IMG/VR virus record: IMGVR_UViG_3300044970_000324
Coordinates: 1-46,237 of that record
DNA length: 46,237 nt
Source of the DNA: a virus
Reading direction: 5' to 3' (one strand)
Shown here: piece after piece, positions 1-46,237 of the stretch
Numbering within the stretch: the stretch's first letter is position 1
Layout: each line of letters opens with the position of its first letter
Translations under genes and position numbers: made by a program
The notes under the pieces: model-generated
What the model was told of the DNA's origin: nothing
The model's input: the letters and a program-made list of their open reading frames with translations, nothing else
Database searches by the model: none

Positions 1-1
1 C

Positions 2-169
2 GGAGAGACTACCTTAATGGCACTCATCGCATACAGAGACAACTATTTCTCCGTGAAGCCACCGACATCCATGTTCCAACCAGAGGACAACAGCGGCACT
101 CGCTCTTTCAATGGTCTATCAGGTGCGTACAATATTTCCGCTCTTCTCAATCAGGGATTTAACATATAA
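2..169 (+). CDS. C-terminal end of an unidentified upstream gene (partial)
   Basis: An open frame enters from the left edge and ends at the TAA at 167-169, giving about 55 codons. The visible tail contains MALIAYRDNYFSVKPP and ends in ALLNQGFNI. An internal ATG at 17 could start a 50-residue protein, but the frame is already open at the window edge, so a partial gene is more likely. I do not recognise the family. It lies 9 nt before a structural gene on the same strand, so a virion or baseplate role is possible, but only the position supports that. Confidence 0.5.
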   Translation, partial: GETTLMALIAYRDNYFSVKPPTSMFQPEDNSGTRSFNGLSGAYNISALLNQGFNI

Positions 170-178
170 AGGCTGACC

Positions 179-2137
179 ATGGCTTATCGATTAGTAACAT
201 TTGACGATTTAGGCAGGATGGTTGGAATTCACAAGGCATCCTTTACCGATAGAGGCATTCCTTCGATATCCCATGTTCTCATGAATCCAAACACATATGC
301 TTTCATCGGAGAAGAGTATCTTCCTGGTGGTGAGGAAAGATCGAAACTTGAAGAGGGAATCGAACCAACTTCCGATATATCGTTTTCTGGTGGAATGGTT
401 CGCCTCAACAACACAAGATCATCGTCCTATTATGATCCAAGGGTCGAGACAATCGTTTCAATGGACAATCCATGGCCCGTAGTCCAATTTGGAACTCCTA
501 TCGTACAAGACATAACAAAGCCAACGGTGGTGTACAACACCCTCAACTCACTGACAAAGCCAGTGCATTCGACCACCGTCGCCAAGTTCGGATTGTCATC
601 TGGCAAGTTCACGCGGGACGCTGGCGGATTGTCGGGTGGATACATCTATGTCACCAACATAGTCAAGAGAAGTTCTTACTCGCATACTGCACCACACAAC
701 ACACTTGGAAACGGCATTGCAGCGGGAAGTTCATATTCCAACTACGGCATGGAGATGTTCTTCTATCCAACATCCCTATCGAACAACTTTACTTTGTTGC
801 AGAAAGGTCCGACTGGAGCATCTGCAAACTGGAAGTTGGGATTTGACAGCAGCGGAGGATTCCTGCAATTCGTATGGCAGGGATATGGCACCACCGGTGG
901 CTACAACAACTCACAGAACATAGTCACCATCGCAGGAATATCGCTGAATGCATGGAACCATGTTGCTGTAGCACTTGTAAGAACTGGCACTGGCGGATCT
1001 TCCAACTACGACCTCAAGGGATATTTCAACGGCGTTCGTCAGTTCACCACTGGTATCTCTGGCTCGTCCATTCCCGAGAACAGATATGGGTCTGGAATCT
1101 ACATTGGCAACAATCATATTGGAACCGAGTCATTCAGCGGATACATCGACTCGCTGAGGATATTCGATGCCTTGGGGACTGGTGGTCTTGTCACCTCCTA
1201 TGGATTCCTATCTGGCAATACAATCGGGGTTCCAACTGGAGCGGGTTACACCACATCGAACGAGATATGCTTCGTGATGAATTTCAATGCTCCGAATGAC
1301 AATGATTCGTTCTATTGCCATAGCAATGATCAGATGGTTGGCATCGCGACAAAAGTAACCGACCTTGAGTTTGGATCGGGTTCAACTGCCCCAAGAGCAA
1401 CGGTCGGTTTCAGAGACATATATCGATTCCAATACGGAGTGTCTGGTGCAACCTCATACACCGATGCCACGGGATTCAGCCTTTCGTTCGGACCAATCGT
1501 GAAGGAACATCTCAACACTGCACCAGCAGGAACGACTCAGAGTTTTGTGGTGTCGGACTACGACTACACATACGATGTGTATTCCGTACAGGACAGCGGA
1601 CTCACCCTGAGCGACATGAAGGTTCACTACAAGCACAACCTTTACTACGAGCAAATGCTTGAGGGGATGGCGTTGCTTGAAGGTGCTTCTGGAAACAGAG
1701 GATCGTCGGGAAATGTCTTTGCAAGCCGATATGGAACCAACCCCTTCAGAAGGCTATTTGGTTCTGGTGGACAAACATATGGAACCACTGGAAGCAACTT
1801 CCATCTGTTCATCGATCCATATGATGCGAATGTGATGGGATACATAATGTCCAATGGATATCTTGTTGAACAGGGAGTTTGCAGAAGTTCATATACATTC
1901 ACAGACGCCCTTGACTTTGAAAGAACAATAACAGCACAGGAGATCCGAAATCTGCGGCTTGACATACTTGAATACTATGCAAGACTTGATCAGGCAAGAA
2001 TAGACGCAAATGTTATTGTACAGGCAGCAACCACAAAGAGTGGCATCAAGGGCGGCAAGGCAACAAAGGTTACGGGAAATCCAGGAATCAGCAGAGATTT
2101 GGGAGAAGGAAGCGGACCACCAGAAGTAGAGGCGTAA
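179..2137 (+). CDS. Virion structural protein with LamG/concanavalin A-like lectin domain
   Basis: The 652-aa product has no T4 counterpart that I recognise. Residues about 186-330 look like a LamG-type jelly roll: YGMEMFFYP near the start, LNAWNHVAVAL in the middle, GYFNGVRQ, then GYIDSLRIFD at the end, which is the usual LamG_3 pattern. Such domains bind sugars or proteins and are common in phage fibres and baseplate adhesins. The C-terminal about 80 residues include a helical stretch (EIRNLRLDILEYYARLDQAR) and a Gly/Pro/Glu-rich tail. AAAGG at 168-172 sits 6 nt before the ATG. The gene lies just upstream of the neck genes, so an exposed virion or baseplate-associated adhesin is inferred. 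The lectin fold is fairly secure; its place in the particle is not. Confidence 0.7.
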   Translation: MAYRLVTFDDLGRMVGIHKASFTDRGIPSISHVLMNPNTYAFIGEEYLPGGEERSKLEEGIEPTSDISFSGGMVRLNNTRSSSYYDPRVETIVSMDNPWPVVQFGTPIVQDITKPTVVYNTLNSLTKPVHSTTVAKFGLSSGKFTRDAGGLSGGYIYVTNIVKRSSYSHTAPHNTLGNGIAAGSSYSNYGMEMFFYPTSLSNNFTLLQKGPTGASANWKLGFDSSGGFLQFVWQGYGTTGGYNNSQNIVTIAGISLNAWNHVAVALVRTGTGGSSNYDLKGYFNGVRQFTTGISGSSIPENRYGSGIYIGNNHIGTESFSGYIDSLRIFDALGTGGLVTSYGFLSGNTIGVPTGAGYTTSNEICFVMNFNAPNDNDSFYCHSNDQMVGIATKVTDLEFGSGSTAPRATVGFRDIYRFQYGVSGATSYTDATGFSLSFGPIVKEHLNTAPAGTTQSFVVSDYDYTYDVYSVQDSGLTLSDMKVHYKHNLYYEQMLEGMALLEGASGNRGSSGNVFASRYGTNPFRRLFGSGGQTYGTTGSNFHLFIDPYDANVMGYIMSNGYLVEQGVCRSSYTFTDALDFERTITAQEIRNLRLDILEYYARLDQARIDANVIVQAATTKSGIKGGKATKVTGNPGISRDLGEGSGPPEVEA

Positions 2138-2143
2138 TGTCAT

Positions 2144-2431
2144 ATGAAGAAGTTCTTTATGCGATGTGGCTCGGTCGTGACCATAAATGGAGAGGTGTTC
2201 TCCTTGCAGGACATAACATCAGTGGTATCGGATTATGTTTCGGACTCAAGCATTCATTACTATGATGGAAAGAAGCACTATAAATCGGATGGACGAAATC
2301 AGGTTGGGCTTCCCACACCATATGGTGTTGGAGATAGGATTTTGGAAAACATCTTGCAGATAAGAATGTGTAAGCAACAGCGAGAGATAGACGAAAAGCA
2401 TATTGAGCATCTTCGGAATAAGAGGAGATAG
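2144..2431 (+). CDS. Small hypothetical protein
   Basis: The 95-aa product is not recognised. It begins MKKFFMRCGSVVTINGEVF, continues with a probably beta-rich middle, and ends in a charged helix (CKQQREIDEKHIEHLRNKRR). No signal peptide or membrane segment is visible. It starts 6 nt after the LamG gene and ends 2 nt before gp13, so it is probably co-transcribed with virion genes. The upstream ribosome-binding site is weak, which suggests translational coupling. A 43-codon frame beginning at 2137 overlaps it, but the 95-residue frame fills the whole interval and is the better choice. Confidence 0.55.
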   Translation: MKKFFMRCGSVVTINGEVFSLQDITSVVSDYVSDSSIHYYDGKKHYKSDGRNQVGLPTPYGVGDRILENILQIRMCKQQREIDEKHIEHLRNKRR

Positions 2432-2433
2432 AC

Positions 2434-3204
2434 ATGGCAATAACATCACGCGAAGATCTCAAGGACTATGCCCTCCGTAGGCTTGGCTTTCCGGTCATTG
2501 AAATAAATGTCGATGATGCTCAGGTCGAGGATCGCATCGATGATGCCATTCTGTTCTTCTCAGAGTATCACTTTGATGGTGTCGAGGAAGTCTATGTTCC
2601 GTATATCCTGACAGAGACGGACATGACCAACAAGTACATCGATACGAACAGCATCTCCACGGGATCCAGTGGTGGAACCATCATAAGCGTGACCAAGATA
2701 TTCATTGTCGATCAATCCGTTCAGAGTGGAATGTTCAGCGTTCAGTATCAGTTGATGCTCAACGACTATTTCAACGGATTCCTCACTGGCACATCGAACC
2801 TCTCTTACTATGACACGACCAAGCAGTACCTTTCTCTATTGCAGCAGTTCTTGAGTCCAGAGAAGAGCATAAGTTTCAACAAAGTCACCAACAGACTCAA
2901 GATAAACACGGATTGGTCGGAATCTCTTCAGGTTGGCGATAAGATACTAGTTCAGGCATATGTTGCATTGAGTCCCGAGACTTATCCAGAGATATACAAC
3001 GACACCCTCCTGAAGCAGTATGTCACGGCTCTCATCAAGAGACAATGGGCATCCAACCTTAGCAAGTTCTCAAACATAGCATTGCCTGGTGGAATGCAAT
3101 TCGATGCGCGTGACATGTACAACGATGCCATGGCAGAACTCACCAAGATTGAGGACAGCGTGCAGAGCAAGTACGAACTACCAACGGACTTCATGGTGGG
3201 CTAA
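2434..3204 (+). CDS. gp13: Neck protein gp13 (head completion)
   Basis: The 256-aa product matches the gp13 family of T4-like phages. The N-terminus reads LKDYALRRLGFPVIEINVDD followed by QVEDRIDDAILFFSEYHFDG and VEEVYVPYILTETD, which I recognise as the conserved gp13 signature. T4 gp13 is somewhat longer (about 309 aa). With gp14 it forms the neck that seals the DNA-filled head after packaging and docks the tail. AGGAGA lies just upstream of the ATG. The stop overlaps the gp14 start by one base (TAATG), and 13-14-15 run in the T4 order. Assignment is by similarity and synteny. Confidence 0.93.
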   Translation: MAITSREDLKDYALRRLGFPVIEINVDDAQVEDRIDDAILFFSEYHFDGVEEVYVPYILTETDMTNKYIDTNSISTGSSGGTIISVTKIFIVDQSVQSGMFSVQYQLMLNDYFNGFLTGTSNLSYYDTTKQYLSLLQQFLSPEKSISFNKVTNRLKINTDWSESLQVGDKILVQAYVALSPETYPEIYNDTLLKQYVTALIKRQWASNLSKFSNIALPGGMQFDARDMYNDAMAELTKIEDSVQSKYELPTDFMVG

Positions 3205-4058
3205 TGGCACGGAACAACTACTTCAAAGTCTCTTCCCGCGAATCTGACCTGTTTGAACAACTTGTTGTCGAGCAGATCAAGATCTATGGCTTTGATGTCC
3301 ACTACATCTTCCGCAAGTTTCAGAACTTGGACAATCTCTTTGGCGAGGATCCAGTGTCCAAGTTCAACAAGAGTTTTCAGGTGGAGATGTTCGTATCCAA
3401 CTACGAGTTCTTCGAATCGCAGAACAAGATAATGGACAAGTTCGGAATCAACCTTCAGGATGCCGTCACCCTCATGGTTTCCAAGAAGAGATTTTCCGAA
3501 GAGGCTGCGAGATATGGGACAGACACGACTCCACAAGAAGGCGATCTAATCTACTTCCCCGAATATGGTGGGTTGTACGAAGTGAAGTATGTTGGAAGCA
3601 GGAATTCGTTCTTTGCCTATGAAATCTCATGTGAACTCTTCCGATACTCTGGCGAGCAGATCGATACCGAGATCAAGGAGGTCGATGACATCGAAACCGA
3701 AATCCTCACGAACATCAGGGAGTTTGAGATCACTGGTGTCTGCGGTGCGTTCTACGAAGGAGAAAAGGTATATCAAGGATCCTGCTTTGGCTCTGCATCG
3801 TGGTCTGCAACTATACTAAACTTCAACTCCCTAGTCAACACCATGCAAGTTCATACAGAGACGGGAACCCCATCTTCGCTTGTAAGGATCAAGGGCGAGA
3901 AGTCAAATGCTTCCGCAGATTACATTACCATCACCACAACAGAGAGCAAGTTCATCGATGCAAACCTTGACGATGGTGGAGACATTGAGAGAGAACGAGC
4001 CAAGATGGATATAATAGACTTCACGGATAAAGATCCTTTCAGTGAGGGGAACTACTGA
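3204..4058 (+). CDS. gp14: Neck protein gp14
   Basis: The 284-aa product is gp14-like. Hallmarks include the start MARNNYFKVSSRESDLFEQL, then YGFDVHYIFRKFQNLDNLFG and EDPVSKFNKSFQVEMFVSNY. T4 gp14 is 256 aa. It acts with gp13 in the head-to-tail neck. The start overlaps the gp13 stop by one base and its own stop overlaps the gp15 start, so the three neck and tail-terminator genes look translationally coupled. The C-terminal portion (residues about 185-284) is more variable and ends in an acidic tail. Confidence 0.92.
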   Translation: MARNNYFKVSSRESDLFEQLVVEQIKIYGFDVHYIFRKFQNLDNLFGEDPVSKFNKSFQVEMFVSNYEFFESQNKIMDKFGINLQDAVTLMVSKKRFSEEAARYGTDTTPQEGDLIYFPEYGGLYEVKYVGSRNSFFAYEISCELFRYSGEQIDTEIKEVDDIETEILTNIREFEITGVCGAFYEGEKVYQGSCFGSASWSATILNFNSLVNTMQVHTETGTPSSLVRIKGEKSNASADYITITTTESKFIDANLDDGGDIERERAKMDIIDFTDKDPFSEGNY

Positions 4059-4720
4059 TGTTTCGCTATTACTATCATGGAAGCATCAGAAAACTTGTAG
4101 TTGCTTTTGGTTCTCTGTTCAACGAGATATACATCTCTCGCAAGGAAGCCGATGACACGGAGCAGAAGAAGATAAAGGTTCCAATCTCGTATGGACCGAA
4201 GGAAAAGTTCGTCCGAAAGATCAAGGAACTTGACGAAGCAGATCCAGCAAGAAAGAGTTTCGAAAACATACTTCCGAGGATGTCTTTTGAGATATCCTCA
4301 ATGGCATATGACACGAATAGAAAACTCAACAGCCTCAACAAAGTGTACTCCGCAAGAAACGAAAGCAGCGGAACCATATCATATGCATATAGCGAGGTTC
4401 CTTACAACATAGAGTTCACCCTGAACATAATGAATAGGAACATCGATGACGGCTATCAGATCATAGAGCAGATATTGCCATATTTCACTCCAGACTTCAC
4501 GATTAGCATGAACTTCACCGATCTAGATAGAAAGATAGATGTGCCAATCATTCTAACATCGGTGAACAGCGTGGAAGACTACGAGGGTGAATTGAATGAA
4601 AGAAGATTGATAACACACTCCTTGATATTTCAAGCCAAGTCCTACATCTTCGGACCAATCAGGAGTTCTGGTGTCATCCGAGAGATCGATCTAACCTTCA
4701 GAGAACTAACGGACGAGTAA
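4058..4720 (+). CDS. gp15: Tail terminator / sheath stabiliser gp15
   Basis: The 220-aa product matches gp15: MFRYYYHGSIRKLVVAFGSL, FNEIYISRK, PISYGPKEKFV, and the conserved LPRMSFEISSMAYDTNRKLN segment followed by KVYSARN. T4 gp15 is 272 aa. It caps the tail tube and sheath and forms the connection to the neck. The start overlaps the gp14 stop by one base. The next gene begins at the base after its stop. Confidence 0.94.
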   Translation: MFRYYYHGSIRKLVVAFGSLFNEIYISRKEADDTEQKKIKVPISYGPKEKFVRKIKELDEADPARKSFENILPRMSFEISSMAYDTNRKLNSLNKVYSARNESSGTISYAYSEVPYNIEFTLNIMNRNIDDGYQIIEQILPYFTPDFTISMNFTDLDRKIDVPIILTSVNSVEDYEGELNERRLITHSLIFQAKSYIFGPIRSSGVIREIDLTFRELTDE

Positions 4721-7192
4721 ATGTCATCAACAGCAGAGAGAAATCTAGATGGATTCCTAAGTCAGTATCGTGTCATCACGATTGCGACTGAGTCTGTTGA
4801 CTTGACCACGGCAAACACGATAAAGAAGATACGAATCACGGTCGAGCAAAGGGAAAAGTTTCCAGAGATATTCTTCAGCAGAAGCATAATTCCATACTTC
4901 GCACCAACGGAGGATTACAATCCCTTCACAAGCAGCCTTTCTGGTCCTGGCAACGGATTGACACAGGAACACGCAAGGTTTTTCGCTGGTCTTACATTCC
5001 TTCAGAGTCTTGGTCATGAGGTAATCTACGATGCCGATCAGTTGAGGCAAGCCGAGTTCTGTACGATTGGATACTCGTCAAATGGCACGAACATGTACGG
5101 GGCATTCAAGCCCCTTTACGACAACACGAATGTTCTCCTTCAGTATCCGCAGTTCTACAGCATAACTGGATCGAATCAACCAATCGGAATAACGGCATTC
5201 ACTGGCGTTACCTTGAAAGGCTCATCGGCTGGCACATACACGATAGTCAATTTCGGTGGAGTTCTTGCTCCATTCCAACTGATGACTCATCCATCAACGA
5301 TAGGAATTACCCACAGCAATGGACTTCCAACGGCAACAGCAGATTCCCCGCTGTACTTTGGACTATCCGCGAACACTGGCCTCACAGCATCTGTGAGATC
5401 CACATACTTCACACCAGACATTCACTTCTCGACAAGAAGAAACTTCTCCATTCTATCCGATAGGGGAATGACATTCTCTGGATTGCTCACATCTTTCGAA
5501 CCATATTACTCGTTCATAAAGACATCAGACAACGACTTCATGGATGGTTTGACGGGAATGATAAGCGAGTATGTCGGAAACTCAGCCAACCCAGCATGGT
5601 CTGTGGAACTAATCAGGAGTTCTGGCAAGACAGGAAACTATGTGAATCGCGATGGATACAACCTGTCCAAGAACTTCAACGAGAGGTTCTTCAGCGAACT
5701 GAAGGCTCTTCCGAGAAGATACAAGGCTATCCCATCTGTCGGCGCAAACTTGGGTCAATACTCGTATCCATACACAACATCCGTGTTCGGTTGGGTTCCA
5801 TCCATACCAACGCCAGGAACCGCAAGGGATGGAACGGGACCGTATGCAAGTGTGGGTTCTTCGTATTTCCTCAACAGGATAGCGGGTATCACATTCTACC
5901 CACCACCAAGCACATACAACTATCTTGGTCCAACTGGTTCATCTGCCTTTGGTGGATCTGGTGGATTGTCGGGTTGGAATAGTTACAACAAGTCGCTCAC
6001 TGGCGAGTCATCGTTCTACAACGAATACTTCATGCTTGGGGGATCAACGACAGCAGCATCCAACACATATCAGGCTTCCAACCTTGTGCCAGCGAACATC
6101 CTGAAGTTGTTTGTTGACAATGCTGGTCCTAGGGGTCCGCTTGGAACCACCATGAACTTCCTGGATTCGTACTACTACGACATCTATCGCGAGCAGTTGG
6201 AGTATGGTGGGTACAAGGACATGAATTTCTTTGCCATGGAATTCGTGCCAAGGTTCAATCCATACATCCCAATGCAGACAAGTGGTTCACTTGCAAACCA
6301 ATATCCGACAAAGAGAGATTGCACCATACACCGCGACATGGGCGGAAACACCACTGAACGGCTGTTCAATCTCAAGGAATCGATGAAGGCAACCATTCAC
6401 TCGTCTCTGAAGATGTGGAAGTTGCTTCTTGATGAACAGGGCAAGTTCAACTACAGGATAGTTCCAGTGATTTCTGGTAGAAACGAAGACTACGATCTTA
6501 CCAGAGGTGGGTCTGTACCATACACGCCAGAGGACTTTGTCGAGTATCTTGTGAAACCTCTCTTCAATTCGGATGTTCCTGCAAATGGCTTTGTCCTGAA
6601 GAACGATATGGATCAACTCCTGCTGAATGGATTCTATCTTGGAAACATCGCAAGAGGCTCTGATGAATACACCCGCGTCGTGACCAATCGGGGAATATCT
6701 GGTTCGGATCCAACCACAGCATTTATCCGTGGTCTTGAGACATATTTCTTCGATCTTGATAAATTGCAACAGACCCTTAATGTCTCTGGATTCAATTTTC
6801 TTGAGATTGCCCTTGGTCTTACTGGCGCGGCATCCGATTTCTCCAACTATCTGAACACATTCAAATCGGGAAGATTCAGCGACTACAGAGTGTATGAGAC
6901 AAATGCGGGGCTTACTGGAGGAAATACAAAGATACCATATGGATTCAATGGGACATTCCAATGGCATTTGGTTGATCTCAATCAGAATTCTATTCTGTAC
7001 AACAACTCAACTTTGCGAAATAGATGGCAGAATACAAGCAACAACAACATATCAACGGCATACAAGATCATCCGCGATGCCTACTTTGAACTCTCAAAGG
7101 AACAACTTGCTGCCGCCACAGAATACTTTGCAGAGAATGACATAACTACTCTTGTGGAGTACAGATCAACTGATCAGTTCGTAGGAAGGTGA
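4721..7192 (+). CDS. Large unknown virion-region protein between gp15 and gp16
   Basis: The 823-aa product has no family I recognise. It is rich in Gly, Ser, Thr, Tyr, Asn and Phe, with short alternating stretches typical of beta-rich virion proteins. No transmembrane segment, nucleotide-binding motif or catalytic signature is visible. Residues 1-70 look more conserved in character (ITVEQREKFPEIFFSRS). Helical stretches appear near residues 555-600 and at the C-terminus (IIRDAYFELSKEQLAAATEY). It starts at the base after the gp15 stop and ends next to gp16. In T4, genes 15 and 16 are adjacent, so this is an addition at a conserved junction. A neck appendage, head fibre or tail decoration is possible; nothing more specific can be supported. 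Confidence 0.8.
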   Translation: MSSTAERNLDGFLSQYRVITIATESVDLTTANTIKKIRITVEQREKFPEIFFSRSIIPYFAPTEDYNPFTSSLSGPGNGLTQEHARFFAGLTFLQSLGHEVIYDADQLRQAEFCTIGYSSNGTNMYGAFKPLYDNTNVLLQYPQFYSITGSNQPIGITAFTGVTLKGSSAGTYTIVNFGGVLAPFQLMTHPSTIGITHSNGLPTATADSPLYFGLSANTGLTASVRSTYFTPDIHFSTRRNFSILSDRGMTFSGLLTSFEPYYSFIKTSDNDFMDGLTGMISEYVGNSANPAWSVELIRSSGKTGNYVNRDGYNLSKNFNERFFSELKALPRRYKAIPSVGANLGQYSYPYTTSVFGWVPSIPTPGTARDGTGPYASVGSSYFLNRIAGITFYPPPSTYNYLGPTGSSAFGGSGGLSGWNSYNKSLTGESSFYNEYFMLGGSTTAASNTYQASNLVPANILKLFVDNAGPRGPLGTTMNFLDSYYYDIYREQLEYGGYKDMNFFAMEFVPRFNPYIPMQTSGSLANQYPTKRDCTIHRDMGGNTTERLFNLKESMKATIHSSLKMWKLLLDEQGKFNYRIVPVISGRNEDYDLTRGGSVPYTPEDFVEYLVKPLFNSDVPANGFVLKNDMDQLLLNGFYLGNIARGSDEYTRVVTNRGISGSDPTTAFIRGLETYFFDLDKLQQTLNVSGFNFLEIALGLTGAASDFSNYLNTFKSGRFSDYRVYETNAGLTGGNTKIPYGFNGTFQWHLVDLNQNSILYNNSTLRNRWQNTSNNNISTAYKIIRDAYFELSKEQLAAATEYFAENDITTLVEYRSTDQFVGR

Positions 7193-7197
7193 TTATC

Positions 7198-7677
7198 ATG
7201 AGCAAGATGGATGAGAATCTATCGGAGATTCTAAACATGGATCCCGAACCAAAGCCCATTGTAGCAAGATCTTCTGAACCAAAGGAGGTCACGGTCGCAA
7301 TGGATGATGCCGACAAGGACTTTCAGCGAGCAAGGGAAAACCTCAAGGAACTCGTCAATCTAGGCTTCCAGGCAATCGATGGCGTCTTGAAAGTGGCAAG
7401 CGAGGGTGATTCTCCCCGAGCCTACGAAGTCGTTGCACAGATGATCAAGGCAGTTGCAGAGACAAACAAGGATCTTGTGGAACTTCATCAGAGAATGAAG
7501 ACCATCAAGGAAGACAAGTATGAGCAGAAGACGGTGAACAACACCACAAATGCCATATTCCTGGGTTCCACAAAGGAACTACAAGAACTCATAAATCCGA
7601 AGAGAAGTTTCGCAAAGGCTATCAAAGACACGGATTCTATACTCGATTCCTCAAAGAAGATCATAGAAAATGGCTGA
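7198..7677 (+). CDS. gp16: Terminase small subunit gp16
   Basis: The product is 159 aa from the ATG at 7198. A GTG at 7189 is in frame but overlaps the AGGAAGG at 7183-7189, which sits 8 nt before 7198, so I prefer the ATG. The central region is a long helical segment (FQRARENLKELVNLGFQAID, MIKAVAETNKDLVELHQRMK), as in T4 gp16 (164 aa), which oligomerises and regulates gp17 during genome packaging. It lies directly upstream of gp17 and overlaps it by 8 nt. Confidence 0.9.
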   Translation: MSKMDENLSEILNMDPEPKPIVARSSEPKEVTVAMDDADKDFQRARENLKELVNLGFQAIDGVLKVASEGDSPRAYEVVAQMIKAVAETNKDLVELHQRMKTIKEDKYEQKTVNNTTNAIFLGSTKELQELINPKRSFAKAIKDTDSILDSSKKIIENG

Positions 7678-9325
7678 TACTAAGAATAGCAAGAACTATC
7701 TTGGCAATCCAAATCTAAAGGCTTCGGATGTAAAGCACGATTGGACAAAGGAGCAACTTGAGGAATATGCCAAGTGCGCTCGCGACCCGATCTATTTTGT
7801 ACAGAACTATGTGAAGATCATCAGTCTCGACAAGGGTCTTGTTCCGTTTGAACTATATGACTTTCAGGAAGAGATGGTACGAACTGTCCACAACAACAGA
7901 TTCGTCATTGCCAAACTCCCACGACAAAGTGGAAAGTCAACTACGGTTACGGCATACATCCTCCACTATGTCCTATTCAATCAAAGTGTGAATGTTGCCA
8001 TACTTGCAAACAAGTTGAGTACGGCAAGGGAACTTCTGTCCAGACTCAAACTGGCATACGAGTATCTCCCGAAGTGGCTTCAGCAGGGTGTCGTTGAATG
8101 GAACAAGGGATCGATTCAACTTGAAAACGGATCCAAGGTTCTAGCATCGGCAACCTCATCAAGCGCAGTCCGTGGTGGATCTTTCAACATGATCTTCCTA
8201 GACGAGTTTGCGTATGTGCCACAGAATGTTGCAGAGGAGTTCTTCTCGTCCGTATACCCAACGATCTCGTCGGGTCAGGAGACGAAGGTATTCATAGTAT
8301 CCACTCCCCATGGAATGAATCTGTACTACAAGTTGTGGACTGATGCCACGAATGGAAGAAACTCGTACATCCCAATCGATGTCCACTGGTCTGATGTTCC
8401 TGGTCGAGACGAGAAGTGGAAGCAGGAGACGATAGCCAACACCTCCGAGGAGCAGTTCAGGACAGAGTTCGACTGCGACTTTGTCGGCTCCATTCATACC
8501 CTGATATCTCCATCCAAACTCAAGACCTTGGCATACATCGACCCTGTGTTCAAGAATGGAGAGGGTTTCAAGGTCTATGCCAAGCCCGAGGAGAAGCACA
8601 CATATGTCATGTGCGTGGATGTCTCCCGAGGAACAGGACAGGACTATTCGGCATTCACTATCATAGACATCACGACTGCTCCATATAAACTAGTCGCCAC
8701 CTTCAGGAACAACACCATGTCCCCGATGGTTTTCCCAAATGCCATCCATGTGGCAGCAAAGCAGTACAACAATGCCCATGTTCTTGTTGAAATCAACGAC
8801 ATGGGCGGTCAGGTGGCAGACATACTTCATGGAGAGATGGAATATGAAAACCTCCTCTCGTCCACGATGCGCGGAAGAAAAGGACAGGTTCTTGACGGTG
8901 GATTTGGGTCTGGAACAAGTCAGTTCGGAGTCAGGACAACCGAGGTTGTCAAAAGGACGGGTTGCTCCATCCTGAAGTCATTGATCGAATCGGATAAGAT
9001 GATCATTCAGGATTTCGATGTCATCAAGGAACTATTTGCGTTCATCTCCAAGAAAAACTCGTTTGAGGCAGAGGTTGGATACAACGATGACCTTGTGATG
9101 ACCTTGGTTCTGTTCGCATGGCTGTCTACCCAACCATACTTTAAAGATTTGTCATCACTCGACATCAGGAAAGACATCTATAAGGAGACCATAGATAAAC
9201 TTGAGGAGGAGATGACTCCCTTTGGATTCATTGACGATGGTGTGGACGATTCCATCCCCGAGAAGGGTGAAGATGGTTCCCTGTGGTTCAAGGAAAGAGA
9301 TTCCAACATTAACTCTTGGTATTGA
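7670..9325 (+). CDS. gp17: Terminase large subunit gp17 (packaging ATPase/nuclease)
   Basis: The 551-aa product is the packaging motor. It has an N-terminal ATPase with Walker A PRQSGKST (residues 84-91) and Walker B MIFLDEF (174-180, catalytic E179), followed by the coupling motif region IVSTPHG. The C-terminal RNase H-fold nuclease shows CVDVSRG (D317), VEIND (E374) and GYNDDL (D473/D474) as candidate metal ligands. T4 gp17 is 610 aa. It translocates DNA into the prohead through portal gp20 and cuts the concatemer. It overlaps gp16 by 8 nt. The following 50-nt gap holds a weak inverted repeat and a CTAAATTT element before the first sheath gene. Confidence 0.97.
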   Translation: MADTKNSKNYLGNPNLKASDVKHDWTKEQLEEYAKCARDPIYFVQNYVKIISLDKGLVPFELYDFQEEMVRTVHNNRFVIAKLPRQSGKSTTVTAYILHYVLFNQSVNVAILANKLSTARELLSRLKLAYEYLPKWLQQGVVEWNKGSIQLENGSKVLASATSSSAVRGGSFNMIFLDEFAYVPQNVAEEFFSSVYPTISSGQETKVFIVSTPHGMNLYYKLWTDATNGRNSYIPIDVHWSDVPGRDEKWKQETIANTSEEQFRTEFDCDFVGSIHTLISPSKLKTLAYIDPVFKNGEGFKVYAKPEEKHTYVMCVDVSRGTGQDYSAFTIIDITTAPYKLVATFRNNTMSPMVFPNAIHVAAKQYNNAHVLVEINDMGGQVADILHGEMEYENLLSSTMRGRKGQVLDGGFGSGTSQFGVRTTEVVKRTGCSILKSLIESDKMIIQDFDVIKELFAFISKKNSFEAEVGYNDDLVMTLVLFAWLSTQPYFKDLSSLDIRKDIYKETIDKLEEEMTPFGFIDDGVDDSIPEKGEDGSLWFKERDSNINSWY

Positions 9326-9375
9326 TTCAAATACTAAATTTCCTACATAGATTGTAGAATCATCGGGAGAACCAA

Positions 9376-11274
9376 ATGAGCAGAATACCTGTACAACTTA
9401 GCCCTGGTGTGAATTATTCGGAAATTGATCTGACCACCATTGCTCCAAATGTTGCAACGGCAACGGGAGCCATTGCTGGCGTATTTAGGTGGGGTCCTGG
9501 AGAGAAGATCACCACAATCACATCGGAAGATGACCTAGTGAGAGTCTTCGGAAAGCCCTATGCAGATGACGACGGAAGGGATTTCCACTGCGCTGCCAAC
9601 TTCTTGCAATACGCTAGGGATCTTCGGGTTGTACGGGCAGTTGCAAGCGACACCACAAATGCAAACAGCCTTGGTCTGACGCAAGAGCAATACATGAACG
9701 AGGATGTTCTGCAAGCAACATCTGGCTTGACCATGACTTTCCTCGGAAGATATCCTGGATCTTTGGGAAATTCACTCAAGGTGGTTGTCATAGACGGGAA
9801 CGGTGAGGTTGAACTCACAACTGGTTCGACTGGCGCTCTTGGAACAAATACAATTGGATTCACCTACGGGGGGACGCTAGCCGGAAACATTGAGGAAAAC
9901 GATAAACTGATTTTCCAACTTGGTGATTTTGCCCAGACATTCCTTGTCGAGTCCGCCAGCGGAAACACCGTCACGACAAAGACATTCATTGCAAGCACCA
10001 TAGCCAAGGGTGCAACCATCAAGTATCGCAGCAAGTATGCGGATCTCTTCCAATTGACCGCAGAAACAAGCACTCAAGCAACCTCCAAGGGAGGCTCAAA
10101 CGACGAACTCAATGTTGCAGTTGTTGACGAGGATGGGTTGTTCACGGGATCAAGGGGAACCATTGTCGAGACATTCCAGAATGTATCCAAGGCATATGAT
10201 GCCCGAAACAACGATGGTCAGCCAAACTATATCACATCTGTCATAAACGGACAATCGAACTACATCTGGGCTGCCAATGTAGAGAGCCTTTGGGGAGAAA
10301 CAACCACCAAGGACCTCACATACACTTTCAGCGACATGTCCTCGACATTTGCGGGAGTCAAGAGAATCAGCCTGTCGGGTGGAGTTGATTCATCCACAAG
10401 CCGAGACAGAATCTATACGGGTGGATACAGCAAGTTTGTTGATAAGGATGTCATCGACATATCCCTGCTCATATCAGGAAGATCTGACGAGACAACCGTC
10501 AAACTCCTTGCCGATATAGTCAATGACCGCAAGGACTGTGTGCTGTTCGTGTCTCCTCAGTTGAGCGATGTTTTGAACAAGTCGCAAGCCGAAGCATCTT
10601 CACTTGTAGTTGCGAGAAGAAACAGTTATGGAATAAACTCGTCCTATGTCGTGATGGATAGCGGTTGGAAGTACATCTACGACAAGTATAATGACAAGTT
10701 TGTCTATATTCCACTCAATGCCGATGTTGCTGGTCTCTGCGCGAGAAGCGAATTTTCGACACAGGCATGGTTCTCTCCAGCAGGACTGAACCGCGGCACA
10801 TTGAGAAATGTCATCAAACTCACATTCAATCCAGATCAATCTGCCAGAGATCTCTTGTATGTCGCTGGTGTCAACCCAGTCACCACATTCACTGGAGAGG
10901 GAACCATCCTCTTCGGGGACAAGACAATGTTGAAGAAGCCAAGTGCATTCGACAGAATCAATGTTCGTAGGCTTTTCAACACGCTGGAGAAGACGATTGC
11001 AACAGCGGCAAAGTATTCGCTGTTCGAATTCAACGACGAGTTCACTCGCTCGCAGTTCCGCAATCTTACAATACCATATCTCAGAAGCGTACAAGCACAG
11101 AGAGGAATCACCGATTTCAGAGTTGTTTGCGACGAGACAAACAATACCTCTGAGGTGGTGGATAGGAATCAGTTCGTGGCAGATATCTACATAAAGCCAG
11201 CAAGATCCATCAACTTCATTCAGTTGAACTTCATCGCAACAAGAACAGACAGCGCATTCACTGAGATCATCTAA
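9376..11274 (+). CDS. gp18: Tail sheath protein gp18 (first copy)
   Basis: The 632-aa product is a contractile tail sheath protein, close in length to T4 gp18 (659 aa). The N-terminus (VQLSPGVNYSEIDLT, then GVFRWGP and VFGKP) and the C-terminal core (KKPSAFDRINVRRLFNTLEK, YSLFEFNDEFTRSQFRNL, YIKPARSINFIQLNF) are diagnostic. Sheath subunits polymerise around the gp19 tube and contract on infection. GGGAGA precedes the ATG. A second sheath-like gene starts 11 nt after this one ends and shares most of the C-terminal core. This copy, nearer the normal length, is the likelier main sheath subunit. Confidence 0.95.
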   Translation: MSRIPVQLSPGVNYSEIDLTTIAPNVATATGAIAGVFRWGPGEKITTITSEDDLVRVFGKPYADDDGRDFHCAANFLQYARDLRVVRAVASDTTNANSLGLTQEQYMNEDVLQATSGLTMTFLGRYPGSLGNSLKVVVIDGNGEVELTTGSTGALGTNTIGFTYGGTLAGNIEENDKLIFQLGDFAQTFLVESASGNTVTTKTFIASTIAKGATIKYRSKYADLFQLTAETSTQATSKGGSNDELNVAVVDEDGLFTGSRGTIVETFQNVSKAYDARNNDGQPNYITSVINGQSNYIWAANVESLWGETTTKDLTYTFSDMSSTFAGVKRISLSGGVDSSTSRDRIYTGGYSKFVDKDVIDISLLISGRSDETTVKLLADIVNDRKDCVLFVSPQLSDVLNKSQAEASSLVVARRNSYGINSSYVVMDSGWKYIYDKYNDKFVYIPLNADVAGLCARSEFSTQAWFSPAGLNRGTLRNVIKLTFNPDQSARDLLYVAGVNPVTTFTGEGTILFGDKTMLKKPSAFDRINVRRLFNTLEKTIATAAKYSLFEFNDEFTRSQFRNLTIPYLRSVQAQRGITDFRVVCDETNNTSEVVDRNQFVADIYIKPARSINFIQLNFIATRTDSAFTEII

Positions 11275-11285
11275 TAGGAGAGAAA

Positions 11286-13967
11286 ATGGCTAGTCCAATT
11301 CCCACACAACTAAGTCCTGGAGTCAATGTTTCTGAAATAGACCTGTCTCAGTTTGTTCAGCCAGAATCACTGAGCAGTGCTGGTATGGTCGGAACATTCA
11401 ACTGGGGTCCAGCATTGGTTGCGACAAGAGTCAGCACCGAAAGCAGCCTTGCTGCTCTGTTCGGAAAGCCCACACTTGATCAATCGGATACCCTTAGCGA
11501 GGATGAGTTCTTCGCCGCCGCCAACTTCCTCAAGTACTCCAACAACCTCAAGGTTGTCAGGCTTCTTCAAGACGATGATCATAATGCAACCACAAGGGAA
11601 CCTGGCATCGATTCGATAGACGATGTTGATCACCCATCAATATCCAACATCGAAGAATTTGCCTTGTTTGGTGGATTCTCTGGTCAAGATGGAATTGAAT
11701 CAACAGCAGTTTTCCGCGCCAGATATCCAGGAAACTTCGGTGACTCCCTCAAGGTTGTATTGTTTGATGGTGGCTCTGGTGATTCAGAAGAGATAATTGT
11801 AAATCAATACCAAGGATTAATTGATCACGAAATTATTGGTGAAAATTTCTTGGGAATAACAAGTGGAACGATTGGATTTACATTTTCGGTTTTCGGAGAT
11901 TTTGGGGACGACAGTGGTGTGAGTCTGGGAATAACATCTGGATCATTTCCATATTACTTGATTGACATAAAACTTCCATTTGGTGATGTAGTATCTGCTG
12001 AACAGTTTGCGTTTGCCTATGCTACAGGCACAACAACTGAAAATTATACATTGATGTCCAATGGAACCCAACCATCTGGAAATAGAACAAAATATTTTAG
12101 ACCTTTTGATTTCGATACCAAGTCTCTATTTAATTTGTTTGGTGATGCCAATAACGGTAGTGATATAAAGCGATTTTTCATTAGACCTCTAACTAGCGAA
12201 TCATCACAAATACTACTACTTGATGCCGACCAGACCAATTTGGGTGGGGCTTTTAGGCAAAATACAACAGTTACATCTGGACCATTTAGTGGTGCCTTAA
12301 TTAATACTTATGGTGCATATCAAGTATCTGGATATCCATCTGGATTCAGTAGAACGATTTTTAACGGTGTAGATCAAAATAGTGATTTTGACTGGTATAG
12401 GTTCTTTGTGTCTAAAATTCCCAACAGAATATTCTCGGGCGGTGTAGCACCAACAACAGGAGTTCGTGGTTTAGCAAAGTTGATAGCAATGACTGGTGGT
12501 GTTTCGTTCAACGCTTGGGGAGACGATGGCAATCAACTCCCAGATGTCGGAGTTACATTCAATACCATCGGTGGTTTGACAGGCATACGCCAAGACTTTA
12601 CCTTCGGACTAAAGCAGTTTGTTTATGATGGAATCTATACTATATCCACTCAAACACCAGGGGGTGCAGTTTCATCCCCACTCTTCGATAAGCCACCACA
12701 GACATCGGCTTATGCCAAGAGCGTCGGTGGTTCCAACGATGAAATCAGTTTTGCAGTCGTGGACACACAAGGAAAGTTCGGACCCAAGAATGCAATCCTT
12801 GAGAGATTCGAATTGCTTTCGAAGGCAGTTGATGCCAAGAACCTCAACAACGAATCGATCTACTACAAGGATTACATCAACTATAACTCAAACTATGTCT
12901 ATATGACCAAGCCACTTGGATTTACAGGTGGTGGAAATGCATCTTCGAATGCCACAACAGCGTTTGGTGACATAGTGCAGAATTATAAGGATGCAGATGG
13001 CAACACTAAGACGCGCGTCGGAATCTATGATGCAAATCTAGAGTTCGGGCAGTCGGGCATTACAACTCCATCTCTTGCTGAGTACACCTCGGCATACAAG
13101 TTGTTTGCAGATGATGATTATGCGGTTGACATACTGTTCTTGCCAGAATCAAGTGTTTCGAATATTTCTGTCGTCTCTGAAACCTACTTGGAAAGCAGGG
13201 TCTATGAAACGGTGATTGCTCCAAGAAAAGACACGGTTCTAATTCTACCTACACCAAAGCCAAGCAGTGGATTGCAACATACGGCAGACATAACCACCAA
13301 GACCATAAATTATAGAAATAGGCTCACGGTTCCATCGAACTCCTACACCATGCTTGTCGCTGGACGCAAGGTCTATTTCGACACATTCAACAATCAAATC
13401 AGAAAGATGTCCCTCTCTTCCGATCTTGCAGGAATTCTTTCCGCACAGGAGATTCCTTGGGAGTCACCCGCTGGATTCGCAAGAGGAAACATCAGAAACG
13501 CAATCAAGTTGGAGACCAACTTCACGAAGGCTGATCGCGACGAACTTTACAAGAATGGCATCAACTTCTTCGTGCAGTTCGGTGATGGAACAGGAACCGT
13601 TCTCTTCGGTGACAAGACCCTTCTCAAGAAGCCAAGTGCCTTCGACAGAATCAATGTTCGTCGCGTGTTCATCGCCCTTGAGAAGGCTATTGCCAAGGCT
13701 TCCAAGTACTCGCTCTTCGAATTCAATGACGAGTTCACCCGTTCGCAGTTCCGCAATCTTGTGACTCCACTCCTCGCTTCCGTTCAGGCACAGCGCGGCA
13801 TCACTGACTTCAAGGTCGTATGTGATGAGACCAACAATACTGCGGAAGTGATAGATAGAAACCAATTTGTGGCAGACATCTACATCAAGCCAGCGAAGTC
13901 GATCAACTTCATCCAGTTGAACTTCGTAGCCGTAAGAAGCGATTTCAACCTCACAACGCTAGAATAA
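11286..13967 (+). CDS. Second, enlarged tail sheath paralogue
   Basis: The 893-aa product begins like the first sheath (TQLSPGVNVSEIDLS, FNWGP, LFGKP, AANFLKYSNNLKVVR) and ends with a nearly identical core (KKPSAFDRINVRRVFIALEK, YSLFEFNDEFTRSQFRNL, YIKPAKSINFIQLNF). It is about 260 residues longer because of extra material between residues about 100 and 480. DNA encoding residues about 170-390 (11800-12450) is visibly richer in A/T than its flanks. AGGAGAG precedes the ATG. It follows the first sheath by 11 nt, so the pair looks like a tandem duplication with later insertion. It may co-polymerise, form a specialised ring or replace the first copy. Its exact role is unknown. Confidence 0.9.
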   Translation: MASPIPTQLSPGVNVSEIDLSQFVQPESLSSAGMVGTFNWGPALVATRVSTESSLAALFGKPTLDQSDTLSEDEFFAAANFLKYSNNLKVVRLLQDDDHNATTREPGIDSIDDVDHPSISNIEEFALFGGFSGQDGIESTAVFRARYPGNFGDSLKVVLFDGGSGDSEEIIVNQYQGLIDHEIIGENFLGITSGTIGFTFSVFGDFGDDSGVSLGITSGSFPYYLIDIKLPFGDVVSAEQFAFAYATGTTTENYTLMSNGTQPSGNRTKYFRPFDFDTKSLFNLFGDANNGSDIKRFFIRPLTSESSQILLLDADQTNLGGAFRQNTTVTSGPFSGALINTYGAYQVSGYPSGFSRTIFNGVDQNSDFDWYRFFVSKIPNRIFSGGVAPTTGVRGLAKLIAMTGGVSFNAWGDDGNQLPDVGVTFNTIGGLTGIRQDFTFGLKQFVYDGIYTISTQTPGGAVSSPLFDKPPQTSAYAKSVGGSNDEISFAVVDTQGKFGPKNAILERFELLSKAVDAKNLNNESIYYKDYINYNSNYVYMTKPLGFTGGGNASSNATTAFGDIVQNYKDADGNTKTRVGIYDANLEFGQSGITTPSLAEYTSAYKLFADDDYAVDILFLPESSVSNISVVSETYLESRVYETVIAPRKDTVLILPTPKPSSGLQHTADITTKTINYRNRLTVPSNSYTMLVAGRKVYFDTFNNQIRKMSLSSDLAGILSAQEIPWESPAGFARGNIRNAIKLETNFTKADRDELYKNGINFFVQFGDGTGTVLFGDKTLLKKPSAFDRINVRRVFIALEKAIAKASKYSLFEFNDEFTRSQFRNLVTPLLASVQAQRGITDFKVVCDETNNTAEVIDRNQFVADIYIKPAKSINFIQLNFVAVRSDFNLTTLE

Positions 13968-13970
13968 ATA
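13963..13970 (+). promoter_or_regulatory. Late-promoter-like octamer upstream of gp19
   Basis: AATAAATA overlaps the stop codon of the second sheath gene and ends 22 nt before the gp19 ATG. T4-type late promoters, used by gp55-RNA polymerase, have TATAAATA at -10 and need no -35. The spacing leaves room for a short leader carrying AAAGGGAG. Supported only by motif and position. Confidence 0.4.
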
Positions 13971-13992
13971 TCCTCAAAGGGAGTAATCAAAA

Positions 13993-14586
13993 ATGAACAT
14001 CAAGAGATTTGCCAACGCAATGCAGGGAGCGGGTGTAAAGCCCTCGCTCTTCGAAGTCCAAGGAAACATCGGTCCAACACAAAGCACACTTACGCCATTT
14101 CTTGTGAAGTCAGCATCTTTGCCAGGCACTCAGTTGGGAACCATTGAGATTCCATATCGTGGAAGAAGAATCAAGGTTCCTGGCGACAGAACCTTCAGCG
14201 ATTGGACCATCAACATCATCAATGACAATAAGTTCGAACTACGCAATCTGTTCGAACTTTGGGTAAACAGCATTCAGTCAATGGAGAGAAATGTTTCTGC
14301 CAATGAATTTCAGAATCTTCTTGGACCAGTGTTTCAGGATTGGACTGTCAACCAACTAGATAGAACTGGCAAGCCACTCAAGTCCTACAAGTTGATCGGC
14401 TGCTTCCCAACGGACATCTCCGCAATCGACCTTTCGTATGAAGCAACTGATCAGATTGAGGAGTTCAGCGTGACTCTTGCATACTCGTACTTTACATCCA
14501 ATGTTGGAACACCAGACGCAGGATCACTTCCTGGATTGGCTCCATTGACAGTTGGCTCAGACGCACCACCGTTGATCTCACTATAA
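13993..14586 (+). CDS. gp19: Tail tube protein gp19
   Basis: The 197-aa product is a tail tube subunit of the gp19 family (T4 gp19 is 163 aa). Recognisable segments are LTPFLVKSASLPGTQLGTIE, IPYRGRRIKVPGDRTFSDWT and LRNLFELWVNSIQSMERN. The protein forms the inner tube through which DNA passes. Its C-terminus is extended by about 25 residues rich in Gly, Pro and Leu. AAAGGGAG lies upstream of the ATG. It follows the sheath genes as in T4 (18-19-20). Confidence 0.95.
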   Translation: MNIKRFANAMQGAGVKPSLFEVQGNIGPTQSTLTPFLVKSASLPGTQLGTIEIPYRGRRIKVPGDRTFSDWTINIINDNKFELRNLFELWVNSIQSMERNVSANEFQNLLGPVFQDWTVNQLDRTGKPLKSYKLIGCFPTDISAIDLSYEATDQIEEFSVTLAYSYFTSNVGTPDAGSLPGLAPLTVGSDAPPLISL

Positions 14587-14609
14587 TGATTCTTATTTTG
14601 GAGAAATGA

Positions 14610-16289
14610 ATGGCTTTTGAACTTTTTGGTTGGTCGCTCGGCAGAGCGGGTGAGAAGATGGCCCCGAAACTTGAGCAGGAGGAGATCAAGACGAACGCAT
14701 CGTTCGCTCCTCCCGATCTTGATGACGGGGCTATGCCCATTTCTTCTGGCGTGTATTTCAGTTCATATATGGATTTTGACGGGGGAATCAAGTCAACAGC
14801 AGACATGATTCGCAAGTACAGGGAGATGGCTCTCTACCCAGAGGTGGAGATGGCTATCGATGACATCTGCAACGAGGCGGTTGTCTATGATGACACAAAG
14901 CGTCCTGTTGAGATAGTGGTTGACAGCAGGAAACTTTCTCCAAAGATAAAGACAAAGATTGAAGAGGAGTTTGATGAAATACTCAGACTCCTCAAGTTTC
15001 AGGACAAGGGATATGAGATATTCCGCAAGTGGTACATAGACGGAAGGCTCTATTATCACAAGATCATCGACAAGGAGAACCCAAAGAAGGGTCTTGTCGA
15101 ACTGCGTCCAATCGAATCGACACACATCAGAAAAGTCCGAAATGTTCAGAAGAAGAAGGATAAGGCAACCAATGCCGATCTCGTCACTAAGGTCGATGAG
15201 TTCTTCGTCTACAGCGAGCGAGAGGAAACATCCACAACCACTGCTGCATTCACTCCCGCCACGCCAACGAAGGGCGTGAAGATTGCCACAGATTCTATCT
15301 GCTACATTCACAGCGGCTTGTTTGACTCTGGCAAGAAGAGAGTCCTGTCGTATGTACACAAGGCGTTGAAGCCACTCAACCAACTCAAGATGGTCGAGGA
15401 TGCGGTTGTTATCTATCGCCTATCCCGCGCACCTGAGCGCAGGGTGTTCTATATCGATGTCGGAAATCTTCCAAAGAACAAGGCAGAGCAGTATCTCAAG
15501 GACATCATGAACCGCTACCGAAACAAGTTGGTTTATGATGCATCTACGGGAGAATTGAAGGACGAACGGCGGCACATGACCATGCTTGAGGACTTCTGGA
15601 TGCCTCGCCGCGAAGGTGGCAAGGGAACGGAAGTCAGCACCCTGCCAGGTGGTCAGAATCTTGGACAGATGGACGATGTCCTGTACTTCCAGAAGAAGTT
15701 GTACAAGTCCCTCAATGTTCCGATGTCCCGTCTTGAGACGGATCAGAACGGCTTCAACATGGGTCGCCAAGCGGAGATCACGCGAGACGAACTCAAGTTC
15801 TTCCGTTTCATCGAAAGGCTCAGGAAGAAGTTCGGAGAACTTTTCCTTGATGCATTGAAGACTCAGTTGCTGCTCAAGGGCGTGATCACGAAGGAAGATT
15901 GGGATTACATTCACCCACTGATTCGCTTTGATTTCCGCAAGGACTCTTATTTCACGGAAGCCAAGGAAAACGAGATCATGACGAATCGTCTCAACCTTGT
16001 GAACTCTGCCGATCCATATCTCGGCAAGTACTTCTCCAAGTCATATATTCAGAAGAACATATTGAGATTGACTGGAGAAGAGATTGCAGACATTGCAGCA
16101 CAGGTGGATCAGGACAAGCAGCAGGATCCAAACAATGCCATCCCAACACAGATTGCCACCCAAGTCACCACACAACAGATGACAGGTGATGTTCAGATGC
16201 AGCAGCAGTTGCAGCAGCAACAGGCTCAAATGCAGATGCAAGCACAGATGGGTGGCGGCGAGCAAACACAGAGCAATAAGAAACAATAG
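14610..16289 (+). CDS. gp20: Portal protein gp20
   Basis: The 559-aa product is the portal (T4 gp20 is 524 aa). Diagnostic segments include MALYPEVEMAIDDICNEAVV, RLYYHKIIDKENPKKGLVEL, APERRVFYIDVGNLPKNKAE, the RREGGKGTEVSTLPGGQNLG motif and SRLETDQNGFNMGR. The dodecameric ring at one capsid vertex nucleates prohead assembly, binds terminase gp17 and later the neck. The last about 50 residues are a low-complexity Gln/Met-rich tail, unlike T4. TTTTGGAGAA precedes the ATG. Confidence 0.97.
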   Translation: MAFELFGWSLGRAGEKMAPKLEQEEIKTNASFAPPDLDDGAMPISSGVYFSSYMDFDGGIKSTADMIRKYREMALYPEVEMAIDDICNEAVVYDDTKRPVEIVVDSRKLSPKIKTKIEEEFDEILRLLKFQDKGYEIFRKWYIDGRLYYHKIIDKENPKKGLVELRPIESTHIRKVRNVQKKKDKATNADLVTKVDEFFVYSEREETSTTTAAFTPATPTKGVKIATDSICYIHSGLFDSGKKRVLSYVHKALKPLNQLKMVEDAVVIYRLSRAPERRVFYIDVGNLPKNKAEQYLKDIMNRYRNKLVYDASTGELKDERRHMTMLEDFWMPRREGGKGTEVSTLPGGQNLGQMDDVLYFQKKLYKSLNVPMSRLETDQNGFNMGRQAEITRDELKFFRFIERLRKKFGELFLDALKTQLLLKGVITKEDWDYIHPLIRFDFRKDSYFTEAKENEIMTNRLNLVNSADPYLGKYFSKSYIQKNILRLTGEEIADIAAQVDQDKQQDPNNAIPTQIATQVTTQQMTGDVQMQQQLQQQQAQMQMQAQMGGGEQTQSNKKQ

Positions 16290-16312
16290 ATAATAGAATC
16301 TAGGAGAATAAA

Positions 16313-16807
16313 ATGTCCGACTCAAGAGATCTAATCAAGGCAATCATGGACGAGGATTTCGTCTCTGCCAAGGAACTCACAAACAGCCTTCTGTTTTCCA
16401 CCGTTGCAGACAACATCGAAGATGTTCGTGCTGAGGTGGGACAAAACCTATACCATGGGGATATTCAGGAATATGGCATGGGTGATTTTGAGAGGGAAAT
16501 GAAAATTCGTGATGCGGCGAAGAAGCAGAATGAAGAGGACGCAGCCAATATCAAAAAGGGAATCCCCCTAAGGAAGCCAAAGGTTTCCTTCAAGACATGG
16601 GATCCAATCAAGGGAACGAGAGAGTATCCCCCGAAAAAGTCCAACGAAGTAAAAGAGTCGAAGGCATCAAAAGATTATGACCAAGATGGAGAAGTCGAGG
16701 ATTCACAGGCAGAAGTCCTTGGTTCCCGCATCAATGCCGCTGTCAAGGCTGGCAAGATGACTCCTGCTCAAGCCGCAAAGACCAAGAACAAAGGCAAGTT
16801 CCGCTAA
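16313..16807 (+). CDS. gp67: Prohead core protein, gp67-like
   Basis: The 164-aa product lies between portal and protease, where T4 has genes 67 and 68. Its first 45 residues (LIKAIMDEDFVSAKELTNSL followed by a second short helix) resemble the gp67 N-terminus. The rest is highly charged and probably unfolded, ending Lys/Ala-rich (AGKMTPAQAAKTKNKGKFR). In T4, gp67 (about 80 aa) is an internal core protein cleaved by gp21. This version is twice that length and could combine gp67 and gp68 roles. AGGAG precedes the ATG. Identity rests on position and a short N-terminal resemblance. Confidence 0.65.
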   Translation: MSDSRDLIKAIMDEDFVSAKELTNSLLFSTVADNIEDVRAEVGQNLYHGDIQEYGMGDFEREMKIRDAAKKQNEEDAANIKKGIPLRKPKVSFKTWDPIKGTREYPPKKSNEVKESKASKDYDQDGEVEDSQAEVLGSRINAAVKAGKMTPAQAAKTKNKGKFR

Positions 16808-16816
16808 GGAGTTCTC

Positions 16817-17464
16817 ATGCTACTGATCACAGAACACAACGAGACAAACATTCAGACCATTGCTGAGGACGCTGGCAACGGAAAGAAGAACTACTACATT
16901 CGTGGTGTGTTCATGGAATCCGAGCAAGTGAACAAGAATGGTCGCGTCTACCCACAATCCATCATGGAGCGTGAGGTCGAGAAATACAATGAGAACTACA
17001 TCAAGAGCAGCCGTTCTCTTGGCGAACTAGGACACCCACAGGGTCCATCCCTCAACCTTGATCGTGTTTCGCACATCATCAAGGAAATGAACATGGATGG
17101 CACGGTTGTCTATGGCAAGGCAAAGATCCTCGACACCCCATTCGGAAACATCGTGAAGAACCTCATTGACGAAGGCGTTCGTCTTGGAGTTTCGTCGCGT
17201 GGAATGGGTTCACTCAAGCAAGTGAACGGAATCAACGAAGTTCAGGATGATTTCAGCCTTGCCACGGTCGATATTGTTGCAGATCCATCCGCTCCAAATG
17301 CCTTTGTAAACGGCATCATGGAAGGAAAGGAATGGGTTTGGAACAATGGAATACTACAGGAAAAGGCAATCTCGTCCTACAAGAAGGTCATACAGAGAGC
17401 CAGTTCAAGACAACTAGAAGAAGCAAAGTTAGAAGTCTTCAAGGACTTCATATCCAAACTCTAA
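16817..17464 (+). CDS. gp21: Prohead protease gp21
   Basis: The 215-aa product is the maturation protease, close in length to T4 gp21 (212 aa). It carries NKNGRVYPQSIMEREVEKYN, the catalytic His segment GELGHP (H73), LGVSSRGMG with the candidate nucleophilic serine (S126/S127), and DIVADPSAPNAFV. These match the herpesvirus/HK97-type serine protease fold. The enzyme sits in the prohead core, processes gp22, gp23 and core proteins, then cleaves itself. AAGGAG lies upstream of the ATG. Neighbours gp67-like and gp22 are its expected substrates. Confidence 0.96.
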   Translation: MLLITEHNETNIQTIAEDAGNGKKNYYIRGVFMESEQVNKNGRVYPQSIMEREVEKYNENYIKSSRSLGELGHPQGPSLNLDRVSHIIKEMNMDGTVVYGKAKILDTPFGNIVKNLIDEGVRLGVSSRGMGSLKQVNGINEVQDDFSLATVDIVADPSAPNAFVNGIMEGKEWVWNNGILQEKAISSYKKVIQRASSRQLEEAKLEVFKDFISKL

Positions 17465-17468
17465 ATAT
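17461..17468 (+). promoter_or_regulatory. Late-promoter-like octamer upstream of gp22
   Basis: CTAAATAT covers the gp21 stop codon and is followed by TATACATA. It lies 30 nt before the gp22 ATG. The same CTAAATAT string occurs at 25753 and 37762, in each case between genes. A late promoter for scaffold and capsid genes is plausible; no experimental support is available. Confidence 0.4.
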
Positions 17469-17498
17469 TATACATAGGGAAGACAAAGGAGATTTCTA

Positions 17499-18632
17499 AT
17501 GCCTCAGCCAGAAGAGTTCTACGAAGAAGAAGAGATCCTTGAAGACATCGACAACGAGGTTGACGAGGAAGATACCATTGACGAAGAAGAGCCATCGGAT
17601 GAAGAATTCGTTGATGGCGAAGAAGAAGACTTCGATGATGAAGAAGACTTTGAGGACGACGAGGACTTTGAGGACGAGGAGTCCGAAGAAGAAGATGTCA
17701 CCGAAGAGTACGAGGTAGTTGCAACAAGCGACACCAACACTGACTTTGGCGGTGGGAAGATCAAGAAGTTCCCCGAGCCAGAGGACAAGTCTGCTCAGAA
17801 CAAGGCAACCATCGCTTCGAAGGAAGGCTTCAAGGGCAAGGCAAAGATTCCCGACAAGACCGACTTCACCATGAAGGAACACCTTGTTGCCATGTTCGAT
17901 GGCGAAGAACTCTCCGAGGACTTCAAGACCAAGGCAATCGCAATCTTTGAGGCAGCAATCAACGAGCGTTACGACGCAATCGTTGACAGCCTTGAGGAAG
18001 CCTACGAGCAGACCATTGCAGAGAACACCGAGAAGATTCTTGATGAACTCTCTGGTCGCGTCAACGATTACATCTCATATATTGCTGAGGAATGGGTCAA
18101 GGAAAACCGCCTTGTCCTTGAGAGCGAGATCAAGGTTGAGATCGCAGAGAACTTCCTCAACGGAATGAGAGGAATCTTCGAAGAGAACTACATTCAGGTT
18201 CCAGAAGAGAAGATCGACCTCATGGACGAACTCTCCGATGAGAACGACGAACTCCGCGACGAAGTCAATGAGCAAGTCGCAGAGAATATGGAACTCCGCA
18301 AGGAAATCCTCGCCCTTCGCTGCGATGACATCTTTGAGTCATACTGCGACGGTCTAGCAGACACACAGGTCGAGAAACTCCGCACTCTTGCAGAGGGCAT
18401 TGAGTTTGATTCAGAGGAACTCTTCGAAGAGAAGTTGGCAGTCCTCAAGGAATCATACTTTGGAAATGCTCGTCGCGTCAAGGCACCAGCATCAGTCACA
18501 GAAAACCTCATTGAGGAAGTCGTGTTTGATTCGGGTGACGAGGAGCAGGAAATCTCAGAAGAAACAACAGCAAGTCCAATCATGCAGCACTACACATCTG
18601 CATTGTCAAGAAAAGGTCTAAAGAACAGGTAA
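17499..18632 (+). CDS. gp22: Prohead scaffold protein gp22
   Basis: The 377-aa product occupies the gp22 position between protease and capsid. Its first about 80 residues are almost entirely Glu and Asp, followed by a linker and then long predicted helices (MKEHLVAMFDGEELSEDFKT, LDELSGRVNDYISYIAEEWV, NFLNGMRGIFEENYIQVPEE), including a heptad-like coiled coil around MDELSDENDELRDEVNEQVA. The helical region matches T4 gp22 (269 aa). It forms the internal core around which gp23 assembles and is then degraded by gp21. The long acidic leader is not part of T4 gp22. AAAGGAG precedes the ATG. Confidence 0.9.
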   Translation: MPQPEEFYEEEEILEDIDNEVDEEDTIDEEEPSDEEFVDGEEEDFDDEEDFEDDEDFEDEESEEEDVTEEYEVVATSDTNTDFGGGKIKKFPEPEDKSAQNKATIASKEGFKGKAKIPDKTDFTMKEHLVAMFDGEELSEDFKTKAIAIFEAAINERYDAIVDSLEEAYEQTIAENTEKILDELSGRVNDYISYIAEEWVKENRLVLESEIKVEIAENFLNGMRGIFEENYIQVPEEKIDLMDELSDENDELRDEVNEQVAENMELRKEILALRCDDIFESYCDGLADTQVEKLRTLAEGIEFDSEELFEEKLAVLKESYFGNARRVKAPASVTENLIEEVVFDSGDEEQEISEETTASPIMQHYTSALSRKGLKNR

Positions 18633-18661
18633 TCCTGTAGAAATTAATAGGAGAAATAGAA

Positions 18662-20128
18662 ATGGGAACTTTCACACTAGTCGAACAACTTGAGCGCAAG
18701 TGGCAGCCAGTCATGGAGCATGACAGCCTCTCGCCAATCAAGGACAACTATCGTCGCGCAGTCACTGCAATCCTTCTTGAGAACCAAGAGCAAGCACTCC
18801 GCGAAGACACCTCAGTCGCAAACGGTCTTGCAAACTCTGGCGCACTCACCTACTCGGGTGGCAACGGTCTTGCAGGATATGATCCAATCCTCATCTCGCT
18901 CGTTCGTCGCGCAATGCCAAACCTCATGGCATATGATGTTGCATCGGTTCAGCCAATGACCTCACCAACAGGCTTGATCTTCGCAATGAAGTCAACCTAC
19001 AATGGTCGCCCAATTGGTGGAAGCAATGTCGAAGCACTCTTCAACGAGGCATTCACCAAGTTTGCTGGAACAACAGCAGTGGCTGGTGTCGGAACCACTG
19101 GTGAGTACTCATATGTTGGCGATCCTCTCTGGGGTCTTCTTGCAAGCACATCCCCCTCTGGCACCGCTGGTTGGGAACCATCCGGTGGCATGAGCCGCGA
19201 ACTTGGTGAAGGTCTTGGCGACTCAAATGGACAAGGCGACTTCAACACGATGGCATTCACCATTGAGCGCGCAGCAGTCACCGCAAAGACTCGCGCTCTC
19301 AAGGCAGAGTACACAATCGAACTCGCACAAGACCTTAAGGCAATTCATGGTCTTGATGCAGAGACAGAACTCGCAAACATTCTCAGCACCGAAATCCTTG
19401 CTGAAATCAACCGCGAAGTCGTTCGTTCGATCTATGCAACTGCCAAACTTGGCGCACAGCACAGCGATCTTTTCTACAAGGCATCGGGCATCACCTATAA
19501 CTTTGTTACGGGTCTTGCATCTGCATCCAGTGGTCTTGCATCACCAGGTGGCGTCTACGACCTCATCCGCGATGCTGACGGTCGTTGGTCTGCCGAGAAG
19601 TTCCGTGGACTCATGTTCCAGATTGAGCGTGAGGCCAATGTGATTGCCAAGGATACCCGCCGTGGAAAGGGCAACTTCATCATCTGCTCTGCCGATGTTG
19701 CATCTGCCCTCGCAATGGGTGGCTTCCTCAATGTCAGCCCAGCACTCAATGTCAACCTTGATGTCGATGACACGGGCAACACCTTCGTCGGTGTTCTCAA
19801 TGGCAAGGTCAAGGTCTATGTCGATCCCTACTCCTCTGTCGGAGTCAATAGCAACGCTCGCGACTTCGTCTGCGTTGGATACAAGGGAACTTCGCCATAT
19901 GACGCAGGACTTTTCTACTGCCCATACATCCCACTACAGATGGTTCGTGCAATCAATGACGCGACCTTCCAGCCAAAGATCGGCTTCAAGACCCGTTACG
20001 GCATGGCAGTCAACCCATTCGTCAACACAACCAATGTCGCAGTTGCAAGCAACTACCGCGCAAATCAGTACTACCGCATCTTCCGTGTGGATAACCTCCA
20101 CGGCGTCAATGCAGTAACCCCAATCTGA
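18662..20128 (+). CDS. gp23: Major capsid protein gp23
   Basis: The 488-aa product is the major head protein (T4 gp23 is 521 aa). Conserved segments include AILLENQEQALRE, LISLVRRAMPNLMAYDVASV, QPMTSPTGLIFAMKS, RALKAEYTIELAQDLKAIHG and CPYIPLQMVRAINDATFQPK. It has the HK97 fold and is processed near the N-terminus by gp21 in T4; I cannot place the cleavage site here with certainty. No separate vertex protein gene gp24 lies in this window. AGGAGAAA precedes the ATG and a strong terminator lies about 30 nt after the stop, as expected for a very highly expressed gene. Confidence 0.98.
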   Translation: MGTFTLVEQLERKWQPVMEHDSLSPIKDNYRRAVTAILLENQEQALREDTSVANGLANSGALTYSGGNGLAGYDPILISLVRRAMPNLMAYDVASVQPMTSPTGLIFAMKSTYNGRPIGGSNVEALFNEAFTKFAGTTAVAGVGTTGEYSYVGDPLWGLLASTSPSGTAGWEPSGGMSRELGEGLGDSNGQGDFNTMAFTIERAAVTAKTRALKAEYTIELAQDLKAIHGLDAETELANILSTEILAEINREVVRSIYATAKLGAQHSDLFYKASGITYNFVTGLASASSGLASPGGVYDLIRDADGRWSAEKFRGLMFQIEREANVIAKDTRRGKGNFIICSADVASALAMGGFLNVSPALNVNLDVDDTGNTFVGVLNGKVKVYVDPYSSVGVNSNARDFVCVGYKGTSPYDAGLFYCPYIPLQMVRAINDATFQPKIGFKTRYGMAVNPFVNTTNVAVASNYRANQYYRIFRVDNLHGVNAVTPI

Positions 20129-20156
20129 TAGTTGACTGACAGATAGATAACAGAAG

Positions 20157-20188
20157 TCGGGGGGAGAAATCCCCCCGATGTTCTTTTT
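20157..20188 (+). terminator. Intrinsic terminator after gp23
   Basis: TCGGGGGG at 20157-20164 pairs perfectly with CCCCCCGA at 20171-20178 around the loop AGAAAT. A T-rich tract (TGTTCTTTTT) follows directly. This is a textbook Rho-independent terminator closing the capsid transcription unit before gp3. Confidence 0.92.
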
Positions 20189-20205
20189 AAGGAATACATA
20201 TTGAC

Positions 20206-20772
20206 ATGAGCGAAGAATACGATTCATCACAGATCAATGCTGCTGCCATCAACGAAGAGGGCATAAGTTACAATGCGTTGCGTAGACAGCCCGTCAATGT
20301 AAACGCATTTCAGAACACCAACTTCAAGTTGACATTCACTCGTATACCGAATGTATCGTTTTGGTGTACATCGATCAACATACCATCCATATCTGTGGGG
20401 GAGATATCAATCCCAAACAGACACCTGACACACCATGTGCCAGGTTCATCGGTTCAGTTCGATCAGTTGAGAGTATCGTTCGAAGTGGACGAAGACTTTG
20501 CAAACTGGTACGAGATACACAAGTGGATGCGTGGAATAGTTCCATTTGAGGACTTCAGCGAACTCTATGCCAATGAAAACAACTACTACTCAGAGGCAAC
20601 CATTCATTGCCTGAATAGCGCAAAGAACCCACATAAGAGGTTTACCTTCAAGAATCTATTCCCAATCAGCATCGATGGATTCGATCTGAATGTTGCATTG
20701 AATGAACCAGAACCTGTTCAAGTAAGTGCGACATTCACATTCGAATCATTTGAACTTGAATCGGTGATTTGA
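20206..20772 (+). CDS. gp3: Tail completion and sheath stabiliser gp3
   Basis: The 188-aa product resembles the gp3 proteins that follow gp23 in cyanophage-type T4-like phages (T4 gp3 is 176 aa). Recognisable segments are NFKLTFTRIPNVSFWCTSIN, IPSISVGEISIP, the VPGSSVQFDQLRVSF strand, and EIHKWMRGI. The fold is probably related to tail-tube proteins. In T4, gp3 caps the end of the tube and fixes its length before gp15 binds. It lies between the gp23 terminator and uvsY, the position I remember for cyanophage genomes. Confidence 0.8.
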   Translation: MSEEYDSSQINAAAINEEGISYNALRRQPVNVNAFQNTNFKLTFTRIPNVSFWCTSINIPSISVGEISIPNRHLTHHVPGSSVQFDQLRVSFEVDEDFANWYEIHKWMRGIVPFEDFSELYANENNYYSEATIHCLNSAKNPHKRFTFKNLFPISIDGFDLNVALNEPEPVQVSATFTFESFELESVI

Positions 20773-20796
20773 CACAGCAACATTCCGCGCTACCAT
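20769..20796 (+). promoter_or_regulatory. Sigma70-type promoter for uvsY
   Basis: TTGACA at 20769-20774 and TACCAT at 20791-20796 are 16 nt apart. The -10 box ends 7 nt before the uvsY ATG at 20804, so transcription would begin at or next to the start codon. No ribosome-binding sequence lies in the gap, which suggests a leaderless message. The -35 overlaps the gp3 stop codon. Confidence 0.5.
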
Positions 20797-20803
20797 ATTC
20801 ATC

Positions 20804-21238
20804 ATGGATATCGAAACAATCAAGAAGATGGTCGATCAGGACATGAAGATAGATGACCTGAATCTAGACCTTGAGTCTCTCAGATCGCCACAACTGCACG
20901 GCAAGTACCTCAACTTGCTTCACGACGAGTCCCTGTCTCTACACAAGGCAAACATAGAGCAGAAGGAACTTCGTCGGCTCAAGTGGGAATACTACCTCGG
21001 CAAGATAGACCAAGAGACTCTTGACGAGAAGGGTTGGCAACCGTTTGGACTCAAGATTCTTCGAACAGACATAGATGTCTACCTTGATTCTGACAAGGAT
21101 CTCCTTCGAATGGAGGCTCGCATCCATTATCTCAAGGAAAAGGTTAAGTACCTTGAATCTGTCCTCCAATCCATCGGAAGGCGCGGATGGGACATCAAGT
21201 CCGCAATAGAATGGAAGAAGTTCATGAGTGGTGCATGA
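20804..21238 (+). CDS. uvsY: Recombination mediator UvsY
   Basis: The 144-aa product matches UvsY (T4 137 aa). Hallmarks are the helical start, LHKANIEQKELRRLKWEYYL, LDSDKDLLRMEARIHYLKEK and SIGRRGWDIKSAIEWKKFMSG at the C-terminus. UvsY loads UvsX recombinase onto single-stranded DNA covered by gp32 during recombination-dependent replication and repair. No Shine-Dalgarno sequence precedes the ATG; a sigma70-type promoter lies immediately upstream. The stop overlaps the next start as ATGA. Confidence 0.92.
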   Translation: MDIETIKKMVDQDMKIDDLNLDLESLRSPQLHGKYLNLLHDESLSLHKANIEQKELRRLKWEYYLGKIDQETLDEKGWQPFGLKILRTDIDVYLDSDKDLLRMEARIHYLKEKVKYLESVLQSIGRRGWDIKSAIEWKKFMSGA

Positions 21239-21735
21239 ACATAGTCACTGAAGGAATCCACAGGGTATACCTCCGACAGGCGTACATCCATGCTCAGGCA
21301 AAGAGCCAGGACACAAACACCCAAGTCGGTGCATTGATAATGTTCCCCACATCAGGCATCATAGCAGCAGATGCCAACAGATATCCCTCGCTAAGGGAAC
21401 TTGATGGTCAGTCGAAGTACGACTACATTGAACACGCAGAGCGGGCAGTCATATATCGGTGTGTGAGTAAGGGTCTTACGACCCTCAACACTCACATGTA
21501 TTGTCCTTTCATCAGTTGTCCCGATTGTGCGCGAGCCATTGTCTTGTCTGGAATAAAGCGAGTGGTGGGACACAAGACAATATGGGATATAATCCCCAAT
21601 CGGTGGCGGGAGAAATGCAATATCGGAGTCAAAATCCTTGAGTCCGCGGGGGTTGAAGTTCTCCTCTATGAGGGCAAAGTCCTAAACGATGGAGAGTTTA
21701 AGATTCGTTTCAATGGAGAAGATATCGAACCATAA
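21235..21735 (+). CDS. dCMP/cytidine deaminase-family protein
   Basis: The product is 166 aa from the ATG at 21235, which forms an ATGA overlap with the uvsY stop; in-frame ATGs at 21187 and 21211 lie inside uvsY and are less likely. The zinc-dependent deaminase motif is present: HAE at residues 67-69 (E69 would be the proton shuttle) and SCPDC with C95 and C98. T4 Cd is a dCMP deaminase supplying dUMP for thymidylate synthesis, and this protein is likely similar. It lies between uvsY and uvsW. Substrate preference, dCMP or another deoxynucleotide, cannot be fixed from the motifs. Confidence 0.88.
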   Translation: MNIVTEGIHRVYLRQAYIHAQAKSQDTNTQVGALIMFPTSGIIAADANRYPSLRELDGQSKYDYIEHAERAVIYRCVSKGLTTLNTHMYCPFISCPDCARAIVLSGIKRVVGHKTIWDIIPNRWREKCNIGVKILESAGVEVLLYEGKVLNDGEFKIRFNGEDIEP

Positions 21736-21743
21736 ATATCTGC

Positions 21744-23231
21744 ATGGATACATTGGTTCTAGAAGATGTTGATTCCGTATTCATTCGCGTAAGATGTGAG
21801 CGCGGCACCGCAAAGGAGTTGAGCGATTGCTTCTCCTTCAAGGTTCCGAACCACAAGTACATGTCTCGCTTTCGCAAATCGCGATGGGCTGGAGACATCA
21901 AACTCTACAACATAGGCAAAGCCACAATCTACAAGGGTCTGAAGAACTATGTCACCAAGTTCGCAGCGGATCGTGGCTATCATCTTGACAACCAACTAAA
22001 GTCGAGTCCGAGCAAGCCCCTGACGGCTTCGGAAACCGATCTGCTGTTCGAAAGGTATGTCGGCAAGGCATCGGGAATCCCTTCCCTTCACGACCATCAG
22101 CGGGAAGCCATTGTAAAGGCATCAGAAACATCCCGAATCCTTCTCGTATCTCCAACGGGAAGTGGCAAGTCGATGATCATCTACATGCTGGTGAGGCATC
22201 TGCTTGAGCAGACAGAGGGCAAGATACTCATCGTCGTGCCGACCATAGGATTGGTCACACAGATGATGAGCGACTTTGAGATATACTCCAAGGGAACCGA
22301 TTGGAAGGTTTCCAAGAACTGCCATGGAATCTATGCTGGACAGGACAAGGAGACCAGCAAGCGCATCGTAGTCACTACATGGCAGTCCGTGTTCAAGCAA
22401 CCAAGGTCGTACTTTGAGCAGTTCACAGCCGCATTCGGGGACGAGTGCCATATGTTCAAAGCAAAGTCCTTGACAGGCATCATGGAGAAACTCACCAACT
22501 GCGACTATAGAATAGGAACAACGGGAACTTTGGACGGAATGCAATGTCACAAGTTGATAATCGAAGGTCTGTTTGGACCTTCATACCATGTGACATCCAC
22601 GAAGAAACTGATTGACAAGAACATATTGTCTCGTTTGAAGATAGATACGATCATGCTACAATACGGCGAGGAAGAACGCCGATCTGTCAGCAAGTATACC
22701 TATAGTGACGAGATGTTGTGGTTGGTTCACCATGACAAGAGAAACAAGTTCATCGTGGATCTTGCATCTCGTCTGAAGGGAAATACACTCATACTATTTC
22801 AGTTTGTTGAGAAGCATGGTAAGTATCTTCACCATCTCGCATCTCAAACGAACAGAAAGACATTCTTCGTGCATGGAGGCACGGAAGCAGAGGACAGGGA
22901 AAAGGTAAGGAAGATACTTGAAGAGAATGATTCCTGCATAGTAGTTGCTTCGTATGGAACATTCTCTACAGGCATATCGATCAAGAGACTTCACAACATC
23001 ATATTTGCATCACCAAGCAAGTCAAGGATCAGGGTGCTGCAATCTATTGGAAGACAACTTCGTGTTTCGGAGCATAAGGAATACGCAAAACTTTACGATA
23101 TTGGGGATGATTTGTCATGGAAGAGCAAAAAGAACCACACACTTCGGCATTTTGCGGAACGAATAAAGATCTATCGGTCAGAAAACTTCGACTTCAGACC
23201 AGTGCTACTAAAGATGGAGAATCTACCATGA
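21744..23231 (+). CDS. uvsW: DNA/RNA helicase UvsW
   Basis: The 495-aa product is a superfamily 2 helicase of the UvsW type (T4 503 aa). After a small N-terminal domain come Walker A SPTGSGKS (136-143), the DECH box (233-236), GTTGT (258-262), and in the second RecA-like domain FVHGGTEAEDREKVR and QSIGRQLR. UvsW unwinds R-loops and branched DNA, shutting off origin-initiated replication and promoting branch migration late in infection. CATAAATA (21731-21738) overlaps the upstream stop and ends 5 nt before the ATG; no Shine-Dalgarno is seen. T4 uvsW is a late gene, so late control here would fit. Confidence 0.95.
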   Translation: MDTLVLEDVDSVFIRVRCERGTAKELSDCFSFKVPNHKYMSRFRKSRWAGDIKLYNIGKATIYKGLKNYVTKFAADRGYHLDNQLKSSPSKPLTASETDLLFERYVGKASGIPSLHDHQREAIVKASETSRILLVSPTGSGKSMIIYMLVRHLLEQTEGKILIVVPTIGLVTQMMSDFEIYSKGTDWKVSKNCHGIYAGQDKETSKRIVVTTWQSVFKQPRSYFEQFTAAFGDECHMFKAKSLTGIMEKLTNCDYRIGTTGTLDGMQCHKLIIEGLFGPSYHVTSTKKLIDKNILSRLKIDTIMLQYGEEERRSVSKYTYSDEMLWLVHHDKRNKFIVDLASRLKGNTLILFQFVEKHGKYLHHLASQTNRKTFFVHGGTEAEDREKVRKILEENDSCIVVASYGTFSTGISIKRLHNIIFASPSKSRIRVLQSIGRQLRVSEHKEYAKLYDIGDDLSWKSKKNHTLRHFAERIKIYRSENFDFRPVLLKMENLP

Positions 23232-23977
23232 GCGAATACATCTTGATCAAGTTGAGATCGGGTGAGGAAATAATCGCCAGCGTTCTGTCCAAGAACCGCA
23301 GCAGCATGAAGATTTCTCGTCCGATGATAATCAGACAGGTTCCGTTCATGGATCATACCAATGGTTCGCTCAAGGCAGCATCGGTCATGGAGAACTGGAT
23401 CGGAAGAACGAATGAGAACGAGATCAGCATCCCGAATAGTTGGGTTGGTGTGAAGATGTCTCCCAACCAAGAGGTCATCGATGCATATGAGAAGTACAAG
23501 GAGCGTGAGGACAATCCTTCTCTGCCCTTGATCAAGGAAAAGCCAAAGACCTTGCGCGAAGAAGTCGATGAGGAGAAGAAGAAGGAGTTTGAGGAGTACG
23601 AGAAGGAAGTGACTCGACTCATGAAGGAGATGTCTGCCGAGGCTGGCATCTTCCCACCCATGCAGGACATGGCTAACTTCGATGCGACGATCAACTCACA
23701 ACTCAATCCAAAGGATCCTGCTGGCAAGGAAGTGATCGTGGTCAACTTCATGATTCCTGCCAAGATATTCAAGACTCTTGTCGAGGAAGGCTTCATCGAA
23801 GATCTGATGACTGCTGGTATGCAGGATATTGACGATGAAGACGATGATGACTTGGAGGACGATGTCGATCCATCAACCCACAAGCCAAAGGATGATCGGG
23901 GTATTCGTGATACAGATGATTCCAAGTGGGGGAACAGTCTTAAAGACTGGAGTCCAGATCCAAGAGACTATCTGTAA
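23228..23977 (+). CDS. Sm-like (LSM) fold phage protein
   Basis: The product is 249 aa from the ATG at 23228, which overlaps the uvsW stop as ATGA; a start further upstream would lie inside uvsW. Residues 1-80 look like an Sm-type five-stranded barrel: ILIKLRSGEEIIASVLSKN, MKISRPMIIRQVP, and later EISIPNSWVGVKMSPNQE. A charged coiled-coil stretch follows (EEVDEEKKKEFEEYEKEVTR), then ANFDATINSQLNPKDPAGKE, and a very acidic C-terminus around DDEDDDDLEDDVD. The N-terminal part resembles the shorter protein at 45296. Sm-like proteins often bind RNA, but the function here is unknown. Confidence 0.6.
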   Translation: MSEYILIKLRSGEEIIASVLSKNRSSMKISRPMIIRQVPFMDHTNGSLKAASVMENWIGRTNENEISIPNSWVGVKMSPNQEVIDAYEKYKEREDNPSLPLIKEKPKTLREEVDEEKKKEFEEYEKEVTRLMKEMSAEAGIFPPMQDMANFDATINSQLNPKDPAGKEVIVVNFMIPAKIFKTLVEEGFIEDLMTAGMQDIDDEDDDDLEDDVDPSTHKPKDDRGIRDTDDSKWGNSLKDWSPDPRDYL

Positions 23978-24073
23978 TCTGTAAGAACACTTCTTGATCA
24001 AAACCGACACAGTCAATTTACATACTTCGTTTTCATCTGTCAAGACCTTTCCAAAGAAATCTAATGCACCCAC

Positions 24074-24101
24074 TTGCTTATGTCGATAAGTGGTGTATGA
24101 T
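24074..24101 (+). promoter_or_regulatory. Sigma70-type promoter upstream of gp55, with inverted repeat
   Basis: TTGCTT at 24074-24079 and TATGAT at 24096-24101 are 16 nt apart within the 149-nt gap before gp55, the largest gap in the window. CCACTT (24070-24075) and AAGTGG (24088-24093) form an inverted repeat spanning the promoter, which could be an operator. TTGCTTA resembles a T4 MotA box, but its spacing from the -10 is wider than in T4 middle promoters. Confidence 0.5.
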
Positions 24102-24126
24102 CTCTGCACAATGAAAGGCAACACAT

Positions 24127-24699
24127 ATGAACGAACAAGGTCACTACATAGACAACAAAACATTCTACGAAGAGATGGTGAAGTGGAAGAAGGACTGCAA
24201 TAGAGCCAAGAGAAAGAAAGAGCCTCAGCCACCAGTAACCGAGTACATAGGCAAGTGCTTCCTTGCCATCGCGGAGAGATTATCCTACAGACCAAACTTC
24301 ATAAACTATCCGTACAGGGAAGAGATGGTTGGGGATGGGATAGAAAACTGCCTGATGTATGCGGCAAACTTCGATCCCGCGAAGTCAAAGAATCCATTCT
24401 CTTACTTCACGCAGATAATCTACTATGCCTTTGTCCGCAGGATACAGAAGGAAAAGAAGCAGAACTACATCAAGTTCAAGAGCATAGAAGTCGCGCAGTT
24501 GAATGGAAAGATTCCAAACTGGCTGAAGAATGTCTGCTATGATGAGGGAAAGGTTCAGGAGTTCTTCAAGTCTCTTGCCTTGTCCGAGACTGATTTGAAG
24601 AACTTTGAGACTTCCCCAAAGAAGGAACCAAAGGCAGAGACAAAGGCAGAAACCAAGAGTCCCGTCAAGAAGGCAGCGAAGAAGAGCAAGAAGAAATGA
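24127..24699 (+). CDS. gp55: Late-transcription sigma factor gp55
   Basis: The 190-aa product matches gp55 (T4 185 aa). The conserved core is seen in AIAERLSYRPNFINY, YREEMVGDGIENCLMYAANF, DPAKSKNPFSYFTQIIYYAF and VRRIQKEKKQ, which is the small sigma-2-like region. gp55 directs host RNA polymerase to TATAAATA late promoters and works with gp33 and the sliding clamp gp45. The C-terminus is a Lys/Ala/Glu-rich tail of about 35 residues, unlike T4. AAAGG lies 8 nt before the ATG. Its stop overlaps the gp47 start as ATGA. Confidence 0.94.
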   Translation: MNEQGHYIDNKTFYEEMVKWKKDCNRAKRKKEPQPPVTEYIGKCFLAIAERLSYRPNFINYPYREEMVGDGIENCLMYAANFDPAKSKNPFSYFTQIIYYAFVRRIQKEKKQNYIKFKSIEVAQLNGKIPNWLKNVCYDEGKVQEFFKSLALSETDLKNFETSPKKEPKAETKAETKSPVKKAAKKSKKK

Positions 24700-25748
24700 A
24701 GATTTGCGTAATAACGGACACCCATTTTGGTGTGAAGAACGATGCCCCGATATTCCTTGAGGCATACCTTTCCTATTTTGAGGAACAGGTTTTCCCCTAT
24801 CTGCTCAAGAACGGCATCAAGACCGTCATTCACATGGGTGATGTGCTTGACCGCAGAAAGTACATAAACTTCAACACTCTACACAATGTTCGACGGAGAT
24901 TTACAGAATGGTTCTCCAAGAACGGGATTGATGTTCATTGTGTCATCGGAAACCACGATTGCTATTGGAAGAACACCAATCAGGTGAACTCCGTTGTCGA
25001 GATCTTTGGAGATACATTCAAGGTCTACGAGAAGCCCACAGATGTTGTGTTGGACGGGATGATCTGCGGATTCGTTCCGTGGATTGCAAAGGACAATGCT
25101 GCGGAGATATACGACTATCTCAAGAACAGCAATGCCGATGTGCTTTTTGGACACTTTGAACTCACTGGATATGAGGTGGTTCGTGGCGTGAAGCACGAAG
25201 GCGGTCTGAATCCATCCGCGCTTTCTAGGTTCAAGCAGATATATTCTGGTCACTTCCATTGCAAGCAGCAGAACGGCAATGTTCATTACCTAGGCACTGC
25301 CTATGAAATGTTCTATTCGGAGGCAACGGAAACCAAGGGATTCCATGTCTTGGACACGGAAGATGGCTCGTTGGAGTTCATTGAGAATCCACGAAAGTTG
25401 TATAAGAAGATATCGTACAACGATGCCCTCGACAACCTTGGTCACGGAAACTTCAACTTCTCTTCGTACAAGGACTCTTTCGTCAAGTTGGTGGTTTCGT
25501 CAAAGAAGAATCCCGCCAAGTTCGACATGTTCTGCGACAAACTCTTCGATTCGGGAATCTACGATCTACAGATTGTGGAGAAACTTGAGGAAGAGGAACA
25601 GGTTGAGGATGAGTTTGTGTCTGAAAAGGAACTATCCAAGAACACCATTGAACTGATCGACGGGTACATCGATGAACTGAAGGTCGATGGTGGGGCTTCC
25701 CTGAAGTCCCTGATGCGGGAACTTTATGCTGAAAGTTTGTCTCTCTAG
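24696..25748 (+). CDS. gp47: Recombination endonuclease subunit gp47 (Mre11-like)
   Basis: The 350-aa product is a metallophosphoesterase of the Mre11/SbcD family, matching T4 gp47 (339 aa). Motifs are DTH (8-10), GDVLDRR (48-54), GNHD (85-88), FGHFEL (151-156) and SGHFH (184-188). With gp46 it resects DNA ends to produce the single strands used by UvsX, and degrades host DNA. The start overlaps gp55 as ATGA. Unusually, its partner gene gp46 begins more than 7.6 kb downstream, with a tail-protein cassette between them. Confidence 0.96.
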   Translation: MKICVITDTHFGVKNDAPIFLEAYLSYFEEQVFPYLLKNGIKTVIHMGDVLDRRKYINFNTLHNVRRRFTEWFSKNGIDVHCVIGNHDCYWKNTNQVNSVVEIFGDTFKVYEKPTDVVLDGMICGFVPWIAKDNAAEIYDYLKNSNADVLFGHFELTGYEVVRGVKHEGGLNPSALSRFKQIYSGHFHCKQQNGNVHYLGTAYEMFYSEATETKGFHVLDTEDGSLEFIENPRKLYKKISYNDALDNLGHGNFNFSSYKDSFVKLVVSSKKNPAKFDMFCDKLFDSGIYDLQIVEKLEEEEQVEDEFVSEKELSKNTIELIDGYIDELKVDGGASLKSLMRELYAESLSL

Positions 25749-25752
25749 TTTC

Positions 25753-25760
25753 CTAAATAT
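25753..25760 (+). promoter_or_regulatory. Late-promoter-like octamer at the start of the inserted cassette
   Basis: CTAAATAT lies just after the gp47 stop and 21 nt before the next ATG, with AGGAGAC in between. It is identical to the elements at 17461 and 37762. Its place at the head of a probable virion-gene cassette fits late expression. Confidence 0.42.
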
Positions 25761-25781
25761 TAGGCAACTAGGAGACATGAG

Positions 25782-26999
25782 ATGGGTAGAGTCCTTACTT
25801 CTGAAGATTTGAGAAATTGGTTCAGCAAAAGCCACCCCGAGGGCGGCTGGAAGCGTATCAACTCCAAGGGAGAGGCGATTGGTCCCTGTGCTAGGGAACC
25901 TGGCGAACCAAAGCCCAAGTGCATGTCAAATGAAAAGAGAGCCATGCTTTCCAAGAGGGAGAGAGCATCGGCTGTCCGCACAAAGAGACGGCACGATCCA
26001 AATCCAGAACGAAAGGGTGAGCCAATCATGGTATCCAATTTTGGCAAGGGCAAGATAAGCGAGGGAAGCGAAGAAAGTAGACGAGAACTTGATGCATATC
26101 GCGCATTGGAAATGGCTAGAGATCGGTCTATTCCAACGGGAACTATTTTCAAGGCAACAGGTGGATATAGACAAAGTGTGGTGGATGCAAGAAACACCAC
26201 TACTGAAAAGAAGACGAAGAAGTCTACTAAGAAAAAGCCGATCAACGAGGAATACGATCTAGATCCAACGGACAGAATATTCGAATCCTTGGATGTTCTT
26301 TTGGAAAAGAATGCTCCCACCAATCCCGAACTTTGGTCGCAAGCAAAGGCAGCGGCAAAGGCAAAGTTTGATGTCTATCCTTCAGCCTATGCCAATGGTT
26401 GGGCTGCAAAGTGGTACAAGAGCAAGGGTGGGAAGTGGAAGTCCGTGGACGAATCCCTAAATGCGTTCTCCTCCTTCGTAGACAAGAAGGCAATCTTGTC
26501 GGAGATGAATACTTTCAGTGAGGTCATCGGCAGAACCGCAGCAGTTGTTGTCGAGAAGCATATCGTTCAGGACAACTTGAAGCCTGGTGTCGGTGCGGAT
26601 CAACTTCGCTCCTTTGCAAAGAAGTTCGGTGCCAAGACGAAGTCTCAGAAGGAAACCACCGAGTTCATGTTCGATGACGAGAACGCCGCAGACTCCTTCA
26701 TGAAAGCCATCACGGGCAAAAGCCTTGCCGAGGCAAATGAATGCGAGGGCAGGAAGGCAGGAAAGCCATGGAGAACTCCTGGTGAGAAGAAGAAGTTTGC
26801 CGTTTGCGTAGACAACAAGATTGTCCGCTTCGGTGATCCTGGTCTTTCCATCAAGCGAGATCAGCCAGGCAGACTCAAGAACTTCCGAGCAAGACACGGC
26901 TGCGACAAGGGTGGCATCTCAAGAGACACGCCAAAGTACTGGTCTTGCCAGATGTGGCGCAAGGACAAGAGTGTGTCAGACCTCACACAGGGGGACTAA
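25782..26999 (+). CDS. Three-module conserved phage protein of unknown function
   Basis: The 405-aa product appears to join three short modules that I recall as separate proteins in marine phages and related bacteria. Residues 1-87 have LRNWFSKSHPEGGW, a Cys pair (IGPCAREPGE, PKPKCMS) and KRERASAVRTKRR. Residues 183-222 have AKAKFDVYPSAYANGWAAKW followed by YKSKGGKWK. Residues 319-396 have ECEGRKAGKPWRTPGEKKKF, VRFGDPGLSIKR and FRARHGCDKGG...KYWSCQMWR. A helical segment lies between the second and third. The paired cysteines suggest metal-binding knuckles. No function is established. It opens the cassette between gp47 and gp46, with AGGAGAC before the ATG. Confidence 0.65.
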   Translation: MGRVLTSEDLRNWFSKSHPEGGWKRINSKGEAIGPCAREPGEPKPKCMSNEKRAMLSKRERASAVRTKRRHDPNPERKGEPIMVSNFGKGKISEGSEESRRELDAYRALEMARDRSIPTGTIFKATGGYRQSVVDARNTTTEKKTKKSTKKKPINEEYDLDPTDRIFESLDVLLEKNAPTNPELWSQAKAAAKAKFDVYPSAYANGWAAKWYKSKGGKWKSVDESLNAFSSFVDKKAILSEMNTFSEVIGRTAAVVVEKHIVQDNLKPGVGADQLRSFAKKFGAKTKSQKETTEFMFDDENAADSFMKAITGKSLAEANECEGRKAGKPWRTPGEKKKFAVCVDNKIVRFGDPGLSIKRDQPGRLKNFRARHGCDKGGISRDTPKYWSCQMWRKDKSVSDLTQGD

Positions 27000-27442
27000 T
27001 GGCATTACTTGTACAGGACTTCTTGGTTGAGCAGGGTTCGACATTCGTTCTTCAGTTCGATCTGAAGAAGGATGACAACACAGCATTGACCACGACACAG
27101 ACAAATCAGTTGACGGCGATTTCATCCGCCACGGACATAACCCTGAGGATGAAGGTCAGGAAGACGAAGTATGGAACAAACACGCCCATACTTGGAATAA
27201 CATACAACGCAGTTTTGCAGAACAATGCCGAAAGCACCGAGGGAAATACCTTCAGCGGATTCTACCTTGATTCGGAGAATCAAGGCAGGGTGAAGTTCGT
27301 GATATCTTCGGATACAACTGCCTCCCTGAAGCATGGAAAGTACTTCTACGATATTGAGGTTGTGCAGACCAAGGCAAGCGGAGTCGAGGTCACAAAGGCT
27401 TTGTCTGGCAGGATGGACATCGAAGCGGAGGCAACGAAATAA
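26999..27442 (+). CDS. Baseplate/fibre-type protein, BppU-N-like (copy 1)
   Basis: The product is 147 aa from the ATG at 26999, which overlaps the previous stop by one base. The pattern is VEQGSTFVLQFDL, ITLRMKVRKTKYG, FVISSDTTASLKHGKYFYDI and ALSGRMDIEAEATK. This resembles the immunoglobulin-like N-terminal domain of phage baseplate upper proteins and is common next to fibre genes. It would attach receptor-binding proteins or form part of a baseplate appendage. It is a clear paralogue of the following gene. The family assignment is from the pattern only. Confidence 0.6.
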   Translation: MALLVQDFLVEQGSTFVLQFDLKKDDNTALTTTQTNQLTAISSATDITLRMKVRKTKYGTNTPILGITYNAVLQNNAESTEGNTFSGFYLDSENQGRVKFVISSDTTASLKHGKYFYDIEVVQTKASGVEVTKALSGRMDIEAEATK

Positions 27443-27891
27443 TGCCATCGCTGAACACCGATCTTTCCGTTGAACAAGGCTCGACATTCGTGCTTGAGTT
27501 TCAGGTATTCAACGATGAACTTCAACCATTGTCTCTACTGACTCCCAGCACAAACGAGTTTGGTACACTGATATATTCTCTTGATGATTACAGCGTTCGA
27601 ATGAAGATTCGAAAGTCAAAGTATCGCGATCCCATCCTGTTCACCGTTGGAACAACGATGACCTATGTGTTTCAGCCAGGTAGCACTCAAGGGTTTGTGC
27701 AAGATGGTGTGTTCTTCGTTGGAGGCTCAACTGGTTTCATGAGGCTTGTCCTCACGGCAGACACCACGGCCACATTCAAGGGTGGTCGTTATTTCTACGA
27801 CATGGAACTTGTTCAGAATGTAAGTGGTGGAGAAATAGTAAGCAAACTTCTTTCGGGAAAGATGGAAGTTGAAGCGGAGTCAACGAGATGA
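27442..27891 (+). CDS. Baseplate/fibre-type protein, BppU-N-like (copy 2)
   Basis: The 149-aa product repeats the plan of its upstream neighbour: VEQGSTFVLEFQVFND, YSVRMKIRKSKYRDP, LVLTADTTATFKGGRYFYDM and LLSGKMEVEAESTR. The two genes touch (TAATG) and the second ends in an ATGA overlap with the giant tailspike gene, so all three appear translationally coupled. Tandem copies suggest stacked or heteromeric adaptor domains connecting the spike to the particle. That role is inferred from neighbours. Confidence 0.6.
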   Translation: MPSLNTDLSVEQGSTFVLEFQVFNDELQPLSLLTPSTNEFGTLIYSLDDYSVRMKIRKSKYRDPILFTVGTTMTYVFQPGSTQGFVQDGVFFVGGSTGFMRLVLTADTTATFKGGRYFYDMELVQNVSGGEIVSKLLSGKMEVEAESTR

Positions 27892-30800
27892 AGATAACGA
27901 ATGTTCGGGTTCTGAACAACTACAAGGTCAAGTTGACGAATGTAAAACTCAGCGGGGTAAACTCCTCGCAGAGTTCTGTCTTTGAACAGGGTACTCGCAC
28001 TCCAGTCATTCCAACGGTTCCGCCTCCAAGTGAAGAAGAGCAGAGATTCAACATAGTGTTTGAATATCTCATCAAGAGGTATGAACCTGGTTGGTCTGCT
28101 GCAACGGAAGAACTTGGAAAAGCAGCGACTTTGACCATTCTTGGCATTTCATCGGCATTGAATCCTCTGTCTGTTGGCGGAACGGTCGAGGCAGCATTCA
28201 ATAATATTGGTACAGGACCAGGTTGGTTTGATCCAATCGTACATCCAAGAAAATTTGCACCCGCTGTTCGATCTGCATATAAGAGACTCGACAGGGCAAG
28301 GAGTCCACAAAGAGCAGCCAACAAGTTCATTCAGCACAATGTGAATGGGTTGTATGTTGAAACTTACAAGCCCTATGGTGGAAACGCTTTCTTTGGATAT
28401 CATCCAGACTTCGATTGGTATCCTGGAAACTCGTTGCCGACTCAGATTCACATGGGTTTCAGTGCCAACCACGACAATTGCATTCGTCGCAGCATACTGA
28501 AGAATCCATATGGATCTTTCAGCAGTCTGATGAGCAACTTGCCTGGCAACTGGAGAAAGACTCCCTGGTTGACAGACAGATATGCAGCAGAGACATCTCA
28601 ATTCGACATGTATCTCCTATTGCGTGAGAACACCACCATCCGCGATCTTCTGAGCGATTACACGACTGGTAGAACAGCAGATCTAGGAGTTGTTGTTGCA
28701 GGAATCACCGATGCAAATCTCAACACTCTTTATCGTGGTGTCTGCTTCGCAGCAGGAACGATATCAATAGTTCCGTTCAATGATTCGGGAAGAACTGGCG
28801 GGGGATATTCGGCTGATCGTGTGGTTGTCGGTTCTCCATGGATTCGTTTTCCAGAAGCCATCACATATTCATATTGGCTTGCGGTCAATCCGAACGAAAT
28901 TGCTGGTCTGTGCTTCAACTACGATAGTCTTATCATGTTCAATGGGAACACATTCCCAGAGAATCCACAGAACATATCCTCATCACTCCCCCTATTCCCA
29001 ATGGCTAATATCGTAGGAGTTTCCTACGGATATGGCAATGCTCTCCTTTCCTCATTGGATGCTCTTTCAGAAGCATGGGGAAATTCGATGGAGTTCATTG
29101 CTCACCTTGGGGATATCCCATATGGTTCTGGCAAGGAAATGCGTATTCCTTTCGCATTGTACAAGGACCCAACCATAGCAGGGAACGAGGATTACTTCAG
29201 TTGGAGACTTGATGCATCCGTATCTCACTGGAAGGAAAAGTTCAAGTCTCCATTCGATGGATTTGCCCATGTTCATATGAACTCAAGTGCGGCGATAGAG
29301 AGAACATATCATCAATGGCAAGCACCTGGCTTCACGCTTTGGACGAACATAGCAAGTTCGGGTGCAAGTTATGCGGATAATATTCCAGTCAAGTGGGCAA
29401 AGACTCAATACGACTACACATACGGAGCATCTGGTCCAAGTGCAGATGCTGGCGTAGTGCTTGGTGTTGGTCGTTTTGTTCAGAGCATGTTCAAGGATGA
29501 CCTTGGTTTGAGTTATGCCAATAGAAACGATCAAAGAAGATTCTATGGGGATGAGAATCCAAGGCACTGGTGCTTGGATAACGACAAGGCGAATGATCTT
29601 CTCACCACGGTCAATGACATTCTTCTTGGTCAAAGAAAATGGGGTATTACATATTCGAACTCCATTTGGGGAATGGGAATATGCGGCACCAGCCAACTTG
29701 GCGAGGTTCAGGCAATCTGTACCCCCGACGAAATGACCGATTCGAACAAGTCCGCAATGAGTGCATTGTCGTGCTTCTACAATTCGTTCATAGATGTGGA
29801 GAGCGACGGAGACATCAAGTGGAAGAGAATTGATGGAACATTCACATCCTTTGTTGGAAATAGCAACGGCGTTTCTTGGGTGAATGACCGCCGTTTCCGT
29901 CTATTCTATCTCTATCCAACCATGCTCGCGCTGAACATGTCGATTGTTGACTATTTCCATGATGGAATTGGCTACTACAATCTTGAGAACAAGTCTGGAT
30001 GGTACGACAAGGCTCTTGGTAATATATTCACCACCAACATGGAAGGTTTTGGTAATGTTGTTTCAAACTTCCCATATCCAAACAGGGCTACTACAACCAA
30101 GCCACCACAGAACTTCTGGACTGGCATTGCAAGAACATCCGAGTTTGAACTTCTTTATGCTTGCATGAAGGGTGGAGTAACCACAGGTCTCGACTCACTT
30201 TTCTTCACAGAACTCTATAATGAACTTGTGAATGGGGAAATCACGCAAGTCACAGAACCAGAGCAGCACAGGATATTCGTCTCTGGCTCGACAGGAAATG
30301 ACCAAAACGATGGTATTGCTGCACCGGTGAAGACTCTCTATCGCGCAATGGATATTCTTGATGCTTATTCTGGAGCAATGCCTGTTACTGTGGAGATAGG
30401 TTCTGGAACCTATGAAATATTCGATAAGCCTCTTCACATAACGAATAGTTTTAGCGGAACCACGGACAGACTCGTCACAATCAAGGGAGCATCTGGTGCA
30501 GATGTTGTGATCACCAGTTCCAAGCAGATCGGTGTTTCTGGCATAACTCTTGTTGATGCTGGAGACCCTCTCTACAACAGATTCAAGACATCTGTTGTAG
30601 GAAACATCTACAAGGCGCAACTCAGCGATTTTGGGTTGTTGGATGTTGGAGTCTTTGGAAACATCAGAGACACTTATCCAATCATACCAGCCTTCCTCAG
30701 CGTAAACACGGATGTGTTCAATGGTAGAAGGGTTGGTGCCAAAGACTTGCCAACTCTTCCTGAGGTTACATTCAACGGAACCCGCATGACATTGGCGCGA

Positions 30801-32810
30801 TTTCCGAGCATAGGAACTGGACCATACTCATCCGAGATAAGTCCAGATTCAAGTGCATTCATCGAACAGGTGATTGAGAAGGGGTCTGGTCTTTCTGTAA
30901 CAACACCGGGATCAACATTCGGCATATTCACATATCCATCTGGAGTATGCTATGGAATAGATTATAGCGGAATCACACGGTGGGCATCGCGTGTTGGACC
31001 TGGTCCGACATCAGACATTTTTGTTCAAGGATTCTGGAGGTGGGACTGGAACGATGAGGCATACAGGGTAAACTCCATAGACACCAACACAAGACAAATC
31101 ACCGTTAGATCGAATGACTCTGCGTATGGAATAGGAAAGGTGGTGTCTTGTGAAGCATCACAATATGTGGCATCAAACCCATCCCCAAAAAGATGGTTTG
31201 CAATGAACATTCCAGAGGAACTGGACACAACAGGAGAATACTATATCTCGCGAGGTCTGAGCGCAGGGGTGGTGGACACGATCTATTTCTATCCACCATC
31301 TGGCGTTACTGCTGGAAGCAAACTCAGGGTTTCCACTGCAAGAATGGCTGGAGGGGTTTTGTGGTTTGCAGGAACACCGGGATATAGTTCCGGAAATCAA
31401 ACCCAGTCACAGACAGCAGTGAACACAAGAGATTCTTTCTCTGCCATGATGAAGATGTACAAATCGGACAATATCATAATCCAAGGTTTGACCTTTGATC
31501 TCTGCTCCAGTTCGGCAATTGAGATAGATCAGTGCAGGAATGTACAGGTGAAGAACTGCACCATAAAGAACATGCGTAAGGATGGAATTCGCATCCTTGA
31601 TGGAAAGGATGTCCTTGTTGACGGCTGCACGATACGAGATGTCGGTCTTAAGGGAATAATCTTGACTGGTGGAAACAGGCAGACGCTGACGGGATCTGGC
31701 AACATCGTTTCCAACTGCACGATAAAGGGATTCGGAAAGTTGTCTCACTCCAATGGTGCGGCTATTCAAATGTCGGGTGTCGGCAATACTATCAGGAGAA
31801 ATCTGATTGCCGATGGTAATGGAAAAGCAGTTGATTACGCTGGCAACAACAATCTCATAGAGTTGAATAATTTCAGCAATCTTGGGTTCTATACCGATGA
31901 CATGGGAGCGGTTTACAAGTATGCCGATCCATCATGCGTCAACAACACCATAAAGAACAACTTCTTCAACAACATTGGTGGAAAAATGGCGGGTGGTATA
32001 GCCCTTGATTTCTGCGAGGGGAATCACCTACACAACTCATGTGCAATATACTTTGACTACAGCGGTGGTGGCGATAGGATCATTGGAAATGTATTCTATC
32101 AATGCGGCACATCTTTGTCTGATGTGGACAATGCCATATTCATAGGCGGAACAGACATACTGATACAAAACAACATATTCATTGATCAGACCCGCGCATC
32201 GACATTCGTCAAATTCAATGAAAACAACTGGAACAACCTGTGGACTATTACAGAAATCAAGCATTGCACATTCAACAAGAATGGAGATCCATGGCTTGAA
32301 CGAGATTCCATAACTGATACGGCTGACAAAAGGTATGGGTACACACCATATTCATACCATGAAACAAACTATGGTGAGGTGTCCTTTACCGAAGGAAATT
32401 TAAACTATGCTGGATTGTACAACAAGGTTGACATGAGAAGCACCACATGGGCAAACAATTCGGATGCGACACAGCACATCTCCAGTGTTCTTGTGTACAA
32501 TCCAAACACCGATGTTGTTTCCGTGAATTTTGCCAACATAGAAAGAAATCTTGCCAAGAACAATGTGTGCATTGGAACTACATCTGGTGAAACAAATGTA
32601 TTCTTGGAGAAAGTGTATGCAACAGGAAATTTATATGGTGGTTTCACCTTCTCGGGAACAACATTCAGCAGCATAAATGGAGCATCGGGATATTTCAGCA
32701 ACTACAGCAACAAGAACTTTAAACTTACTCCAAGTGGTCTTGCGGCAATTCAACAAAGCCTTCCTGGCTTCGAAGATATTCCGTTTGAAAACATTCCTGT
32801 CTACTCCTAG
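27888..32810 (+). CDS. Giant tailspike/fibre protein with parallel beta-helix domain
   Basis: The 1640-aa product is the largest in the window. Residues about 1-50 form a short N-terminal part. Residues about 50-785 are a large domain I do not recognise, rich in Trp, Tyr, Phe and Asn, which could be a carbohydrate-active fold. At about 790 a right-handed beta-helix begins (RIFVSGSTGNDQNDGIAAPV, TYEIFDKPLHI), with pectate-lyase-like repeats at about 1195-1465 (NIIIQGLTFDLCSSSAIEID, VQVKNCTIKNM, NNLIELNNFSNLGF). Such spikes bind and cut surface polysaccharide. No catalytic residues can be assigned with confidence. It overlaps the upstream adaptor gene by 4 nt. A host-recognition depolymerase is the likeliest role. 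Confidence 0.75.
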   Translation: MKITNVRVLNNYKVKLTNVKLSGVNSSQSSVFEQGTRTPVIPTVPPPSEEEQRFNIVFEYLIKRYEPGWSAATEELGKAATLTILGISSALNPLSVGGTVEAAFNNIGTGPGWFDPIVHPRKFAPAVRSAYKRLDRARSPQRAANKFIQHNVNGLYVETYKPYGGNAFFGYHPDFDWYPGNSLPTQIHMGFSANHDNCIRRSILKNPYGSFSSLMSNLPGNWRKTPWLTDRYAAETSQFDMYLLLRENTTIRDLLSDYTTGRTADLGVVVAGITDANLNTLYRGVCFAAGTISIVPFNDSGRTGGGYSADRVVVGSPWIRFPEAITYSYWLAVNPNEIAGLCFNYDSLIMFNGNTFPENPQNISSSLPLFPMANIVGVSYGYGNALLSSLDALSEAWGNSMEFIAHLGDIPYGSGKEMRIPFALYKDPTIAGNEDYFSWRLDASVSHWKEKFKSPFDGFAHVHMNSSAAIERTYHQWQAPGFTLWTNIASSGASYADNIPVKWAKTQYDYTYGASGPSADAGVVLGVGRFVQSMFKDDLGLSYANRNDQRRFYGDENPRHWCLDNDKANDLLTTVNDILLGQRKWGITYSNSIWGMGICGTSQLGEVQAICTPDEMTDSNKSAMSALSCFYNSFIDVESDGDIKWKRIDGTFTSFVGNSNGVSWVNDRRFRLFYLYPTMLALNMSIVDYFHDGIGYYNLENKSGWYDKALGNIFTTNMEGFGNVVSNFPYPNRATTTKPPQNFWTGIARTSEFELLYACMKGGVTTGLDSLFFTELYNELVNGEITQVTEPEQHRIFVSGSTGNDQNDGIAAPVKTLYRAMDILDAYSGAMPVTVEIGSGTYEIFDKPLHITNSFSGTTDRLVTIKGASGADVVITSSKQIGVSGITLVDAGDPLYNRFKTSVVGNIYKAQLSDFGLLDVGVFGNIRDTYPIIPAFLSVNTDVFNGRRVGAKDLPTLPEVTFNGTRMTLARFPSIGTGPYSSEISPDSSAFIEQVIEKGSGLSVTTPGSTFGIFTYPSGVCYGIDYSGITRWASRVGPGPTSDIFVQGFWRWDWNDEAYRVNSIDTNTRQITVRSNDSAYGIGKVVSCEASQYVASNPSPKRWFAMNIPEELDTTGEYYISRGLSAGVVDTIYFYPPSGVTAGSKLRVSTARMAGGVLWFAGTPGYSSGNQTQSQTAVNTRDSFSAMMKMYKSDNIIIQGLTFDLCSSSAIEIDQCRNVQVKNCTIKNMRKDGIRILDGKDVLVDGCTIRDVGLKGIILTGGNRQTLTGSGNIVSNCTIKGFGKLSHSNGAAIQMSGVGNTIRRNLIADGNGKAVDYAGNNNLIELNNFSNLGFYTDDMGAVYKYADPSCVNNTIKNNFFNNIGGKMAGGIALDFCEGNHLHNSCAIYFDYSGGGDRIIGNVFYQCGTSLSDVDNAIFIGGTDILIQNNIFIDQTRASTFVKFNENNWNNLWTITEIKHCTFNKNGDPWLERDSITDTADKRYGYTPYSYHETNYGEVSFTEGNLNYAGLYNKVDMRSTTWANNSDATQHISSVLVYNPNTDVVSVNFANIERNLAKNNVCIGTTSGETNVFLEKVYATGNLYGGFTFSGTTFSSINGASGYFSNYSNKNFKLTPSGLAAIQQSLPGFEDIPFENIPVYS

Positions 32811-32839
32811 TTGACAAGCCGCTGTAGTTGGGTTATCTT
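32811..32839 (+). promoter_or_regulatory. Sigma70-type promoter for the gene at 32846
   Basis: TTGACA at 32811-32816 immediately follows the tailspike stop, and TATCTT lies at 32834-32839, 17 nt apart. The -10 box ends 6 nt before the ATG at 32846 and no ribosome-binding sequence fits in between, so the transcript would be leaderless or nearly so. Confidence 0.55.
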
Positions 32840-32845
32840 CTCGCC

Positions 32846-33364
32846 ATGAACATCTTCGTACTGAACCGCGATCCATTTCTCGCAGCATTTGACATGTGCG
32901 ACAAGCATGTGGTCAAGATGATTTTGGAGGGCTGTCAGATGCTTTCCACAATCCATCGAATGGCGGGAAGCCATGTTGTCCATGCCCCCGTTGATCTATA
33001 TAAGATGGCATTCGCAAACCATCCATGCACCGTGTGGGCAAGAATGTCGGCAGAAAACTACATGTGGCTTGCAAACCACACACACGCATTGTGCAATGAA
33101 TATACAAACAGATATGGCAAGACCCACAAGGCATCGGAGATGTCCTGTTGGTTTTGCAGACATGTCCCGCCAAATCTGCATCATTTCAAGGTGACTCCAT
33201 TCGCACAGGCAATGCCAGACAAGTACAAGCATGAGGATGCTGTTGTTGCCTATCGTCAGTATTACCTTGGCGAGAAGGCTAGGTTTGCCAAGTGGAAGCA
33301 TGGAAACATTCCCGCTTGGTTCGATCAAAAGAATCCGATGCTTGGTCTTGAAGTTGCCATATAA
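32846..33364 (+). CDS. Conserved phage protein with CDKHVVKM signature
   Basis: The product is 172 aa from the ATG at 32846. An in-frame TTG at 32828 lies inside the promoter and is rejected. The sequence (MNIFVLNRDPFLAAFDMCDK, HVVKMILEGCQMLSTIHRMA, FANHPCTVWARMSAENYMWL, TPFAQAMPDKYKHEDAVVAY) belongs to a family I remember as widespread in T4-like and other phages and in some bacteria. I have a faint memory of annotation as a pyrimidine-dimer glycosylase-like protein, but cannot support that from motifs. Conserved His and Cys residues could bind metal. It has its own promoter, unlike the late-looking cassette upstream, so it is probably an early or middle gene. Confidence 0.7.
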   Translation: MNIFVLNRDPFLAAFDMCDKHVVKMILEGCQMLSTIHRMAGSHVVHAPVDLYKMAFANHPCTVWARMSAENYMWLANHTHALCNEYTNRYGKTHKASEMSCWFCRHVPPNLHHFKVTPFAQAMPDKYKHEDAVVAYRQYYLGEKARFAKWKHGNIPAWFDQKNPMLGLEVAI

Positions 33365-33367
33365 ATA
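33360..33367 (+). promoter_or_regulatory. Late-promoter consensus octamer upstream of gp46
   Basis: TATAAATA, the exact T4 late consensus, spans the end of the preceding gene and lies 12 nt before the gp46 ATG. In T4, gene 46 is early, so a late promoter here would be unexpected; the octamer may be chance overlap with the TAA stop. The resulting leader would barely include the GGAG ribosome-binding site. Confidence 0.3.
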
Positions 33368-33379
33368 CCGTTGGAGTGA

Positions 33380-35110
33380 ATGATGTTAGTCTTTGAGATC
33401 ATCCGCTGGAAAAACTTCCTTTCTTACGGCAACTACTTCACGCAGTTGAACCTCGCCAAAACAGAGATGACTCTGATCTGTGGCGAGAACGGCGCGGGTA
33501 AGACCACATTCCTCGACGCGCTTACCTTCTGTCTGTTTGGCAAGCCTTTCCGCAACATAAACATTCCGCAACTGCCGAACAGCATCAACAACAAGGATTG
33601 CCTTGTCGAGTGCGAGTTCCGTGTTGGTAATGTCAAGTATCTTGTTCGTCGTGGATTGAACCCAAAGATATTTGAGATCCACAAGGACGGCAAACTTCTT
33701 GATCAGGATTCCAAGTCCAAGGACTATCAGAAGATGTTTGAGGAGCAGATCCTCAAGATGTCCTACAAGGCATTTTGTCAGGTTGTGATTCTTGGATCGA
33801 CAAACTATGTCCCCTTCATGAGATTGCCAGCGGCTGACCGTCGAGCCATCGTGGAATCCCTCTTGGACATCAGCGTCTTCTCTTCCATGAATGCAGTCCT
33901 CAAGGACAGGGTTTCATCCAACAAGGATGATTTGCGTACATGTGAGACATCCGTGGAGATTCTTGAGAGCAAGAAAGAGACGCAGAGAAAGTATCTTGAA
34001 GCCCTTGGGGAGAAGAGTCGATCATCCCTTGAGGGGCTTGAGGAAGAGATTCTGAGCAATGAAAAGGTTCGTGATTCCCTTTCTGCTGTTGTCATTAAGG
34101 GTGGGAACATTCTGACAACTCTTGGGAAAAACCGAGATCTTCGTCGCAAGAAGGAACAATCCATCAGCGACATGACAAAGATTCGAACTACTCTTGAGAA
34201 GAGGTTCAATATCCTTGTGGAGGAGACATCGATCCTTGTTACGACCAAGGATGTTCCCTGTCCTTCCTGTGGTCAAACTCTCACCGATGAACACCGCGAG
34301 AAGGAGATTGTAGCCAAGAAGGAGAAGACCGAGGAGATTCGAAAGGCTCTTCTTGATGTGGAGTCTCGTATTGCTTCCGAAAGGAAATTTCTTACGGACA
34401 ACAAGTTGGATAATATTGAAGTGGAATACGACAAGTTTCTTTCTGTGCTAAACGAGCATAGGCAGAAACTGGCCGTTGCAGAGAAGATGATCGAACGACT
34501 CAAGACGGATGTGGAGAAGATCAAGAAGTCTCAGCAAAGCCTGACAACCGAGCAGGATGTTCTTGATGAACTTGAGCAGAAGTGGGAAGATGGAAAGAAG
34601 CACTATGTCGAAAAGCAAGAGGAGCAGAAACTCCTGTCGTCCGCGCAGACGGTGCTGAAGGATAGTGGAATCAAGACGCGGATCATCAAGCACTATCTTC
34701 CGATCATGAACAAGTTGATAAACCACTATCTTGCTTGCATGGATTTCTTCGTGCAGTTCAACCTTGATGAGAACTTCGGGGAAACTATCAAGTCAAGGCA
34801 CAGGGACGAGTTCACATATGCTTCCTTCAGCGAAGGCGAGAAGATGCGTATCGACTTGGCATTGCTGCTTGCGTGGAGAGAGGTTGCGAGGTTGAAGAAC
34901 AGCACGAATTGCAACCTGTTGGTACTTGACGAGGTGTTCGATTCAAGCCTAGACTCCACGGGAATGGACGAGTTCATGAAACTTATCAAGAGCCTTGGCA
35001 AGAGATGCAACATATTTGTCATCTCACACAAGACGGATCAACTCACGGATAAGTTTCAGGACATACTGACATTCAGCAAGAAAAACAACTTTAGCAGGAT
35101 CAACCAATGA
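33380..35110 (+). CDS. gp46: Recombination endonuclease subunit gp46 (Rad50-like)
   Basis: The 576-aa product is an SMC/Rad50-type ATPase, matching T4 gp46 (560 aa). Walker A GENGAGKTT is at 35-43, the zinc hook CPSC at 294-297 in the middle of a long coiled coil, the signature FSEGEK at 483-488, Walker B LLVLDEVF at 513-520 and the switch His at 550. It drives gp47 nuclease in DNA end resection. Two ATGs in a row (33380 and 33383) are possible starts, after GGAG. It is separated from gp47 by a tail-protein cassette but is followed by the usual clamp and clamp-loader genes. Confidence 0.96.
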   Translation: MMLVFEIIRWKNFLSYGNYFTQLNLAKTEMTLICGENGAGKTTFLDALTFCLFGKPFRNINIPQLPNSINNKDCLVECEFRVGNVKYLVRRGLNPKIFEIHKDGKLLDQDSKSKDYQKMFEEQILKMSYKAFCQVVILGSTNYVPFMRLPAADRRAIVESLLDISVFSSMNAVLKDRVSSNKDDLRTCETSVEILESKKETQRKYLEALGEKSRSSLEGLEEEILSNEKVRDSLSAVVIKGGNILTTLGKNRDLRRKKEQSISDMTKIRTTLEKRFNILVEETSILVTTKDVPCPSCGQTLTDEHREKEIVAKKEKTEEIRKALLDVESRIASERKFLTDNKLDNIEVEYDKFLSVLNEHRQKLAVAEKMIERLKTDVEKIKKSQQSLTTEQDVLDELEQKWEDGKKHYVEKQEEQKLLSSAQTVLKDSGIKTRIIKHYLPIMNKLINHYLACMDFFVQFNLDENFGETIKSRHRDEFTYASFSEGEKMRIDLALLLAWREVARLKNSTNCNLLVLDEVFDSSLDSTGMDEFMKLIKSLGKRCNIFVISHKTDQLTDKFQDILTFSKKNNFSRINQ

Positions 35111-35541
35111 AAGACTACTTTCTGAGAAATAGATTCGCCAAGGCATGGCAGTTTGCCGATTCGCTTGCATCTCGCGGTTTGACGGGTGCAAAGGTGTCCG
35201 AGGAAGTTCGGGACATCCGAGACATATCTTGTCATGGATCCGAGGCATTGGGTCTTGCTCCCTGTGAGAGTAGGTTGGAAAGCAAGAAACATCCGAACTC
35301 ATTCATATGCGAGGCTTGCAACTGCGGAGACTTCTCGCACACCCAACTCACGAACCTTGATGAGAATCATTATTCTAAGTTGGACTATCCACGAGTTCAT
35401 TGTCCCAAGAAAATGCCAGGATTCAGCAACTATGTTCCGCTGACAATTTCGGAGAATGATATGAGAAAGAAGTTGATTGAAGATACATTTGGTGTAGAGT
35501 ACCTATCTCAACTACTAGTCGAGAAGGAGACAGAGAAGTGA
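35107..35541 (+). CDS. Cysteine-rich hypothetical protein
   Basis: The 144-aa product overlaps gp46 by 4 nt (ATGA). It carries cysteines in CHG, PCE, ICEACNCGDF and HCPKK, a spacing suggestive of zinc or iron-sulfur binding, with an N-terminal helix (RFAKAWQFADSLASRG) and a helical C-terminus. I do not recognise a named family, although proteins of this sort occur between gp46 and gp45 in cyanophage-type genomes, from memory. Its coupling to gp46 on one side and the replication clamp on the other suggests a role in DNA metabolism, which is inference. Confidence 0.6.
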   Translation: MKDYFLRNRFAKAWQFADSLASRGLTGAKVSEEVRDIRDISCHGSEALGLAPCESRLESKKHPNSFICEACNCGDFSHTQLTNLDENHYSKLDYPRVHCPKKMPGFSNYVPLTISENDMRKKLIEDTFGVEYLSQLLVEKETEK

Positions 35542-35732
35542 GCAAGAACTGGAAGGACAAGGACTCTTTCGACCCCTTCGACAGGGGACATTCATCCTCT
35601 CGCGGAAGGAAGCATGAGCGAAGGGGTCATAGGCACGAAAGCAAACACCACTTGAGGGATCTCAAGGACATGGTGAATGGTGGCGAGGATATTGACGAAG
35701 ACCTCATGGATGACCTTGAGGAGGAGGACTAA
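35538..35732 (+). CDS. Small charged hypothetical protein
   Basis: The 64-aa product starts at GTG 35538, overlapping the previous stop, with AAGGAG 8 nt upstream. The first half is rich in Arg, His and Ser (SSSRGRKHERRGHRHESKHH), the second is acidic (EDIDEDLMDDLEEED). It is probably disordered. T4 encodes a small RNA polymerase-binding protein near gene 45, but I see no real similarity. The coding call rests on tight packing: it ends 3 nt before gp45. Confidence 0.5.
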   Translation: MSKNWKDKDSFDPFDRGHSSSRGRKHERRGHRHESKHHLRDLKDMVNGGEDIDEDLMDDLEEED

Positions 35733-35735
35733 ATT

Positions 35736-36410
35736 ATGAAGATCAGCAAGAAGACATTCGACATCCTAAAGAACTTTTCCGGCATTCGTTCATCGATCTA
35801 TGTTGACAAGGGCAGCGTGATTCGCACGGTGTCCACGGCAAAGAACATCATGGCAGAAGCCAAGGTGGATGAGAACTTCCCCAAGCCATTCGCGATTTTC
35901 GATCTTGGAAAGTTCATTGCCACCACAAGTCTGTTTTCGGAAGCAGACTACAACTTTGATGACAAGTGTGTGGTTGTCAACTCGCAGAAGGGTGGGGAGA
36001 TCCAATACTTCTATGCAGATGAGAAGTTGATTGAGAAGGCAACTCGCACGATCAAGATGCCAGAACTCAGTGCCGAGTTTGATCTGTCATCGAATCAGAT
36101 CGCAGAGATTCAGAAGGCTGCTTCCGTGCTGCAACTCGACACGCTCTGTGTCAAGCCGGGTGCTGCTGGTGGTATTGAGATCGTCGCGTTTGACAGGAAG
36201 ATCGGACTCAACAGCGCATCGAACACATACAAGGTTCCGATCAAGGCAAAGGCAGTCAATACGAGCGGTTCCGTGTACATCGACATCGAACTTCTGAAGA
36301 TGCTTACCGATGATTATATGGTGGAGATCGGTGGCAGTGCCGTGGCTAAGTTCACTGGCGCAAAGAACGGTGTTACTTATTGGATTGCTCTTCGTCCAGA
36401 AACAAAGTAA
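35736..36410 (+). CDS. gp45: Sliding clamp gp45
   Basis: The 224-aa product matches T4 gp45 (228 aa) across its length: MKISKKTFDILKNFSGIRSS, IMAEAKVDENFPKPFAIFDL, the central EIQKAASVLQLDTLCV and the end KFTGAKNGVTYWIALRPETK. The trimeric ring tethers gp43 polymerase to DNA and also activates late transcription by binding gp55 and gp33. GGAGGAGG lies 9 nt before the ATG. The loader genes 44 and 62 follow directly, as in T4. Confidence 0.96.
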   Translation: MKISKKTFDILKNFSGIRSSIYVDKGSVIRTVSTAKNIMAEAKVDENFPKPFAIFDLGKFIATTSLFSEADYNFDDKCVVVNSQKGGEIQYFYADEKLIEKATRTIKMPELSAEFDLSSNQIAEIQKAASVLQLDTLCVKPGAAGGIEIVAFDRKIGLNSASNTYKVPIKAKAVNTSGSVYIDIELLKMLTDDYMVEIGGSAVAKFTGAKNGVTYWIALRPETK

Positions 36411-36423
36411 ATGGAGTGAATAA

Positions 36424-37371
36424 ATGCTCGCTACAGACGAATATCTGTGGTCGGAGAAGTATCGTCCCACCAGAATCGCAGATTGCGTTCTTCCGCAAGA
36501 CATTCTAAAGACATTCGAAGAAACTATAGATCGTGGTCAGATTCAAAACATGCTCCTTGCTGGTGGTCCAGGTGTTGGAAAGACCACCGTTGCAAAGGCT
36601 ATATGTGATGAACTTGGGTGCGATTGGATTCTGATCAACTGCTCTGAGGATGGAAACATTGACACCTTGAGGACCAGGATTCGGGACTTTGCTAGTTCCG
36701 TTTCCTTCAATGGTGGTGCCAAGGTTGTCATCCTAGACGAGTTCGACTACTCCAATCCGCAGTCCATGCAGCCAGCACTTCGTGGCTTCATGGAGGAGTT
36801 CTCAAAGAACTGCCGTTTCATTCTAACTTGCAACTACAAGAATCGAATCATTCAGCCTCTGCATTCCCGATGCACGGTCATCGACTTCCGCATTCCTTCG
36901 ACTGAGAAGCCGAAGATGGCAAAGCAGATGATGAAGAGGGTGTGTGCCATCCTCGACTCAGAGGAGATTCAGTACGATCAGAAGGTGATTGCCGAACTGG
37001 TCATGCGGCGGTTTCCCGATTTCCGAAGACTCATCAATGATCTTCAGAAGTATGCCCTTGGTGGGAAGATCGATGTTGGTATCCTTGGCACTACTGCCAC
37101 GGACAAGGTGAACGATCTTGTCGGTCACATGAAGAAGAAGGAGTTTGGTTCGATTCGAAAGTGGGTTGCCAGCAACATTGACAATGACCATGTCGGATTG
37201 TTCCGCAGCATCTATGATTCCATCTATGAAATCCTTGAGCCTCAGTCTATTCCTCAGGCTATCCTCACCCTTGCCGATTATCAGTACAAGTCTGCATTCG
37301 TGGCTGACCAAGAGATCAATACCATGGCTTGCCTTAGCGAACTGATGGTTTCGTGCGAGTTCAAGAAATGA
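36424..37371 (+). CDS. gp44: Clamp loader large subunit gp44
   Basis: The 315-aa product is the AAA+ ATPase of the clamp loader (T4 gp44 is 319 aa). Walker A GGPGVGKTT is at 47-55, Walker B VVILDEFD at 101-108, sensor 1 TCN at 135-137 and the arginine-finger SRC at 148-150. Four copies combine with one gp62 to open gp45 and place it on primed DNA. GGAG precedes the ATG. The stop overlaps the gp62 start as ATGA. Confidence 0.97.
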   Translation: MLATDEYLWSEKYRPTRIADCVLPQDILKTFEETIDRGQIQNMLLAGGPGVGKTTVAKAICDELGCDWILINCSEDGNIDTLRTRIRDFASSVSFNGGAKVVILDEFDYSNPQSMQPALRGFMEEFSKNCRFILTCNYKNRIIQPLHSRCTVIDFRIPSTEKPKMAKQMMKRVCAILDSEEIQYDQKVIAELVMRRFPDFRRLINDLQKYALGGKIDVGILGTTATDKVNDLVGHMKKKEFGSIRKWVASNIDNDHVGLFRSIYDSIYEILEPQSIPQAILTLADYQYKSAFVADQEINTMACLSELMVSCEFKK

Positions 37372-37757
37372 ACGATTCACCATTTGACTTTCTAAACAGC
37401 ATCAATCTCACCAAGAAGAATCTTATCCGTGATGAGGGGAGGGGGGCATCTGAATATGCCCCCTATCTCATGAACAGGGGTCTTTCTCAGTTTCCCGATA
37501 CTATAATGCACGCAAACGAGATGAATATGCGTGGACACCTCGACAAGCAGATGCAGTATGAGTTTCTGCTTCACAGCATCAGACCACGCAAGCGGATTGG
37601 TAAGTGGGCAAAGAAGGAGGATGCCGAGGTCACGCAGAAGATCGTGGACATCTTCGGGTGTTCCGTTCGGAAGGCAGAGGAGATAAAGGCAACCTTGGAC
37701 AAGAAGACCATTGCCAAGATCGTCAAGCGAGAGGCAGAAATGCGTGGAGGAGTCTAA
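37368..37757 (+). CDS. gp62: Clamp loader small subunit gp62
   Basis: The product is 129 aa from the ATG at 37368, which overlaps the gp44 stop as ATGA. It is shorter than T4 gp62 (187 aa) but shares the central GLSQFPDTIMHANEMNMRGH and IRPRKRIGKWAKKED segments. It completes the clamp loader. A strong RNA hairpin lies about 65 nt into the gene (37432-37471). The gene ends just before a small ORF and regA. Confidence 0.88.
   Translation: MNDSPFDFLNSINLTKKNLIRDEGRGASEYAPYLMNRGLSQFPDTIMHANEMNMRGHLDKQMQYEFLLHSIRPRKRIGKWAKKEDAEVTQKIVDIFGCSVRKAEEIKATLDKKTIAKIVKREAEMRGGV
37432..37471 (+). promoter_or_regulatory. Strong RNA hairpin inside the 5' part of gp62
   Basis: GGGGGCAT at 37442-37449 pairs perfectly with ATGCCCCC at 37456-37463 around a 6-nt loop. 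Outside it, ATGAG (37432-37436) can pair with CTCAT (37467-37471). No T-tract follows, so it is not a standard terminator. It could slow ribosomes or attenuate expression of gp62 relative to gp44. Confidence 0.4.
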
Positions 37758-37758
37758 A

Positions 37759-37854
37759 ATGCTAAATATTATCGATATTCGCAAATGTATGATTGATTGG
37801 CGGGGTCGATATGGAAAAAAGGACACTAAACCTCAAGGCAGAGGATTTGCTTGA
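37759..37854 (+). CDS. Possible 31-codon ORF overlapping the regA start
   Basis: The ATG at 37759 is 6 nt downstream of GGAGGAG (37746-37752), one of the best Shine-Dalgarno sequences in the window. The frame encodes 31 residues (starting MLNIIDIRKCMIDWRGRYGK) and stops at the TGA 37852-37854, overlapping the regA start at 37811 by 44 nt in another frame. It may be a small protein, a leader peptide coupling gp62 and regA translation, or chance. The Shine-Dalgarno otherwise has no obvious gene to serve. Confidence 0.3.
   Translation: MLNIIDIRKCMIDWRGRYGKKDTKPQGRGFA
37762..37769 (+). promoter_or_regulatory. Late-promoter-like octamer upstream of regA
   Basis: CTAAATAT is identical to the elements at 17461 and 25753. 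It lies 41 nt before the regA ATG and inside the small ORF at 37759. A late promoter for regA would be surprising from T4, where regA is early, so this may be coincidental. Confidence 0.25.
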
Positions 37855-38227
37855 GGTGACATTAAAGGCAGACGACGACTTTCTCAAGGTTCGGGAAACC
37901 CTTACAAGAATAGGAGTTTCCTCCAAGAAAGAAAACAAGTTGTATCAGAGTTGCCATATACTGCACAAGCGTGGCAAGTTCTACATAGTGCATTTCAAGG
38001 AACTATTTGCCCTTGATGGGCTACCTACAGACATCGATGATACAGACATCGGTCGAAGGAACACGATTGCAAATCTCCTTGAGGAGTGGGGTCTTGTCGA
38101 GATAGTTGACAAGAAGAAGGCGGGGGATCCGATAGTTTCTCTTGCACAGATGAAGATAATCCCACATAAAGAGAAACAGAACTGGGAACTCGTACCTAAA
38201 TACCATATAGGTAAGAAGAAGAACTAA
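37811..38227 (+). CDS. regA: Translational repressor RegA
   Basis: The product is 138 aa from the ATG at 37811 (T4 RegA is 122 aa). An in-frame TTG at 37793 lacks a binding site and is less likely. The match is strong: DFLKVRETLTRIGVSSKKEN, KLYQSCHILHKRGKFYIVHF, IANLLEEWGLVEIVDKK and QNWELVPKYHIGK. RegA binds the initiation regions of many early phage messages, including its own and those of clamp-loader genes in T4, and blocks ribosome binding. It lies after gp44/gp62 as in T4. GGCGGGG precedes the chosen ATG, and a small overlapping ORF covers its initiation region. Confidence 0.94.
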   Translation: MEKRTLNLKAEDLLEVTLKADDDFLKVRETLTRIGVSSKKENKLYQSCHILHKRGKFYIVHFKELFALDGLPTDIDDTDIGRRNTIANLLEEWGLVEIVDKKKAGDPIVSLAQMKIIPHKEKQNWELVPKYHIGKKKN

Positions 38228-38246
38228 ACATCTAGGAGTCTTTGTT

Positions 38247-39530
38247 ATGAAGCCCACGCTTACGCTGTGCATGATTGTGAAGAATGAGTCGCATATCATA
38301 CTTGAGTGTCTCAACTCAGTATACAAGTACATTGACTATTGGGTCATCTGCGACACTGGCTCCACAGACAACACCAAGGAGATCATCACCAACTTCTTTA
38401 AGGAGAAGGGTATTCCTGGTGAGATCCACGACCACGAATGGAAGGACTTTGGTCACAATAGATCCCTTGCGTTCAAGGCTGCTGAAGGCAAGGCAGACTA
38501 TGCATGGGTGATCGACGCAGACGATTACCTTGAGGGAGAAATGGTTCTTCCTTCCACAACGGAAGTCGATAGTTATGCTCTCCGCATCAAGCGTGGAACA
38601 TTCTTCTGGTGGAGAAATCAGATATTCAAGTTGGAATCAAAGTGGGAATACAAGGGTGTTCTCCATGAGTATGCGGCTTGTCAGAAGCCAACTCCAAAAA
38701 TCGTCAAGTTGGAGGGAAACTACAACATTTGCGCTCGTACAATGGGTGGAGCAAGGAATGTCGGAATCTCTCCTATTGAAAAGTACAGCCGAGATGCCGA
38801 GGTTCTTGAGAAGGCGATGTTGGAAGACCCAAACAACACCCGCCATCAGTTCTATCTCGCACAATCCTACTTTGATTCGCAGCAGTGGGACAAGTCCGAT
38901 CAGGCATATCGTAGGCGCGTGGAGATGGGTGGTTGGGAAGAGGAGGTCTTCTACTCCCTCTACCGAATCGCAATGATTGCCGCGATCACCAACAAGACCT
39001 TCGGTGAGATCAAGGAGAAGTTCCTCATGGCATGGAACTATCGCCCAATTCGTGCAGAACCCTTGTATCAGATCGCGAAGATGTACAGGATGGTGAATCA
39101 GCCAAGGCTTTCGAACCTATATGCGTCAATGGCAAAGACCATGCCTTATCCGATACATGACATCCTGTTCATAGACGAGGATGTATATCGTTGGCAGTGT
39201 GATGACGAGATCGCCACGACCTCCATCTACCTTCACAAGTATGATGAAGGTGTCGCGGCATGTGAATCGTTGCTGAAGAATCCAAATCTTCCCGAAACCG
39301 AGAGACCGAGGATTCAGGCAAACCTTGAGGCTTACAAGGCGAAGATGACTGAGATGGCAGGACTGCTAAACGCCATGCGTTCGATGCAGAACCAACAGCC
39401 GCAGACATCGGTGATCAGCCCCATGGAAAACACCCTGAAGCAGCAGGAAGAGGAAGCGACAAAGCGAAAGCGGCTTGAGATGCTTCTTGATAGGAACAAG
39501 AACAAGAAAAAGTTCAAAGCCAGACGATAA
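38247..39530 (+). CDS. Glycosyltransferase family 2 protein with TPR-like region
   Basis: The 427-aa product has an N-terminal GT-A domain: CMIVKNES (8-15), DTGSTDNT (36-43) and the metal-binding DADD (90-93). After residue about 190, helical repeats resembling tetratricopeptide units appear (VLEKAMLEDPNNTRHQFYLA, QSYFDSQQWDKSDQAYRRRV). The C-terminus is rich in Gln, Glu, Lys and Arg. Such GT2-TPR proteins transfer a sugar from a nucleotide sugar to an unidentified acceptor. It sits between regA and dUTPase, away from virion genes. Possible targets are phage DNA, a phage protein or a host surface structure. AGGAG precedes the ATG. Confidence 0.85.
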   Translation: MKPTLTLCMIVKNESHIILECLNSVYKYIDYWVICDTGSTDNTKEIITNFFKEKGIPGEIHDHEWKDFGHNRSLAFKAAEGKADYAWVIDADDYLEGEMVLPSTTEVDSYALRIKRGTFFWWRNQIFKLESKWEYKGVLHEYAACQKPTPKIVKLEGNYNICARTMGGARNVGISPIEKYSRDAEVLEKAMLEDPNNTRHQFYLAQSYFDSQQWDKSDQAYRRRVEMGGWEEEVFYSLYRIAMIAAITNKTFGEIKEKFLMAWNYRPIRAEPLYQIAKMYRMVNQPRLSNLYASMAKTMPYPIHDILFIDEDVYRWQCDDEIATTSIYLHKYDEGVAACESLLKNPNLPETERPRIQANLEAYKAKMTEMAGLLNAMRSMQNQQPQTSVISPMENTLKQQEEEATKRKRLEMLLDRNKNKKKFKARR

Positions 39531-39548
39531 ACAAGGGAGATTTATATC

Positions 39549-40046
39549 ATGCTTAAAGTGTTCAAGGTGAACCCGAATGCTATCGTTCCATCTTTTGCGA
39601 CTGAGCAATCTGCATGTTTCGACCTGACCGCCTGTCTCATGGGTGTGGAGAAGGTAAAGGCTTATACTCGCACGAACGAGCCTATTGAACTTTATTGCAC
39701 GGACAAGGTGGAGATTCCTGCCGAGTTTCGCGTATTGATTCCGACTGGCTTGATATTCGACATCCCCGAAAATCATTCTGTCCGTGTTCACCCACGATCT
39801 GGTCTTTCTTTTAAGAATGGGCTTGTGACGCAGAATGCCGAGGGTATAATCGACGCAGACTATGTCGAGGAATGCTTCGTCATGCTCAAGAACGACTCCT
39901 TGTCAAGGATCACAATTGAGCATGGAATGCGTATTGCTCAGGCAGAGATGGTTCGCAACCTTGACTACATTCTCGTAGAATGTGGCGAAAGACCCAATAA
40001 GAAGACAACGCGAGACGGCGGATTTGGAAGCACTGGAGTCAAATAA
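39549..40046 (+). CDS. dut: dUTPase (dUTP diphosphatase)
   Basis: The 165-aa product has all five trimeric dUTPase motifs: SACFDL (21-26), HPRSGL (81-86), NAEGIIDADY (96-105, with the catalytic Asp), MRIAQAEM (127-134) and the C-terminal RDGGFGSTG (155-163). It converts dUTP to dUMP and diphosphate, keeping uracil out of DNA and supplying thymidylate precursor, which complements the dCMP-deaminase-like gene at 21235. T4 itself uses an unrelated dCTPase/dUTPase (gp56). GGGAG precedes the ATG. Confidence 0.95.
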   Translation: MLKVFKVNPNAIVPSFATEQSACFDLTACLMGVEKVKAYTRTNEPIELYCTDKVEIPAEFRVLIPTGLIFDIPENHSVRVHPRSGLSFKNGLVTQNAEGIIDADYVEECFVMLKNDSLSRITIEHGMRIAQAEMVRNLDYILVECGERPNKKTTRDGGFGSTGVK

Positions 40047-40429
40047 TGTACGGAGGTGAAATGACACGCGAAGAACTGCTCAAGCACCATGAAGTCCTCT
40101 GCAAGCAAGCACGGGAACTCATGGACAAGAAGAACCGAGATTATGCTGGCAATGATGGCAAGGAGCCATTTGCAAACTTCACCCGAGTCGAGGCAATGGG
40201 CATCTGTTCCACGGAACAGGGTTTCATGGTTCGCCTCACGGACAAGATGAGCCGCTTGTCCTCCATTCTTGCATCGGGAAAGAACCATGTAAAGGATGAA
40301 TCCTTTGAGGATACGATGGTCGATGTCATCAACTACATCGTTCTTCTCTCTGCATATCGTCAGGAGAAGAGACTCAAGGCGCAGTATGGCGACTCTCTGT
40401 TCAACTGCACCACAAGGGAACTCTCATGA
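40046..40429 (+). CDS. Nmad1/DUF1599-type nucleotide-related protein
   Basis: The 127-aa all-helical product matches, from memory, the family called nucleotide modification associated domain 1 (DUF1599). Key segments are LMDKKNRDYAGNDGKEPFAN, VRLTDKMSRLSSILAS and ESFEDTMVDVINYIVLLSAY, with acidic residues resembling MazG-type pyrophosphatases. The start is uncertain: ATG 40046 overlaps the dUTPase stop with GGAG 7 nt upstream, while ATG 40061 is preceded by GGAGGTGAA. A role in nucleotide pyrophosphate hydrolysis or modified-base metabolism is inferred, and its dUTPase and methyltransferase neighbours agree with that. Confidence 0.7.
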   Translation: MYGGEMTREELLKHHEVLCKQARELMDKKNRDYAGNDGKEPFANFTRVEAMGICSTEQGFMVRLTDKMSRLSSILASGKNHVKDESFEDTMVDVINYIVLLSAYRQEKRLKAQYGDSLFNCTTRELS

Positions 40430-40692
40430 ATGGATTTCGTCCCGTTGGAAAGTTTGTTGCCCTGAAGGCAGAGTTCGGTGGTCAGAAGACCACTGAGGCT
40501 GGCATCATCTACACGGAGAAGGTGAACTCGCGGTTGGTTTGGTCAAGGGTTGTTGCTGTTGGAGATGGTGTCACCGAAGACATAAAGGTCGGTGACAAGG
40601 CTCTTTGGGACATCACCAAGATCAAGGGAAACCATTTCAAGGAGTTCGACCTCATTCATCAGGAACACATCTACATGGTGGAGCGCGAGTAA
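40426..40692 (+). CDS. GroES-like co-chaperonin
   Basis: The 88-aa product looks like a Cpn10 fold: RPVGKFVALKAE, GGQKTTEAGIIYTEKVNSRL (where the mobile loop and following strand lie), WSRVVAVGDGVTEDIKVGDK, and the end IHQEHIYMVERE. T4 gp31 (111 aa) is a Cpn10 that replaces GroES so that host GroEL can fold gp23. This protein could do the same. It overlaps the previous gene as ATGA. The mobile loop cannot be judged in detail. The fold is supported by pattern and length only. Confidence 0.7.
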   Translation: MNGFRPVGKFVALKAEFGGQKTTEAGIIYTEKVNSRLVWSRVVAVGDGVTEDIKVGDKALWDITKIKGNHFKEFDLIHQEHIYMVERE

Positions 40693-41070
40693 ATGGCATT
40701 TGGATATTCATATTATCTCGACATGTACAACTGCAAGGATGGTGTTGCAGATGACATGGAACTTACATACAGATTTCTGGAGCGAGTGGTTGACAAGATC
40801 GGGATGACCCGAATGAGCCAACCAATCGTCATCCATGGACCAACTCACCTTGGCAGGGAACTCTATCCAGCAAAGGCTGGTGTAAGTGGGTGGGTTCCTC
40901 TGATTGAAAGTGGTATTCAAATCCACTCAATCGAACCCACCCACTTCATCACGCTGGATGTCTATTCTTGCAATAACTTTGATAAGAAGATCATTCTCGA
41001 CTATGCACGGGAATGCTTTGGTTTCGCATCCTTTGAGGAAAACTATTTCGTTCGTGGCAAAGGCTACTGA
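40693..41070 (+). CDS. S-adenosylmethionine decarboxylase-like protein
   Basis: The 125-aa product resembles the prokaryotic AdoMet decarboxylase (SpeD) family found in cyanophages. The segment GWVPLIESGIQIHSIEP carries E72-S73 at the position where SpeD cleaves itself to make its pyruvoyl group, and LDVYSC has C93 at the catalytic-acid position. The usual residue after the serine is His (ESH); here it is Gly, so activity is uncertain. An active enzyme would make decarboxylated AdoMet for spermidine synthesis, and polyamines help package DNA. The gene begins directly after the previous stop. Confidence 0.7.
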   Translation: MAFGYSYYLDMYNCKDGVADDMELTYRFLERVVDKIGMTRMSQPIVIHGPTHLGRELYPAKAGVSGWVPLIESGIQIHSIEPTHFITLDVYSCNNFDKKIILDYARECFGFASFEENYFVRGKGY

Positions 41071-41072
41071 AT

Positions 41073-42011
41073 ATGAACTACAAGATCATACAAGGTGATT
41101 GTCGTGAAGCACTCAAGCAAATTGATGCAGATTCTGTTCATACTTGCGTTACCTCACCCCCGTACTTCGGACTTCGTGACTACGGAGGTGGTGAGGGAGA
41201 GATTGGATCGGAGCAGGAAGTCAACGAGTATGTTCAAGCACTCGTTGATGTATTCCGTGAAGTTCGCCGCTGTTTGCGTCCTGATGGCACTCTATGGTTG
41301 AATCTTGGTGATTCATACATGGCACAGAAGAATGTCGCTCCTCCACCACAATCGATTGGTGGGCAGCGAGACATGCCTACATTCATTCCTGGAAATCGCA
41401 GGGAGCAGAAGGGTCTGAAGCACAAGGATCTCATTGGTATTCCTTGGAGAGTTGCATTTGCTCTACAAGCAGATGGTTGGTGGTTGCGACAGGATATCAT
41501 TTGGTCAAAGCCAAATCCTATGCCTGAAAGTGTTACTGATCGTTGCACAAAGAGTCATGAGTACATCTTTCTTCTTTCCAAGAAGTCTCATTACTACTAT
41601 GACCATGAGGCAATCAAGGAACCAGCACAGAACTGGGGAACTCGCAATCGCGATGAGATGCGTGATGGAACCACAGATCCGAAGTTGAAGCATCATGGTT
41701 TGAAGGGTAAGCCAGACGAGGAGAATCCCATGAAGAACAAGCGGTCTGTTTGGACGGTCAATACCAAGGGATACAAGGGAGCGCACTTCGCCGTCTATCC
41801 AAAGAATCTTATTCTTCCCTGCATTCTTGCAGGATGTCCCGAAGGCGGCACGGTACTTGACCCGTTCACAGGATCGGGAACCACAGCGGTCGTTGCCCTT
41901 GAGAACAATAGGAACTTTGTGGGAACTGAACTGAATCCCGAATACATTCAGTTGGCAGAGAACAGAATCAAAGAAGAGATCCCAACAACTCTTGCATCTG
42001 TGATGCAATGA
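41073..42011 (+). CDS. DNA methyltransferase, beta-class (N4-C or N6-A)
   Basis: The 312-aa product has the permuted order typical of beta-type DNA methyltransferases: catalytic TSPPYFGLRDYG (27-38) near the N-terminus and the AdoMet-binding DPFTGSGTT (263-271) near the C-terminus, then NFVGTELNPEYIQLAENRI. SPPY is found in both N4-cytosine and N6-adenine enzymes. No restriction enzyme gene is nearby, so it is a solitary methylase that could protect phage DNA or mark it for regulation. The preceding gene ends 2 nt upstream, with AAAGG in its last codons. Confidence 0.92.
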   Translation: MNYKIIQGDCREALKQIDADSVHTCVTSPPYFGLRDYGGGEGEIGSEQEVNEYVQALVDVFREVRRCLRPDGTLWLNLGDSYMAQKNVAPPPQSIGGQRDMPTFIPGNRREQKGLKHKDLIGIPWRVAFALQADGWWLRQDIIWSKPNPMPESVTDRCTKSHEYIFLLSKKSHYYYDHEAIKEPAQNWGTRNRDEMRDGTTDPKLKHHGLKGKPDEENPMKNKRSVWTVNTKGYKGAHFAVYPKNLILPCILAGCPEGGTVLDPFTGSGTTAVVALENNRNFVGTELNPEYIQLAENRIKEEIPTTLASVMQ

Positions 42012-42019
42012 GATATACT
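41992..42019 (+). promoter_or_regulatory. Sigma70-type promoter for gp43
   Basis: TTGCAT (41992-41997) and TATACT (42014-42019) are 16 nt apart at the end of the methyltransferase gene. The -10 box ends 7 nt before the gp43 ATG at 42027, and TACCTCT in between is not a ribosome-binding site. This predicts a leaderless polymerase message. Confidence 0.55.
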
Positions 42020-42026
42020 TACCTCT

Positions 42027-44564
42027 ATGAAGAAGTTCTACACGAATGTTGCCATTCGCGGCAATCGCATTCTGCATCGCGGCTATGAGAATGGAGTTGC
42101 TTTTGCCGAGGAGCAGTCTTTTCAACCAACCCTGTTTGTCTTGGGAAAGAAGGGGTCTGCATGGCACACGCTTGATGGCAAGAGCGTTGAGCCTATAGTA
42201 TTCGATGACATCGACTCAGCACGGGAGTTCGTGGAGAAGTACAGGGATGTTCATGCATATCCCATCTACGGGAACACAGACTACCTCTATCAGTTCATCG
42301 GTGACGAATACAAGTCCGAGATCAACTATGACATGAAGTTGATGCGGATTGCCTACATCGACATCGAAACAGAATCAGAAGAGGGATTTCCGAACATTGA
42401 TACCGCAAACGAGCGCATCAATGTCATCACGCTGATCGTTGGCGAGAAGAAGTACACCTACGCATTGGGGAATGTCGATCTTAAGAAGATGCCGACAGAT
42501 TTCCATGTGAATGTGTATGACAGCGAAGAGCAGATGCTTGGCGACTTCATGCTCACATGGCAGAGCCTTGGCATCGACATCATCACGGGATGGAATGTTC
42601 AGTTCTTCGATATTCCGTATCTTGTGAACAGAATGACCCGTCTGTTTGGCGAGAAGTTTGCCAAGAAGTTCTCTCCTTGGGGCAAACTCAAGGAACGCAA
42701 GGTGGAGATGATGGGCAAGGAGAGCATTGCCTATGAGATCGTGGGCATCAACACGCTCGACTACCTCGACCTCTACAGGAAGTTCACATATGTGACGCGA
42801 GAATCCTACAAGTTGGGTCACATCACTTCTGTTGAACTTGGAGAGACAAAGGTCGCGTATGTGGAGTACGACAACTTCTCAGACTTCTACAAGAACGATT
42901 TCACCAAGTTCGTTCAGTACAACATTCAGGATACCATTCTTGTTCAGAAACTTGAGGCAAAACTCAGGCTTCTTGAACTTGCAGTTTCATTGGCTTACTC
43001 TGCAAAGGTGAATCTCAATGATGTCTTCTCTCAGGTGAGGACATGGGAGCAGATCATCTATCACCATTTGCATGGCAAGAACATAGTCATTCCCCCGAAG
43101 AAGAAAGGAAAGAAAGATGCGTCATTTGAAGGTGCGTATGTCAAGGATCCGAAAGCGGGACATCATAAATGGGTCGTCTCCTTTGACCTCGACTCACTAT
43201 ATCCCCATCTCATCATGCAGTATAACCTATCTCCCGAAACCAAGACGGTGGATGGGGTCAGGCGGATGGTCACGCCCGAGACGCTCATCAAGGGTTCGCC
43301 TCTTGCCATATCCGAGCGAGAGAAGGCAATCCGTAGAGGAGTCTGTCTTGCTGCCAATGGTACGACTTATCGAAGGGATGTTCGCGGATTTCTTCCCGAC
43401 CTCATGGAACGAATGTACGAGGAGCGAAAGAACTACAAGAGGCTCATGCTTGAGGCAAAGGCATCTCTCAAGCAGTTGCCAGCAGATGCGCCTGTGGAAC
43501 TTAAAGAGACTCTGCAACTATCCATATCGAAATATCACAATTTCCAACTAGTCCGAAAGATCCAACTCAACTCTGCCTTCGGTGCCATCGGAAACGAATG
43601 GTTTCGCTACTATGATGAGGCAATTGCCGAAGCAATCACTCTATCGGGTCAGATGTCGGTGCAGTGGGTCGAGAAGGATCTGAATCAGTATCTCAACAAG
43701 GCAAACGGCACGGAGGATGTCGATTATGTGATTGCAATCGACACAGACTCCGTCTATCTGAACCTTGGTCCTCTTGTGTTGAAGGTGATGCCGAACGAGA
43801 AGGACGAGCAGAAGATCACGCAGTTCATCGACAAGGCATCTAATGAGGCAATTCAGAAGGTCATCAACAAGTCCTATGATCGCCTTGCAGAGTACATGAA
43901 TGCGTATGAGAACAAGATGCGTATGAAGCGGGAGTCCATTGCTTCATCGGGCATTTGGACTGCAAAGAAGCGATACATGCTAAATGTTCGCATGGGCGAG
44001 GAGAATGTTTACCTAAAGGTTCCAGAACTCAAGATCATGGGCATTGAGACTGCGCGTTCCTCCACACCAGAGGTTGTCCGCAATGCCCTCAAGGAAGCCA
44101 TCTCAATCGTCATGAACAAGGACGAGGGTCATGTGCAGCAGTTCGTCACGACCTTTAGGAATGTATTCAAGAGCCTTCCGCCAGAGAAGATCGCATTCCC
44201 TAGAAGTTGCAATGGGTTGAAGGAGTATGGCGATCCAACCATGATCTACAAGAAGGGAACTCCAATCGCAACAAAGGGTTCCCTGCTGTTCAACTACAAC
44301 CTTAAGAAGAACAAGTTGGGTGGAAAGTATCAGGAGATACGCGAGGGTGACAAGATAAAGTTCCTGTACCTCAAAACACCCAATCCATTGCATGAGAAGG
44401 TAATCGCATTCACATCAAAGATTCCAGACGAGTTCAACCTTGATGGTTTCGTGGATTACGATTTGCAGTTTGAGAAGACCTTCCTTGAGCCTATGCGAAA
44501 CATTCTTGGCGTTCTTGGGTGGAAGGAAGAGCCTGTTCACACATTGGAAGGATTGTTCGGCTAA
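42027..44564 (+). CDS. gp43: Replicative DNA polymerase gp43 (family B)
   Basis: The 845-aa product matches T4 gp43 (898 aa). The exonuclease domain has IDIETE (D112, E114), GWNVQFFD (188-195) and YNIQDT (D302). The polymerase domain has FDLDSLYPH (386-394), KIQLNSAFG (511-519) and IDTDS (571-575). The usual Ser of SLYPS is His here. It copies phage DNA with the gp45 clamp and proofreads. No Shine-Dalgarno precedes the ATG; a sigma70-type promoter ends 7 nt upstream. In T4, gp43 represses its own translation by binding its leader; a leaderless transcript would preclude that mechanism. Confidence 0.97.
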   Translation: MKKFYTNVAIRGNRILHRGYENGVAFAEEQSFQPTLFVLGKKGSAWHTLDGKSVEPIVFDDIDSAREFVEKYRDVHAYPIYGNTDYLYQFIGDEYKSEINYDMKLMRIAYIDIETESEEGFPNIDTANERINVITLIVGEKKYTYALGNVDLKKMPTDFHVNVYDSEEQMLGDFMLTWQSLGIDIITGWNVQFFDIPYLVNRMTRLFGEKFAKKFSPWGKLKERKVEMMGKESIAYEIVGINTLDYLDLYRKFTYVTRESYKLGHITSVELGETKVAYVEYDNFSDFYKNDFTKFVQYNIQDTILVQKLEAKLRLLELAVSLAYSAKVNLNDVFSQVRTWEQIIYHHLHGKNIVIPPKKKGKKDASFEGAYVKDPKAGHHKWVVSFDLDSLYPHLIMQYNLSPETKTVDGVRRMVTPETLIKGSPLAISEREKAIRRGVCLAANGTTYRRDVRGFLPDLMERMYEERKNYKRLMLEAKASLKQLPADAPVELKETLQLSISKYHNFQLVRKIQLNSAFGAIGNEWFRYYDEAIAEAITLSGQMSVQWVEKDLNQYLNKANGTEDVDYVIAIDTDSVYLNLGPLVLKVMPNEKDEQKITQFIDKASNEAIQKVINKSYDRLAEYMNAYENKMRMKRESIASSGIWTAKKRYMLNVRMGEENVYLKVPELKIMGIETARSSTPEVVRNALKEAISIVMNKDEGHVQQFVTTFRNVFKSLPPEKIAFPRSCNGLKEYGDPTMIYKKGTPIATKGSLLFNYNLKKNKLGGKYQEIREGDKIKFLYLKTPNPLHEKVIAFTSKIPDEFNLDGFVDYDLQFEKTFLEPMRNILGVLGWKEEPVHTLEGLFG

Positions 44565-45241
44565 TGGCTTATCTGATAGCAAACATACCCCCTATTGAAG
44601 TATTTGTTCGTAAGGAATTTCTATACGATTTTCTTACGGACCAAAACGGAAGACTGCTTGGCAAAGGCGAGTATGAATCCGCTCATTGGCTGACGGTCAA
44701 GTCGATTCCCAATCAAGCACTCTATTTCGAATCAGTTCTTACGGAATATGGGGCAGTTTATGACAAACTTCCGATTCATGCCTATGTTTGGAGAAAGGAT
44801 GTTGATCCCGACAAACTCTATCCATTGGATTGGCTGCAACTTTGGGACGGCTTGTCATACAACATATCGGTGATCAAAAAGTTCCAACTCAGAAACGCAA
44901 GGTGCGAGGTGGTGATGAAAGACAAGTCCCGTGCATTGGGATATTATCTCTTCACTATAGATCCATGTGCATCGGAATCAAACGAGATAGACGCAACTTG
45001 GTCTGAGACTCCCAATGAACACAAGTCATTCAACATCATAAAGTTGGACAATGGGCAGTTCGCAGCACAACCCAACAATAGAATCATTTGGAGAAACCAA
45101 TCACAAACTCCAACGGCTAACCTGAAGACTCCATACTTCAAGTTCTCGACAAAGAAATGGTTCTGTGAGGATCAGGATCGGTGGAGTGCATCGAACGCAA
45201 CAAAATTCAACTACGATGGAAATGCCGACGAAGAGTATTGA
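44564..45241 (+). CDS. Hypothetical protein downstream of gp43
   Basis: The product is 225 aa from the ATG at 44564, which overlaps the gp43 stop by one base. In-frame codons upstream lie within gp43 and are discounted. Segments such as MAYLIANIPPIEVFVRKEFL, HWLTVKSIPNQALYFESVLT, EYGAVYDKLPIHAYVWR and SYNISVIKKFQLRNARCEVV give the impression of a well-folded soluble enzyme or binding protein. I believe similar proteins follow gp43 in other exo-T4 phages, but no function is known to me. Its position between polymerase and recombinase suggests replication or early takeover. Confidence 0.75.
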   Translation: MAYLIANIPPIEVFVRKEFLYDFLTDQNGRLLGKGEYESAHWLTVKSIPNQALYFESVLTEYGAVYDKLPIHAYVWRKDVDPDKLYPLDWLQLWDGLSYNISVIKKFQLRNARCEVVMKDKSRALGYYLFTIDPCASESNEIDATWSETPNEHKSFNIIKLDNGQFAAQPNNRIIWRNQSQTPTANLKTPYFKFSTKKWFCEDQDRWSASNATKFNYDGNADEEY

Positions 45242-45265
45242 CAGTGAACATACCTATAGTACAAT
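45238..45265 (+). promoter_or_regulatory. Sigma70-type promoter before the second Sm-like gene and uvsX
   Basis: TTGACA (45238-45243) and TACAAT (45260-45265) are 16 nt apart, the closest match to consensus in the window. The ATG at 45296 is 30 nt downstream with AAAGGAG before it, so this transcript has a normal leader. It would drive the Sm-like gene and uvsX together. Confidence 0.65.
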
Positions 45266-45295
45266 GAAGTGAGAAGCCTAACAAAGGAGAATATC

Positions 45296-45604
45296 ATGGC
45301 TACAAAGTTGGTTAGATTGGTTACGGGCGAGAATCTTCTCGCGAATGTCACGGACAACGGAAGCACACTCACGCTGAAGAAGCCAGCGATGATCGTGATG
45401 ATCAACAAGGGAGAAGTCGGTCTTGTCCCTTGGATTCCGTTTGCCAAGGACGAGAGCGTCACGGTTGCGGCAGACAAGGTTCTGTACTGCGTCGATCCCG
45501 AGGACAATACGGCAAACGAGTACAGCACGGGCTTCGGTTCGGGTCTTGTCATGCCAACTAATGGCGGTGTCAAGCCCGCTTCCCTCAAACTCTCTGGAGA
45601 GTAA
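45296..45604 (+). CDS. Small Sm-like (LSM) fold protein
   Basis: The product is 102 aa from the ATG at 45296; AAAGGAG lies just upstream and an in-frame GTG at 45269 is less likely. The pattern LVRLVTGENLLANVTDNGST, LTLKKPAMIVM and VGLVPWIPFAK resembles the N-terminal domain of the protein at 23228 (LIKLRSGEEIIASV..., MKISRPMIIRQ). An Sm barrel is inferred. The C-terminus (residues about 70-102) differs. It lies 3 nt upstream of uvsX, while its larger relative is coupled to uvsW. Function unknown. Confidence 0.65.
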   Translation: MATKLVRLVTGENLLANVTDNGSTLTLKKPAMIVMINKGEVGLVPWIPFAKDESVTVAADKVLYCVDPEDNTANEYSTGFGSGLVMPTNGGVKPASLKLSGE

Positions 45605-45607
45605 ACC

Positions 45608-46237
45608 TTGAATTTCCTAAAGCAGATTGTGAAAGAGTCTGGCAACAAGTTTGCCAGCATCGTTGAGGATGGAATCGACGGAGCAGATGTCGCGGGATTC
45701 GTTGACACTGGTTCGTATGCTTTCAATGCGCTTCTTTCTGGTTCCTTGTACGGAGGAGTAGCGGACAACAAGATCATTGCCCTTGCGGGTGAATCTGCCA
45801 CGGGAAAGACCTACTTTACCCTTGGGATTGTCGCGCAGTTCCTCAAGAACAATCCCGAGGGCATGGTCCTCTACTTCGACTCAGAGCAAGCGGTCACATC
45901 CGACATGTTTGAAGGTCGTGGTGTTGACTCCAAGAGAGTCGCTGTGTTTCCAGTTGCCACCATTGAGGAGTTCAAGACTCAATGTGTGTCGATTGTTGAC
46001 AAGATCCTTGAGATGGACGAGTCCGAGCGCAAGCCCATGATGATCGTCCTTGATTCCCTTGGAATGTTGTCAACCGAGAAGGAAATGAACGATTCGGCAG
46101 AGGGCAAGAATGTCAGGGACATGACACGGGCGCAGGGGGTGAAGGCGACATTCCGAGTCCTCACGATGAAGTTGGGCAAGGCAAGGATTCCCCTTGTGAT
46201 GACGAACCACACATATGATGTTGTGGGTGCGTATGTC
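45608..46237 (+). CDS. uvsX: RecA-like recombinase UvsX (5' part; runs off the window)
   Basis: The frame opens at TTG 45608 and continues to the window edge for 210 codons. GGAGAG (45596-45601) is 6 nt upstream, and an in-frame TAA lies at 45602-45604, so TTG is the probable start; the next ATG is about 90 codons in. The Walker A motif GESATGKT and MVLYFDSEQAVTSDMF, then MMIVLDSLGML (Walker B), identify UvsX/RecA. UvsX pairs homologous strands in recombination-dependent replication, helped by UvsY (20804). The L1/L2 loops and C-terminus are mostly beyond the window. Confidence 0.92.
   Translation, partial: MNFLKQIVKESGNKFASIVEDGIDGADVAGFVDTGSYAFNALLSGSLYGGVADNKIIALAGESATGKTYFTLGIVAQFLKNNPEGMVLYFDSEQAVTSDMFEGRGVDSKRVAVFPVATIEEFKTQCVSIVDKILEMDESERKPMMIVLDSLGMLSTEKEMNDSAEGKNVRDMTRAQGVKATFRVLTMKLGKARIPLVMTNHTYDVVGAYV

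Follow-up and report, generated by a model that had tools for sequence, protein, structure and literature searches.

A tailspike built on a right-handed beta-helix is expected to be a virion-attached trimer that binds or cleaves the receptor, and a collar protein of the p132 type to encircle the tail as a dodecameric ring holding the fibre, probably by its N terminus. In phage T5, p132 anchors the fibre, possibly via the ~50 N-terminal residues of the fibre, and a mutant with a truncated fibre loses the collar (PMC10038345). Sequence is a poor guide to the tail-fibre genes of marine T4-like phages (PMC2993671). Here, we analyzed a gene cassette between the nuclease subunit genes gp47 and gp46 of an uncultivated T4-like phage. 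The window, the whole stretch of 46,237 nt that was analyzed, corresponds to positions 1 to 46,237 of IMG/VR record IMGVR_UViG_3300044970_000324.

Gene content and history of the interval

The initial annotation described about 7.6 kb between gp47 and gp46, holding a three-module protein, two coupled paralogues, a 1640-aa open reading frame and a small conserved gene. The coordinates proved exact, and the five genes in between are all on the same strand (Table 1). The start codons of Bpp1 (26999) and Bpp2 (27442) overlap the stops of P and Bpp1, respectively, and the spike ATG lies within an ATGA overlap with Bpp2; an alternative, longer TTG start of Bpp1 is not conserved. Protein P comprises an N module (aa ~8-117), a DUF5872-like segment (aa 179-218; E 0.0015, below the cut-off) and a C module (aa ~274-393). 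Its module content varies between relatives (lengths 120-590 aa), and the N and C modules are also found in cyanophages and HTVC008M. PyrX matches Pfam PF03013 at 38.6 bits (cut-off 23).

Table 1. Positions of the features in and around the gp47-gp46 interval of the window.
Feature	Position	Strand	Evidence or remark
gp55	24127-24699		present in the window
gp47, left flank; SbcD-like subunit of the recombination nuclease	24696..25748	+	PHROG 100, E 2.7e-100
Spacer with late-type element TTTCCTAAATATTAGG	25749..25781	+	CTAAATAT at 25753-25760
P, 405-aa multi-module protein	25782..26999	+	PHROG 727, E 9e-19
Bpp1, p132/BppU-like Ig-fold collar or adaptor (predicted)	26999..27442	+	PHROG 1084, E 2e-11
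Bpp2, Bpp1 paralogue	27442..27891	+	PHROG 1084, E 3e-12
Spike, 1640 aa	27888..32810	+	Pfam Beta_helix; PHROG 7458 tail spike, E 3e-7
Sigma70-like promoter (predicted), TTGACA-17-TATCTT	32811..32845	+	ends 6 nt before PyrX ATG
PyrX, 172 aa, Pyr_excise-like conserved phage protein	32846..33364	+	PHROG 624, E 1e-58
Late-type element TATAAATA	33360..33367	+	overlaps PyrX stop, precedes gp46
gp46, right flank; SbcC-like subunit of the recombination nuclease	33380..35110	+	PHROG 77, E 2.8e-163

The framework gp47-P-Bpp1-Bpp2-spike-PyrX-gp46 is present in 17 of 17 cassette-bearing contigs. A sister clade without the cassette (L024, L028-L033, L051, L054) has the order gp47-PyrX-x-gp46, which places the insertion point between gp47 and PyrX, and PyrX is the probable ancestral neighbour of gp47. 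The cassette is also absent from distant relatives (gaps of 26 bp in L041 and 14 bp in L090) and from the named T4-like phages examined, S-PM2 and S-CAM1 (~0.27 kb), Mosig (0.6 kb) and Melnitz (0). The near-adjacency of gp47 and gp46 given for T4 needs qualifying: the gap is ~250 bp in cyanophages, and in T6 ~1.3 kb of small ORFs lies between the two genes. In the gene order gp23-uvsY-uvsW-gp55-gp47, the site lies on the edge of the structural block rather than deep within an early module. Megablast of the region against phages gave no match, and a literature search, with most subscription journals outside its scope, found no gp47-gp46 fibre cassette. As a 156-kb relative carries other tail-fibre genes, the cassette may be a secondary adhesin.

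Collar candidates and the modular spike

Bpp1 and Bpp2 (~148 aa each) align with ~43% identity. The AF2 model of Bpp1 (pLDDT 88) predicts an Ig fold, for which the closest structure is T5 chain 7qg9_L (Z 10.7, rmsd 2.6, 115/140 residues); DT57C 8hqz_T gave Z 10.6, an 80alpha baseplate chain Z 8.2 and ordinary Ig domains Z <=7.8. The matched chains of 7qg9 and 8hqz are p132, the L-shaped tail fibre assembly protein; Bpp1 also has a weak match to PHROG 3304 of that description (E 1.3e-4), Bpp2 none. The earlier label "BppU-like" agrees with the predicted fold, and the phiM12 BppU-domain protein S5MV39 was among the BFVD structure matches, but neither protein matched Pfam BppU_N at E <= 0.1, and they are therefore left out of that family; T5 p132 is the closest match in fold. 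No BppU-domain gene was found beside gp47-gp46 in phiM12, within 60-109 kb. We infer that Bpp1 and Bpp2 form a p132-like Ig-fold collar on the tail.

Across the clade, the spike consists of a 41-residue anchor followed by none to three of the modules A (740 aa), B (620 aa) and C. The spike of the window contains the anchor (aa 1-41), module A (aa ~45-785) and module C (aa ~795-1640), and lacks module B. Its description as a 1640-aa beta-helix spike therefore applies to module C (Pfam PF13229 Beta_helix, 52.9 bits, cut-off 25.9), but aa 45-785 belong to a distinct module for which no relative is known. For module A, neither the 50,697 phage records searched nor 84,980 genomes of prokaryote species, Pfam or PDB gave a homologue, and within IMG/VR it occurs at this locus only; for A and B alike, the searches gave no known relatives or folds. 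In both modules, numerous W, D, H and G positions are invariant. L082 carries module B and a diverged copy, B', and the idea that A and B are themselves duplicated units was dropped, as hhalign found no relation. An AF2 structure of module A from an 11-sequence alignment reached pLDDT 30 and was discarded. Since A and B have no known relatives and the model of A failed, calling the spike an adhesin depends on module C, the predicted fold of Bpp, the arrangement of the genes and the variability of the locus. The spike analysis draws on few distinct sequences, all from metagenomic assemblies. A weak PDB sequence match to 26dk_M ("Structural protein", E 4e-4) was also recorded.

Some lineages (among them L084, L079 and L015) have a spike reduced to a 50-aa anchor alone. 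The dN/dS of this stub is 0.023 (15 synonymous versus 2 nonsynonymous differences), showing at the level of codon substitutions that the 50-aa anchor is under purifying selection.

Allele exchange, promoter elements and a model of the cassette

The initial annotation proposed the interval as a hotspot for exchange of host-range genes, and comparison across relatives indeed revealed conserved flanks and variable content. Variation affects the set of spike modules and which allele of Bpp1, Bpp2 and spike is carried. Between L080 and L078, DNA identity is 98.6% for gp55, 99.2% for gp47, 98.9% for P and 97% for PyrX, versus 82% for Bpp1, 77% for Bpp2 and 71% for spike module A (67% alignable); module B is present in L078 and absent from L080. 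The two are sisters in the gp55+gp47 and PyrX trees (both 100/100), whereas L080 joins L075 in the tree of spike module A (100/100). The Bpp alleles of the anchor-only lineages L084, L079 and L015 group together (100/99), although the PyrX tree places L015 with L073 and L079; PyrX of L015 and L073 is 98% identical, Bpp1 45%, and in one of them the spike past the anchor is missing. The window and L069 share 71% DNA identity in the spike and 87% in the flanks. Conserved flanks, variable content and conflicting gene trees support the notion that the locus is an exchange hotspot, and sharp breakpoints are suggested at Bpp1 and at the PyrX promoter. The hotspot differs from that first envisaged: flanks of 97-99% identity enclose diverged or absent spike modules, but the site does not take in cassettes of differing kinds. 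All close relatives have the framework genes in common, an outcome that had been named as evidence against a hotspot, but this sameness does not extend to the spike modules and alleles.

A late-type CTAAATA element heads the cassette in 16 of the 17 rows of cassette-bearing contigs; as a putative late promoter recognised by sequence match, CCTAAATA differs from the T4-type late consensus TATAAATA at two positions. The + strand of the window has seven TAAATA sites, each 11-50 nt ahead of a gene and two of them coinciding with a stop codon. The late-type element was correctly placed at the cassette head, but it is not exclusive to the cassette, and because gp46 is preceded by an element of its own (TATAAATA at 33360) no strict early/late boundary is shown. 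Before PyrX, a sigma70-like element (TTGACA-16/17-TANNNT, score 9-11 of 12) is found in 15 of 15 cassette contigs, exactly 6 nt from the ATG and downstream of unrelated spike ends, and is absent in 11 relatives without the cassette. As a promoter and terminator scan of the whole region gave sigma70-like sites not above shuffles, the promoter call rests on this conservation. The predicted transcription start is the A of the PyrX ATG, so that the features of a sigma70-type promoter with a putative leaderless start are present, predicting a leaderless early transcript. Neither this element nor the anchor-only alleles featured in the initial annotation.

Our preferred reading, with a probability of about 0.7, is a receptor-binding cassette with a socket-and-plug arrangement that was inserted once, diversified at a fixed site and carries its own late and early promoters. 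One insertion between gp47 and PyrX would have occurred in the ancestor of this uncultivated T4-like clade, with later diversification at the fixed site by homologous replacement. The Bpp1/Bpp2 collar, its virion location and stoichiometry being presumed, would take up the first ~41-50 spike residues, threaded in, and the remaining spike (none, one or several of A, B, B' and C) would project as a variable adhesin or tailspike, presumably binding the receptor. The CTAAATA element, presumed to be gp55-dependent, would switch the cassette on late, and the apparently leaderless sigma70-like promoter after it would restore early transcription of PyrX-gp46, through which the nuclease genes could tolerate the insertion. 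More tentatively, at somewhat less than even odds, the anchor-only 50-aa protein might be a working plug that holds the collar without a fibre, the clade alternating between fibre-bearing and fibreless virions by swaps of Bpp1-Bpp2-spike alleles at one fixed site, its own late and early promoters insulating the replication genes.

The identical framework genes and order in all close relatives, and a spike identity that is often just moderately under that of the flanks (as for the window and L069), would also fit a vertically inherited locus without a hotspot, in which the spike evolves fast under host-driven selection and suffers internal deletion. This is improbable in view of the strongly supported gene-tree conflict and of two pairs in particular, L080/L078, with flanks at ~99%, a spike at 71% that is partly unalignable and one extra module, and L015/L073, with their near-identical PyrX, dissimilar Bpp1 and loss of the spike past the anchor in one. 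The promoter matches could reflect chance or other roles, such as signals for translation or, where gp47 ends, the palindrome TTCCTAA-ATA-TTAGGAA, as a consensus fit alone is no proof of function, two TAAATA sites coincide with a stop codon and the sigma70 scan gave no excess. The invariant 6-nt spacing before PyrX despite unrelated spike ends, the absence of the element from relatives without the cassette, the recurrence of CTAAATA and the position of every + strand TAAATA site before a gene make this explanation very improbable.

Beta-helix domains are often polysaccharide-active, and the spike and collar might instead serve on the virion as an enzyme or as decoration, for instance as a tail enzyme that degrades the cell envelope and is displayed on an Ig-fold platform; the tandem stacking of domains suits enzymes, as do the unmatched folds of A and B with their invariant residues. 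We regard this as rather unlikely, since host-range determinants typically show such loss and replacement of modules within backbones that are ~99% identical, and the anchor-only alleles show that the function can be dispensed with. It overlaps with the receptor-binding cassette, because tailspikes commonly join binding and depolymerase activity.

The uncultivated clade thereby gains a candidate adhesin locus of known place and bounds, in which socket and anchor stay constant and the tips are exchanged, so that its host-range modules become recognisable in metagenomes by their flanks. The conserved element before PyrX-gp46 indicates a way in which a replication operon could accommodate late structural genes inserted into it, and the anchor-only alleles, kept under selection, offer a natural test of the idea from T5 that the collar requires the N terminus of the fibre in order to assemble.

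Comparison with known systems

BppU/FibL-type adaptors (TP901-1 BppU_N, 80alpha baseplate, phiM12) carry receptor-binding proteins on an Ig-like N-terminal adaptor, whereas Bpp1 and Bpp2 consist of the Ig domain alone, outside Pfam BppU_N. Right-handed beta-helix tailspikes (PF13229, PHROG 7458) match the window spike over its C-terminal half, but here the beta-helix is one optional module that follows a 740-aa module without relatives. The cyanophage g15-g18 hyperplastic region and the mosaicism of T4-like tail fibres likewise involve hypervariable genes between T4 core genes (PMC2993671, PMC2984593); the present cassette differs in its gp47-gp46 site, in carrying adhesin rather than metabolic genes, in its fixed framework and in the promoter elements on both sides. 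With T5 and DT57C it shares the predicted fold of an Ig-fold collar protein (p132, 140-149 aa) and the gene overlap, as the p132 frame of T5 overlaps the ltf start by 1 nt and Bpp2 overlaps the spike. T5 and DT57C have one collar protein and a different fibre locus, whereas the cassette encodes two paralogues, lies among recombination genes of a T4-like phage with sheath genes, and in this clade combines the putative collar with a spike of modules A, B and C and with anchor-only alleles.

Gene content of the gp47-gp46 interval

The window derives from a T4-like phage (IMG/VR virus record) with the gene order gp13-14-15-16-17-18-18'-19-20-21-22-23-19'-uvsY-dCMP deaminase-uvsW-gp55-gp47-[cassette]-gp46-gp45-44-62-regA-gp43, and its nearest named phages are cyanophages (gp46 identity ~43%). 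The insertion between the two nuclease subunit genes described in the initial annotation was borne out (see table), and P, Bpp1, Bpp2 and the spike, which make up the cassette, are linked by start/stop codon overlaps. The N module of P appears to be promiscuous.

Features of the window and of contigs of its relatives
Feature	Location	Observation
823-aa ORF	window 4721-7192	between gp15 and gp16, region corresponding to cyanophage hyperplastic region g15-g18; no PHROG match
Tandem tail-sheath genes	window 9376-13967	632 and 893 aa, both PHROG 23; second far longer than the family
Tail-tube-like protein	window 13993-14586	PHROG 45
Second tail-tube-like protein	window 20206-20772	PHROG 45; after gp23; speculatively, a platform ring like T5 p140/T4 gp54
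uvsY sigma70-like element	window 20769-20806	TTGACA-16-TACCAT ends 7 nt before ATG, nearly the leaderless-type PyrX arrangement; similar element at the G001 homologue
Interval	window 25749-33379	P (405 aa), Bpp1, Bpp2, 1640-aa spike, small conserved gene (PyrX)
Late-type element	window 25750-25768	several relatives (L009, L013 and L015 among them) have it within a palindrome, TTCCTAA-ATA-TTAGGAA
P	window 25782-26999	N module shared (up to ~58% identity) with proteins next to gp16 in cyanophages, one of them named DUF6321
Interval, another T4-like lineage	L037:6805-9824	small genes, one matching zeta-toxin-like ATPase
ORF, 156-kb relative	L128:11861-16690	1610 aa, without any PHROG match
Protein	L133:3542-8794	1751 aa, unknown-function PHROG 358, adjoins baseplate wedge genes
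Spike with two B copies	L082:8111-14485	2124 aa; B, then diverged second B (~24-34% identity)

Scanning IMG/VR returned 63 loci with gp46 and 30 with gp47, all on metagenomic contigs and some on the same contig (L002=L081, L005=L069, L007=L067, L011=L080, L013=L073, L009=L079, L016=L077, L063=L071, L057=L075, L019=L084). The order gp47-P-Bpp1-Bpp2-spike-PyrX-gp46 was present on every interval-spanning contig with gp46 identity of ~66-93%, and the cassette was absent from IMG/VR relatives with 40-49%. One sister group lacking it has gp47-PyrX-x-gp46 (gap ~1.06-1.13 kb); further such relatives have a 14-26 bp gap or different cargo. The alternative cargo is a zeta-toxin-like ATPase, a SET-domain protein, or a dCMP deaminase plus FkbM methyltransferase. 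Among named phages, the gap is 0 bp in Melnitz and holds one oxygenase gene in Mosig, a single small ORF in S-PM2, S-CAM1, ACG-2014h, S-RIM4 and RN05-S, and small ORFs (~1.3 kb) in T6. These contents point to a slot that often takes small genes and to a putative adhesin cassette specific to one clade, whose simplest history is a single insertion between gp47 and PyrX.

Allele exchange and spike anatomy

In pairwise comparisons the flanks were conserved and the cassette content divergent. Between L080 and L078, DNA identity was 98.6% for gp55, 99.2% for gp47, 98.9% for P and 97.1% for PyrX, but 82.4% for Bpp1, 77.1% for Bpp2 and 70.9% for spike module A (across the alignable 67%); module B occurs in L078 only. 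Among L067, L069 and L081 the flanks were mostly 94-100% identical, A 82-93% and B, where alignable, 64-85%. L073 and L015 share 98% protein identity in PyrX and 45% in Bpp1, the spike being A-B in L073 and reduced to the anchor in L015. Maximum-likelihood gene trees were in highly supported conflict: L080 groups with L075 for spike A (100/100) and with L078 for both gp55+gp47 and PyrX (100/100); the Bpp tree unites three anchor-only lineages (100/99), whereas PyrX places L015 with L073 and L079; and L071 groups with L082/L084 in PyrX (100/100) and with the window in gp47. The allele differences are, on these comparisons, best read as replacements at one fixed site. Conserved flanks, diverging content and conflicting trees favour the exchange hotspot proposed initially, but the same framework recurs in relatives, as a fixed-site cassette with interchangeable tips.

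The N-terminal 41 spike residues are common to every allele. Beyond them, the modules are none (50-aa proteins; L009, L015, L019/L020), A (L008/L057, L011, L016), A-B (L005, L007, L013, L078), A-B-B' (L082), A-C (window) or A-B-C (L002, L063/L006). Module C is a beta-helix; for A and B no relatives, and no relation to each other, were detected. The second B copy of L082 suggests spike growth by module duplication. The anchor-only genes of L009 and L015 differ by 15 synonymous and 2 nonsynonymous changes (dN/dS 0.023; about 0.32 against L019), indicating purifying selection, and a decaying remnant was rejected for that reason.

Promoter-like elements

The element TTTCCTAAATA lies immediately 3' of the gp47 stop codon and is kept in 16/17 rows, some with an extra T. 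Each of the seven TAAATA sites on the + strand of the window has a gene starting 11-50 nt downstream of it (nominal P 7e-10), and two of these sites coincide with stop codons; the 156-kb relative has TAAATA upstream of tail-fibre and tail-tube genes as well. The late motif of S-PM2 is NATAAATA (PMC2984593). Since TATAAATA or ATAAATA precedes gp46 in many relatives, its transcription may be early as well as late.

In 15/15 cassette contigs, TTGACA/T-16/17-TANNNT ends exactly 6 nt upstream of the PyrX ATG (scoring 9-11 out of 12, against a mean of 7.2 for base-shuffled sequences, of which 0.8% reached ≥10), a spacing that predicts a leaderless PyrX mRNA. The element was absent from the 11 no-cassette relatives examined, in which PyrX starts at the gp47 stop. 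In the refined model, the cassette would be a putative collar-and-spike, a candidate virion part held at a fixed site with interchangeable spike tips, expressed late and insulated by its own promoters.

Likeness to the T5 collar

An AF2 model of Bpp1 built on a 25-sequence alignment (pLDDT 88) matched T5 7qg9_L first in VIA-align (Z 10.7, rmsd 2.6, 115 residues), followed by DT57C 8hqz_T (10.6). Lower Z scores went to the Douge and 80alpha baseplates (9.5 and 8.2), to a connector protein (8.3) and to ordinary Ig domains (up to about 7.8). When the T5 frame immediately preceding ltf was searched against PDB sequences, it hit 140-aa chains in 7qg9 and 8hqz that carry the names p132 / L-shaped tail fibre assembly. 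The T5 collar is formed by p132, whose fold has been linked to BppU_N; density between its subunits may represent the fibre's N-terminal ~50 residues, and a mutant with a truncated fibre has no collar (PMC10038345). By analogy, the constant 41-50-residue anchor of the spike in the window's clade would fit the role of the T5 fibre N terminus at the collar.
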